Positions 1 to 64,000 of a stretch of DNA of 64,000 bases are shown piece after piece (position 1 is the first letter of the stretch; each line of letters starts with the position of its first letter). Under the pieces are notes generated by a model. That model was not told where the DNA came from. It worked only from the letters and a program-made list of their open reading frames with translations, and searched no databases. The stretch covers positions 10,198,438-10,262,437 of the forward strand of contig CM026400.1 of assembly GCA_014843695.1 (NCBI GenBank), read 5' to 3'. This DNA comes from Archivesica marissinica (lineage: Eukaryota; Mollusca; Bivalvia; Venerida; Vesicomyidae). The position numbers and the translations under genes are program-made.

Positions 1-304
1 GAAATCTTGTAAATTCAACACAGGAAGCTATTCTCAGTGACCAGTTTGACATCATAGGAGGAATATGACTACATCCCCGCGAGGAATTTGACATCTAAGG
101 AAGATATACTGACGACAATGATTAGCTGTTCTGATTATTGAAAATAAGCTATTTCCAACAATGTGTAATTATTTTAATTCAAATGGCCCGTATTATCTAT
201 GTCGAAAATTGGTTACACTCTACCATAATATCATATTGACATATTCTATGCTATCCTATATATCCAAATATATTGTAACCATTATCGCCTTGCAAAGATT
301 CCAG
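1..304 (+). other. Intron of the nucleoside hydrolase gene, with a SINE-tail relic
   Basis: This is non-coding sequence upstream of the first visible hydrolase exon, taken as intron because it ends in a TTCCAG acceptor at 304. Positions about 50-120 contain two pieces resembling the tail of a tRNA-derived SINE (CCCCGCGAGGAATTTGACAT and a shorter relic before it). The same tail motif occurs at 24995-25020 and 37096-37125. No other feature was recognised. Confidence 0.5.
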
Positions 305-475
305 TGTTTGTTGGCTGTAACGAACCGTTGCTTGGCGACAAGAAACCTCCAAGCGACTATTATCACGGGTCAGATGGCTTTGGTGACGCACCGGATACTG
401 ATGCCCCGGACGACAGCTATTTACAATCTGAGCATGCTGTGACTGCACTAGTCCGATTGATAAAGAAAAATGCAG
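305..475 (+). CDS. Nucleoside hydrolase exon A
   Basis: The exon opens after a CCAG acceptor with two bases that complete a Val codon, and reads FVGCNEPLLGDKKPPSDYYH, then GSDGFGDAPD and the helix LQSEHAVTALVRLIKKNA. It ends with one base (G) of a split Gly codon. The HG.DG.GD block and EHAV helix are diagnostic of the family. No GT dinucleotide follows; the donor is GC (AG|GCAAGG at 476). Confidence 0.88.
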
Positions 476-3400
476 GCAAGGCTTGATACCATGTTTCGAA
501 TCGTAGATGCAGATTGATAGCATCTCATTACAGCATACATTCCCGATCGATATATATATATACTGACAACCGCTTTAGTGCCATATCAAATCCCGACCAT
601 ATACTGACAACCACCACATTTCCACACCAATTCCCGACCATATACTGACAACCACCACATTACTACATCAATTCCCGACCATATACTGACAACCACCACA
701 TTGCTACATCAATTCCCGACCATATACTGACAACCACCACATTGCTACATCAATTCCCGACCATATACTGACAACCACCACATTTCCACACCAATTCCCG
801 ATCCATATACCGACAACCACCACATTACTACATCAATTCCCGATCCATATACTGACAACCACCACATTGCTACATCAATTCCCGATCCATATACTGACAA
901 CCACCACATTACTACATCAATTCCCGATCCATATACTGACAACCACCACATTGCTACATCAATTCACGATCCATATACTGACAACCTTCTCAGTGCCATA
1001 TCAATTCCCGACCATATACTGACAACCACCATATTGCCACATTAATTCCCGATCGATACACTGACAACCACCACATTTCCACACCAATTCCCGACCATAT
1101 ACTGACAACCACCACATTACTACATCAATTCCCGATCCATATACTGACAACCACCACATTACTACACCAATTCCCGATCCATATACCGACAACCACCACA
1201 TTGCTACATCAATTCCCGATCCATATACTGACAACCACCACATTGCTACATCAATTACCGACCATATACTGACAACCACCACATTTCCACACCAATTCCC
1301 GATCCATATACCGACAACCACCACATTGCTACATCAATTCACGATCCATATACTGACAACCACCACATTGCTACATCAATTCCCGATCCATATACTGACA
1401 ACCACCACATTGCTACATCAATTCCCGATCCATATACCGACAACCACCACATTGCTACATCAATTCACGATCCATATACTGACAACCACCACATTGCTAC
1501 ATCAATTCCCGATCCATATACCGACAACCACCACATTGCTACATCAATTCCCGATCCATATACCGACAACCACCACATTGCTACATCAATTCCCGATCCA
1601 TATACTGACAACCTTCTCAGTGCCATATCAATTCCCGACCATATACTGACAACCACCATATTGCCACATTAATTCCCGATCGATACACTGACAACTACCA
1701 CATTGCTACATCAATTCCCGAGGGCATGGAGAGTTATCGCTTAGCGGACCGTGTTTAACTGTGTATGTTTATACCTCAGGAGAGTTATCGCTTGTTTGTC
1801 TCAGACCATGTTTAACTGTGTATGTTTATATATATATCGGGAGAGGTCTCGCTTGTTTGTCTCAGACCGTGTTTAACTGTGTATGTTTATATATATATCA
1901 GGAGAGATCTCGCTTGTTTGTCTCAGACCGTGTTTAACTGTGTATGTTTATATATATATCAGGAGAGGTCTCGCTTGTTTGTCTCGGACCGTGTTTAACT
2001 GTGTATGCTTATATATATATCAGGAGAGATCTCGCTTGTTTGTCTCGGACCGTGTTTAACTGTGTATGTTTATATATATATCAGGAGAGATCTCGCTTGT
2101 TTGTCTCGGACCGTGTTTAACTGTGTATGTTTATATATATATCAGGAGAGATCTCGCTTGTTTGTCTCGGACCGTGTTTAACTGTGTATGCTTATATATA
2201 TATCAGGAGAGATCTCGCTTGTTTGTCTCAGACCATGTTTAACTGTGTATGTTTATATATAGATCAGGAGAGATCTCGCTAGTTTGTCTCGGACCGTGTT
2301 TAACTGTGTATGTTTATATATATATATCAGGAGAGGTCTCGCTTGTTTGTCTCGGACCGTGTTTAACTGTGTATGTTTATATATATATCAGGAGGTCTTG
2401 CTTGTTTGTCTCGGACCGTGTTTAATTGTGTATGTTTATATATATATCAGGAGAGTTATCGCTTGTTTGTCTCGGACCGTGTTTAACTGTGTATGTTTAT
2501 ATANNNNNNNNNNNNNNNNNNNNNNNNNNNNNNNNNNNNNNNNNNNNNNNNNNNNNNNNNNNNNNNNNNNNNNNNNNNNNNNNNNNNNNNNNNNNNNNNN
2601 NNNNNNNNNNNNNNNNNNNNNNNNNNNNNNNNNNNNNNNNNNNNNNNNNNNNNNNNNNNNNNNNNNNNNNNNNNNNNNNNNNNNNNNNNNNNNNNNNNNN
2701 NNNNNNNNNNNNNNNNNNNNNNNNNNNNNNNNNNNNNNNNNNNNNNNNNNNNNNNNNNNNNNNNNNNNNNNNNNNNNNNNNNNNNNNNNNNNNNNNNNNN
2801 NNNNNNNNNNNNNNNNNNNNNNNNNNNNNNNNNNNNNNNNNNNNNNNNNNNNNNNNNNNNNNNNNNNNNNNNNNNNNNNNNNNNNNNNNNNNNNNNNNNN
2901 NNNNNNNNNNNNNNNNNNNNNNNNNNNNNNNNNNNNNNNNNNNNNNNNNNNNNNNNNNNNNNNNNNNNNNNNNNNNNNNNNNNNNNNNNNNNNNNNNNNN
3001 NNNNNNNNNNNNNNNNNNNNNNNNNNNNNNNNNNNNNNNNNNNNNNNNNNNNNNNNNNNNNNNNNNNNNNNNNNNNNNNNNNNNNNNNNNNNNNNNNNNN
3101 NNNNNNNNNNNNNNNNNNNNNNNNNNNNNNNNNNNNNNNNNNNNNNNNNNNNNNNNNNNNNNNNNNNNNNNNNNNNNNNNNNNNNNNNNNNNNNNNNNNN
3201 NNNNNNNNNNNNNNNNNNNNNNNNNNNNNNNNNNNNNNNNNNNNNNNNNNNNNNNNNNNNNNNNNNNNNNNNNNNNNNNNNNNNNNNNNNNNNNNNNNNN
3301 NNNNNNNNNNNNNNNNNNNNNNNNNNNNNNNNNNNNNNNNNNNNNNNNNNNNNNNNNNNNNNNNNNNNNNNNNNNNNNNNNNNNNNNNNNNNNNNNNNNN

Positions 3401-6400
3401 NNNNNNNNNNNNNNNNNNNNNNNNNNNNNNNNNNNNNNNNNNNNNNNNNNNNNNNNNNNNNNNNNNNNNNNNNNNNNNNNNNNNNNNNNNNNNNNNNNNN
3501 NNNTTGTTATCTGTGGCTATCTATGCAGAGATACCTATCACATGCTTGTTATCTGTGCATCTATCTATGCAGAGATACCTATCACATGCTTGTTATCTGT
3601 GTATCTATCCATGCAGAGATACCTATCACATGCTTGTTATCTGTGTGTCTATCCATGCAGAGATACCTATCACATGCTTGTTATCTGTGGTATCTATCCA
3701 TGCAGAGATACCTATCACATGCTTGTTATCTGTGTGTCTATCTATGCAGAGATACCTATCACATGCTTGTTATCTGTGTTCTATCCATGCAGAGATACCT
3801 ATCACATGCTGTTATCTGTGGTCTATCCATGCAGAGATACCTATCACATGCTTGTTATCTGAGGCTATCCATGCAGAGATACCTATCACATGCTGTTATC
3901 TGTGTGTCTATCTATGCAGAGATACCTATCACATGCTTGTTATCTGTGTGTCTATCCATGCAGAGATACCTATCACATGCTTGTTATCTGTCTATCCATG
4001 CAGAGATACCTATCACATGCTTGTTATCTGTGCTATCCATGCAGAGATACCTATCACATGCTTGTTATCTGTGTCTATCCATGCAGAGATACCTATCACA
4101 TGCTTGTTATCTGTGCATCTATCTATGCAGAGATACCTATCACATGCTTGTTATCTGTGAGTCTATCCATGCAGAGATACCTATCACATGCTTGTTATCT
4201 GTGTCTATCCATGCAGAGATACCTATCACATGCTTGTTATCTGTGGCTATCCATGCAGAGATACCTATCACATGCTTGTTATCTGTGGCTATCCATGCAG
4301 AGATACCTATCACATGCTTGTTATCTGTGTGTCTATCTATGCAGAGATACCTATCACATGCTTGTTATCTGTGCATCTATCTATCCATGCAGAGATACCT
4401 ATCACATGCTTGTTATCTGTGCATCTATCCATGCAGAGATACCTATCACATGCTTGTTATCTGTGGCTATCATGCAGAGATACCTATCACATGCTTGTTA
4501 TCTGTGCTATCCATGCAGAGATACCTATCACATGCTTGTTATCTGTGTGTCTATCCATGCAGAGATACCTATCACATGCTTGTTATCTGTGTGTCTATCT
4601 ATGCAGAGATACCTATCACATGCTTGTTATCTGTGGCTCTATCCATGCAGAGATACCTATCACATGCTTGTTATCTGTGTGTCTATCCATGCAGAGATAC
4701 CTATCACATGCTTGTTATCTGAGGCTATCCATGCAGAGATACCTATCACATGCTTGTTATCTGAGGCTATCCATGCAGAGATACCTATCACATGCTTGTT
4801 ATCTGTGAGTCTATCTATGCAGAGATACCTATCACATGCTTGTTATCTGTGTGTCTATCTATGCAGAGATACCTATCACATGCTTGTTATCTGTGCATCT
4901 ATCTATGCAGAGATACCTATCACATGCTTGTTATCTGAGGCTATCCATGCAGAGATACCTATCACATGCTTGTTATCTGTGAGTCTATCCATGCAGAGAT
5001 ACCTATCACATGCTTGTTATCTGTGCATCTATCCATGCAGAGATACCTATCACATGCATGTTATCTGTGCATCTATCCATGCAGAGATACCTATCACATG
5101 CTTGTTATCTGTGCTCTATCCATGCAGAGATACCTATCACATGCTTGTTATCTGAGGCTATCCATGCAGAGATACCTATCACATGCTTGTTATCTGTGCG
5201 TCTATCTATGCAGAGATACCTATCACATGCTTGTTATCTGTGGTCTATCTATGCAGAGATACCTATCACATGCTTGTTATCTGTGCGTCTATCTATGCAG
5301 AGATACCTATCACATGCTTGTTATCTGTGCATCTATCTATGCAGAGATACCTATCACATGCTTGTTATCTGTGCATCTATCTATGCAGAGATACCTATCA
5401 CATGCTTGTTATCTGTGCATCTATCTATGCAGAGATACCTATCACATGCTTGTTATCTGTGCATCTATCTATGCAGAGATACCTATCACATGCTTGTTAT
5501 CTGTGCATCTATCCATGCAGAGATACCTATCCTATGCATGTTATCTGAGGCTATCTATGCAGAGATACCTATCACATGCTTGTTATCTGAGGCTATCTAT
5601 GCAGAGATACCTATCACATGCTTGTTATCTGTGTGTCTATCTATCTATGCAGAGATACCTATCACATGCTTGTTATCTGTGCGTCTATCTATCCATGCAG
5701 AGATACCTATCACATGCTTGTTATCTGTGTGTCTATCTGTGCAGAGATACCTATCACATGCTTGTTATCTGTGTATCTATCTATGCAGAGATACCTATCA
5801 CATGCTTGTTATCTGAGGCTATCCATGCAGAGATACCTATCACATGCTTGTTATCTGTGTTTCTATCCATGCAGAGATACCTATCACATGCTTGTTATCT
5901 GTGTGTCCATCTATACAGAGATACCTATCACATGCTTGTTATCTGAGGCTATCCATGCAGAGATACCTATCACATGCTTGTTATATGTGTGTCTATCTGT
6001 GCAGAGATACCTATCACATGCTTGTTATCTGTGTGTCTATCCATGCAGAGATACCTATCACATGCTTGTTATCTGAGGCTATCCATGCAGAGATACCTAT
6101 CACATGCATGTTATCTGAGGCTATCCATGCAGAGATACCTATCACATGCTTGTTATCTGTGTGTTTATCTATGCAGAGATACCTATCACATGCTTGTTAT
6201 CTGTGTTTCTATCCATGCAGAGATACCTATCACATGCTTGTTATCTGAGGCTATCCATGCAGAGATACCTATCACATGCATGTTATCTGAGGCTATCCAT
6301 GCAGAGATACCTATCACATGCTTGTTATCTGTGCGTCTATCCATGCAGAGATACCTATCACATGCTTGTTATCTGTGGCTATCTATGCAGAGATACCTAT

Positions 6401-9400
6401 CACATGCTTGTTATCTGTGTGTCTATCCATGCAGAGATACCTATCACATGCTTGTTATCTGTGTGTCTATCCATGCAGAGATACCTATCACATGCTTGTT
6501 ATCTGTGCATCTATCTATGCAGAGATACCTATCACATGCATGTTATCTGAGGCTATCCATGCAGAGATACCTATCACATGCTTGTTATCTGAGGCTATCC
6601 ATGCAGAGATACCTATCACATGCTTGTTATCTGTGGTCTATCTATGCAGAGATACCTATCACATGCTTGTTATCTGTGTGTCTATCTATGCAGAGATACC
6701 TATCACATGCTTGTTATCTGTGCGTCTATCCATGCAGAGATACCTATCACATGCTTGTTATCTGTGCGTCTATCCATGCAGAGATACCTATCACATGCTT
6801 GTTATCTGTGCATCTATCTATGCAGAGATACCTATCACATGCTTGTTATCTGAGGCTATCCATGCAGAGATACCTATCACATGCTTGTTATCTGTGAGTC
6901 TATCTATGCAGAGATACCTATCACATGCTTGTTATCTGTGTGTCTATCTATGCAGAGATACCTATCACATGCTTGTTATCTGAGGCTATCCATGCAGAGA
7001 TACCTATCACATGCTTGTTATCTGTGAGTCTATCCATGCAGAGATACCTATCACATGCTTGTTATCTGTGCATCTATCCATGCAGAGATACCTATCACAT
7101 GCATGTTATCTGTGCATCTATCCATGCAGAGATACCTATCACATGCTTGTTATCTGTGTGTCTATCCATGCAGAGATACCTATCACATGCTTGTTATCTG
7201 TGGTCTATCCATGCAGAGATACCTATCACATGCTTGTTATCTGTGCGTCTATCCATGCAGAGATACCTATCACATGCTTGTTATCTGTGCATCTATCTAT
7301 GCAGAGATACCTATCACATGCTTGTTATCTGAGGCTATCCATGCAGAGATACCTATCACATGCTTGTTATCTGTGTGTCTATCCATGCAGAGATACCTAT
7401 CACATGCTTGTTATCTGTGCATCTATCTATGCAGAGATACCTATCACATGCTTGTTATCTGAGGCTATCCATGCAGAGATACCTATCACATGCTTGTTAT
7501 CTGAGGCTATCCATGCAGAGATACCTATCACATGCTTGTTATCTGTGCGTCTATCCATGCAGAGATACCTATCACATGCTTGTTATCTGTGCGTCTATCC
7601 ATGCAGAGATACCTATCACATGCTTGTTATCTGAGGCTATCTATGCAGAGATACCTATCACATGCTTGTTATCTGAGGCTATCCATGCAGAGATACCTAT
7701 CACATGCTTGTTATCTGTGTGTCTATCTATGCAGAGATACCTATCACATGCTTGTTATCTGTGCTATCTATGCAGAGATACCTATCACATGCTTGTTATC
7801 TGAGGCTATCCATGCAGAGATACCTATCACATGCTTGTTATCTGTGCGTCTATCCATGCAGAGATACCTATCACATGCTTGTTATCTGTGTGTCTATCTA
7901 TGCAGAGATACCTATCACATGCTTGTTATCTGAGGCTATCTATGCAGAGATACCTATCACATGCTTGTTATCTGTGCGTCTATCCATGCAGAGATACCTA
8001 TCACATGCTTGTTATCTGTGCATCTATCCATGCAGAGATACCTATCACATGCATGTTATCTGAGGCTATCCATGCAGAGATACCTATCACATGCATGTTA
8101 TCTGAGGCTATCCATGCAGAGATACCTATCACATGCTTGTTATCTGTGTGTCTATCTATGCAGAGATACCTATCACATGCTTGTTATCTGTGGCTATCTA
8201 TGCAGAGATACCTATCACATGCTTGTTATCTGTGCGTCTATCCATGCAGAGATACCTATCACATGCTTGTTATCTGTGCATCTATCCATGCAGAGATACC
8301 TATCACATGCTTGTTATCTGAGGCTATCCATGCAGAGATACCTATCACATGCATGTTATCTGAGGATATCCATGCAGAGATACCTATCACATGCATGTTA
8401 TCTGAGGCTATCCATGCAGAGATACCTATCACATGCTTGTTATCTGTGCGTCTATCTATGCAGAGATACCTATCACATGCTTGTTATCTGAGGCTATCTA
8501 TGCAGAGATACCTATCACATGCTTGTTATCTGTGTGTCTATCTATGCAGAGATACCTATCACATGCTTGTTATCTGTGCTCTATCTATGCAGAGATACCT
8601 ATCACATGCTTGTTATCTGAGGCTATCCATGCAGAGATACCTATCACATGCTTGTTATCTGTGCTATCTATGCAGAGATACCTATCACATGCTTGTTATC
8701 TGTGGCTATCCATGCAGAGATACCTATCACATGCTTGTTATCTGTGGTCTATCCATGCAGAGATACCTATCACATGCTTGTTATCTGTGCATCTATCCAT
8801 GCAGAGATACCTATCACATGCTGTTATCTGAGGCTATCTATGCAGAGATACCTATCACATGCTTTATCTGAGGCTATCTATGCAGAGATACCTATCACAT
8901 GCTTGTTATCTGTGTGTCTATCCATGCAGAGATACCTATCACATGCTTGTTATCTGTGCGTCTATCTATCATGCAGAGATACCTATCACATGCTTGTTAT
9001 CTGAGGCTATCCATGCAGAGATACCTATCACATGCTTGTTATCTGAGGCTATCTATGCAGAGATACCTATCACATGCTTGTTATCTGGCTATCCATGCAG
9101 AGATACCTATCACATGCTTGTTATCTGTGGTCTATCCATGCAGAGATACCTATCACATGCTTGTTATCTGTGGCTATCCATGCAGAGATACCTATCACAT
9201 GCTTGTTATCTGAGGCTATCCATGCAGAGATACCTATCACATGCTTGTTATCTGAGGCTATCCATGCAGAGATACCTATCACATGCATGTTATCTGAGGC
9301 TATCTATGCAGAGATACCTATCACATGCTTGTTATCTGAGGCTATCCATGCAGAGATACCTATCACATGCTTGTTATCTGTGTGTCTATCCATGCAGAGA

Positions 9401-12400
9401 TACCTATCACATGCGTGTTATCTGTGCATCTATCTATGCAGAGATACCTATCACATGCATGTTATCTGAGGCTATCCATGCAGAGATACCTATCACATGC
9501 TTGTTATCTGAGGCTATCCATGCAGAGATACCTATCACATGCTTGTTATCTGTGCGTCTATCCATGCAGAGATACCTATCACATGCTTGTTATCTGTGCG
9601 TCTATCCATGCAGAGATACCTATCACATGCATGTTATCTGAGGCTATCTATGCAGAGATACCTATCACATGCATGTTATCTGAGGCTATCCATGCAGAGA
9701 TACCTATCACATGCATGTTATCTGTGCGTCTATCCATACATAGATACCTATCACATGCATGTTATCTGAGGCTATCTATGCAGAGATACCTATCACATGC
9801 ATGTTATCTGAGGCTATCCATGCAGAGATACCTATCACATGCTTGTTATCTGTGTGTCTATCTATGCAGAGATACCTATCACATGCTTGTTATCTGTGCA
9901 TCTATCTATCCATGCAGAGATACCTATCACATGCTTGTTATCTGTGCGTCTATCCATGCAGAGATACCTATCACATGCATGTTATCTGTGCATCTATCCA
10001 TGCAGAGATACCTATCACATGCTTGTTATCTGTGCATCTATCCATGCAGAGATACCTATCACATGCATGTTATCTGAGGCTATCCATGCAGAGATACCTA
10101 TCACATGCATGTTATCTGAGGCTATCCATGCAGAGATACCTATCACATGCTTGTTATCTGAGGCTATCCATGCAGAGATACCTATCACATGCTTGTTATC
10201 TGTGTGTCTATCTATGCAGAGATACCTATCACATGCTTGTTATCTGAGGCTATCTATGCAGAGATACCTATCACATGCTTGTTATCTGTGTGTCTATCTA
10301 TGCAGAGATACCTATCACATGCTTGTTATCTGTGCATCTATCCATGCAGAGATACCTATCACATGCTTGTTATCTGTGCATCTATCTATCCATGCAGAGA
10401 TACCTATCACATGCTTGTTATCTGTGCGTCTATCCATGCAGAGATACCTATCACATGCTTGTTATCTGTGCATCTATCTATGCAGAGATACCTATCACAT
10501 GCTTGTTATCTGAGGCTATCCATGCAGAGATACCTATCACATGCTTGTTATCTGAGGCTATCCATGCAGAGATACCTATCACATGCTTGTTATCTGTGTG
10601 TCTATCCATGCAGAGATACCTATCACATGCTTGTTATCTGTGCATCTATCTATGCAGAGATACCTATCACATGCTTGTTATCTGAGGCTATCCATGCAGA
10701 GATACCTATCACATGCTTGTTATCTGAGGCTATCCATGCAGAGATACCTATCACATGCTTGTTATCTGAGGCTATCCATGCAGAGATACCTATCACATGC
10801 TTGTTATCTGAGGCTATCTATGCAGAGATACCTATCACATGCATGTTATCTGAGGCTATCTATACAGAGATACCTATCACATGCTTGTTATCTGTGTGTC
10901 TATCTATGCAGAGATACCTATCACATGCTTGTTATCTGTGCGTCTATCCATGCAGAGATACCTATCACATGCTTGTTATCTGTGCGTCTATCCATGCAGA
11001 GATACCTATCACATGCTTGTTATCTGTGCATCTATCTATGCAGAGATACCTATCACATGCATGTTATCTGAGGCTATCCATGCAGAGATACCTATCACAT
11101 GCATGTTATCTGAGGCTATCTATACAGAGATACCTATCACATGCTTGTTATCTGTGTGTCTATCTATGCAGAGATACCTATCACATGCTTGTTATCTGAG
11201 GCTATCCATGCAGAGATACCTATCACATGCTTGTTATCTGTGTGTCTATCCATGCAGAGATACCTATCACATGCGTGTTATCTGTGCATCTATCTATGCA
11301 GAGATACCTATCACATGCATGTTATCTGAGGCTATCCATGCAGAGATACCTATCACATGCTTGTTATCTGAGGCTATCCATGCAGAGATACCTATCACAT
11401 GCATGTTATCTGAGGCTATCCATGCAGAGATACCTATCACATGCTTGTTATCTGTGCGTCTATCTATGCAGAGATACCTATCACATGCATGTTATCTGAG
11501 GCTATCTATACAGAGATACCTATCACATGCTTGTTATCTGTGTGTCTATCTATGCAGAGATACCTATCACATGCTTGTTATCTGTGCGTCTATCCATGCA
11601 GAGATACCTATCACATGCTTGTTATCTGTGCGTCTATCCATGCAGAGATACCTATCACATGCTTGTTATCTGTGCATCTATCTATGCAGAGATACCTATC
11701 ACATGCTTGTTATCTGAGTCTATCCATGCAGAGATACCTATCACATGCTTGTTATCTGAGGCTATCCATGCAGAGATACCTATCACATGCTTGTTATCTG
11801 AGGCTATCCATGCAGAGATACCTATCACATGCTTGTTATCTGAGGCTATCCATGCAGAGATACCTATCACATGCATGTTATCTGAGGCTATCTATACAGA
11901 GATACCTATCACATGCTTGTTATCTGAGGCTATCCATGCAGAGATACCTATCACATGCGTGTTATCTGTGTGTCTATCCATGCAGAGATACCTATCACAT
12001 GCGTGTTATCTGTGCATCTATCTATGCAGAGATACCTATCACATGCATGTTATCTGAGGCTATCCATGCAGAGATACCTATCACATGCTTGTTATCTGAG
12101 GCTATCCATGCAGAGATACCTATCACATGCTTGTTATCTGTGCATCTATCCATGCAGAGATACCTATCACATGCTTGTTATCTGTGTGTCTATCTATGCA
12201 GAGATACCTATCACATGCTTGTTATCTGTGTGTCTATCTATGCAGAGATACCTATCACATGCTTGTTATCTGTGTGTCTATCCATGCAGAGATACCTATC
12301 ACATGCGTGTTATCTGTGCATCTATCTATGCAGAGATACCTATCACATGCTTGTTATCTGAGGCTATCCATGCAGAGATACCTATCACATGCTTGTTATC

Positions 12401-15400
12401 TGTGCGTCTATCCATGCAGAGATACCTATCACATGCTTGTTATCTGTGCGTCTATCCATGCAGAGATACCTATCACATGCTTGTTATCTGTGGCTATCTA
12501 TCTATGCAGAGATACCTATCACATGCATGTTATCTGAGGCTATCCATGCAGAGATACCTATCACATGCATGTTATCTGTGCGTCTATCCATGCAGAGATA
12601 CCTATCACATGCATGTTATCTGAGGCTATCCATGCAGAGATACCTATCACATGCTTGTTATCTGTGTGTCTATCTATGCAGAGATACCTATCACATGCTT
12701 GTTATCTGTGCTCTATCTATCCATGCAGAGATACCTATCACATGCTTGTTATCTGTGCGTCTATCCATGCAGAGATACCTATCACATGCTTGTTATCTGT
12801 GCATCTATCCATGCAGAGATACCTATCACATGCTTGTTATCTGTGCTCTATCCATGCAGAGATACCTATCACATGCTTGTTATCTGAGGCTATCCATGCA
12901 GAGATACCTATCACATGCTTGTTATCTGTGGTCTATCTATGCAGAGATACCTATCACATGCTTGTTATCTGAGGCTATCCATGCAGAGATACCTATCACA
13001 TGCTTGTTATCTGTGTGTCTATCCATGCAGAGATACCTATCACATGCTTGTTATCTGTGCATCTATCTATGCAGAGATACCTATCACATGCATGTTATCT
13101 GAGGCTATCCATGCAGAGATACCTATCACATGCTTGTTATCTGAGGCTATCCATGCAGAGATACCTATCACATGCATGTTATCTGAGGCTATCCATGCAG
13201 AGATACCTATCACATGCTTGTTATCTGTGCGTCTATCTATGCAGAGATACCTATCACATGCATGTTATCTGAGGCTATCTATGCAGAGATACCTATCACA
13301 TGCTTGTTATCTGTGTGTCTATCTATGCAGAGATACCTATCACATGCTTGTTATCTGTGCGTCTATCCATGCAGAGATACCTATCACATGCTTGTTATCT
13401 GTGCGTCTATCCATGCAGAGATACCTATCACATGCTTGTTATCTGTGCATCTATCTATGCAGAGATACCTATCACATGCTTGTTATCTGAGTCTATCCAT
13501 GCAGAGATACCTATCACATGCTTGTTATCTGAGGCTATCCATGCAGAGATACCTATCACATGCTTGTTATCTGAGGCTATCCATGCAGAGATACCTATCA
13601 CATGCTTGTTATCTGTGGCTATCCATGCAGAGATACCTATCACATGCATGTTATCTGAGGCTATCTATGCAGAGATACCTATCACATGCTTGTTATCTGA
13701 GGCTATCCATGCAGAGATACCTATCACATGCGTGTTATCTGTGTGTCTATCCATGCAGAGATACCTATCACATGCTTGTTATCTGTGCATCTATCTATGC
13801 AGAGATACCTATCACATGCATGTTATCTGAGGCTATCCATGCAGAGATACCTATCACATGCTTGTTATCTGAGGCTATCCATGCAGAGATACCTATCACA
13901 TGCTTGTTATCTGTGCATCTATCCATGCAGAGATACCTATCACATGCGTGTTATCTGTGTGTCTATCTATGCAGAGATACCTATCACATGCGTGTTATCT
14001 GTGTGTCTATCTATGCAGAGATACCTATCACATGCGTGTTATCTGTGTGTCTATCCATGCAGAGATACCTATCACATGCTTGTTATCTGTGCATCTATCT
14101 ATGCAGAGATACCTATCACATGCTTGTTATCTGAGGCTATCCATGCAGAGATACCTATCACATGCTTGTTATCTGTGCGTCTATCCATGCAGAGATACCT
14201 ATCACATGCTTGTTATCTGTGCGTCTATCCATGCAGAGATACCTATCACATGCATGTTATCTGAGGCTATCTATGCAGAGATACCTATCACATGCATGTT
14301 ATCTGAGGCTATCCATGCAGAGATACCTATCACATGCATGTTATCTGTGCGTCTATCCATGCAGAGATACCTATCACATGCATGTTATCTGAGGCTATCC
14401 ATGCAGAGATACCTATCACATGCTTGTTATCTGTGTGTCTATCTATGCAGAGATACCTATCACATGCTTGTTATCTGTGCATCTATCTATCATGCAGAGA
14501 TACCTATCACATGCTTGTTATCTGTGCGTCTATCCATGCAGAGATACCTATCACATGCATGTTATCTGTGCATCTATCCATGCAGAGATACCTATCACAT
14601 GCTTGTTATCTGTGCATCTATCCATGCAGAGATACCTATCACATGCATGTTATCTGAGGCTATCCATGCAGAGATACCTATCACATGCATGTTATCTGAG
14701 GCTATCCATGCAGAGATACCTATCACATGCATGTTATCTGAGGCTATCCATGCAGAGATACCTATCACATGCTTGTTATCTGTGTGTCTATCTATGCAGA
14801 GATACCTATCACATGCTTGTTATCTGAGGCTATCTATGCAGAGATACCTATCACATGCTTGTTATCTGTGTGTCTATCTATGCAGAGATACCTATCACAT
14901 GCTTGTTATCTGTGCATCTATCTATGCAGAGATACCTATCACATGCTTGTTATCTGTGCATCTATCTATGCAGAGATACCTATCACATGCTTGTTATCTG
15001 TGCGTCTATCTATGCAGAGATACCTATCACATGCTTGTTATCTGTGCATCTATCTATGCAGAGATACCTATCACATGCTTGTTATCTGTGCATCTATCTA
15101 TGCAGAGATACCTATCACATGCTTGTTATCTGTGCATCTATCCATGCAGAGATACCTATCCTATGCATGTTATCTGAGGCTATCTATGCAGAGATACCTA
15201 TCACATGCTTGTTATCTGAGGCTATCTATGCAGAGATACCTATCACATGCTTGTTATCTGTGTGTCTATCTATCTATGCAGAGATACCTATCACATGCTT
15301 GTTATCTGTGCGTCTATCTATCCATGCAGAGATACCTATCACATGCTTGTTATCTGTGTGTCTATCTGTGCAGAGATACCTATCACATGCTTGTTATCTG

Positions 15401-18400
15401 TGTATCTATCTATGCAGAGATACCTATCACATGCTTGTTATCTGAGGCTATCCATGCAGAGATACCTATCACATGCTTGTTATCTGTGTTTCTATCCATG
15501 CAGAGATACCTATCACATGCTTGTTATCTGTGTGTCCATCTATACAGAGATACCTATCACATGCTTGTTATCTGAGGCTATCCATGCAGAGATACCTATC
15601 ACATGCTTGTTATATGTGTGTCTATCTGTGCAGAGATACCTATCACATGCTTGTTATCTGTGTGTCTATCCATGCAGAGATACCTATCACATGCTTGTTA
15701 TCTGAGGCTATCCATGCAGAGATACCTATCACATGCATGTTATCTGAGGCTATCCATGCAGAGATACCTATCACATGCTTGTTATCTGTGTGTCTATCTA
15801 TGCAGAGATACCTATCACATGCTTGTTATCTGTGTTTCTATCCATGCAGAGATACCTATCACATGCTTGTTATCTGAGGCTATCCATGCAGAGATACCTA
15901 TCACATGCATGTTATCTGAGGCTATCCATGCAGAGATACCTATCACATGCTTGTTATCTGTGTGTCTATCTATGCAGAGATACCTATCACATGCTTGTTA
16001 TCTGAGGCTATCCATGCAGAGATACCTATCACATGCTTGTTATCTGTGTGTCTATCCATGCAGAGATACCTATCACATGCGTGTTATCTGTGTGTCTATC
16101 CATGCAGAGATACCTATCACATGCGTGTTATCTGTGCATCTATCTATGCAGAGATACCTATCACATGCATGTTATCTGAGGCTATCCATGCAGAGATACC
16201 TATCACATGCTTGTTATCTGAGGCTATCCATGCAGAGATACCTATCACATGCTGTTATCTGAGGCTATCTATGCAGAGATACCTATCACATGCTTGTTAT
16301 CTGAGGCTATCCATGCAGAGATACCTATCACATGCTTGTTATCTGTGTGTCTATCTATGCAGAGATACCTATCACATGCGTGTTATCTGTGCATCTATCT
16401 ATGCAGAGATACCTATCACATGCTTGTTATCTGTGCGTCTATCCATGCAGAGATACCTATCACATGCTTGTTATCTGTGCATCTATCCATGCAGAGATAC
16501 CTATCACATGCATGTTATCTGTGGTCTATCCATGCAGAGATACCTATCACATGCTTGTTATCTGTGGTCTATCCATGCAGAGATACCTATCACATGCTTG
16601 TTATCTGTGCGTCTATCCATGCAGAGATACCTATCACATGCTTGTTATCTGTGCGTCTATCCATGCAGAGATACCTATCACATGCTTGTTATCTGAGGCT
16701 ATCCATGCAGAGATACCTATCACATGCTTGTTATCTGTGCATCTATCCATGCAGAGATACCTATCACATGCATGTTATCTGAGGCTATCTATGCAGAGAT
16801 ACCTATCACATGCATGTTATCTGAGGCTATCCATGCAGAGATACCTATCACATGCTTGTTATCTGTGTGTCTATCTATGCAGAGATACCTATCACATGCT
16901 TGTTATCTGTGCATCTATCTATCATGCAGAGATACCTATCACATGCTTGTTATCTGTGCGTCTATCCATGCAGAGATACCTATCACATGCTTGTTATCTG
17001 TGCTCTATCCATGCAGAGATACCTATCACATGCATGTTATCTGTGGCTATCCATGCAGAGATACCTATCACATGCATGTTATCTGAGGCTATCCATGCAG
17101 AGATACCTATCACATGCATGTTATCTGAGGCTATCCATGCAGAGATACCTATCACATGCTTGTTATCTGAGGCTATCCATGCAGAGATACCTATCACATG
17201 CTTGTTATCTGTGCGTCTATCCATGCAGAGATACCTATCACATGCTTGTTATCTGTGCGTCTATCCATGCATAGATACCTATCACATGCATGTTATCTGA
17301 GGCTATCTATGCAGAGATACCTATCACATGCATGTTATCTGAGGCTATCCATGCAGAGATACCTATCACATGCTTGTTATCTGTGCATCTATCCATGCAG
17401 AGATACCTATCACATGCATGTTATCTGAGGCTATCTATGCAGAGATACCTATCACATGCATGTTATCTGAGGCTATCCATGCAGAGATACCTATCACATG
17501 CTTGTTATCTGTGTGTCTATCTATGCAGAGATACCTATCACATGCTTGTTATCTGTGCGTCTATCCATGCAGAGATACCTATCACATGCATGTTATCTGT
17601 GCATCTATCCATGCAGAGATACCTATCACATGCTTGTTATCTGTGCATCTATCCATGCAGAGATACCTATCACATGCATGTTATCTGAGGCTATCCATGC
17701 AGAGATACCTATCACATGCATGTTATCTGAGGCTATCCATGCAGAGATACCTATCACATGCATGTTATCTGAGGCTATCCATGCAGAGATACCTATCACA
17801 TGCTTGTTATCTGTGTGTCTATCTATGCAAAGATACCTATCACATGCTTGTTATCTGAGGCTATCTATGCAGAGATACCTATCACATGCTTGTTATCTGT
17901 GTGTCTATCCATACAGAGATACCTATCACATGCTTGTTATCTGTGCATCTATCCATGCAGAGATACATATCACATGCTTGTTATCTGTGTTTATTATGAT
18001 TGCTATGTTTATTATGGTTGCTATGTTTATTATGGTAGCTATGTTTATTATGGTTGCTATGTTTATTATGTTGCTATGTTTATTATGGTTGATATGTTTA
18101 TTATGGTTGCTATGTTTATTATGTTGCTATGTTTATTATGGTTGATATGTTTATTATGGTTGCTATGTTTATTATGGTTGCAATGGTTATTATGATTGCT
18201 ATGTTTATTATGGTTGTTATGATTATTATGGTTGCTGTGTTTATTATGGTTGCTATGTTTATTATGATTGCTATGTTTATTATGGTTGTTATGATTATTA
18301 TGGTTGCTGTGTTTATTATGGTTGCTATGTTTATTATGGTTTCTATGTTTATTATGTTTATTAGAGTAGCTGTGTTTATTATGTTGCTATGTTTATTATG

Positions 18401-21400
18401 GTTGCTATGTATATTATGGTTGATATGTTTATTATGGTTGCTATGTTTATTATGGTTGCTATGTTTATTAGTTGCTATGTTTATTATGGTTGGTATGTTT
18501 ATTATGATTGCTATGGTTGTTATGTTTATTATGGTTGCTATGTTTATTATGGTTGAAATGTTTATTATGGTTGCTATTTTTATTATGGTTGCAATGTTTA
18601 TTATGATTGCTATGTTTATTATGGTTGTTATGATTATTATGGTTGCTGTGTTTATTATGGTTGCTATGTTTATTATGGTTGCTATGTTTATTATTGTTGC
18701 TATGTTTATTATTATTGCCATGTTTATCAAGGTTTCTATGTTTATTATGTTTATTAGAGTAGCTGTGTTTATTATGTTGCTATGTTTATTATGGTTGCTA
18801 TGTATATTATGGTAGTTATGTTTATTATGGTTGCTATGTTTATTATGGTAGCTATGTCTATTATGGTATTTATGTTTGCTATGTGTATTAGAGTAGTTGT
18901 GTTTATTATGGTTGCTATGTTTATTATGGTAGTTATGTTTATTATGGTTACTATGTTTATTATGTTGCTATGTTTATTATGGTTGCTATGTTTATTATGT
19001 TGCTATGTTTATTATGGTTGATATGTATATTATGGTAGTTATGTTTAGTATGGTTGCTATGTTTATTATGGTAGCTATGTCTATTATGGTAGTTATGTTT
19101 ATTATGTTTGCTATGTTTATTAGAGTAGTTGTGTTTATTATGGTTGCTATGTTTATTATGTTGCTATGTTTATTATGGTTGCTATGTTTATTATGGTAGT
19201 TATGTTTATTATGGTTGCTATGTTTATTATGTTGCTATGTTTATTATGGTTGCTATGTATATTATGGTAGTTATGTTTATTATGGTTGCTATGTTTATTA
19301 TGGTAGCTATGTTTATTATGGTTGCTATGTTTATTATGTTGCTATGTTTATTATGGTTGCTATGTTTATTATGGTAGTTATGTTTATTATGGTTGTTATG
19401 TTTATTGTGGTTGCTATGTTTATTATGGTAGCTATGTTTATTATGGTTGTTATGTTATTATGGTTGCTATGTTTATTATGGTTGTATGTTTATTTCCTGT
19501 TATTTTCCTAGGAAAAGGCAACATAACTACGTCAGCCGAGTTCAATTTTTACTCTGATCCGGAAGCCGCTTACGTCGTTCTCAATCAACTGAAATCTCCA
19601 ATAACTATGGTAACGTGGGAAACTTGCGATAAGCATTCACTGCCTTGGGTAATTACTGTTTGTTAAAATCACACATAATTTTTGTGTTCAGTAAACACTA
19701 TATTTTCAAATTCATGATTTAGGATTATTGTATTCTAAATATGCATATTTTATGTTTGTAGTTACATGTAATTATGATTAATAGTCATATGTAACATATT
19801 AGTAGAGCGGCGTAAATCCCACATATAATGACCAGTATAAAATGTTAATTGCACATGCTGTATATTATTATTTTCTTAAGTTGTGAAAACAACTTTCAAA
19901 ACACTCTTGTCGACAGTTTTAGCTTCATCACCCGACCTTGCTGCTCAATACAGCTATTGCAACGGTGTCGGTCGGCACCCGTTTATATGAGGAACTGAAT
20001 ACTTCAGGGCACCTATGCACGGCGTACTTGTTATTTTTCATTTATCCACCATAACTTGTTGAATATCTTATTTTGATATAGTACATCATTGAGTAAAAAC
20101 ATTTATTGGTCTTAAGCAGAAATGGTATAGAAACTAGTTTTCGGGTTAGTGTAGATTTATTTTATTCGGATAGCTACCTGAATTGCTCATACACCGTATC
20201 AGTTTCGGTGGAAATATTCTCTCTGTTTGTTTATATTCGTCTGCTGGACCAGTCACGTGACAGTTGCATCAGCCTACCGATACTCAAAGGAATGCTATTG
20301 AACCATGCTTCAGCTCTGTCGGCGAAATTAGCCTAGCACTATATAAATATTTTAAATACGGATGAAAATGGAATATACGCCGAGCATAGGAATATGCCGA
20401 GCATAGGTTCCACCACTCTATATCAATACACACATATGAATTGCAAATATGTTTTTTATTTTTACTTTTGTCACAAAAATATGAGAAATTATTGGCCGAA
20501 ATGGAAAATGGGCATATTATTAAAAAATTAATAAAAAAAACAAACAAAGTCATCAATTTTATTTCATTATTTGGTTAGTAATACATAGTACTAGTGATGT
20601 ACCAAGTATGAACAAATTCTATTATTGTAAACTTTTTTTAACAAAACTGTAAAGAACGCCCTAAAGTTATATTCCTGTTCAAATCACTGTCACAATCAGG
20701 GGCGTAGCCAGGAGGCAAATTATGTGCAGGCCCAGGTAAAGAATGTTGAGTGAGCGTAGCGAACGAGGTTGCTAGGGGGGGTCCAGGGGCATGCACCCGG
20801 AATTTTTTGTTTTTTAGGATGCAATTTCCCGCATTCTGCTGCATTTAAAAGACAAATTCGGACATGTTTTTATAACATATAAACATGACAATACACTGTT
20901 CTGCTTAGCTATACATGTACATCAAAAGCAATAACAATTCTATATATATTTGTTTTTTGTTGGTCAAAATGATGTGCAAGCACGGGTCTTTTGGCCTAAT
21001 GGCAGCTACGTGCCTGACAATATCTAAAAGGGTTGTGATCATGTACCCGAATGTTTCAGTAAACAAATGAAATCATAGACATTTTAAATGTATTAGACTT
21101 TTTTTTGACTCCTAGTATATTATCCTGAATTTGGCCAACAATCGTTCAGTGTTTTCCGTAGCCACTCACATTATATTCACGTAATTTAAATATATTCTAA
21201 AAATAGCACACTGTATGCAAATTAGTATGGTTGGCTTGTCAATTATGGTGGTTTCAAAAGTTGACATTTTTGTATTCAGTTCCATCTGCTAAAGTCCGCC
21301 TCCGTGGTCGAGTGGTTAAGGTCGCTGACTTGTAACCTATCATCTCTGATGGTCGCGGGTTCGAACCCCGCTCATACCGTGTTTCATTTATATGAAAAAG

Positions 21401-22100
21401 TTGGCAGTTTCTTACGGAGGTTGGTGCACCCAAGTACTGGTTAACCGCTGGAGCCTGCCCAGGAAAGGTGTTGTTAAGTAAGCTGCCCGCCGGCGATATA
21501 ACCCGTAATGGTGCTGATGCAGGCGTAAAACCCGAAATATAACAATAACATAATCCATCTGCTAAGAAAATTAAAATAGCGAAGAATGGGTATAAATCAT
21601 ATTTAGGATCATGCATACCGTGAAATATCGCCTTCTGAACAGGTATTATCTTTAACGTTTACAAAAACGCACCATCTCCGATATGTATTATTATTTGTTT
21701 CAGATATGCCGGCGTAATTACATAAAATACAACCTTTGTTATCTATTCACAGGATATATACCACAAGTTACGCTCAAACAACACACCAATAGCAAACTTC
21801 CTCCGCACAATAGAGAAATTTTCAGTAAATTATGCCGTTGCAAACAAGTTTGAGACGTTCGTACCATGTGACGAGGTGCTCGTTGCTTGTTGTTTATATT
21901 CTGACGTCATAAAATCTAGTTGTGACGTGTACGCAACTGTGGAAGTGAAAGGTCAATATACGTGGGGTCAGATGGTTGTTGACTGGAATTCGGTGCTAAA
22001 GAAGCAAGCTAATGTGAAGATTGTTACAGATATAAACCAGTCCACATATGAACTCATTCTACAGAAACTCGTACACGATGAAAGGTCACAGTCTAGCTGA
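305..22100 (+). CDS. Inosine-uridine-type nucleoside hydrolase, 3' part, join(305..475, [exon missing], 19512..19648, 21753..22100)
   Basis: The family hydrolyses the N-glycosidic bond of nucleosides to give base and ribose, using a metal ion held by aspartates. Three exons are visible. The first carries the family block G-C-N-E-P-L-L, then YYHGSDGFGD and the SEHAVTALVRL helix. The third visible stretch has NITTSAEFNFYSDPEAA, where E and N of AEFN are the ribose-binding residues of the family. The last has VPCDEVLVAC, whose Asp aligns with the conserved C-terminal metal and substrate Asp (the usual His before it is Cys, as in many eukaryotic members), and ends at TGA 22098-22100. The N-terminal DxDxxxDD block must lie upstream of the window. 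About 45 residues (the LGPLTN to MGGN region) are missing between exons 1 and 2, and phase allows one exon there. The family call is firm, but the substrate cannot be told. Confidence 0.9.
474..481 (+). other. GC-type 5' splice site of exon A
   Basis: The exon ends GCAG and the intron starts GCAAGG. This fits the strong consensus that accompanies the minority GC-AG introns (AG|GCAAGT). No GT donor in a usable position exists before the frame stops at TGA 484-486. The resulting phase (one base left over) is what the following exon needs. Confidence 0.75.
539..1721. repeat. Minisatellite, about 43-bp unit, about 27 copies
   Basis: Units run from the motif CATATACTGACAACCACCAC to AATTCCCGATC and vary at a few positions (for example CATTGC/CATTAC/CATTTCC). 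A compound block with the variant CAACCTTCTCAGTGCCATAT occurs twice, near 980 and 1608, so part of the array was duplicated as a higher-order block of roughly 630 bp. It lies in the intron after exon A. Open frames of about 107 codons on both strands are repeat artefacts. Confidence 0.93.
1716..2503 (+). repeat. 61-bp minisatellite built from the acceptor and start of a nucleoside hydrolase exon
   Basis: About 13 units run into the assembly gap. The spacing of the CAG trinucleotide is 61 bp for almost every unit (c at 1899, 1960, 2021, 2082, 2143, 2204, 2265, then 2328, 2389, 2448). Each unit has TTTAAC, then about 20 bases of T/A-rich sequence ending TATCAG, and then GAGAGATCTCGCTTGTTTGT and CTCGGACCG. 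Joined to the G left by exon A, this reads G-E-I-S-L-V-C-L-G-P-C-L-T-V. That matches the NPGEI.LVALGPLTN block that should follow exon A in this family. The unit therefore looks like branch point, polypyrimidine/AT tract, AG and the first 40-odd bases of the missing exon. The functional copy of that exon is probably in the gap. Confidence 0.85.
2504..3503. other. Assembly gap of exactly 1000 N
   Basis: The round length indicates a placeholder, so the true size is unknown. The 61-bp array enters on the left and the 44-bp array leaves on the right. The missing nucleoside hydrolase exon is expected here. Confidence 0.97.
5200..6330. repeat. Block duplicated at about 14830-15960, offset 9629 bp
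   Basis: Rare variants recur at a constant offset of 9629 bp: CCTATCCTATGCATG at 5526 and 15155, the extended linker TCTATCTATCTATGCAG at 5634 and 15263, CTATCTGTGCAG, a TTATATGTG variant and a CATCTATACAG variant. About 1.1 kb is nearly identical. This indicates a recent long-range duplication within the array. Confidence 0.85.
11200..14220. repeat. Tandem higher-order block, 1773-bp period
   Basis: The order of unit variants from about 11.2 to 12.45 kb is repeated from about 12.97 to 14.22 kb at an offset of 1773 bp, with the same GCGTG variants and the same TCTGAGTCTATCC unit at 11712 and 13485. This is a higher-order repeat of about 41 monomers. Confidence 0.82.
17989..19492. repeat. 18-bp minisatellite abutting the exon C acceptor
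   Basis: The unit is about 18 bp, TATGTTTATTATGGTTGC with T/A variants, in roughly 83 copies. It begins inside the last 44-bp unit and ends only about 20 bases before the TTTTCCTAG acceptor of exon C. The final unit, GTATGTTTATTTCC, merges into the polypyrimidine tract. The array may have grown from that tract. Its open frames (MFIMVAM repeats) are artefacts. Confidence 0.93.
19512..19648 (+). CDS. Nucleoside hydrolase exon C
   Basis: The exon starts after TTTTCCTAG with two bases of a split Gly codon and reads KGNITTSAEFNFYSDPEAAY, then VVLNQLKSPITMVTWETCDK and HSLPW. It ends at a codon boundary before GTAATT. T..AEFN and DPEAA are the core ribose-binding block of the family, and W-E-T-C corresponds to the usual P-W-E-T-C/D stretch. 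The 137-bp length fits 45 codons plus the two phase bases. Confidence 0.93.
20692..20815 (-). repeat. Dispersed repeat fragment
   Basis: This stretch runs from GGGGCGTAGCCAGGAGG to GGCATGCACCCGGAATTTTT. Related sequence in the opposite orientation occurs at 49383-49470 (AAATTCCGGGTGTGCATG, then GCTACGCCCATGAATGG). The family is unnamed here; similar GGGGCGTAGC elements are common in invertebrate genomes. Strand is arbitrary. Confidence 0.5.
21298..21550 (+). mobile_element. tRNA-derived SINE, copy 1
   Basis: The head, GCCTCCGTGGTCGAGTGGTT, carries an A-box, and GGTCGCGGGTTCGAACCCCG carries a B-box. The spacing and a long variable arm (CTATCATCTCTGATGG) suggest a Ser/Leu-type tRNA ancestor. 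The body includes GAAAAAGTTGGCAGTTTCTT, ACCCAAGTACTGGTTAACCG and GCCTGCCCAGGAAAGGTGTT, and the tail ends GCGTAAAACCCGAAATATAA. Two further copies share the body, at 25775 and 48524. Confidence 0.85.
21753..22100 (+). CDS. Nucleoside hydrolase terminal exon D
   Basis: The exon follows ATTCACAG in phase 0 and encodes 115 residues and TGA. It opens DIYHKLRSNNTPIANFLRTI. The stretch ETFVPCDEVLVACCLYSDVI holds the conserved C-terminal Asp of the active site. DVYATVEVKGQYTWGQMVVD then W matches the DVYV.VE..G..TRGQ..VDW signature of eukaryotic members. The end of the reading frame agrees with the usual C-terminus of the family, so this is the last coding exon. Confidence 0.94.
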   Translation, partial: DIYHKLRSNNTPIANFLRTIEKFSVNYAVANKFETFVPCDEVLVACCLYSDVIKSSCDVYATVEVKGQYTWGQMVVDWNSVLKKQANVKIVTDINQSTYELILQKLVHDERSQSS

Positions 22101-22300
22101 AATTCAAAAATGCAAAATCTCTATAAATTTGTACCCATTATGAAGATTAAGGCGATTGTCGATATAAGTTGTGCTATATAATATGGAGGTGTGGGCATGG
22201 GCGACGAACATTTGATAAATTCTGTGTTACTGATATGTTTAAGAAATGCGATATTTTTATTTTATTATGCAAATATCACCATGAGGAAAAAATATTACAT

Positions 22301-22306
22301 ATTAAA
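22301..22306 (+). terminator. Possible polyadenylation signal ATTAAA
   Basis: A single ATTAAA lies about 200 bases after the hydrolase stop codon in AT-rich sequence. A canonical AATAAA occurs later at 22981, beyond an array. There is no transcript evidence, so the choice is uncertain. Confidence 0.3.
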
Positions 22307-22412
22307 TATTTACGTAAATATGCCACAGTTCTGCTCAAAACAGAAATGTTATTTAGGGTTATAGCATTATTATTTGTTTGATTTTACCTTAAATGAAGCA
22401 CAATCCACACAA

Positions 22413-22878
22413 TAACATTTGGCGGAAACACTTGGCATTTCCCGCCAACATTTCGCATTTCCCGCTAACATTTGGCATTTCCCGCCAACATTTCGCATTT
22501 CCCGCTAACATTTCGCATTTCCCGCCAACATTTCGCATTTCCCGCTAACATTTCGCATTTCCCGCCAACATTTCGCATTTCCCGCCAACATTTCGCATTT
22601 CCAGCCATCATTTCGCATTTCCCGCCAACATTTCACATTTCCCGCTAACATTTGGCATTTCCCGCTAACATTTGGCATTTCCAGCCACCATTTGGCATTT
22701 CCCGCCAACATTTGGCATTTCCCGCCAACATTTGGCATTTCCCGGTAACATTTGGCATTTCTCGCAAACATTTCGCATTTCCCGCTAACATTTCGCATTT
22801 CCCGCAAACATTTCGCATTTCCCGCCAACATTTCGCATGTCCCGCTAACATTTCGCATTTCCCGCCAACATTTAGCAT
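22413..22878. repeat. 20-bp minisatellite
   Basis: The unit GCATTTCCCGCCAACATTTC, with CCGCTAACA and TTGGC variants, is repeated about 23 times just downstream of the hydrolase gene. Open frames on both strands are artefacts. Confidence 0.94.
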
Positions 22879-22899
22879 ATATATAAGATGAAAAAAATC

Positions 22900-23140
22900 T
22901 AATTTTTTATCACTATTGGTATGGATTTTATAAAATCACATTTATCATACCCCGCATGCGGTGTAGGCCCTACCCAGTAAAATAAAGGATTCCAACTAAA
23001 AGAACCAATATGCATTTCGGGATAAATCGGACTTTATCTGCCAAGGGAGGTAATAGAAAACCCAGCAATGTCTCTCATTGGTAAAAGTGTGCTGTATAGT
23101 ACCAGAGAGCTTAATGGGATTGTAAGATTAGTGTATTTAA
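22900..23140. other. Unique spacer
   Basis: Nothing recognised between two arrays. Confidence 0.5.
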
Positions 23141-23146
23141 ATATAT

Positions 23147-23936
23147 GGACTCTCCGAGATATGGTCATTGTTGTAACGACGCTAGGAGATATGGTATGGT
23201 TGTACCGACGCTAGGAGATATGGGTATGGTTGTACCGACGCTAGGAGATGTGGGTATGGTTGTAACGACGCTAGGAGATATGGGTATGGTTGTACCGACG
23301 CTAGGAGATGTGGGTATGGTTGTAACGACGCTAGGAGATATGGGTATGGTTGTACCGACGCTAGGAGATAAGGGTATGGTTGTACCGACGCTAGGAGATG
23401 TGGGTATGGTTGTAACGACGCTAGGAGATATGGGTATGGTTGTACCGACGCTAGGAGATATGGTATGGTTGTACCAACGCTAGGAGATATGGTATGGTTG
23501 TACCGACGCTAGGAGATATGGGTATGGTTGTACCGACGCTAGGAGATATGGGTATGGTTGTACCGACGCTAGGAGATATGGGTATGGTTGTACCGACGCT
23601 AGGAGATATGGGTATGGTTGTATCGATGCTAGGAGATATGGGTATGGCTGTACTGACGCTAGGAGATATGGGTATGGTTGTACTGACGCTAGGAGATATG
23701 GGTATGGTTGTACTGGCGCTATGAGATATGGGTATGGTTGTACCGACGCTAGGAGATATGGGTATGGTTGTACCGACGCTAGGAGATATGGGTATGGTTG
23801 CACCGATGCTAGGAGATATGGGTATAGTTGTAACGACGCTAGGAGATATGGGTATGGTTGTACCGACGCTAGGAGATATGGTATGGTTGTACCGACGCTA
23901 GGAGATATGGGTATGGTTGTAACGATGCTAGGAGAT
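23147..23936. repeat. 30-bp minisatellite
   Basis: Units contain GACGCTAGGAGATATGGGTA then TGGTTGTACC, in about 26 copies. Some units lose a G in TGGGTATGG. Early units alternate TACCGACG/AACGACG. The plus and minus open frames are repeat artefacts. Confidence 0.94.
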
Positions 23937-23939
23937 TAA

Positions 23940-24820
23940 AATTGTTAATTTCCTGCATTTACACTTATTATTTAAAATAATACTCTGGCGTTTTGACACC
24001 AGTTCAATATTAATAATAATGGACTGCAAGTACGCAGGTATGACGTCATGACAGTGTCTAAAACGTATTACTGTTCAGAACTTCATTGTCGCCATATTAC
24101 TGAAGTTGAGAATTGTTTGTGATTATTTGTCCGAAGTCAGAACGTTCCTCCCTTCGATAAATACTCCTGTTCTCATGAATCTGGCCTTTGGTTACCTTTG
24201 CTGAACTTGCAGGTTGTGCGGTGATGGAGGAACTACTTATATATAGATAGGAACCTTCACCACTCCCCCAGGTCTCTCCTCCACGTCGTGACCTAGGCAC
24301 AGCTCACAGCAGGAATATGGTTCAAGGACTTCGCTATTGGAAGCCGCGCTATCAGAATCGCCGCTGACGGAAGCCGCGCCATCGGAATCGCGTGACCGTA
24401 CGACTAACTTCCCTACTTGGCGAGACAGCAACACTTAGTGCTGGCGGCGGCGGATAGCTGGTTTTCTTTTAGCCGGCTCCTTCAAGGGAACGGATCTACT
24501 TCAAGGAAGACGGTGGACGCAGACTTATTGATGGCGTGAGGACCCCAGCGAAGAAACCGGAAACATTATTGCTGCTGTGAGTTGACAAATCGTGGAGGAT
24601 GTGGCCCTACAAGGGACCCCTTCGAAAGATGGTACAGGACTTGTCACCTTGAGAAGAACGAAGATGCCTTTCCAGTTGTCAACATAAACAACTTAGATGA
24701 CAACGTAAACTTCTTAGAGAAATCAGTCGCCCAAATGCCTCGGCGGAGGCGACTATAAAGAAAAATGATTTCGTTCGTTCACCACTCCCTTTCCATATCG
24801 AGGTTTTGTGTGGCGCCATT
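23940..24820. other. Unassigned unique region
   Basis: No gene was recognised. The stretch 24240-24540 is GC-richer than its surroundings. It holds a short direct repeat (GAAGCCGCGCTATC/GGAAGCCGCGCCATC near 24339 and 24370) and a minus-strand open frame of 65 codons (24434-24237) rich in Asp, Ser and Ala. It could be a decayed retroelement piece, but no conserved domain is visible. Confidence 0.3.
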
Positions 24821-24821
24821 G

Positions 24822-25050
24822 CGTGGTGTCCGTGATCCAGTGGTAGAGTGTCTGATTTGGAATCGAACGGTCCCGGGTTCGATACTCGGTCAGGCCACAT
24901 ATGTAGTGTCAGTGAGCAAGACACCTCACACACATTGCTTGGTTACTGGTTAACCACTTAGGTCGGCTAAGCCTGCCCAGGAAAACATGTATAGGTCCCC
25001 ACAGGGGGTTTGACATTAATGGAACATACATACACATACATACATACACG
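24822..25050 (+). mobile_element. tRNA-derived SINE of a second family
   Basis: The head GTGTCCGTGATCCAGTGGTA and GGTCCCGGGTTCGATACTCG give A- and B-box promoters. The body ends with CTAAGCCTGCCCAGGAAAAC, then GGTCCCCACAGGGGGTTTGA and a CATACATA microsatellite. Tail relics of this family occur near 50-120 and 37096-37125. Confidence 0.8.
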
Positions 25051-25067
25051 CCACACCTTACGGACGC

Positions 25068-25170
25068 CTTATTGTGGAGGATAGTGCAATTAAGATACAA
25101 AAGAACATACTATTCCAGACGCATCTCTAGTTCTTTTACATGCCCGGTGCATAGGCAGCCGATTTCGTAG
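25068..25170 (+). mobile_element. Fragment of the body of a third SINE family
   Basis: TTGTGGAGGATAGTGCAATT, then ACTATTCCAGACGCATCTCT and TTCTTTTACATGCCCGGTG, matches the body of the elements at 60045-60328 and 61365-61560. The tRNA-like head is absent. Confidence 0.6.
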
Positions 25171-25774
25171 ATACCATGCAACTCTTGTATAATATATGGT
25201 ATATAGTGTATGCGGTTAAATCGTACACTAGTTACCATATTGTATAGTTCCGGACAGATTATCCACCGATACATCACCAATACATCACCAATACATCACA
25301 TTTGGTTCACTGTCGCACAAATACAAATACATAGCATTTATATAGCGCAAAAATTAAAAAAGTATTCTATTGCGTTTCACAATTACAGATGCAATTTTAA
25401 ACATTTACACATGACAATAATATATGGAAATATAAATAAAATTTATAGATATAACTAGGATTCTAGTAATTAGATAAGAACATATTTTATCATAATATCT
25501 ACACCATTACAGTATATAAGTGAGTGATTGGATTAACGATAACAGTGGCAATATGAACCATAGGCCCAAACACCGCTGTAAGAATGACAACCGTGATGTG
25601 GCAATAATTTAGCATACAATTCGCTAATAGTGTATGTATTACATTATACATCAATATGGTAATATAGTTCAATTTATAAATAGAGTATATAGACACTATT
25701 TATTTAACGATCGCAAAACAAGCTTTAACAATCACGCTCGTCGGCACGGGTAAAATGGAGAAAACCCATGAGTG
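25171..25774. other. AT-rich spacer
   Basis: No gene was recognised. A 12-bp direct repeat (ATACATCACCAA) occurs three times near 25267-25300. A short stretch, TTTATATAGCGCAAAAA at 25338, resembles the elements inside the 22-bp array at 51.9 and 53.0 kb. Confidence 0.45.
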
Positions 25775-26024
25775 CGCCTCCGTGGTCGAGTGGTTAAGGT
25801 CTCTGACTTGTATACCACTGTAATCTATCATCTCTGATGGTCACGGGTTCGAGCCCCGCTCAGACCGTGTCTCATTTATATGAAAAAGTTGGCAGTTTCT
25901 TATGGAGGTTGGTGCACCAAGTACTGGTTAACTGCTGGAGCCTGCCCAGGAAAGGTGTTGTTATTATGTAAACTGCCCATCGCTCCAATGGGAAACCGGT
26001 AGCGGCGTTAAATAAACCTAAATT
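25775..26024 (+). mobile_element. tRNA-derived SINE, copy 2
   Basis: It has the same head as the element at 21298 (CTCCGTGGTCGAGTGGTTAA; GGTCACGGGTTCGAGCCCCG) and the same central body, but a different 3' end (GGGAAACCGGTAGCGGCGTT, then AAATAAACC). It is therefore a distinct subfamily. The 21-bp array starts exactly at its tail. Confidence 0.85.
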
Positions 26025-27478
26025 AGATGTCAGTCTTGCACACACCGATGTCAGTCTTGCACCCTCCGATGTCGGTCTTGCACGCTGCAAGGTCAGTCTT
26101 GTACACTGATGTCAGTCTTGCCCACTGCGAGGTCAGTCCTGCACACTCCGATGTCAGTCTTGTACACTCCGATGTCAGTCTTGCACACTGCGAGGTCCGT
26201 CTTGCACCCTCCGAGGTCAGTCTTGAACACTCCGAGGTCAGTCTTGCACCCTCCGATGTCAGTCTTGCACACTTTGATGTCAGTCTTGCACACTCCGATG
26301 TCAGTCTTGCACCTTCCAATGCCAGTCGTGCACACAACAATGCCAGTCGTGCACACAACAATGCCAGTCTTGCACACTCCGATGTCAGTCTTGCACACAC
26401 CGATGTCAGTCTTGGACCCTCCGATGTCAGTCTTGTACACTCTGATGTCAGTCTTGCCCACTGCGAGGTCAGTCTTGCACCCTCCGATGTCAGTCTTGCA
26501 CACTGCGAGGTCAGTCCTGCACACTCCGATGTCAGTCTTGTACACTCCGAGGTCAGTCTTGCACACTGCGAGGTCAGTCCTGCATACTCCGATGTCAGTC
26601 TTGTACACTCCAATGTCAGTCTTGAACCCTCCGATGTCAGTATTGCACCCTCCGAGGTCAGTCTTTAACACTCCGATGTCAGTCTTGAACACTCCGATGT
26701 CAGTCTTGCACACTGCGAGGTCAGTCTTGCACCCTCCGAGGTCAGTCTTTAACACTCCGATGTCAGTCTTGTACACTCCGATGTCAGTCTTGCACACTGC
26801 GAGGTCAGTCTTGCACCCTCCGAGGTCAGTCTTGCACACTCCGATATCAGTCTTGTACACTCCGATATCAGTCTTGTACACTCCGATGTCAGTCTTGCAC
26901 ACTGCGAGGTCAGTCCTGCACACTCCGATGTCAGTCTTGTACACTCCGATGTCAGTCTTGAACACTCCGATGTCAGTCTTGCACACTGCGAGGTCAGTCT
27001 TGCACCCTCCGAGGTCAGTCTTTAACACTCCGATGTCAGTCTTGTACACTCCGATGTCAGTCTTGAACACTCCGATGTCAGTCTTGCACACTGCGAGGTC
27101 AGTCTTGCACCCTCGGAGGTCAGTCTTTAACACTCCGATGTCAGTCTTGCACCCTCCGAGGTCAGTCTTTAACACTCCGATGTCAGTCTTGCACTCTCCG
27201 AGGTCAGTCTTTAACACTCCGATGTCAGTCTTGTACACTCCGATGTCAGTCTTGAACACTCCGATGTCAGTCTTGCACACTGCGAGGTCAGTCTTGCACC
27301 CTCCGAGGTCAGTCTTGCACCCTCCGATGTCAGTCTTGCACACTCCGATGTCAGTCTTGCACACTCCGAGGTCAGTCTTGCACCCTCCGATGTCAGTCTT
27401 ACACCCTCCGAGTGCAGCCTTACACCCTCCGAATGCAGTCGTACACCCTCCGAGTGCAGTCTTACACCCTCCGAGTAC
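26025..27478. repeat. 21-bp minisatellite, about 69 copies
   Basis: The unit is GATGTCAGTCTTGCACACTC plus C, with GAGGTCAGT, TACACTCC, CACCCTCC and TTTAACACTCC variants. The unit is seven codons long without a stop, so open frames of 460 (plus) and 500 (minus) codons run through it. They are artefacts. The array begins in the tail of the SINE at 25775-26024. Confidence 0.94.
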
Positions 27479-28204
27479 GAACGGGTGGTGAGGGAGATAG
27501 AAAGGCTGGAAGCATCCATAATGAAGGATAAAGCGCATTTGAAGTATTTGGAAGAACTGTGAGGTCAGTGTACTTCTTAAGTATTGGTCTATCATTTAAC
27601 AACAGTAGAAATCCATTAGACAAACACAATGTCTGTTTCTTGTATTGTGGATTTGTTACAAACTGACAATGGGCTTTTAGTTTAAAACGCAGTTTGGAGC
27701 TTTTTAAGTTAGTTACGTAGGATGGAACTTTAGGCTAGAAAGGACACAAATAAGTTACTATGTAACTTTCTTCCCAACCCTAACTGTTTTGTTACAACTA
27801 TTCCTGTGTTATATGTTATTTTTAGGGAAGGCAACGAATAGCGATTTGGGTATTCAACTATTCGGACGTTCATTCGAATATTTGGATATTCGTTGCCATT
27901 CCTAGTTATTTTTGAATAAAATATTGTTTAAATAAGTTAGAGATACGTTATGGGGATTTATGTTATAAACGCATTATGTTATAAACGCATTATGAGTATT
28001 ATACTTGAAAAGCATCATGGGACCTTGTGTGTTAGTAACACATTCTGAGACTTGATGCACATAATGGATTTTTAAGTGATAGCCATTGAATAGGGGTTTA
28101 AGCTCGAAACGCATTGTTGGGCTTTAACCTAGAAACCCTTCTAGGGGTCTTAAGCTAGAAAGGCATATTGGGGTGTTACGTTTGACGTGAATTTTGTGGA
28201 AGTC
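27479..28204. other. Unique region with a small palindrome
   Basis: No gene was recognised. Positions 27826-27840 (GGAAGGCAACGAATA) and 27887-27902 (TATTCGTTGCCATTCC) are inverted repeats around 46 bases, forming a small MITE-like hairpin. Degenerate repeats with AAGC(T/A)(A/C)GAAA(C/G)GCAT occur at 28000-28170. Confidence 0.5.
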
Positions 28205-28372
28205 ATGATAGCGCAGTTGTAGCGCCCCGCTGGAACCGTTACGATTGTGACCGTATGCAAGGCATTTAAATTCCACATTGCTCGTTGAGCTGGACTCCAT
28301 CAGGAATGAGGTCTCGATGGTGATTAATATAACTTGTTTCGCAATCGGGCTAAAATAAATGTGTATATACTA
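28205..28372 (+). mobile_element. Decayed tRNA-derived SINE, family with TCGCAATCG tail
   Basis: The element starts near ATGATAGCGCAGTTGTAGCG and contains GGCATTTAAATTCCACATTG, CCATCAGGAATGAGGTCTCG and TTGTTTCGCAATCGGGCTAA. A second copy with the same landmarks is at 59560-59750. Confidence 0.7.
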
Positions 28373-28847
28373 AGTTAGATATGCATTATATGCCTTAAGC
28401 ATAAGGGCAAACAGTTCGTATCTTTAACTAAGAAACGTCGTCATTTCTATTTTTAGGTTTGACGAAACACCAAGATGTCAATTTTAATATTGCATAGTTT
28501 ACTATTAAATTGGTTAAAAACATGAAATATATTATTTCTGCATCCGATATGGATGTTCTTTCTTCAAAAGGTATTTAACTGCACCCTAGTAAAAGGCGAG
28601 TTCATATTATTCGTTTAACACCCCCGCAACAGATATAGAAAATCGCATTCACCTTGAATAATTATTTACCACGAAACTTGATTGAACCAACTTGTGGCGG
28701 GTTGCAGTTATTTCAATCGATTTTCGTGTATCGACGTTCTATAAACATGAAGTGTTGTATCACGTTGCATATGCCCTCACGAACAGCAAATTGTCTCCAT
28801 AGTATGCCATAGTATACCAATACCAGTGCACATGGTTAACAGTGTTC
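28373..28847. other. Unique spacer
   Basis: Nothing recognised; AT-rich. Confidence 0.45.
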
Positions 28848-29790
28848 GATTCCCTGCACCCAGGGAGTCGTGTGTTCCATTCCCAGCCCCTGCATCCAGC
28901 GAGGTCGTGAGTTCCAATCCCAGCCCCTGCATCCAGCGAGGTCATGAGTTCCATTCCCAGCCCCTGCATACAGGAAGTCGTGAGTTCCATTCCCAGCCCC
29001 TGCATCCAGCGAGGTCATGAGTTCCAATCCCAGCCCCTGCATCCAGCGAGGTCATGAGTTCCAATCCCAGCCCCTGCATCCAGCGAGGTCATGAGTTCCA
29101 TTCCCAGCCCCTGCATACAGGAAGTCGTGAGTTCCATTCCCAGCCCCTGCATCCAGCGAGGTCATGAGTTCCAATCCCAGCCCCTGCATCCAGCGAGGTC
29201 ATGAGTTCCAATCCCAGCCCCTGCATCCAGCGAGGCCATGAGTTCCAATCCCAGCCCCTGCATCCAGCGAGGTCGTGAGTTCCAATCCCAGCCCCTGCAT
29301 CCAGCGAGGTCATGAGTTCCAATCCCAGCCCCTGCATCCAGCGAGGTCATGAGTTCCAATCCCAGCCCCTGCATCCAGCGAGGCCATGAGTTCCAATCCC
29401 AGCCCCTGCATCCAGCGAGGTCGTGAGTTCCAATCCCAGCCCCTGCATCCAGCGAGGTCATGAGTTCCAATCCCTGCATCCAGCGAGGTCGTGAGTTCCA
29501 ATCCCAGCCCCTGCATCCAGCGAGGTCATGAGTTCCAATCCCAGCCCCTGCATCCAGCGAGGTCGTGAGTTCCAATCCCAGCCCCTGCATCCAGCGAGGT
29601 CGTGAGTTCCATTCCCAGCCCCTGCATCCAGCGAGATCATGAGTTCCAATCCCAGCCCCTGCATCCAGCGAGGTCGTGAGTTCCAATCCCAGCCCCTGCA
29701 TCCAGGAAGTCGTGGGTTCCATTCCCAGCCTCTGCATCCAGACGTAAATCCAGGTGTTCTTGGTTTCCATTCCCAGCCCCTGCATGCATA
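28848..29790. repeat. 37-bp minisatellite
   Basis: The unit contains AGCCCCTGCATCCAGCGAGG then TC(A/G)TGAGTTCCAATCCC, in about 25 copies. Units with CATACAGGAAGTCGTGAGTT recur at 28970 and 29110, showing duplication in multi-unit blocks. The minus-strand open frame of 207 codons is an artefact. Confidence 0.94.
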
Positions 29791-29894
29791 TATAGGGAGC
29801 GAGGGGGAGATATATATAGGGAACGATGCTTGATAACTAATTTAGGTAATGGTTTTATTTGCTCTATGCATATATATATGTATAGGTATAGGTA

Positions 29895-30120
29895 GTTGAC
29901 TTCGAAATCACTTGCCCCTCACTGCTGTAAGTTCCAAACCCGACAGAGGCGTCGAATTCTTTCATGTGAGGAAGCTATCCATCTGGCTTGCCGAAGGTCG
30001 ATGGATATACCCGGATGCCCGTCAGTGCCTGAAATACGGAGGGGCACCCTGGGTCTTTCTCCACCACTACTAGCTGGAGAGTCGTCGTATGACCGAACTG
30101 ATGTCTGTTAGACGTTAAAA
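29895..30120 (+). mobile_element. SINE with a mollusc-type conserved tail
   Basis: The 3' half reads GAGGAAGCTATCCATCTGGC, then CTTGCCGAAGGTCG, CGGAGGGGCACCCTGGGTCT, TTCTCCACCACTACTAGCTG and GTATGACC, and ends GACGTTAAAACAACAACAAA. I know near-identical tails (GGGGTCTTCCTCCACCA, CATATGACC) from bivalve SINEs, which supports the taxonomic guess. A diverged copy is at 63025-63212. Confidence 0.75.
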
Positions 30121-30182
30121 CAACAACAAACAATAACTCAAAACTGGGAACACATTATGTGACATAGACGACCAGAAAGCCC

Positions 30183-30758
30183 GCTAGTGCTTGTACCGCT
30201 AGCTCAAGCTTGTACCGCTAGCTCAAGCATGTACCACTAGCTCAGGCTTGTACCGCTAGCTCAAGCTTGTACCGCTAGCTCAGGCTTGTACTGCTAGCTC
30301 ATGCTTGTACCACTAGCTCAAGCTTGTACCGCTAGCTCAGGCTTGTACCGCTAGCTCAGGCTTGTACCGCTAGCTCAGGCTTGTACCGCTAGCTCAGGCT
30401 TGTACCGCTAGCTCAAGCTTGTACCGCTAGCTCAGGCTTGTACCGCTAGCTCAAGCTTGTACCGCTAGCCCAGGCTTGTACTGCTAGCTCAGGCTTGTAC
30501 CGCTAGCTCAAGCTGGTACCGCTAGCTCAGGCTTGTACCGCTAGCTCAGGCTTGTACCGCTAGCTCAGACTTGTACTGCTAGCTCAGGCTTGTACCGCTA
30601 GCTCAGGTTTGTACCGCTAGCTCAGGCTTGTACCGCTAGCTCAGGCTTGTACCGCTAGCTCTCAGGCTTGTACCGCTAGCTCAGGCTTGTACCGCTAGCC
30701 CAGGCTTGTACCGCTAGCCCAGGCTTGTACAGCTAGCTCAAGCTTGTACCGCTTGTAT
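30183..30758. repeat. 19-bp minisatellite
   Basis: The unit is CTTGTACCGCTAGCTCAGG (or CAAG), in about 30 copies. One unit has a CTCT expansion at 30658. Confidence 0.94.
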
Positions 30759-31294
30759 TGCCTATGGATAACATGCACCGCTTATGGATAGGATAACATG
30801 CACGCCACATGCGTAGTCTAGTTTAGGTCTAATCATAATTATATATACATATACTACATACATATACTGACTGTAACACATGTATTACATACATACACAT
30901 ATATTACATACATACACTATTTATAACACTATTAGATTCGGTCCTCACTTTGCGTAGTCAAACGATACATATCAAATAACAAAGCACAGCAAATTATTAA
31001 ATGCTGTGATATATTGTTCTGTGACGAACTTATCAGAGTGGTCTCCCTTAAATGTATAACTAACTCTACATCCCGTATGGAATAGAAGAGTATCCTGATT
31101 TATTTTCTAGATATATTTTATTTATTGTTTTAGCTGAGGTATAGAAAAATACGAAAACTAAACTAATTGATATACTTGATATAAAATAAATAAACATTAA
31201 CATTTAACTGGCTCAGTCTAAGAATTTACCACAATTTAGAGACGCTCTATGAAATTACAGAACTTAACAACAAGTGTTTTATTTCCTAGATTAT
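30759..31294. other. AT-rich spacer with ATACATA microsatellite
   Basis: Positions 30838-30925 hold an irregular ATACATACATATAC-type microsatellite. No gene was recognised. Confidence 0.5.
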
Positions 31295-31466
31295 ACCTAT
31301 ATCCCCACCCCGAGTCAATAGCTAGATTTACAAGTTGTCGTCATCCATGCATGGCTACGTGCCTCACGCACCTTAATACTATACACCTATATCCCCACCC
31401 CGAGTCAATAGCTAGATTTACAAGTTGTCGTCCCTCATGCATGGCTACCTGCCTCACGCACCTTAG
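31295..31466. repeat. Tandem duplication, two copies of about 82 bp
   Basis: CCTATATCCCCACCCCGAGT at 31297 and 31386 starts two nearly identical copies, each ending CCTCACGCACCTTA, separated by about 8 bases. This is a two-copy stage of minisatellite formation. Confidence 0.88.
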
Positions 31467-31787
31467 ACTAGTAGTAAGTATTAGTGAGAATGCGAGTGAC
31501 TTTCTTGTTGATATATGGCGAATAATAAAATAAACATTGGACACCAAGTTATGTCAACATTGGTACACATCTTTCTCTTTATGTTTGATTAACCCATTGT
31601 CGAACTATGGAGTAAGTTATATTGTTCCGTTATAAAATTGTGATTTTGTAATTCCATAAGATGCAATATGTTCTCGAATATCACGTGGAATGCATTTCAT
31701 TTCGTGAAATCCTTAAGTCTGTACGGAATGTCCGCATACAGACTGATCGCATATCCCACATATACATGTACAGGGTTTTACTGCTAA

Positions 31788-31793
31788 TTTAAT
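31788..31793 (-). terminator. Possible polyadenylation signal of the CNBD gene (ATTAAA on minus strand)
   Basis: This lies about 400 bases past the CNBD stop codon, just beyond the 32-bp array. A canonical AATAAA on the minus strand is next found at 31283-31278. Neither is supported beyond the hexamer. Confidence 0.25.
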
Positions 31794-31794
31794 G

Positions 31795-32178
31795 TTGCGG
31801 CGACGTTAGGATACCGTGCGATCATGCAAGGTCGGTGTTAGGATACCGTGCGATCATGCAATGTCGGTGTCACAGGGATTCGGCACGTTTGGGGGTACTA
31901 GTATATATATTTAAGTATACTAGTACCCCCAAACGTGCCGAATCCCTGTGGTCGGTGTTAGGATACCGTACGGTCCTGCAAGGTCGGTGTTAGGATACCG
32001 TACGATCATGCAAGGTCGGTGTTAGGATACCGTACGATCATGCAAGGTCGGTGTTAAGATACCGTACGGTCCTGCAAGGTCGGTGTTAGGATACCGTACG
32101 GTCATGCAAGGTCGGTGTTAGGATACCGTACGGTCCTGCAAGGTCGGTGTTAGGATACCGTACGGTCATGCAAGGTCG
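31795..32178. repeat. 32-bp minisatellite directly after the CNBD stop codon
   Basis: Units contain GGTCGGTGTTAGGATACCGT then ACGGTCCTGCAA (or CGATCATGCAA), in about 10 copies, interrupted by an 80-bp palindrome. On the minus strand (the CNBD sense) each unit has CCTAACACCGACCTTGCAGG, which looks like a branch point followed by an acceptor AG, although the distance is short. The array would lie in the 3' UTR if polyadenylation is beyond it. Confidence 0.93.
31871..31950. mobile_element. 80-bp perfect palindromic hAT-like MITE with 8-bp target duplication
   Basis: The left arm 31871-31905 (starting CACAGGGATTCGGCACGTTT) and the right arm 31916-31950 are exact reverse complements over 35 bases, around a 10-base spacer. 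GTCGGTGT stands immediately on both sides (31863-31870 and 31951-31958), whereas an uninterrupted array unit has it once. This gives a clean 8-bp target site duplication, the hallmark of hAT transposition. The element has no coding capacity. Confidence 0.85.
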
Positions 32179-32196
32179 TACAACAATAGTTTGATG

Positions 32197-32409
32197 TCAG
32201 TTTGCTAAAAGTATCTTATATCGATCCAGCGAATGTTCACTTGTTGATACCTTTGCAAATGAAGATTCGTTTTCTGATTTATGCGTATCTATCATGGACC
32301 TTTCGGTGTGCAAAGTGCTTCCGGTTCCGGTTGAGGATTCGCTGCGGTTACATATTGGTTTTCTCCTGATAACTATTTTGTTTCCCGGTTTTGGTGGAGG
32401 CTCCATTTC
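32197..32409 (-). CDS. CNBD gene terminal exon 6
   Basis: The exon starts after TTATTTCAAG in phase 0 and encodes EMEPPPKPGNKIVIRRKPIC and 50 further polar residues ending ILLAN, then TGA. No domain was recognised. The phase matches the exon 5 donor at 35621 (and also a possible donor six bases earlier, after GCAG at 35627). Confidence 0.75.
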   Translation of the reverse strand, partial: EMEPPPKPGNKIVIRRKPICNRSESSTGTGSTLHTERSMIDTHKSENESSFAKVSTSEHSLDRYKILLAN

Positions 32410-35400
32410 CTTGAAATAAGAAAAAGAAAACGTTTAACATTTCGAAAACTAGTACTCGCATTAACTCGTTATCGAATATAGTTAAAAATCTTTAGGTTAC
32501 GTCCCTTGCATATAATCCACCATTTGTTAAAGTATAGCCACGCAAATCGATACTGATACTATAGTCGACCATTTGCTCTACGATGATACATGAATGTACA
32601 TATCATCTTCCGCTGCTACTCGTATTATATTGAGAACTCACACATGATTTAAAATGTACGTTGTTTTGGTTTGCTACATTTATTAATAAAGATGAATCCA
32701 ATAAGTAAGGATACAAATCGTAAATACACACAATATATTTCGTCAACATTCCTGATATCAGCCGGCACCTGTTTTCGGCCTTTGTTTATTCATGTGATTT
32801 TTGTTTACATTCGGAAAGTGAATGACGTCATTTCTATCACAACAGCTGCTTTGGTACTTATGGTGTTAACATTTTACTTATTAAAGAGCAAACTGCGCAT
32901 AAAGCAGATACATTTTCACATTTTATTTGAAAGTATGCAAATGTTGATGTTTTAATTATTCCCATTTATGTGTAGCCTAAAAATCCCTTAATTAAACAGA
33001 GGTAACTTGAATATTAGAAATATGTGTTTGTTTTTGTAAAATAAGAAATTTCGTCGTCTGCTCAGGAAGGTCACGTGATAGTTATGCGACAATGTCATAA
33101 TGCGCATTTTACAGGTCAATTCAAATATAGTGTTCCACTTACAGCTTTTTAACATTTTTTCTTCAAAAATACTATTGTCCAAGATATTTACTAGTATTTA
33201 TGCTAATTCAGTTTCATCCATTTATTTCAAATCCAACCTGGCATCTCTATTCACCAATTGTACTGACAAATGCATATCAGGCTGTTAGAGACATGGGTGT
33301 GTCAGTAAAATCGACAGCAAGACGGTATGGTGTGCCACTCTCCACATTAAGTGACATTTCTCTCCATGTCACAACTTAACTCATATTGAACAGTAATCAT
33401 AATTTGTTGGGTGTTAAATTCCTCCGTTTCGAGTAACAATTATAACTATGCCCAATGTTAATTAGCTTTTTGGAACTTAACTGTAATCAACATTTCTGTT
33501 ACATGAATTTTCACGGTCGGCCGATAATAGGTACTTTTTTCAACGCCATGTTGAAATCATAAGCAAGTGAAAGTGTATTATTTTATTTTGAACATTTGTT
33601 ATGCAATCTCAGTTTAGACAATTGAATTAAATGCAAACATGATCACTTTATTTAGTAATATTAGTCCCCTTGCCATAAAAGAGACTGACTAGAAGACATT
33701 CACCAAAAAGCATTAGACGGCCGATTACCGGTACGCCAATGGTATATATTATTTTTCATTTTGTACTGCGGTATTAGCTACAGATTCTGTAATACAATGC
33801 ACTGTCCTCCAAAAATCTAAAATGACTAATCTCTTCAGGAGGCGTCACTCATATGGGCAACCGGTTGCGACAATAAATAAACGTAAAACACACACGATAA
33901 TAACGTGCACGTGTTGGACTACTGCAGTGGACGCCACTCGCCTGTTCCTGCAGACATCACACGCCTGTACTTGCAGACGTCACTCGCCTTTACCTGCATA
34001 CGTCGCTCATCTGTACCTACAGATGTCATTTGCATGTAGATGTAGACGTCACTCACGTGTACATGCAGACGTCACTCACTTGTATTTGCAGACGTCGCTC
34101 ACCTGTACCTGCAGACGTCGCTCCCCTGTACTTGCAGATATCACTCGCCTGTACATGTAGACGTCACTCACCTGTACCTGCAGACGTCGCTCCCCTGTAC
34201 TTGCAGATATCACTCGCCTGTACATGTAGACGTCACTCACATGTACATGTAGACGTCACTCACCTGTACATGTAGACGTCACTCACCTGTACCTGCAGAT
34301 GTCACTCGTCTGTACCTGCAGACGTCACTCACCTGTGTATGCAGACGTCACTCACCTGTACTTGCAGAGGCCATGCACCTGTACTTGCAGATTCCATGCA
34401 CCTTTACTTGCAGACGTCACTCACCAGTACCTGTATAGGTCACTCACCTGTACCTGCATACGTCATTCACCTGTACTTGCAGACGTCACTCACCTGTACC
34501 TTCAGACAGCACTCACCTATACCTGCAGACAGCACTCATCTGTACATGTAGACATCACTCGCCTGTATATGTAGACGTCACTCACTTGTATTTGCAGACG
34601 TCACTCACTTGTACCTGCAGACGTCACTCACTTGTACCTGCAGACGTCACTCACCTGTACTTGCAGACGCCATGCACCTGTACTTACAGATTCCATGCAC
34701 CTTTACTTGCAGACGTCACTCACCTGTACCTGCAGAGGTCACTCACCTGTACCTGCAGACGTCATTCACCTGTACCTGCAGACGTCACCCACCTGTACCT
34801 GCAGACAGCACTCACATCTAGATGCAGACAGCACTCATCTTTACATGTAGACATCACTCGCCTGTACATGCAGACGTCACTCACCTGTACCTGCATACAT
34901 CACTCACCTGTACATGCAGACATTACTCATCTGTACATGTAGACGTCACTCGCATGTACATGCAGACGTCACTCACCTGTACATGTAGACATCACTCACT
35001 TGTACCTGCAGACGTCTCTCACCTGTACATACAGACGTCGCTCCCCTGTACTTGCAGACATCACTCACATGTACATGTAGACGTCACTCGCATGTACATG
35101 CAGACGTCACTCACTTGTACATGTAGACGTCACTCACCTGTACTTACAGATGTCACTTGCCTGTATATACATGCAGACGTCACTCACCTGTACCTGCAGA
35201 TGTCACTCACCTGTACATGCAGACGTCACTCACCTGTACTTGCAAATGCCATACACCTGTACCTGAAGAGGTCACTCACCTGTACCTACAGACGTCACAT
35301 GTACATGTAGACGTCACTCGCCTGTACCTGCAGACGTCATTCACCTGTACCTGCATACGTCACTCACCTGTACCTGCAGACGTCACTCACCTGTACGTGC

Positions 35401-38400
35401 AGACGTAACTCACCTGTACTTGCGTACATCACTCACCTGTACATGTAAACGTCACTCACCTGTACTTGCAGACGTCACTCGCCTGTACATGTAAACGTCA
35501 CTCACCTGTACTTGCAGACGTAATTCACCTGTACTTGCATACGTCACTCACCTGTACCTGCAGACGTCACTCACCTGTACATGCAGACGTCACTCGCCTG
35601 TACCTGCAGACATCACTCACCTGTACCTGCAGCCGTCGCAGCTTGGAGACATTCGGCATATCTTTAGGATTATCCTTCATCAACCATTCGGCAACCTTCA
35701 ATTCCAAATGATTGAGATTGGTCTCCGGCCGACGACGTTCAAATCTTGTTACATGTCTTGGTTTTACATTGCAAGCCGAGTCTAAATCTATGTGCTGTTG
35801 AAGAACGTTAGTTGAACGACTGCTGTCTCCCACATTAGCAGCACTATGAATACGACTGAATGCTTTGGGCAAATGTTCTGATGAAATTCCTGACAAATGA
35901 GTAACAGGACTGCTGCCGACACATTCTGCGCGCATGCCACGATCACTAATTGTAGCTTGAAATGTTTCCGAATCTTCAGAAACATCATTTGGAACATTTT
36001 GATGAGCTACAGTATCAATTTCAAGGTTTTGTTCGTTTAGATTTGTGAATGCCACTACAGTGACCGGTTCTATTTCCAAGTCGGAATTGTCACCGCCGCT
36101 CTCTGCAGCTCCCGCCATGTTTGCCGCCATTATAAGCGTATGTGGAATCCTGATTGAATGCACGTGGTCGTTCTGCTGTTTCTGGCGCGCATTATTCTTC
36201 TCCTTCTTGTAGGCCTGGAGCCTTAATTTGGATCGTTGTCTGGCCCTGATCATATAAAAAACACTCCCTGGTCCCTCAATATCAAGCAACGGTCCCTGGT
36301 GATTGAAAAACAGCTTCTCCGCGATCTGTACAGATGTTTCTGGCCTTTTCTTCTTGTTGTCGTCTGCTGCTGGCGGAGGATTATGTAGTAAATGTAATTT
36401 CATTTGCAGAAGTTTAAGTAATGGCACGACATCATATTCCTTTAAGACAGATGTTCGCGTGACAAGCTTCTTCTCCAAGTTTCTGCGCATGGTGTCAATT
36501 GTTCTCTGATGCTTCTTAACGAATAACCTCTCGTAATGTCTCATTTCCAGCACGAGAACTTCTGTTCTCTCCGTGCACACAGCTGTAGTCATGTATGTAT
36601 CCATCTCCATCAGGACTTCCACTTCACCTAAAACAATAAAGACTGTTCTGTCTGACAGTACGTAATCCAGTATGTAAGTCAACATTTGTTCAGTAACTGT
36701 GACCATCAATGTTTATAAGTAACTCATTTCTTAAAGCAGCCCTATATCGTATGAAATAAAAGATATTTAAAAAATTCAAATTGTGCGTATGGTTAGCAAT
36801 GCTGCAACGCATTCTTATATTATAATTTGTATAATTATGGTCAATTAGTAAACAGTGTTTATTTGCGATAAAACAAACTCGAAACCGAAAGAAGGACTTT
36901 CCGAGTCGGTGGGTCACGCACTTGTTTACAATCGGAACGCATCGTCCGCACTTATTTACATTCGGAATGCATCGTCCCCATTTGTCAGTAATTTACGCCT
37001 TGTTTCTCCATGGTATTGGTCACACGTTGTCTTTTTTGCTTGAATTACTTGAGATTCATACCTCTGTTATTTAAGTCTTATAGGGACATGTCTATATTCC
37101 CGCGAGGGGTTCGACATTAGAGGAAGATAGATAGATATTATTTCATGTTCAAAATACGACATTCCAACGTGCTTTTCTACATCCGCTGTTGTTTCACGCA
37201 TGCGTGCTGTGCATGTTTACAGTTTGTGTGTTGATAAACACACATTTCGTTTGTTGATAAACAATTCGTGTATACGACGGTGTATATTTATTGGATTTTT
37301 ATCGTTCCTGAGGGACTATATCGATTTTTGTAAACACACATACATTAGTATTTATATTTTACCAAACAAACATCCTTTATTACGACATATTGCTGCTATA
37401 AACAAGTGTAAGTCAACAATTTCATCAGCACGTTGATGTCCCCTAAATGAAAAACCACATCTCATGACAGAAAGTAAATGAGAAAGTGTACATCTTAGTT
37501 GTCACATATCGACTGATATCCTTCCTACCAAATTAGATATGTAAGATCTTATGAGTGCTGAGTTCATAAGCATATTTTATGAAACTAGTTTTGGAATTCT
37601 GCTAATAAGCGAGCCTTTTTGCGAGCTACATAGAAAACTTCCACAAACGAGTTTCATAAAATATGTCCTGAAATCACTACGAGTGTAAGATTCTTTTTAT
37701 CACATTACCATTAGGGTTTTAATAATAAGTTTGCACAATATAACGTTGCTACTTTCCTTTTGGCATCAAGCGTCAGCGCAAACTGTCATGACGTCACTAA
37801 AGTGTCATGACGCCACTATGCAAAACTGCGTTATATTTATGTTTTAAACAGCGTTATAATTACGGCGAGACTTATGTTAAAACGTCGTATGTCTCATCGT
37901 TAACGTTATGTACCAATTCACGTAGAAATAAGCATAATTTAAAGTTTTACGTTACAAATTATAAGGATTATTCTCTCCACCAAACAGAATCCTTCCAGGT
38001 GTTATTACACGTGTGTTAATATAAGATAATATGTGATTGCCGAATTACAATGTATATGTATATACATGATGTGCCTTATAATCTGTTAACTTATTTCACA
38101 TCTGATTCATGCTCGTATGTAATATTGTATTTTGGAATGTATTACATATGCAATCAAATATGGTTAAATCAAATCACTGAATACAAGCACGTGTGTTGAT
38201 GAAAGAAAATATGTACTGGCTCTATTATACTGAGTTCAAGCAAATTTATGTGATAAAATGACATACTTACCCAAAGATTCGTTTTTACCGAGATAACAGA
38301 GTTTGAGGAGTTTTGAGCTAGTATCTCTCTTTTTGAGCGATGGCGGCAAATTTTCCGCCACTTCCGGTTGTCGTTTCTGTTTCTTCTCTTTTATCAATCT

Positions 38401-41400
38401 GAATTGTAACCAATATTAGCTTATATATGGGCCAACACACTAATAGTTTAATAAATAACATCGGCGTCAATATCTTAATAAATAACATCGGCGTCAGTAT
38501 CTTAATAAATAACATCGGCGTCAGTATCTTAATAAATAACATCATCGGCGTCAATATCTTAATAAATAACATCAGCATCAGTATCTTAATAAACAACATC
38601 GGCGTCAATATCTTAATAAATAACATCGGCGTCAATATCTTAATAAATAACATCGGCGTCAGTATCTTAATAAATAACATCAGCATCAGTATCTTAATAA
38701 ATAACATCGGCGTCAATATCTTAATAAATAACATCGGCGTCAATATCTTAATAAATAACATCGGCGTCAGTATCTTAATAAATAACATCGGCGTCAATAT
38801 CTTAATAAATAACATCGGCATCAGTATCTTAATAAATAACATCGGCGTCAATATCTTAATAAATAACATCGGCGTCAGTATCTTAATAAATAACATCGGC
38901 GTCAGTATCTTAATAAATAACATCGGCGTCAATATCTTAATAAATAACATCGGCGTCAGTATCTTAATAAATAACATCGGCGTCAGTATCTTAATAAATA
39001 ACATCGGCGTCAATATCTTAATAAATAACATCGGCATCAGTATCTTAATAAACAACATCGGCGTCAGTATCTTAATAAATAACATCGGCGTCAATATCTT
39101 AATAAATAACATCGGCGTCAGTATCTTAATAAATAACATCGGCGTCAGTATCTTAATAAATAACATCAGCATCAGTATCTTAATAAATAACATCGGCGTC
39201 AATATCTTAATAAATAACATCGGCGTCAATATCTTAATAAATAACATCGGCGTCAGTATCTTAATAAATAACATCGGCATCAGTATCTTAATAAATAACA
39301 TCGGCGTCAGTATCTTAATAAATAACATCGGCGTCAGTATCTTAATAAATAACATCGGCATCAGTATCTTAATAAATAACATCGGCGTCAGTATCTTAAT
39401 AAATAACATCGGCGTCAGTATCTTAATAAATAACATCGGCGTCAGTATCTTAATAAATAACATCGGCATCAGTATCTTAATAATTAACATCATCGGCGTC
39501 AATATCTTAATAAATAACATCATCGGCATCAATATCTTAATAAATAACATCATCGGCGTCAATATCTTAATAAATAACATCGGCGTCAGTATCTTAATAA
39601 ATAACATCATCGGCATCAATATCTTAATAAATAACATCGGCGTCAGTATCTTAATAAATAACATCATCGGCGTCAGTATCTTAATAAATAACATCATCGG
39701 CATCAGTATCTTAATAAATAACATCATCGGCGTCAGTATCTTAATAAATAACATCATCGGCGTCAGTATCTTAATAAATAACATCGGCGTCAGTATCTTA
39801 ATAAATAACATCGGCATCAGTATCTTAATAAATAACATCGGCGTCAGTATCTTAATAAATAACATCGGCGTCAGTATCTTAATAAATAACATCGGCGTCA
39901 GTATCTTAATAAATAACATCATCGGCATCAATATCTTAATAAATAACATCGGCGTCAGTATCTTAATAAATAACATCATCGGCGTCAGTATCTTAATAAA
40001 TAACATCATCGGCATCAGTATCTTAATAAATAACATCATCGGCGTCAGTATCTTAATAAATAACATCATCGGCGTCAGTATCTTAATAAATAACATCGGC
40101 GTCAGTATCTTAATAAATAACATCGGCGTCAGTATCTTAATAAATAACATCATCGGCATCAATATCTTAATAAATAACATCGGCGTCAGTATCTTAATAA
40201 ATAACATCATCGGCATCAGTATCTTAATAATAACATCATCGGCGTCAGTATCTTAATAAATAACATCATCGGCGTCAGTATCTTAATAAATAACATCGGC
40301 GTCAGTATCTTAATAAATAACATCGGCGTCAGTATCTTAATAAATAACATCGGCGTCAGTATCTTAATAAATAACATCGGCGTCAGTATCTTAATAAATA
40401 ACATCGGCGTCAGTATCTTAATAAATAACATCATCGGCATCAATATCTTAATAAATAACATCGGCATCAGTATCTTAATAAATAACATCGGCGTCAGTAT
40501 CTTAATAAATAACATCGGCGTCAGTATCTTAATAAATAACTTCGGCGTCAGTATCTTAATAAACAACATCGGCGTCAATATCTTAATAAATAACATCGGC
40601 GTCAGTATCTTAATAAACAACATCGGCGTCAGTATCTTAATAAACAACATCGGCGTCAATATCTTAATAAATAACATCGGCGTCAGTATCTTAATAAATA
40701 ACATCAGCGTCAGTATCTTAATAAACAACATCGGCGTCAGTATCTTAATAAACAACATCGGCGTCAATATCTTAATAAATAACATCGGCGTCAGTATCTT
40801 AATAAACAACATCGGCGTCAATATCTTAATAAATAACATCGGCGTCAGTATCTTAATAAATAACATCGGCGTCAGTATCTTAATAAATAACATCGGCGTC
40901 AATATCTTAATAAATAACATCAGCATCAGTATCTTAATAAACAACATCGGCATCAGTATCTTAATAAATAACATCATCGGCGTCAATATCTTAATAAATA
41001 ACATCATCGGCATCAATATCTTAATAAATAACATCATCGGCGTCAATATCTTAATAAATAACATCGGCGTCAGTATCTTAATAAATAACATCATCGGCAT
41101 CAATATCTTAATAAATAACATCGGCGTCAGTATCTTAATAAATAACATCATCGGCGTCAGTATCTTAATAAATAACATCATCGGCATCAGTATCTTAATA
41201 AATAACATCATCGGCGTCAGTATCTTAATAAATAACATCATCGGCGTCAGTATCTTAATAAATAACATCGGCGTCAGTATCTTAATAAATAACATCGGCA
41301 TCAGTATCTTAATAAATAACATCGGCGTCAGTATCTTAATAAATAACATCGGCGTCAGTATCTTAATAAATAACATCGGCGTCAGTATCTTAATAAATAA

Positions 41401-44400
41401 CATCATCGGCATCAATATCTTAATAAATAACATCGGCGTCAGTATCTTAATAAATAACATCGGCGTCAGTATCTTAATAAATAACATCGGCATCAGTATC
41501 TTAATAAATAACATCGGCGTCAGTATCTTAATAAATAACATCGGCATCAGTATCTTAATAAATAACATCGGCGTCAGTATCTTAATAAATAACATCGGCG
41601 TCAGTATCTTAATAAATAACATCGGCGTCAGTATCTTAATAAATAACATCATCGGCATCAATATCTTAATAAATAACATCGGCATCAGTATCTTAATAAA
41701 TAACATCGGCGTCAGTATCTTAATAAATAACATCGGCGTCAGTATCTTAATAAATAACATCGGCGTCAGTATCTTAATAAACAACATCGGCGTCAATATC
41801 TTAATAAATAACATCGGCGTCAGTATCTTAATAAACAACATCGGCGTCAGTATCTTAATAAACAACATCGGCGTCAGTATCTTAATAAATAACATCGGCG
41901 TCAGTATCTTAATAAATAACATCGGCGTCAGTATCTTAATAAACAACATCGGCGTCAGTATCTTAATAAACAACATCGGCGTCAATATCTTAATAAATAA
42001 CATCGGCGTCAGTATCTTAATAAACAACATCGGCGTCAATATCTTAATAAATAACATCGGCGTCAGTATCTTAATAAATAACATCGGCGTCAGTATCTTA
42101 ATAAATAACATCGGCGTCAATATCTTAATAAATAACATCAGCATCAGTATCTTAATAAATAACATCATCGGCGTCAATATCTTAATAAATAACATCGGCG
42201 TCAGTATCTTAATAAATAACATCGGCGTCAGTATCTTTAAGAAATAATAAGTATCAACCGTGGTATATCGCAGAATAACCCGAGTTTGAAGTTCTTATGC
42301 GTAGAAATATATCACGAAGGCCGCAGGCCTGAGTGATATATTTCTACGCATAAGAACGACAAACGAGGGTTATTCTGCGATATACCACGGTTGATACTTA
42401 TTATTTCGATTATAACACGACTTACTTCTAATAATTTTAAAGGAGTATTTTCTTCAAACGCCACTGCATTTGGCTTTCGAAATTTCCTCCCGCGTAAGGG
42501 GTGATGACGTTATTTGTTATGGAAAATATCAATCTAGTGCATAAATGAACAAAAGTTGTAACTGATCAATAATTTTATTTATTTTGTCAAATAAAACTGT
42601 ACAGAATAGTAACTGAAACGTTACTTAGCAGAAAAACAAGATGGACAAGAGATTATCTGATTCTAAAAATAGCTCACTTCCGTGAATTCCAACGGTATTT
42701 TTTACAAACATCGCGTGACTTTCATTCATAAAACTTTACACGCATTGTATAAATTACGTAGCCAAAACACGGTGCGCGTGCAGCATAGTTCAAGGTAGCG
42801 AGATTGGTTTTACTCTAGACGTATGTATGTTATTAGCTGGGTCGTGTTAGAATAATAAATAACATCGGCGTCAGTATCTTAATAAATAACATCAGCGTCA
42901 GTATCTTAATAAATAAGACAGAAGTGCGTATTGCTGCAGTGTATTCTTGAAAGCTTGATGTCCACATTGCTCACACTTACTGTTCACGTTCGCCCTCCAG
43001 TAGCTTGAATAGCTTGGGATACTGTAGTTGATGTGTTGTCGTATCGCATCGGATCTCTACTTGTCCGCTAGGGGGGCAATAAGATTTCATTGAGCCATTG
43101 AGACATGTAACATGGAGTTTTTGAACCGACTATACAAACAATTGTAAGCAATTAATAAACGTATATAACAGGTACAGGAATCACTATGTAACATACATCT
43201 TTAGAGCATTGTACAGTACATAGAATACATCAAATATGTTATTACATAAAGTAAGATAACTAACTGTATTTAAATTCACAGACGATTGGGGTTTGTACAA
43301 ATGGTTTCGGGTTCAAAACCAATGTTTTTTATTGTTATAAGAACATTTTGATAAACCATATGATTGACACTATACATACAAAATGTTTAGGCCATATCCA
43401 AGTAAATTTAAAAATGAACCCGAAACCACGTGTCCACACCCCAAGTGTCTGTGTTTAAATTAAGACCTGCAATACTTTAGATATTATTTTAATAGTCGAT
43501 ATGATTTGAACAAGTTCATACTCCTTTATTATTAATGCACGGCGCTAACCGTAACGCAAGAGGCCTAGATTACATGTATACTTAATACATTGTGTTTCTT
43601 TAATTAATATGTTTTATATGTCATAGTATATATGTTGAGGGCCTTATTTATATTAGCCATGTGATATATAAACTCCCTCATACAATACATTCTTTATTAT
43701 TATTATTACTGAGATATAGCAAACATGTATTAAATCTATCTACATCTTGCAACACCCTATACAACCGAGATATATAGCAAACATGTATTTAAAGGAACAT
43801 ACATACATACAACACCCTATACAGCTGAACGAATAACACGAATACCGATATACTGTATAATACAAGTAACTACGACTCTATCGATGTACAAGTAACTACA
43901 ACTCTATCGATGTACAAGTAACTACAACTATATCGATGTACAAGTAACTACGACTCTATCAATGTACAAGTAACTACAACTCTATCAATGTACAAGTAAC
44001 TACAACTCTATCGATGTACAAGTAACTACAACTATATCAATGTACAAGTAACTACAACTCTATCGATGTACAAGTAACTACAACCACAAGTAACTACAAC
44101 TATATCAATGTACAAGTAACTACAACTCTATCGCTGTACAAGTAACTACAACTCTATCAATATACAAGTAACTACGACTCTATCAATGTACAAGTAACTA
44201 CAACTCTATCGCTGTACAAGTAACTACAACTCTATCAATATACAAGTAACTACGACTCTATCAATATACAAGTAACTACAACTCTATCAATATACAAGTA
44301 ACTACAACTATATCCATATACAAGTAACTACAACTATATCCATATACAAGTAACTACAACTCTATCGATATACAAGTAACTACAACTCTATCAATATACA

Positions 44401-47400
44401 AGTAACTACAACTCTATCAATATACAAGTAACTACAACTCTATCGATGTACAAGTAACTACAACTCTATCGATGTACAAGTAACTACAACTATATCGATG
44501 TACACGTAACTACAACCACAAGTAACTACAACTCTATCGATGTACAAGTAACTACAACTCTATCAATATACAAGTAACTACAACTCTATCGATATACAAG
44601 TAACTACAACTCTATCAATATACAAGTAACTACAACTCTATCAATATACAAGTAACTACAACTCTATCGATGTACAAGTAACTACAACTATATCGATGTA
44701 CACGTAACTACAACCACAAGTAACTACAACTCTATCGATGTACAAGTAACTACAACTCTATCGATATACAAGTAACTACAACTCTATCAATATACAAGTA
44801 ACTACAACTCTATCAATATACAAGTAACTACAACTCTATCGATGTACAAGTAACTACAACTCTATCAATATACAAGTAACTACAACTCTATCGATGTACA
44901 AGTAACTACAACTCTATCAATGTACAAGTAACTACAACTCTATCAATATACAAGTAACTACAACTCTATCGATGTACAAGTAACTACATCTCTATCGATG
45001 TACAAATAACTACAACTCTATCAATGTACAAGTAACTACAACTCTATCAATATACAAGTAACTACAACACTATCAATATACAAGTAACTACAACTCTATC
45101 GATGTACAAGTAACTACAACCACAAGTAACTACAACTATATCAATGTACAAGTAACTACAACTCTATCGATGTACAAGTAACTACAACTCTATCGATGTA
45201 CAAGTAACTACAACTATATCGATGTACAAGTAACTACAACTCTATCGATGTACAAGTAACTACAACTATATCGATGTACAAGTAACTACAACTATATCGA
45301 TGTACAAGTAACTACAACTATATCGATGTACAAGTAACTACAACTCTATCGATGTACAAGTAACTACAACTATATCGATGTACAAGTAACTACAACTCTA
45401 TCGATGTACAAGTAACTACAACTCTATCAATGTACAAGTAACTACAACTCTATCGATGTACAAGTAACTACAACTCTATCGATGTACAAGTAACTACAAC
45501 CACAAGTAACTACAACTATATCAATGTACAAGTAACTACAACTCTATCGATGTACAAGTAACTACAACTCTATCGATGTACAAGTAACTACGACTCTATC
45601 AATATACAAGTAACTACAACTCTATCAATATACAAGTAACTACAACTATATCCATATACAAGTAACTACAACTATATCGATATACAAGTAACTACGACTC
45701 TATCAATATACAAGTAACTACAACTCTATCAATATACAAGTAACTACAACTCTATCAATATACAAGTAACTACAACTCTATCGATGTACAAGTAACTACA
45801 ACTATATCGATGTACACGTAACTACAACCACAAGTAACTACAACTCTATCGATGTACAAGTAACTACAACTCTATCGATGTACAAGTAACTACAACTCTA
45901 TCAATATACAAGTAACTACAACTCTATCGATATACAAGTAACTACAACTCTATCAATATACAAGTAACTACAACTCTATCAATATACAAGTAACTACAAC
46001 TCTATCGATGTACAAGTAACTACAACTATATCGATGTACACGTAACTACAACCACAAGTAACTACAACTCTATCGATGTACAAGTAACTACAACTCTATC
46101 GATGTACAAGTAACTACAACTCTATCAATATACAAGTAACTACAACTCTATCGATATACAAGTAACTACAACTCTATCAATATACAAGTAACTACAACTC
46201 TATCGATGTACAAGTAACTACAACTCTATCGATGTACAAGTAACTACAACTCTATCAATGTACAAGTAACTACAACTCTATCAATATACAAGTAACTACA
46301 ACTCTATCGATGTACAAGTAACTACATCTCTATCGATGTACAAGTAACTACAACTCTATCAATGTACAAGTAACTACAACTCTATCAATATACAAGTAAC
46401 TACAACTCTATCAATATACAAGTAACTACAACTCTATCGATGTACAAGTAACTACAACCACAAGTAACTACAACTCTATCAATGTACAAGTAACTACAAC
46501 TCTATCGATGTACAAGTAACTACAACTCTATCGATGTACAAGTAACTACAACCACAAGTAACTACAACTATATCGATGTACAAGTAACTACAACTCTATC
46601 GATGTACAAGTAACTACAACTCTATCGATGTACAAGTAACTACAACTATATCGATGTACAAGTAACTACAACTCTATCGATGTACAAGTAACTACAACTC
46701 TATCAATGTACAAGTAACTACAACTCTATCGATGTACAAGTAACTACAACTCTATCGATGTACAAGTAACTACAACCACAAGTAACTACAACTATATCGA
46801 TGTACAAGTAACTACAACTCTATCGATGTACAAGTAACTACAACTCTATCGATGTACAAGTAACTACAACTATATCGATGTACAAGTAACTACAACTCTA
46901 TCGATGTACAAGTAACTACAACTCTATCAATGTACAAGTAACTACAACTCTATCGATGTACAAGTAACTACAACTCTATCGATGTACAAGTAACTACAAC
47001 TCTATCAATATACAAGTAACTACAACTCTATCAATATACAAGTAACTACAACTCTATCAATGTACAAGTAACTACAACTCTATCAATGTACAAGTAACTA
47101 CAACTATATCGATGTACAAGTAACTACGACTCTATCAATATACAAGTAACTACAACTCTATCAATGTACAAGTAACTACAACTCTATCAATGTACAAGTA
47201 ACTACAACTCTATCGATGTACAAGTAACTACAACTCTATCGATGTACACGTAACTACAACTCTATCAATGTACAAGTAACTACGTTTTAGCTACAGCTAA
47301 GATACATTGCTGTAGCAGCTTACATAGGGTGTATAATTATAATAATACCTAACTACGAAGTAGATATTGGCGACCGAGTCCCCCTGTTTAACCAGTACGG

Positions 47401-50400
47401 AGTCGTACGGATACGTCTCTTTATACATAGCCATCGTTAGTTGCTTCCGGTACTTCGCTATCCATGATGTAAAAAGGTCGTTGTGTTTGATAAAGTGTTG
47501 TTTTTCTTCGAACTCCTCGGCTAGAACGTCTCTAACTGCCCGGTTGTACAAAGCACGATCTACTACGAGTACATCCGTTTCTTCCTCGGCAACGATCGTA
47601 GCCGTCCGGACAGCATCGTCGGAAATGAGTGCCACCTCCCCGAATGGAAAACCGGATCCTGTAGAATAATTTCTAACCTTATTTCATTTTGTTCACAAAA
47701 TAATGATGACTAATGAAGTTAATTGTTGTTATGTAGCTGCATATACCTTGTGTTATTAATGTAGCTGCATATACCTTGTGTTATTAACGTAGCTGCATAT
47801 ACCTTGTGTTATTAACGTAGCTGTATATACCTTGTGTTATTAACGTAGCTGCATATACCTTGTGTTATTAATGTAGCTGCATATACCTTGTGTTATTAAT
47901 GTAGCTGCATATACCTTGTGTTATTAATGTAGCTGCATATACCTTGTGTTATTAACGTAGCTGCATATACCTTGTGTTATTAATGTAGCTGCATATACCT
48001 TGTGTTATTAACGTAGCTGTATATACCTTGTGTTATTAATGTAGCTGCATATACCTTGTGTTATTAATGTAGCTGCATATACCTTGTGTTATTAATGTAG
48101 CTACATATACCTTGTGTTATTAATGTAGCTGCATATACCTTGTGTTATTAATGTAGCTGCATATACCATGTGTTATTAATGTAGCTGTATATACATTGTC
48201 GTATTAATGTAGCTGCATATACCATGTGTTATTAATGTAGCTGCATATACATTGTGTTATTAATGTAGCTGCATATACCTTGTGTTATTAATGTAGCTGC
48301 ATATACCTTGTGTTATTAATGTAGCTGCATATACCATGTGTTATTAATGTAGCTGCATATACATTGTGTTATTAATGTAGCTGCATATACCTTGTGTTAT
48401 TAATGTAGCTGCATATACATTGTGTTATTAATATAGCTGCATATACCTTGTGTTATTAATGTAGCTGCATATACATTGTGTTGTTAATGTAGCTGCATAT
48501 ACCTTGTGTATTTGTTAATTCAACCTATCATCACTGATGGTCACGGGTTCGAGCCACGCTCATACCGTGTTTCATTTATATGAAAAAGTTGGCAGTTTCT
48601 TACGGAGGTTGGTGCACCCAAGTACTGGTTAACCGCTGGAGCCTGCCCAGGAAAGGTGTTGTTAGGTAAACTGCCCACCGGCGATATAGCCCAAAAATGG
48701 TGCTGATGCAGGCGTAAAACCCGAAATATAACATAATTGTTAATTCAGTACATGTTTTCAGATTATGTACACATTTTGTTTATAATTGAATATGTAAGGA
48801 TACTGATAAGCATATAAGATACGAAAATTTAAGCCAAAACACACCTCCAACAATCTAGCTAAAAACACACCTCCAACAATCTAGCTAAAAACACACCTCC
48901 AACAATCTAGCTAAAAACACACCTCCAACAATCTAGCTAAAACACACCTCCAACAATCTAGCTAAAAACACACCTCCAACAATCTAGCTAAAAACACACC
49001 TCCAACAATCTAGCTAAAAACACACCTCCAACAATCTAGCTAAAAACACACCTCCAACAATCTAGCTAAAAACACACCTCCAACAATCTAGCTAAAAACA
49101 CACCTCCAACATCTAGCTAAAAACACACCTCCAACAATCTAGCTAAAAACACACCTCCAACAATCTAGCTAAAAACACACCTCCAACAATCTAGCTAAAA
49201 ACACACCTCCAACAATCTAGCTAAAAACACCTCCAACAATCTAGCTAAAAACACACCTCCAACAATCTAGCTAAAAACACACCTCCAACAATCTAGCTAA
49301 AAACACACCTCCAACAATCTAGCTAAAAACACACCTCCAACAATCTAGCTAAAAACACACCTCCAACAATCTAGCTAAAAACAAAATTCCGGGTGTGCAT
49401 GTTACCGCATCACCTAGAAATCAGCGATAGAGTCAGCCAAGCTACGCCCATGAATGGCTAGTCCTTCGCATCAAAGGTAATGTTTTTTTTATATTTTGTA
49501 GTCAGTGCACATATATGTGTAACTATGTGCATATATGTGTAAGTATGTGCATATATGTGTAACTATGTGCATATATGTGTAAGTATGTGCATATATGTGT
49601 AACTATGTGCATATATGTGTAACTATGTACATATATGTGTAAGTATGTGCATATATGTGTAACTATGTGCATATATGTGTAACTATGTGTAAGTATGTGC
49701 ATATATGTGTAACTATGTGCATATATGTGTAACTATGTGCATATATGTGTAACTATGTGCATATATGTGTAAGTATGTGCATATATGTGTAACTATGTGC
49801 ATATATGTGTAACTATGTGCATATATGTGTAACTATGTGCATATATGTGTAACTATGTGCATATATGTGTAAGTATGTGCATATATGTGTAACTATGTGC
49901 ATATATGTGTAACTATGTACATATATGTGTAAGTATGTGCATATATGTGTAACTATGTGTAATATGTGTAAGTATGTGTATATGTGTAAGTATGTGCATA
50001 TATGTGTAAGTATGTGCATATATGTGTAACTATGTGTAAGTATGTGCATATATGTGTAACTATGTGCATATATGTGTAAGTATGTGCATATATGTGTAAC
50101 TATGTGTAAGTATGTGCATATATGTGTAACTATGTGTAACTATGTGCATATATGTGTAACTATGTGTAAGTATGTGCATATATGTGTAAGTATGTGCATA
50201 TATGTGTAACTATGTGCATATATGTGTAACTATGTGCATATATGTGTAACTATGTGCATATATGTGTAACTATGTGCATATATGTGTAACTATGTGTAAG
50301 TATGTGCATATATGTGTAACTATGTGCATATATGTGTAACTATGTGCATATATGTGTAACTATGTGCATATATGTGTAACTATGTGTAAGTATGTGCATA

Positions 50401-53400
50401 TATGTGTAACTATGTGCATATATGTGTAAGTATGTGCATATATGTGTAACTATGTGCATATATGTGTAACTATGTGCATATATGTGTAACTATGTGCATA
50501 TATGTGTAACTATGTGCATATATGTGTAACTATGTGTAAGTATGTGCATATATGTGTAACTATGTGCATATATGTGTAACTATGTGTAAGTATGTGCATA
50601 TATGTGTAAGTATGTGCATATATGTGTAAGTATGTGCATATATGTGTAACTATGTGCATATATGTGTAACTATGTGCATATATGTGTAAGTATGTGCATA
50701 TATGTGTAAATATTGATACAATGCCGTGTTAGGTAATAAGGCTTCTCGCCCTTGATTCGAACTTGCAACCTGGATCACTGCGAGCACCTGTGGATCACTG
50801 CGAGCACATGGATCACTGTGAGCACATGTGGATCACTGCAAGCACCTGGATCACTGTGAGCACATGCGGATCACTGCGAGGTAGACCCCGGACCGCACAA
50901 AAGACTACAATTATATGTATGCTGATAAAATTAACCTGGAGAGTAGTTTTAGAAAACAAATCAGCAAAGTGTACGCAGTACGCGTGATACGGGTCCGAAC
51001 CCTGGCTTAAAATCTGATTTCATTACAAAAATAAAACTCTAGCTACGTAATGCCACTACTCGGCTACTCATTGCATACCGAGGCTTGTGACGAAGTTGCC
51101 CAGCTTTGTTCTGTCAAGTTTGTCGTTGATGTTGAGTGATCCAATATTTGCAAACGCATCTTTCTCGTCTCCATCACCCGCACCGGCATCACGAGCACCG
51201 GCACCCTTGTCTTTATTGATGATGTAAATAGAAATCTTACCGGCCAAAATAATATAAAAACTGAAATAGATAAGACATGAACTGAGCTTCATTTGCAATG
51301 AATGTTTCCTCATATTTTGGAAGTATACATTTGTCACATGATTTCGTCATTTCTCTTACCTATGTTGCCAAGAAGACCAGTACATAACATGATGCTTGTC
51401 AGTACATAACATGATGCGTGTCAGTACATAACATGATGCTTGTCAGTACATAACATGATGCTTGTCAGTACATAACATGATGCTTGTCAGTACATAACAT
51501 GATGCTTGTCAGTACATAACATGATGCTTGTCAGTACATAGCATGATGCTTGTCAGTACATAACATGATCCTTGTCAGTACATAACATGATTCTTGTCAG
51601 TACATAACATGAAAAGCAAGTACATCACATGATGCTTGTCAGTACATAACACGATGCTTGTCAGTACATAACACGATGCTTGTCAGTACATAACATGATG
51701 CTTGTCAGTACATAACATGATGCTTGTCATTACATCACATGATGCTTGTCAGTACATCACATGATGCTTGTCAGTACATCACATGATGCTTGTCAGTACA
51801 TAACACGATGCTTGTCAGTACATCACATGATGCTTGTCAGTACATCACATGATGCTTGTCAGTACATCACATGATGCTTGTCAGTACATCACATGATGCT
51901 TGTCAGTACATAACACGATGCTTGTCAGTACATAACATTATTATTATTATTATATACCAAACTTATATAGCGCTCTTTTCATCTAAAAATAAAACGTTCA
52001 AAAGCGCTTTACAGCCTAAAATATCACAAATATTGATAAAAACTTCCACATACAATGAGATAAAACAAGACAAAATTAGCAAACACAATTACAATGGATT
52101 CTAAATATGCTATAAAATATTAGGATCTAAAATTATAACAATTAAAATATAGGTAATAATTAAATAAAATGTGTTCATTTGCAGTCTTAATCCTGATTGA
52201 GCACAGACATGATGCTTGTCAGTACATAGCATGATGCTTGTCAGTACATAACCTGTTGATTGTCAGTACATAACATGATGCTTGTCAGTACATAACATGA
52301 TGCTTGTCAGTACATAACATGATGCTTGTCAGTACATAACATGATGCTTGTCAGTACATAACATGATGCTTGTCAGTACATAACATGTTGATTGTCAGTA
52401 CATCACATGATGCTTGTCAGTACATAACATGATGCTTGTCAGTACATCACATGATGCTTGTCAGTACATAGCATGATGCTTGTCAGTACATCACATTATG
52501 CTTGTCAGTACATAACATGTTGATTGTCAGTACATCACATGATGCTTGTCAGTACATAACATGTTGATTGTCAGTACATAACATGATGCTTGTCAGTACA
52601 TCGCATGATGCTTGTCAGTACATAACATTATGCTTGTCAGTACATCACATGATTCTTGTCAGTACATCGCATGATGCTTGTCAGTACATCACATGATGCT
52701 TGTCAGTACATAACATGATGCTTGTCAGTACATAACATGATGCTTGTCAGTACATAACATGATGCTTGTCAGTACATAGCATGATGCTTGTCAGTACATA
52801 ACACGATGCTTGTCAGTACATAACATGATGCTTGTCAGTACATCACATGATGCTTGTCAGTACATAACATGATGCTTGTCAGTACATAACATGATGCTTG
52901 TCAGTACATAACACGATGCTTGTCAGTACATAACATGATGCTTGTCAGTACATAACACGATGCTTGTCAGTACATAACATGATACTTGTCAGTACATAAC
53001 ACGATGCTTGTCAGTACATAACATTATTATTATTATTATATACCAAACTTATATAGCGCTCTTTTCATCTAAAAATAAAACGTTCAAAAGCGCTTTACAG
53101 CCTAAAATTTCACAAATATTGATAAAAACATCCACATACAATGAGATAAAACAAGACAAAATTAGCAAACACAATTACAATGGATTCTAAATATGCTATA
53201 AAATATTAGGATCTAAAATTATAACAATTAAAATATAGGTAATAATTAAATAAAATGTGTTCATTTGCAGTCTTAATCCTGATTGAGCACAGACATGATG
53301 CTTGTCAGTACATAGCAAGATGCTTGTCAGTACATAACATGTTGATTGTCAGTACATAACATGTTGATTGTCAGTACATAACATGATGCTTGTCAGTACA

Positions 53401-56400
53401 TAACATGTTGATTGTCAGTACATCACACGATGCTTGTCAGTACATCACATGATGCTTGTCAGTACATAACATGACAAGCAAGTACATCGCATGATGCTTG
53501 TCAGTACATCACATGATTCTTGTCAGTACATCACATGATGCTTGTCAGTACATCACATGATGCTTGTCAGTACATCACACGATGTATGATGTCAGTACAT
53601 CACACGATGCTTGTTGTCAAGCGTTGCTATTGGATTCTCTATATGCCTGCATTGTTGCATACATCTATGCTACTCCAGTTTGTTGTCAAGCGCTGCTATT
53701 GGATTCTCTATATGCCTGCATTGTTGCATACATCTATGCTACTCCAGCTTGTTGTCAAGCGTTGCTATTGGATTCTCTATATGCCTGCATTGTTACATAC
53801 ATCTATGCTACTCCAGCTTGTTGTCAAGCGTTGCTATTGGATTCTCTATATGCCTGCATTGTTACATACATATATGCTACTCCAGCTTGTTGTCAAGCGT
53901 TGCTATTGGATTCTCTATATGCCTGCATTGTTGCATACATCTATGCTAATCCAGCTTGTTGTCAAGCGTTGCTATTGGATTCTCTATATGCCTGCATTGT
54001 TACATACATCTATGCTACTCCAGTTTGTTGTCAAGCGTTGCTATTGGATTCTCTATGTGCCTGCATTGTTACATACATCTATGCTACTCCAGCTTGTTGT
54101 CAAGCGTTGCTATTGGATTCATAATTGTTACAAGCTTGTTGTCAAGCGTTGCTATTGGATTCTCTATATGCCTGCATTGTTGCATACATCTATGCTAATC
54201 CAGCTTGTTGTCAAGCGTTGCTATTGGATTCTCTATATGCCTGCATTGTTACATACATCTATGCTACTCCAGTTTGTTGTCAAGCGTTGCTATTGGATTC
54301 TCTATGTGCCTGCATTGTTACATACATCTATGCTACTCCAGCTTGTTGTCAAGCGTTGCTATTGGATTCTCTATATGCCTGCATTGTTACATACATCTAA
54401 GCTACTCCAGCTTGTTGTCAAGCGTTGCTATTGGATTCTCTATATGCCTGCATTGTTACATACATCTAAGCTACTCCAGCTTGTTGTCAAGCGTTGCTAT
54501 TGGATTCTCTATATGCCTGCATTGTTACATACATATATGCTACTCCAGCTTGTTGTCAAGCGTTGCTATTGGATTCTCTATATGCCTGCATTGTTACATA
54601 CATCTATGCTACTCCAGCTTGTTGTCAAGCGTTGCTATTGGATTCTCTATATGCCTGCATTGTTGCATACATCTATGCTACTCCAGCTTGTTGTCAAGCG
54701 TTGCTATTGGATTCTCTATATGCCTGCATTGTTACATACATCTAAGCTACTCCAGCTTGTTGTCAAGCGTTGCTATTGGATTCTCTATATGCCTGCATTG
54801 TTACATACATCTAAGCTACTCCAGCTTGTTGTCAAGCGTTGCTATTGGATTCTCTATATGCCTGCATTGTTACATACATCTATGCTACTCCAGCTTGTTG
54901 TCAAGCGTTGCTATTGGATTCTCTATATGCCTGCATTGTTACATACATCTATGCTACTCCAGCTTGTTGTCAAGCGTTGCTATTGGATTCTCTATATGCC
55001 TGCATTGTTGCATACATCTATGCTACTCCAGCTTGTTGTCAAGCGTTGCTATTGGATTCTCTATATGCCTGCATTGTTACATACATCTATGCTACTCCAG
55101 CTTGTTGTCAAGCGTTGCTATTGGATTCTCTATATGCCTGCATTGTTACATACATCTATGCTACTCCAGCTTGTTGTCAAGCGTTGCTATTGGATTCTCT
55201 ATATGCCTGCATTGTTACATACATCTATGCTACTCCAGCTTGTTGTCAAGCGTTGCTATTGGATTCTCTATATGCCTGCATTGTTGCATACATCTATGCT
55301 ACTCCAGCTTGTTGTCAAGCGTTGCTATTGGATTCTCTATATGCCTGCATTGTTACATACATCTATGCTACTCCAGTTTGTTGTCAAGCGTTGCTATTGG
55401 ATTCTCTATGTGCCTGCATTGTTACATACATCTATGCTACTCCAGCTTGTTGTCAAGCGTTGCTATTGGATTCTCTATATGCCTGCATTGTTGCATACAT
55501 CTATGCTACTCCAGCTTGTTGTCAAGCGTTGCTATTGGATTCTCTATATGCCTGCATTGTTGCATACATCTATGCTACTCCAGCTTGTTGTCAAGCGTTG
55601 CTATTGGATTCTCTATATGCCTGCATTGTTGCATACATCTATGCTACTCCAGCTTGTTGTCAAGCGTTGCTATTGGATTCTCTATATGCCTGCATTGTTA
55701 CATACATCTATGCTACTCCAGCTTGTTGTCAAGCGTTGCTATTGGATTCTCTATATGCCTGCATTGTTGCATACATCTATGCTACTCCAGCTTGTTGTCA
55801 AGCGTTGCTATTGGATTCTCTATATGCCTGCATTGTTACATACATCTATGCTACTCCAGCTTGTTGTCAAGCGTTGCTATTGGATTCTCTATATGCCTGC
55901 ATTGTTACATACATCTATGCTACTCCAGCTTGTTGTCAAGCGTTGCTATTGGATTCTCTATATGCCTGCATTGTTACATACATCTATGCTACTCCAGCTT
56001 GTTGTCAAGCGTTGCTATTGGATTCTCTATATGCCTGCATTGTTACATACATCTATGCTACTCCAGCTTGTTGTCAAGCGTTGCTATTGGATTCTCTATA
56101 TGCCTGCATTGTTACATACATCTATGCTACTCCAGCTTGTTGTCAAGCGTTGCTATTGGATTCTCTATATGCCTGCATTGTTACATACATCTAAGCTACT
56201 CCAGCTTGTTGTCAAGCGTTGCTATTGGATTCTCTATATGCCTGCATTGTTACATACATATATGCTAATCCAGCTTGTTGTCAAGCGTTGCTATTGGATT
56301 CTCTATATGCCTGCATTGTTACATACATCTATGCTACTCCAGTTTGTTGTCAAGCGTTGCTATTGGATTCTCTATGTGCCTGCATTGTTACATACATCTA

Positions 56401-58598
56401 TGCTACTCCAGCTTGTTGTCAAGCGTTGCTATTGGATTCTCTATATGCCTGCATTGTTGCATACATCTATGCAACTCCAGCTTGTTGTCAAGCGTTGCTA
56501 TTGGATTCTCTATATGCCTGCATTGTTGCATACATCTATGCTACTCCAGATTGTTGTCAAGCGTTGCTATTGGATTCTCTATATGCCTGCATTGTTACAT
56601 ACATCTATGCTACTCCAGCTTGTTGTCAAGCGTTGCTATTGGATTCTCTATATGCCTGCATTGTTGCATACATCTATGCTACTCCAGCTTGTTGTCAAGC
56701 GTTGCTATTGGATTCTCTATATGCCTGCATTGTTACATACATCTAAGCTACTCCAGCTTGTTGTCAAGCGTTGCTATTGGATTCTCTATATGCCTGCATT
56801 GTTACATACATCTAAGCTACTCCAGCTTGTTGTCAAGCGTTGCTATTGGATTCTCTATATGCCTGCATTGTTACATACATATATGCTACTCCAGCTTGTT
56901 GTCAAGCGTTGCTATTGGATTCTCTATATGCCTGCATTGTTACATACATCTATGCTACTCCAGCTTGTTGTCAAGCGTTGCTATTGGATTCTCTATATGC
57001 CTGCATTGTTGCATACATCTATGCTACTCCAGCTTGTTGTCGAGCGTTGCTATTGGATTCTCTATATGCCTGCATTGTTACATACATCTATGCTACTCCA
57101 GCTTGTTGTCAAGCGTTGCTATTGGATTCTCTATATGCCTGCATTGTTGCATACATCTATGCTACTCCAGCTTGTTGTCAAGCGTTGCTATTGGATTCTC
57201 TATATGCCTGCATTGTTACATACATCTAAGCTACTCCAGCTTGTTGTCAAGCGTTGCTATTGGATTCTCTATATGCCTGCATTGTTACATACATCTAAGC
57301 TACTCCAGCTTGTTGTCAAGCGTTGCTATTGGATTCTCTATATGCCTGCATTGTTACATACATCTATGCTACTCCAGCTTGTTGTCAAGCGTTGCTATTG
57401 GATTCTCTATATGCCTGCATTGTTACATACATCTAAGCTACTCCAGCTTGTTGTCAAGCGTTGCTATTGGATTCTCTATATGCCTGCATTGTTACATACA
57501 TCTATGCTACTCCAGCTTGTTGTCAAGCGTTGCTATTGGATTCTCTATATGCCTGCATTGTTACATACATCTAAGCTACTCCAGCTTGTTGTCAAGCGTT
57601 GCTATTGGATTCTCTATATGCCTGCATTGTTACATACATATATGCTACTCCAGTGTGTTGTCAAGCGTTGCTATTGGATTCTCTATATGCCTGCATTGTT
57701 ACATACATATATGCTACTCCAGCTTGTTGTCAAGCGCTGCTATTGGATTCTTTATATGCCTGATTTGGTTAGATTTGACTTACCAGTCCCCTATATATTT
57801 GGTTAGACTTGACTTACCAGTCCCCTATATATTTGGTTAGACTTGACTTACCAGTCCCCTATATATTTGGTTAGACTTGACTTACCAGTCCCCTATATAT
57901 TTGGTTAGACTTGACTTATCAGTCCCCTATAGATTTGGTTAGACTTGACTTACCAGTCGCCTATATATTTGGTTAGATTTGACTTACCAGTCCCCTATAT
58001 ATTTGGTTAGACTTGACTTACCAGTCCCCTATATATTTGGTTAGATTTGACTTACCAGTCCCCTATATATTTGGTTAGACTTGACTTACCAGTCCCCTAT
58101 AGATTTGGTTAGATTTGACTTACCAGTCGCCTATATATTTGATGAGTTTTGACTTACCAGTCCCCTATTTATTTGACGAGTTTAGACTTACCAGTCCCCT
58201 ATAGCTTTGATGAGTTTATACTTACCAGTCCCCGATAGATTTGGTTAGATTTGACTTACCAGTCCCCTATAGATTTGGTTAGATTTGACTTACCAGGCGC
58301 CTATAGATTTGGTTAGATTTGACTTACCAGTCCCCTATAGTTTTGATGAGTTTAGACTTATCAATGCCCTATAGATTTGATGCGATTAAACTTACCAGTC
58401 CCCTATTGATTCGATGAAATTAGACTTACCAGTCCCCTATAGATTTGATGATTTATTTGGATTTATTTTCTTCAAATTTTATTTCCTGATCAATATTAGT
58501 TTAGACTTACCAGTCGCCTATCTCTCCTTGTTTAATTATGATGTCGTCTCGTCTGTATTTGCCCAAGCTGCAGTTACGTACTATGTCTTTGAGGTAGT
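32197..58598 (-). CDS. Protein with two cyclic-nucleotide-binding domains (CNBD2-like), 3' part, complement join of six exons
   Basis: Exons in transcript order are 58598-58511, 51260-51079, 47658-47349, 38398-38271, 36627-35621 and 32409-32197. All junctions have GT-AG borders and the phases agree throughout, giving 641 residues and a TGA at 32199-32197. The first cNMP domain has KQGEIGDCFYIILAGKISIY (exons 1-2) and the phosphate-binding cassette FGEVALISDDAVRTATIVA (exon 3), with Glu and Arg in the canonical places. The second domain has YPYDSVLVKQGDSVANIYFV and LGEVEVLMEMDTYMTTAVC; its Glu is present but the Arg is replaced by Thr, so it probably does not bind ligand. A basic, low-complexity tail of about 370 residues follows. 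CNBD2-type proteins are soluble cAMP-domain proteins of poorly known role, one of them needed in sperm. No kinase or channel domain is visible here. The 5' end was not found. Confidence 0.88.
32410..33241 (-). other. Intron 5 of the CNBD gene, distal part
   Basis: AT-rich sequence without recognised features, apart from the acceptor of exon 6. Confidence 0.5.
33242..33379 (+). pseudogene. Relic of a pogo/Tigger-type transposase N-terminal helix-turn-helix
   Basis: The plus-strand frame through 33263-33379 reads LTNAYQAVRDMGVSVKSTAR then RYGVPLSTLSDIS, followed by a stop. This matches the HTH_psq/CENP-B-type DNA-binding domain of pogo-group DDE transposases (A...V..G.S...AAR.YGVP.STL.D). Only this domain is left, with no start codon and no catalytic domain. 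It sits in a CNBD intron on the opposite strand. Confidence 0.75.
33380..33927. other. Intron sequence without recognised features
   Basis: AT-rich and unique. CGGCCGATAATAGGTACTTT near 33518 and CGGCCGATTACCGGTACGCC near 33719 are similar and in the same orientation, possibly flanking a decayed element of about 200 bp. Confidence 0.35.
33928..35632 (-). repeat. 23-bp minisatellite grown from the donor site of CNBD exon 5, about 74 copies
   Basis: Read on the minus strand, each unit is CTGCAGGTACAGGTGAGTGA plus CGT. The coding exon ends GGCTGCAGGTACAG and the intron starts GTGAGTGATGTCTGCAGG, so the unit contains the last 12 exon bases and the first bases of the intron, including the perfect donor CAG|GTGAGT. 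Dozens of intact CAG|GTGAGT copies follow the real one. Variants CATGTACAG and CAAGTACAG keep the GTGAGT, while CAGGCGAGT units lose it. Some units also hold GCAG|GTACAG as a second weak donor. If a later donor were used, the frame would reach TGA 54 bases into the array (35569-35567). Confidence 0.9.
35621..36627 (-). CDS. CNBD gene exon 5 (second cNMP domain end and C-terminal tail)
   Basis: The exon begins after TTGTTTTAG with GT of a split Gly codon and reads EVEVLMEMDTYMTTAVCTER, then TEVLVLEMRHYERLFVKKHQ. This is the last part of the second cNMP domain (a degenerate phosphate-binding cassette and the strand-helix after it). A basic helix with KKHQRTIDTMRRNLEKKLVT follows, then a proline/lysine stretch (PPPAADDNKKKRPE), a block rich in R/K/Q (ARQRSKLRLQAYKKEKNNAR) and an acidic, Ser-rich tail. 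The last codons are LRRLQVQ. The exon is 1007 bp, 335 codons plus two phase bases. The donor lies at the edge of the 23-bp array. Confidence 0.88.
36735..37400. repeat. Dispersed element also present at 60645-61110
   Basis: Shared landmarks in the same order and strand are CGTATGAAATAAAAGATATT, AGCAATGCTGC, CGATAAAACAAACTCGAAAC, TTACATTCGGAATGCATCGT, ATCCGCTGTTGTTTCACGCA and CGATTTTTGTAAACACAC. This copy has an extra segment (about 36990-37170) that includes a SINE tail relic (CCCGCGAGGGGTTCGACATT at 37100). The class is unknown; it lies within intron 4. Confidence 0.75.
37401..38270 (-). other. Intron 4 of the CNBD gene, remaining part, with a MITE-like hairpin
   Basis: CATATTTTATGAAACT at 37571-37586 and its exact reverse complement at 37650-37665 form an inverted repeat around 63 bases. 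No other feature was recognised in this AT-rich intron. Confidence 0.5.
38271..38398 (-). CDS. CNBD gene exon 4
   Basis: The exon starts after ACAATTCAG, where one base completes Arg begun in exon 3, and reads LIKEKKQKRQPEVAENLPPS, LKKRDTSSKLLKLCYLGKNE and SL. It leaves one G for the next exon, before the donor GG|GTAAGT. It is a basic insert inside the second cNMP domain, between the strand ending YFVVR and the cassette LGEVEVL. Only this frame is open across the exon. Confidence 0.82.
38447..42237. repeat. 27-bp (and 30-bp) minisatellite, about 138 copies
   Basis: The unit contains ATCTTAATAAATAACATCGG then CGTCAGT, with ATCATCGG (three extra bases), CATCAGT, CAATAT and AACAACATC variants. 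The unit is 27 or 30 bp and free of stops in one frame of each strand, so open frames of 609 (plus), 632 and 668 (minus) codons appear. They are artefacts. On the minus strand each unit has TACTGAC, then about 17 bases of T-rich sequence and TTAAG, resembling a branch point and an acceptor. The array lies just upstream of the exon 4 acceptor. Large blocks are duplicated (for example, the unit order at 39480-39900 recurs at about 39900-40160 and 40970-41400). Confidence 0.94.
42238..42853. mobile_element. 616-bp insertion splitting the 27-bp array, with a 167-bp hairpin
   Basis: The left flank ends CAGTATCTT and the right flank resumes AATAAATAACATCGG; together they restore one exact array unit, so this is an insertion. 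Positions 42241-42281 and 42367-42407 are perfect 41-base inverted repeats. Inside them 42291-42315 and 42333-42357 are perfect 25-base inverted repeats, and the loop itself contains AGGCCGCAGGCCT. The remainder, 42409-42852, is bounded by imperfect inverted ends (ATTATAACACGAC and the complement of GTCGTGTTAGAAT). There is no coding frame. The array continues to about 42916. Confidence 0.8.
42917..43276. other. Intron sequence without recognised features
   Basis: Unique sequence in intron 3; nothing recognised. Confidence 0.4.
43277..43453. mobile_element. 177-bp hAT-like MITE with TTTAAATT target duplication
   Basis: The element starts CACAGACGATTGGGGTTTGT and ends with the inverted counterpart, ...CACCCCAAGTGTCTGTG. 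The terminal inverted repeats run about 45 bases with several mismatches and include TGGTTTCGGGTTCA. TTTAAATT flanks both ends exactly (43269-43276 and 43454-43461), an 8-bp target duplication. The CACAG start is shared with the palindrome at 31871. Confidence 0.85.
43454..43854. other. Intron sequence with a short duplicated motif
   Basis: GAGATATAGCAAACATGTAT near 43710 is repeated near 43769 (with an extra TA). Otherwise nothing was recognised. Confidence 0.4.
43855..47283. repeat. 26-bp minisatellite, about 130 copies
   Basis: The unit is TACAAGTAACTACAACTCTA then TCGATG, with TCAATA, TCAATG and TATATCG variants and a short unit (CAACCACAAGTAACTACAAC) that recurs about a dozen times, marking higher-order blocks. 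It fills the intron after exon 3 and ends about 65 bases from that exon. Confidence 0.95.
47349..47658 (-). CDS. CNBD gene exon 3 (phosphate-binding cassette)
   Basis: The exon follows TATTCTACAG and opens with GA of a split Gly codon: SGFPFGEVALISDDAVRTAT then IVAEEETDVLVVDRALYNRA. FGE and the Arg before TAT match the cAMP-contacting residues of regulatory-subunit and Epac-type domains. It continues with a linker helix and the start of the second domain (YPYDSVLVKQGDSVANIYFV then V). It ends with AG of a split Arg codon before GTATTA. The 310-bp exon joins exons 2 and 4 in phase. Confidence 0.92.
47729..48512. repeat. 28-bp minisatellite
   Basis: The unit is TGTAGCTGCATATACCTTGT then GTTATTAA, in about 28 copies with CATTGT and CCATGT variants. 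It is in intron 2, upstream of exon 3. On the minus strand each unit holds CAAG|GTATAT and TATATGCAG, weak donor- and acceptor-like strings. Confidence 0.94.
48524..48735 (+). mobile_element. tRNA-derived SINE, copy 3, 5'-truncated
   Basis: It lacks the A-box part of the head, starting at CAACCTATCATCACTGATGG, and then follows the element at 21298 through GGCAGTTTCTTACGGAGGTT to GCGTAAAACCCGAAATATAA. The 3' ends match copy 1 rather than copy 2. Confidence 0.85.
48830..49382. repeat. 26-bp minisatellite
   Basis: The unit is CTAGCTAAAAACACACCTCC then AACAAT, in about 21 copies, nearly identical apart from single deletions (48938, 49112, 49225). The low divergence suggests a young array. Confidence 0.95.
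49383..49470 (+). repeat. Dispersed repeat fragment (relative of 20692-20815, inverted)
   Basis: AAATTCCGGGTGTGCATGTT and AGCCAAGCTACGCCCATGAA correspond in reverse to the fragment in the hydrolase intron. The 26-bp array ends precisely at its start. Confidence 0.5.
49503..50712. repeat. 20-bp minisatellite with 10-bp substructure
   Basis: Units are TATGTGCATATATGTGTAAC or the same with AAG; shortened TATGTGTAAG units mark duplicated blocks. There are about 60 copies of the 20-bp unit. The tract is purine/pyrimidine-alternating and AT-rich. Confidence 0.94.
50713..51078. other. Short 18-22-bp tandem repeat and intron flank
   Basis: Positions 50770-50882 hold about six degenerate units of GGATCACTGCGAGCACCTGT. 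The region just before it (CTCGCCCTTGATTCGAACTT) resembles the B-box end of a tRNA-like sequence in reverse. The remainder is intron adjoining the exon 2 donor. Confidence 0.6.
51079..51260 (-). CDS. CNBD gene exon 2
   Basis: The exon follows CTATTTCAG. One base completes the Cys begun in exon 1, and the exon reads FYIILAGKISIYIINKDKGA, then GARDAGAGDGDEKDAFANIG and a segment ending LGNFVTSL, leaving G before GTATGC. FYII..GK.SIY is the central beta-strand pair of a cNMP-binding domain. The Gly/Ala/Asp-rich stretch is an insert of about 35 residues between strands, longer than in the canonical domain. Confidence 0.9.
51388..53605. repeat. 22-bp minisatellite interrupted by two copies of one insert
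   Basis: The unit is TCAGTACATAACATGATGCT then TG, with ACATCACAT, ACGATG, AGCATG and GTTGATTG variants, in about 77 copies. It fills much of intron 1 and runs directly into the 69-bp array. Confidence 0.94.
51939..52207. mobile_element. 264-bp AGCGC-type dispersed element in the array, copy 1 (copy 2 at 53025-53293)
   Basis: Both copies start after a (TTA)n run with TATATACCAAACTTATATAG, CGCTCTTTTCATC, and end TTAATCCTGATTGAGCACAG. They lie exactly 1086 bp apart with no length difference and only two differences noticed (TATCAC/TTTCAC; AAAACTT/AAAACAT). Flanking array units are also alike, so the copies arose by duplication of a 1086-bp block rather than by two insertions. The class of the element is unknown; ATATAGCGC motifs are common in marine invertebrate repeats. 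Confidence 0.85.
53606..57745. repeat. 69-bp minisatellite, about 60 copies, with a 1428-codon artefact frame
   Basis: Each unit contains TTGTTGTCAAGCGTTGCTAT, TGGATTCTCTATATGCCTGC and ATTGTTACATACATCTATGC then TACTCCAGC. The length is 23 codons, and two forward frames lack stops, so open frames of 1428 and 687/521 codons arise. The third frame is broken only where TATGC is TAAGC. Variants occur in ordered blocks (for example the TATGTGCC units at 54055, 54305, 55409 and 56376). One unit is truncated at 54121-54133. Confidence 0.95.
57755..58520 (-). repeat. 34-bp minisatellite grown from the donor site of CNBD exon 1, about 20 copies
   Basis: On the minus strand each unit reads ATAGGGGACTGGTAAGTCAA, then GTCTAACCAAATAT. 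The real exon ends GATAGGCGACTG and its intron begins GTAAGTCTAAAC, so the unit spans the exon-intron junction with a perfect GTAAGT donor. Units with the exon-like GGCGACTG variant exist at about 57951-57962 and 58119-58130. The array body ends near 58452; about 46 unique bases separate it from the exon's own junction at 58511/58510. Read-through past the real donor meets TAA at once (TG|G TAA), so use of a decoy would truncate the protein. Confidence 0.9.
58511..58598 (-). CDS. CNBD gene exon 1 of those visible
   Basis: The 88-bp exon follows ATACTTGCAG and begins with two bases of a split codon (xAC), then YLKDIVRNCSLGKYRRDDII then IKQGEIGD, and ends TG of a split Cys codon before GTAAGT. 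KY..DD.II.QGE.GD.FYII is the classic opening of a cNMP-binding domain. The codon phase proves that at least one more exon lies upstream; none was identified between 58.6 and 64 kb. Confidence 0.9.
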
Positions 58599-58677
58599 CT
58601 GCAAGTATATATAAATACACCTATGTATTATGCCAGATTGCACTAGCCACGCCGTGACATCATGTAACAGTTCCTAT

Positions 58678-59090
58678 TGGCTGCTCACCACGACGTGGCG
58701 TGTGTTCAGTTCCTATTGGCTGCTCACCACGATATGGCGTATGTTCAGTTCATAGTGGCTGCTCACCACGACGTGGCGTGTGTTTAGTTCCTATTGGCTG
58801 CTCACCACGATATGGCGTGTGTTCAGTTCCTATTGGCTGCTCACCACGATATAGCGTGTGTTCAGATCATAGTGGCTGCTCACCACGATATGGCGTGTAT
58901 TCAGTTCATATTGGCTGCTCACCACGATATGGCGTGTGTTCAGTTCCTATAGGGCGTGTGTTCAGTTCCAATTGTCTGCTCACCACGATATGGCGTGTAT
59001 TCAGTTCCTATTGGCTGCTCACCACGATGTGGCGTGTGTTCAGTTCCTATTGGCTGCTCACCACGATATGGCGTGTGTTCTTTTCATGTT
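58678..59090. repeat. 39-bp minisatellite upstream of CNBD exon 1
   Basis: The unit contains TTCCTATTGGCTGCTCACCA then CGATATGGCGTGTGTTCAG, in about 10 copies. On the minus strand it holds CGTG|GTGAGC, a donor-like string, so it might derive from an unseen upstream exon end, but no such exon was found beside it. Confidence 0.93.
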
Positions 59091-59174
59091 ATAGAGGTTC
59101 AACAATCAGATCGGCACATTAGAGATCAACTAGAAATCTGACGCTCAAGGTTTGTGTGTTGGCCACATGTGAAC

Positions 59175-59530
59175 ACCCCGGCACATTTAGCGAACCAGCT
59201 AGATAGCTTTCTCACATGTCCTGGTAGACACGAACTAATTGCCAGCTAGATAGCTTTCTCACACGAACTAATTGCCAGCTAGACAGCCTCCTCACATGTC
59301 CTGGTAGACACGAACTAATTGCCAGCTAGATAGCTTTCTCACACGAAATAATTGCCAGCTAGATAGCCTCCTCGCATGTATTGGTACACACGAACTAATT
59401 GCCAGCTAGATAGCTTTCTCACACGAACTTATTGCCAGCTAGATAGCTTTCTCACACGAACTTATTGCCAGCTAGATAGCTTTCTCACACGAAATAATTG
59501 CCAGCTAGATAGCTTTCTCACATGAAATAA
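59175..59530. repeat. 33-bp minisatellite with longer compound units
   Basis: GCCAGCTAGATAGCTTTCTC then ACACGAACTAATT is the basic unit. Longer units include CATGTCCTGGTAGACACGAA. There are about 10 units in all. Confidence 0.92.
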
Positions 59531-59559
59531 TTGAAATCTGCATCTATGAAGTTGATTCT

Positions 59560-59750
59560 CTCAAAGATCAGGAGTTCGAGCCCCCGCTGGAGCCGATTGT
59601 GCCCTTAGGCAAGGCATTTAAATTCCACATTGTCTTCTCTCTCCTTCATGGCGATGGAGTCCATCAGGAATGAGGTCTCGAGAATGATTAATATACGTTG
59701 AAAGAACTTGTTTCGCAATCGAGCTCAACTAAATTTGTATAAACTAAATT
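59560..59750 (+). mobile_element. tRNA-derived SINE, TCGCAATCG-tail family, copy 2
   Basis: AAGATCAGGAGTTCGAGCCC is a B-box-like head remnant. The body shares GGCATTTAAATTCCACATTG, GTCCATCAGGAATGAGGTCT and CTTGTTTCGCAATCGAGCTC with the element at 28205-28372. Confidence 0.75.
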
Positions 59751-59882
59751 GATTCTACAATCTCTGAGTGCCCGCTTTGATAAGTTGGTCCTGGTGAAAA
59801 CAAACTAACAAACCATTTCTTGAAAGGAACCAGACTGACCCAGCATGCATACCCTGCTGCATATTAAGGGGTATATATAACC

Positions 59883-59958
59883 GTAACACACAGTCTATTC
59901 ATCTGTTTAGCTGAAATACTACCGTAACACACAGTCTATTCATCTGTTTAGCTAAAAT
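59883..59958. repeat. Two-copy 40-bp tandem duplication
   Basis: ACCGTAACACACAGTCTATT then CATCTGTTTAGCTGAAATAC is present twice with one substitution. Confidence 0.88.
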
Positions 59959-60044
59959 ACACTTCCACACGAAGAGGGTATTGTGTATACGCCGTGAAAA
60001 TAATTCTACTCAGCTCATATAGTGCGTGCAACTTAGAAGATGTG

Positions 60045-60328
60045 TTTTACGTTTATTTATCGTCGCTACCGGTTGCCCATATGAGGGCGCCTCCTGAAGA
60101 GATTAGTCAATTTAGATATTTGGAGGATAGTGCAATGATACAGACAGAGACCCATTCCAAAGTATCCTCTGGTTCTGTTACGTGCACGGTGTAAAACACC
60201 GACACGAGACCTCGGTTTAACGTCCCAAGACTGTTAATTGTATTAGGGTCAGACGGGGGATCGGGCCTGCGATCCCTGGATTACCAGTCCAGCGTGTTAC
60301 CACTGGACTACATATCCGTCTGTAACTT
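60045..60328 (-). mobile_element. tRNA-derived SINE with Thr-like head, minus strand
   Basis: On the minus strand the head reads CAGACGGATATGTAGTCCAG, GGTAACACGCTGGACTGGTA and ATCCAGGGATCGCAGGC. CTGGA-CTGGTAA-TCCAG would be an anticodon arm with GGT. CAGACGG/CCGTCTG can pair as an end stem, but the T arm is shifted, so this is a tRNA-like SINE head and not a working tRNA. The body includes the complements of CGAGACCTCGGTTTAACGTC and TGGAGGATAGTGCAATGATA. Confidence 0.75.
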
Positions 60329-60644
60329 AGAAGATCGCGACTCTAGTCTAATTTACCATACAGTGCCAATCGCGACTTGGAGGTGTGTCTCTTTCATTCT
60401 GGATTTTAACAATTTAAGGGAAGCAAATCCTCCGGGCTTGTATTGGTTGCTTTGTTCATGATATAAGCTGCATATTCATATATAACATTTTGTATTACTC
60501 TATTGTTTTCTGTAGCCATTTTATGTAATGTTTGTAAATGCATTGTATCAGTAATGTGTGTATGGGGGGGGGGAGTATCGTTATGTGGCATTAACTCGTA
60601 ACCCACATAGCTTGATGTCCGAGGCTATATTTGACAAACCATAT

Positions 60645-61110
60645 GTTTAAAGCATATCGTATGAAATAAAAGATATTTGAAAAAATCAAATTTTACGTTA
60701 TGGGTAGCAATGCTGCTACACATTCTTAAATTATAATTTGTATAATTATGTTCAATTAATAAAGTGTTTTCTGCGATAAAACAAACTCGAAACCGAAAGT
60801 AGGACTTTCAGAGTCGGTCGGTCACGCGACTTGTTCAAAATCGGAACCTGATTTACATTCGGAATGCATCGTCCTCCTTCGGTAATGATGAAAACAAACA
60901 TGGCATATCCGCTGTTGTTTCACGCATGCGCGCTGTGCGTGTTTAAAATTTCGTTTGTTGACAAACAAATTCGCGTATACGACAGTTTATATTTATTTGA
61001 ATTGTATCGTTTCTAAGCGACTATTTCGATTTTTGTAAACACACACACACACACACATTAGTATTTATATTTTACCAAAAACATCCTTTATTGCGATATA
61101 ATGCTGCTTT
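60645..61110. repeat. Dispersed element, second copy of 36735-37400
   Basis: Same landmark order as the intron 4 copy, without the extra segment and with an (AC)n tract at 61040-61058. Between the two copies there are many substitutions, so they are not recent duplicates. Confidence 0.75.
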
Positions 61111-61364
61111 TAACTATTCGTATTATCCATTCTCCTGAAAGTTGACATAATTTAACGAATTAATAGAACCATTGATATATAAAATATATAAAAAAGAAAG
61201 TGGGTTTTCATTTTTTGTAGGAAGAGATTATATGCATCCCACTATGAATGTGTCATTCCGGATACGTTTGGTTAAGTTGCCATTATTGTTATTAATTTAT
61301 TACTTATTTATCTATTTTAGCTTTTGTTTCTATAATACAGACTCGTCTATTACCGGATATGTGT
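61111..61364. other. AT-rich spacer
   Basis: Nothing recognised. Confidence 0.4.
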
Positions 61365-61560
61365 GTGTGATTTACGTTTATTTATCGCCGCTACCGGTTG
61401 CCCATATAAGCGACGTCTCCTGAAGAGATTAGTCATTTTTGATTTTTGGAGGATAGTGCAATGATACAGACAGAGACTCATTCCAGAGTCTCCTCTTGTT
61501 CGTTTACGTACACGACACGATACCTCGGTTTAAAGTCGCATCTGAAAGACTGATTATTGT
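61365..61560 (-). mobile_element. Body of a second Thr-like SINE
   Basis: TTTACGTTTATTTATCGCCG, CTCCTGAAGAGATTAGTCAT, GGAGGATAGTGCAATGATAC and ACGATACCTCGGTTTAAAGT match 60045-60240. Its tRNA-like head has become the tandem array that follows. Confidence 0.75.
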
Positions 61561-62608
61561 ATTAGAGTCAGACGGGAGATCGAACCTGCGATCCCTGGAT
61601 TACCAGTCCAGCGTGTTACCACTAGACTACAGATTAGAGTCAGACGGAAGATCGAACCTGCGATCCCTGGATTACCAGTACAGCGTGTTACCACTAGACT
61701 ACAGATTAGAGTCAGACGGGAGATCGAACCTGCGATCCCTGGATTACCAGTCCGGCGTGTTACCACTAGACTACAGATCCGTCTGTATTGTGCAAAACCC
61801 CAATTTGCACGAAATATTTATATATAACCGGATAAACAATTGCACACGTTTATATATCTAAGCTGTCAATAAAAATCTTTCTAAATTCAATGCTTTAATA
61901 ATTCCCATCTGAAAGACTTATGGTCAGACGGGAGATCGAACCTGCGATCCCTGGATTACCAGTTCAGCGTGTTACCACTAGACTACAGATTAGAGTCAGA
62001 CGGGAGATCGAACCTGCGATCCCTGGATTACCAGTCCAGCGTGTTACCACTATACTACAGATTAGAGTCAGACGGAAGATCGAACCTGCGATCCCTGGAT
62101 TACCAGTCCAGCGTGTTACCACTAGACTACAGATTAGAGTCAGACGGGAGATCGAACCTGCGATCCCTGGATTACCAGTCCAGCGTGTTACCACTAGACT
62201 ACAGATCCGTCTGTATATAACCGGATAAATAATTGCACACGTTTATATATCTAAGCTGTCAATAAAAATCTTTCTAAATTCAATGCTTTAATAATTCCCA
62301 TCTGAAAGACTCATGGTCAGACGGGTGATCGAACCTGCGATCCCTGGATTACCAGTTCAGCGTGTTACCACTAGACTACAGATTAGAGTCAGACGGGAGA
62401 TCGAACATGCGATCCCTGGATTACCAGTCCAGCGTGTTACCACTAGACTACAGATTAGAGTCAGACGGAAGATCGAACCTGCGATCCCTGGATTACCAGT
62501 CCAGCATGTTACCACTAGACTACAGATTAGAGTCAGACGGGAGATCGAACCTGCGATCCCTGGATTACCAGTCCAGCGTGTTACCACTAGACTACAAGAT
62601 CCGTCTGT
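61561..62608 (-). repeat. Higher-order array of tRNA-like SINE heads (3 + 4 + 4 units of 72 bp)
   Basis: Three clusters (61561-61786, 61920-62215 and 62313-62608) contain tandem 72-bp units, each with CGATCCCTGGATTACCAGTC, CAGCGTGTTACCACTAGACT and CAGACGGGAGATCGAACCTG. On the minus strand each is a tRNA-Thr-like sequence with A- and B-box motifs. Clusters 2 and 3, with the spacer between them (ATAACCGGATAAATAATTGC to CATCTGAAAGACT), form a duplicated block of about 393 bp. Substitutions are few, so the amplification is recent. The T-stem pairing is poor, which argues against functional tRNA genes. Confidence 0.85.
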
Positions 62609-63024
62609 ATATAACCGGATAAATAGTTGCACACCTTTATATATCTAAGCTGTCAATAAAAATCTTTCTAAATTCAACGCTTTAATAAATTGGTTCCATG
62701 TGTATTTTTATTAGCTGTTAAGCCACAACATATCGGGGTTAGGGTTTTATTATTTGTGCACAAACACTCTGTTCTTTTTCACTTTGTATATTTGCATAAA
62801 TTGTGAGTACTTCTGTGGATTATATGCCTGTCCAGTGTTTATAGTTGTACTTTATATTCTCGGCTTTGTATCCTTAGATTGCACGAGCATTGAAGATTTG
62901 TTAAACAAATTTGGATAAACTGAAATGCCAAGCCGTCTTAAATCTCGTTCAAACATAGCTGTAAGTGGTCGATGGGGAAGTGTTGAAAGGTTTTCTACGA
63001 TGTACACGAATACGTAGTATGGCT
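62609..63024. other. Unique spacer
   Basis: The first 80 bases repeat the spacer of the tRNA-like clusters (TATATCTAAGCTGTCAATAA). The rest shows nothing recognisable. Confidence 0.45.
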
Positions 63025-63212
63025 GGGTGCTGCTTTGCCGAGTGGTTAATGAAGGGTTATGGTTGGCCTCACCGCTGTAGATTCGAATCGCACTGTGTAT
63101 GTCTAATTATTTTAAGAAGCTATCCAGCTGACTTGCAGTATGTCGGTAGTTGGCACCCCGGGGTCTTCCTCCACCAATAATAGCTGGAATGTGGCTGTAT
63201 GACCTAACCTAA
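63025..63212 (+). mobile_element. SINE with mollusc-type tail, diverged copy
   Basis: GGGTGCTGCTTTGCCGAGTG and GTAGATTCGAATCGCACTG are decayed A- and B-box regions. The tail has AAGAAGCTATCCAGCTGACT, GGCACCCCGGGGTCTTCCTC and AGCTGGAATGTGGCTGTATG, shared with 29895-30120. Confidence 0.7.
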
Positions 63213-63301
63213 TCACAACTTCCACCACCATCATCACCATAGTCATCATCACCATAGTCATCATCATCATCATCATAGTCACCATCATCATCATCATCAC
63301 A
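63207..63301. repeat. (CAT/CAC)n trinucleotide microsatellite
   Basis: An irregular run of CAT, CAC and AGT triplets at the tail of the SINE, probably its degenerated 3' simple repeat. Confidence 0.9.
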
Positions 63302-64000
63302 ACAAAAATATTGATTACGCCATATGTGTGCAAGCCCAATTACGCATCCATTATACAACCATGCACGAGTAAAACGTTATTACCAATTTGTATTACTAGT
63401 ACCGGGGTTGCCCGGGAGAGAAAATGCAGGTGAAACGGCTCTCACAATCATAAATACCTTGTTGGGCTTTCTTGACATTGTGCATTTTGCTCCATAACCG
63501 ACATAAAATAGCGCAGGTAATAACAATACCATCGCGCGATTGTAAAGGTATCTAGTATTTATTTGGCGTTTATTCCGTGACACGTTCGTGTAGTACTCGG
63601 CTACAGATTCCAGCATGTTGTTCCGTCGGCTCCTAGTAATATGTAATACACCGTGTGTCTGTATTAGCTGGCTGACATGTTTCATGAATAATTAACGTCA
63701 ATATCAAAGGATGCCGCATTATGCATGTTCGCATATGCTCAATTGCGATGTTGTACCCATACAAGTCATCTGTACCCATACAAGTCATTACCTTAGGCAA
63801 AAATAGCATGCGCATATAGATGTTCATGTCCGGTCTCATTCTATATTTACTACAAAGAGACTAATAACTTGAGACATCGTTTTAAATGTAAGAAATAAAG
63901 GTGTGTTAAAAGTTCGTTCCTATTTTATCACATTGCTAATTTCGAACAGAAGACATGCACTGTTACAGATTACTCATAGGACTATAGTATGTCTATAAAT
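63302..64000. other. Unassigned end region
   Basis: No gene is certain. On the minus strand there is an open frame of 101 codons (63685-63380) containing SRNKRQINTRYLYNRAMVLL, with a donor-like CAAG|GTATTT at 63463-63454. A second short frame ends CCTAAG|GTAATG at about 63790. Either could be an upstream CNBD exon, but no conserved motif supports it. A 19-bp direct repeat (GTACCCATACAAGTCATCT) occurs at 63753. Confidence 0.3.

Follow-up and report, generated by a model that had tools for sequence, protein, structure and literature searches.

Gene structure and tandem arrays in the window

By the PF00027 family match of its predicted product, the minus-strand gene in the window (the whole 64-kb stretch of DNA analysed here) is a gene for a cyclic-nucleotide-binding protein, in agreement with the initial annotation. 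Five exons were placed within the window (Table 1); the numbering as exon 5 in the initial annotation is provisional. When exons 58598-58511, 51260-51079 and 47658-47349 were spliced in frame, PF00027 was matched at 6.2e-18. The exon at 35621..36627 yielded no Pfam family, and in PDB one chance-level match (E 0.94) was obtained. At its join to exon 47658-47349 the best-looking sites read a stop (AG|G TGA), and this weak point of the gene model is counted against the explanation favoured below.

The likely next exon, starting at 32409, was called from its acceptor and frame. Of nine acceptor-like minus-strand sites between 33928 and 19500 outside the arrays, this one has by far the best tract (17/18 pyrimidines; the others 14). 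A rival site at 27734 opens a longer phase-0 frame (90) behind a weaker tract, so that the choice of 32409 is good, not proven. No Pfam family matched the candidate exon, which is given here down to its TGA, and this too weighs against the favoured explanation. By these coordinates the intron from 35620 to 32410 measures 3,211 bp, about 1.7 kb of which is taken up by the first of three tandem arrays. Tandem arrays lie nearer to the five exons than under random placement (nearest-edge p 0.0014, 5,000 placements), which is soft evidence, as an array could just keep expanding as far as the nearest exon. At the 5' side of the third array (58668-59080), no exon was recognised by eye.

Table 1. Features of the minus-strand gene and its tandem arrays (positions of the window)
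Feature	Position	Strand	Description	Basis
CNBD exon	58511..58598	-	..IIIKQGEIGD, phase 2; donor CTG|GTAAGT at 58511/58510	spliced frame, PF00027
CNBD exon	51079..51260	-	joins 58511 across motif read as GEIGD|CFYIILAGKISIYI	spliced frame, Pfam
CNBD exon	47349..47658	-	GFPFGEVALISDDAVRTATIV..	PF00027 5.9e-08, frame 47330-47683 alone
Coding exon	35621..36627	-	335 codons; last base 35621 (phase 0) in first array unit; acceptor TCTTTATTGTTTTAG	open frame, translation
First donor, presumably used	35615..35623	-	CAG|GTGAGT; U1 duplex -11.9 kcal/mol	exon/intron border 35621/35620
In-frame TGA	35567..35569	-	predicted stop after splicing at a GT donor, the fourth or any later one	frame reading
Likely next exon	32197..32409	-	phase 0; 70 codons + TGA (32199-32197); acceptor TTTTCTTTTTCTTATTTCAAG|GAA	acceptor and frame
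First array	33930..35637	-	23 bp x 74; unit (minus strand) TACAG|GTGAGTGACGTCTGCAGG	TRF and unit parse
Second array, same gene	57762..58447	-	34-bp unit x 20; TATAGGGGACTG|GTAAGTC..	TRF and scan for strong donors
Third array	58668-59080		donor-like units GTGGTGAGC, -8.1 kcal/mol	

Structure of the first array

The initial annotation had reported about 74 tandem copies of a 23-bp unit, and this was reproduced: Tandem Repeats Finder (TRF) gave 74.3 copies with 81% matches, and a unit-by-unit parse gave 74, of which 72 are 23 bp long, one 19 and one 27. Read against the open frame, every unit appears to repeat, exactly or with changes, an exon tail together with its 5' splice site. It contains 12-19 exon bases followed by GTGAGTGA; the last 12 exon bases, CTGCAGGTACAG, recur through the array with variants, and by eye the likeness extends to 19 exon bases with 2 differences. 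With the border at 35621/35620, the unit thus has the composition previously described (the last 12 exon bases plus CAG|GTGAGT), and the proposal that the array was seeded at the exon end agrees with the last base of the open exon, 35621, lying in the first unit. The 22-letter exon-intron junction finds 66 places in the window, itself included, at which at least 17 letters match, all of them on the minus strand.

On the minus strand of the 64-kb window there are 27 copies of the perfect donor 9-mer CAGGTGAGT, all of them inside the first array and counting the first donor; the plus strand of the whole window has none. Thus 27/74 units keep the full consensus, which the annotation had put at "dozens". 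The dinucleotide at the donor position is GT in 52 units, GC in 14 and neither in 8. In the whole assembly the exact consensus unit was found three times, always within this array. A search of this genome with 103 residues around the array gave no second copy at E 0.001, the 2 matches being the window's own exons.

The unit also includes CAGGTG and TGACGTC, which we take to be an E-box and a CRE-like site, respectively, and on the minus strand the first array holds 37 of the former and 33 of the latter. A role as a DNA-level element made of tandem transcription-factor sites is nevertheless hardly credible: the full TGACGTCA was counted 0 times in the array, and the composition of the unit is already explained by the exon edge.

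U1 pairing and drift in the first array

Duplex energies with the U1 end set the array apart from its surroundings. Of its 244 GT sites, 27 reach -11.9 kcal/mol, including the first donor, and no GT site elsewhere does (0/3,751 on the rest of the minus strand, 0/4,113 on the plus strand). With a cut-off of -8 kcal/mol or lower, 37 sites lie within the 1.7 kb of the array versus 36 on the remaining minus strand, and 28 of the latter fall in two other arrays.

Conservation was scored after three of the 74 units had been set aside (the one at the last edge and the two of odd length), which left 71. The nine donor columns had a mean identity of 0.895; the remaining fourteen had 0.872, or 0.911 once the hypervariable column 22 was excluded. 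The T of the GT is among the least kept positions (0.76). Perfect donors stand in 26/71 regular units, against 25.5 expected if columns decay independently; no selective upkeep of the donor 9-mer was found. Adjacent units differ less than they do after shuffling (4.04 versus 4.46 differences, p 0.001, 2,000 shuffles); units 61-63 differ from units 64-66 by 1 letter, and the block of units 37-44 has a likeness 13 units on, in units 50-57. This neighbour likeness and these block repeats indicate concerted evolution, and by its column statistics the first array is best described as a drifting minisatellite. Divergence grows only weakly with distance from the exon (Spearman 0.25, p 0.035), which counts against the explanation that we favour.

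These values also bear on the suggestion in the initial annotation that the array might saturate U1 binding or act as a decoy field. An array of this kind would hold U1, or block premature cleavage within the intron, without being spliced, and the density of strong donors given above would suit such a role. It is very improbable, however, given that the donor columns decay like the other columns, that tandem donor arrays recur in the genome (see below), and that a single locus could not plausibly titrate the abundant U1. Of the three options offered in that annotation, the one best supported by the sequence is that the array would be harmless if the first donor always wins.

Reading frames behind the donors

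The open exon ends in phase 0 and the candidate next exon starts in phase 0, and therefore donor 1 fits. The annotation names it as the real donor. It would keep the frame into the likely next exon, and it is the only one of the 52 GT donors predicted to do so. The annotation also held that later donors shift the frame or meet a TGA after 54 bases, and the frames computed here agree: donor 2 is a GC at offset +23, donor 3 lies at +46 and shifts the frame, and the in-frame TGA ends 54 bases past the exon end, inside the array. When the 52 GT donors were joined in silico to the likely next exon, one gave the full tail, one another tail of 35 residues, and 50 an identical 17-residue tail, VSDVCRYRRVTSACTGE. 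Since 50 of the 52 lead to one tail, the predicted product hardly depends on the length of the array. We infer that the first donor is the one mainly used, probably because it is favoured through exon definition by the authentic exon. Splicing at later donors, should it occur, would give one truncated or decayed transcript regardless of array length.

Mini-introns or pseudo-exons inside the array were considered and rejected, as its CAG sites have no pyrimidine tract (24 sites, mean 7.0 and maximum 9 of 18 pyrimidines, versus 17/18 before the next exon). An explanation by RNA hairpins was likewise rejected: the first 319 nt fold worse than their shuffles (z +1.98).

A second donor array in the same gene

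The second array begins 63 bp past the end of exon 58598-58511. Perfect CTGGTAAGT was found in 18 of its 20 units. The 22-letter junction of this exon, GATAGGCGACTG|GTAAGTCTAA, finds 20 further places with at least 17 letters matching, again all on the minus strand, and splicing at any of the 20 downstream sites, two of which have AT in place of GT, would stop the protein directly after GDW. In this array the nine donor columns come first in identity among the 34 circular 9-column windows (0.983 versus 0.892, on 20 units only), a result against pure drift that could hint at upkeep in this small set of units.

The two arrays together bear on whether later donors are used at some rate in a regulated manner, as in IFI6. 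Because all GT donors from the fourth on in the first array meet the same TGA, such use would act as a length-insensitive off switch yielding one truncated protein or a target of NMD. The convergence of 50/52 donors on one tail and the uniform end after GDW would fit this, as would the U1 pairing that the first donor shares with 26 other sites of its array and with none elsewhere in the window. For IFI6, two repeat units further downstream are described as serving as donors, which gives three mRNA species (PMC4526556), and the intron-proximal of two competing donors is reported to be favoured by SRSF1 in some circumstances (PMC5585400). Conservation specific to the donor is nevertheless absent from the first array, and the mirages of amphioxus, the closest published arrays, are reported not to disturb splicing (PMC3087553, PMC3902484). 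We therefore consider regulated choice unlikely.

The second array further informs the direction of the process. A pre-existing minisatellite could have supplied the exon end, with the exon growing into the repeat. The exon tail at the first array has no known homologue, so that the direction is not proven there. At the second array, however, the tail of the exon reads as part of the CNBD, and the repeat unit hence derives from the exon; the same order applies at SRRM1, where the match reaches the last exon codon (see below). An origin of the array before the exon is accordingly rather improbable.

Tandem donor arrays elsewhere in the genome

The 1.54-Gb assembly (2,808 contigs) was scanned for tandem donors. 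Three CAGGTGAGT in close tandem gave 1,565 overlapping matches versus 1,051 for the reversed word, and triples of CAGGTAAGT gave 2,621 versus 1,816. This 1.4- to 1.5-fold excess is weak evidence, as matches were counted rather than arrays and words of such make-up are often tandem in this genome; that reversed words are nearly as frequent also argues against the U1-holding role considered above. Among the first matches listed, on contigs C1 and C2, 19 arrays were sampled, 12 distinct ones from the CAGGTGAGT-type list and 7 from the second, in which a locus sampled before and near-copies belonging to two families were passed over.

Two of the 19 start exactly at a recognisable exon end, and in both the exon tail and the donor are repeated together. 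The first (L043) follows an SRRM1 exon ending KKEEIKKRQ| (PDB 1mp1_A, E 4.1e-22, and 6ff4_Y, 2.1e-21; Pfam PWI), whose match runs to the last exon codon. The second (L037) follows an exon ending VNHLDLAPQ| of a gene resembling those for vesicular glutamate transporters and sialin (PDB 7t3n_A, E 8.7e-08); in Pfam its only match was below the cut-off and to an unrelated family. Five arrays are weaker cases. They lie near sequences resembling coproporphyrinogen oxidase (L045; PDB E 0.012, Pfam 0.029, below cut-off), an EGF-like domain (L040; Pfam 0.015, below cut-off, PDB 0.14), BBX (L050; E 0.53, no Pfam match) and a Na/H exchanger (L052; Pfam 2.8e-16, the array starting 9 bp after the called donor, which is itself acceptor-like as well); the fifth, L046, presumably resembles an acyl-CoA synthetase, and our searches with it gave no match. 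Upstream of the first donor of the remaining 12, nothing recognisable was found: the flanks of L039, L047 and L048 are masked, L035 has no frame long enough, and the eight searched in Pfam gave no match above the cut-off (L041 and L044 had matches below it).

An open frame of at least 40 codons ends at the first donor in 11 of the 16 usable arrays, L039, L047 and L048 being omitted for their masked flanks, versus 30% of 469 control positions, which is no more than suggestive. Tentatively, a lineage-wide habit is possible in which exon ends and their donors give rise to long tandem arrays. In many genes the spliceosome would then have nothing but exon context to tell the authentic donor from dozens of equal copies, and nearly all later choices would lead to one truncated product.

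Interpretation and comparison with known systems

Taken together, the first array is very probably a mirage, that is, a minisatellite seeded by a duplicated exon-intron boundary. The duplicated segment, about 23 bp in length, would have held the end of the exon (12-19 bases) and the start of the intron; slippage or unequal exchange would then have extended it 74-fold into the intron. The original copy would stay fixed because it is coding sequence with a working donor, and the remaining copies, being intron, would drift. Neutral growth of the array from the exon edge with use of the first donor is our best reading. What speaks for it in the sequence is the array itself, the open exon ending in it, the phase-matched candidate exon, the frames, the drift, and the likeness of neighbours and blocks, together with the recurrence of the pattern in the second array of the same gene, at the SRRM1 exon and at the vesicular-glutamate-transporter-like exon. 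The placement of an exon end in the unit is read from the open frame, the phase and the likely next exon, and is firmer at the second array.

Rows of equal donors behind known exons amount to a natural competition experiment, in which sequence strength is nearly constant and only the position changes. RNA from a single individual would make it possible to measure, in several genes at once, by what rule the first among 20-74 donors is selected, a clear test of how this many identical splice signals are passed over in cells. The lasting interest lies in the recurrence in gene and genome and in donor choice among equal sites becoming measurable. Mirage arrays also show one route of intron growth, and this 1.54-Gb genome joins the published cases of amphioxus, whose genomes measure about 0.5 Gb.

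There, mirages are described as minisatellite-like tandem duplications of the exon-intron boundary, many with splice signals, with units of 10-72 bp at Adh3 (Canestro 2002) (PMC3087553, PMC3902484); they are further reported in the globin genes BflGb6 and BflGb9 (PMC3087553) and in troponin C and PGBD5 (PMC3902484). In every feature tested here (tandem units at an exon edge, a unit holding exon, splice signal and intron, and concerted evolution) the first array appears to fit this definition, and, as in amphioxus, such units are found in several genes of one animal group. BflGb6, in contrast, is described with units of 150-160 bp, 6 in one haplotype and 3 in the other (PMC3087553), compared with 74 x 23 bp and 20 x 34 bp here, and normal splicing in amphioxus has RT-PCR support (PMC3087553, PMC3902484), whereas the present arrays are known from DNA.

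The array is thus of a known kind, related to that of human IFI6 and probably harmless. By its title, the study of the IFI6 (6-16, G1P3) minisatellite (Turri 1995, cited in PMC4526556 and PMC2572611) reports that it provides multiple splice donor sites, a feature shared with the first array; the use of downstream units is described for IFI6, whereas the donor copies here are seen at the level of sequence. In human paralogs, internal tandem repeats at exon-intron boundaries are reported to average four 30-bp units within segmental duplications (PMC2812944); there too a minisatellite expansion at the boundary alters introns, on a scale well below 74 x 23 bp. In a published intron-exon boundary duplication the splice signals were likewise duplicated with the boundary, but a new intron was formed there, whereas the units described here carry no good acceptor.

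Exon junction and 3' end of the CNBD gene

Joining the 3' end of one exon of the cyclic-nucleotide-binding (CNBD) gene (47349) to the 5' end of the following exon (36627) with the best-looking donor and acceptor gave a stop, AG/G TGA (slash, exon boundary). This could reflect a missing exon, an assembly error or a broken gene. Further downstream, the likely last exon has its stop codon at 32199-32197, and a 32-bp array starts 18 bp past it; the gene may therefore harbor a minisatellite in its 3' UTR too.

Other features of the window and an array in SRRM1

Tandem arrays with about two dozen different repeat units make up ~68% of the window (1-64000), a figure that includes a 1-kb N gap. The 21-bp repeat forms an open frame (HSDVSLA-like) that continues into YERVVREIERLEASIMKDKAHLKYLEEL before a stop, and may represent a coding minisatellite. 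Within the 72-bp repeat, ARAGORN and Rfam each detected four tRNA-Thr(GGT)-like copies in tandem, the two sets overlapping incompletely.

Features of the window
Feature	Position	Strand	Match
Inosine-uridine nucleoside hydrolase exon	21726-22097	plus	PF01156, 6.2e-12
21-bp repeat	26026-27564	plus	
72-bp repeat	61564-62595	minus	
32-bp array	31805-32178		
Tandem array, 44/86 bp units	3504-17994		
Tandem array, 69/138 bp units	53609-57762		

Elsewhere in the genome, at the sampled locus L043, a donor array (1560-1801 in the locus's own coordinates) directly follows an SRRM1 exon that ends within the PWI region; SRRM1 is itself a splicing factor gene.
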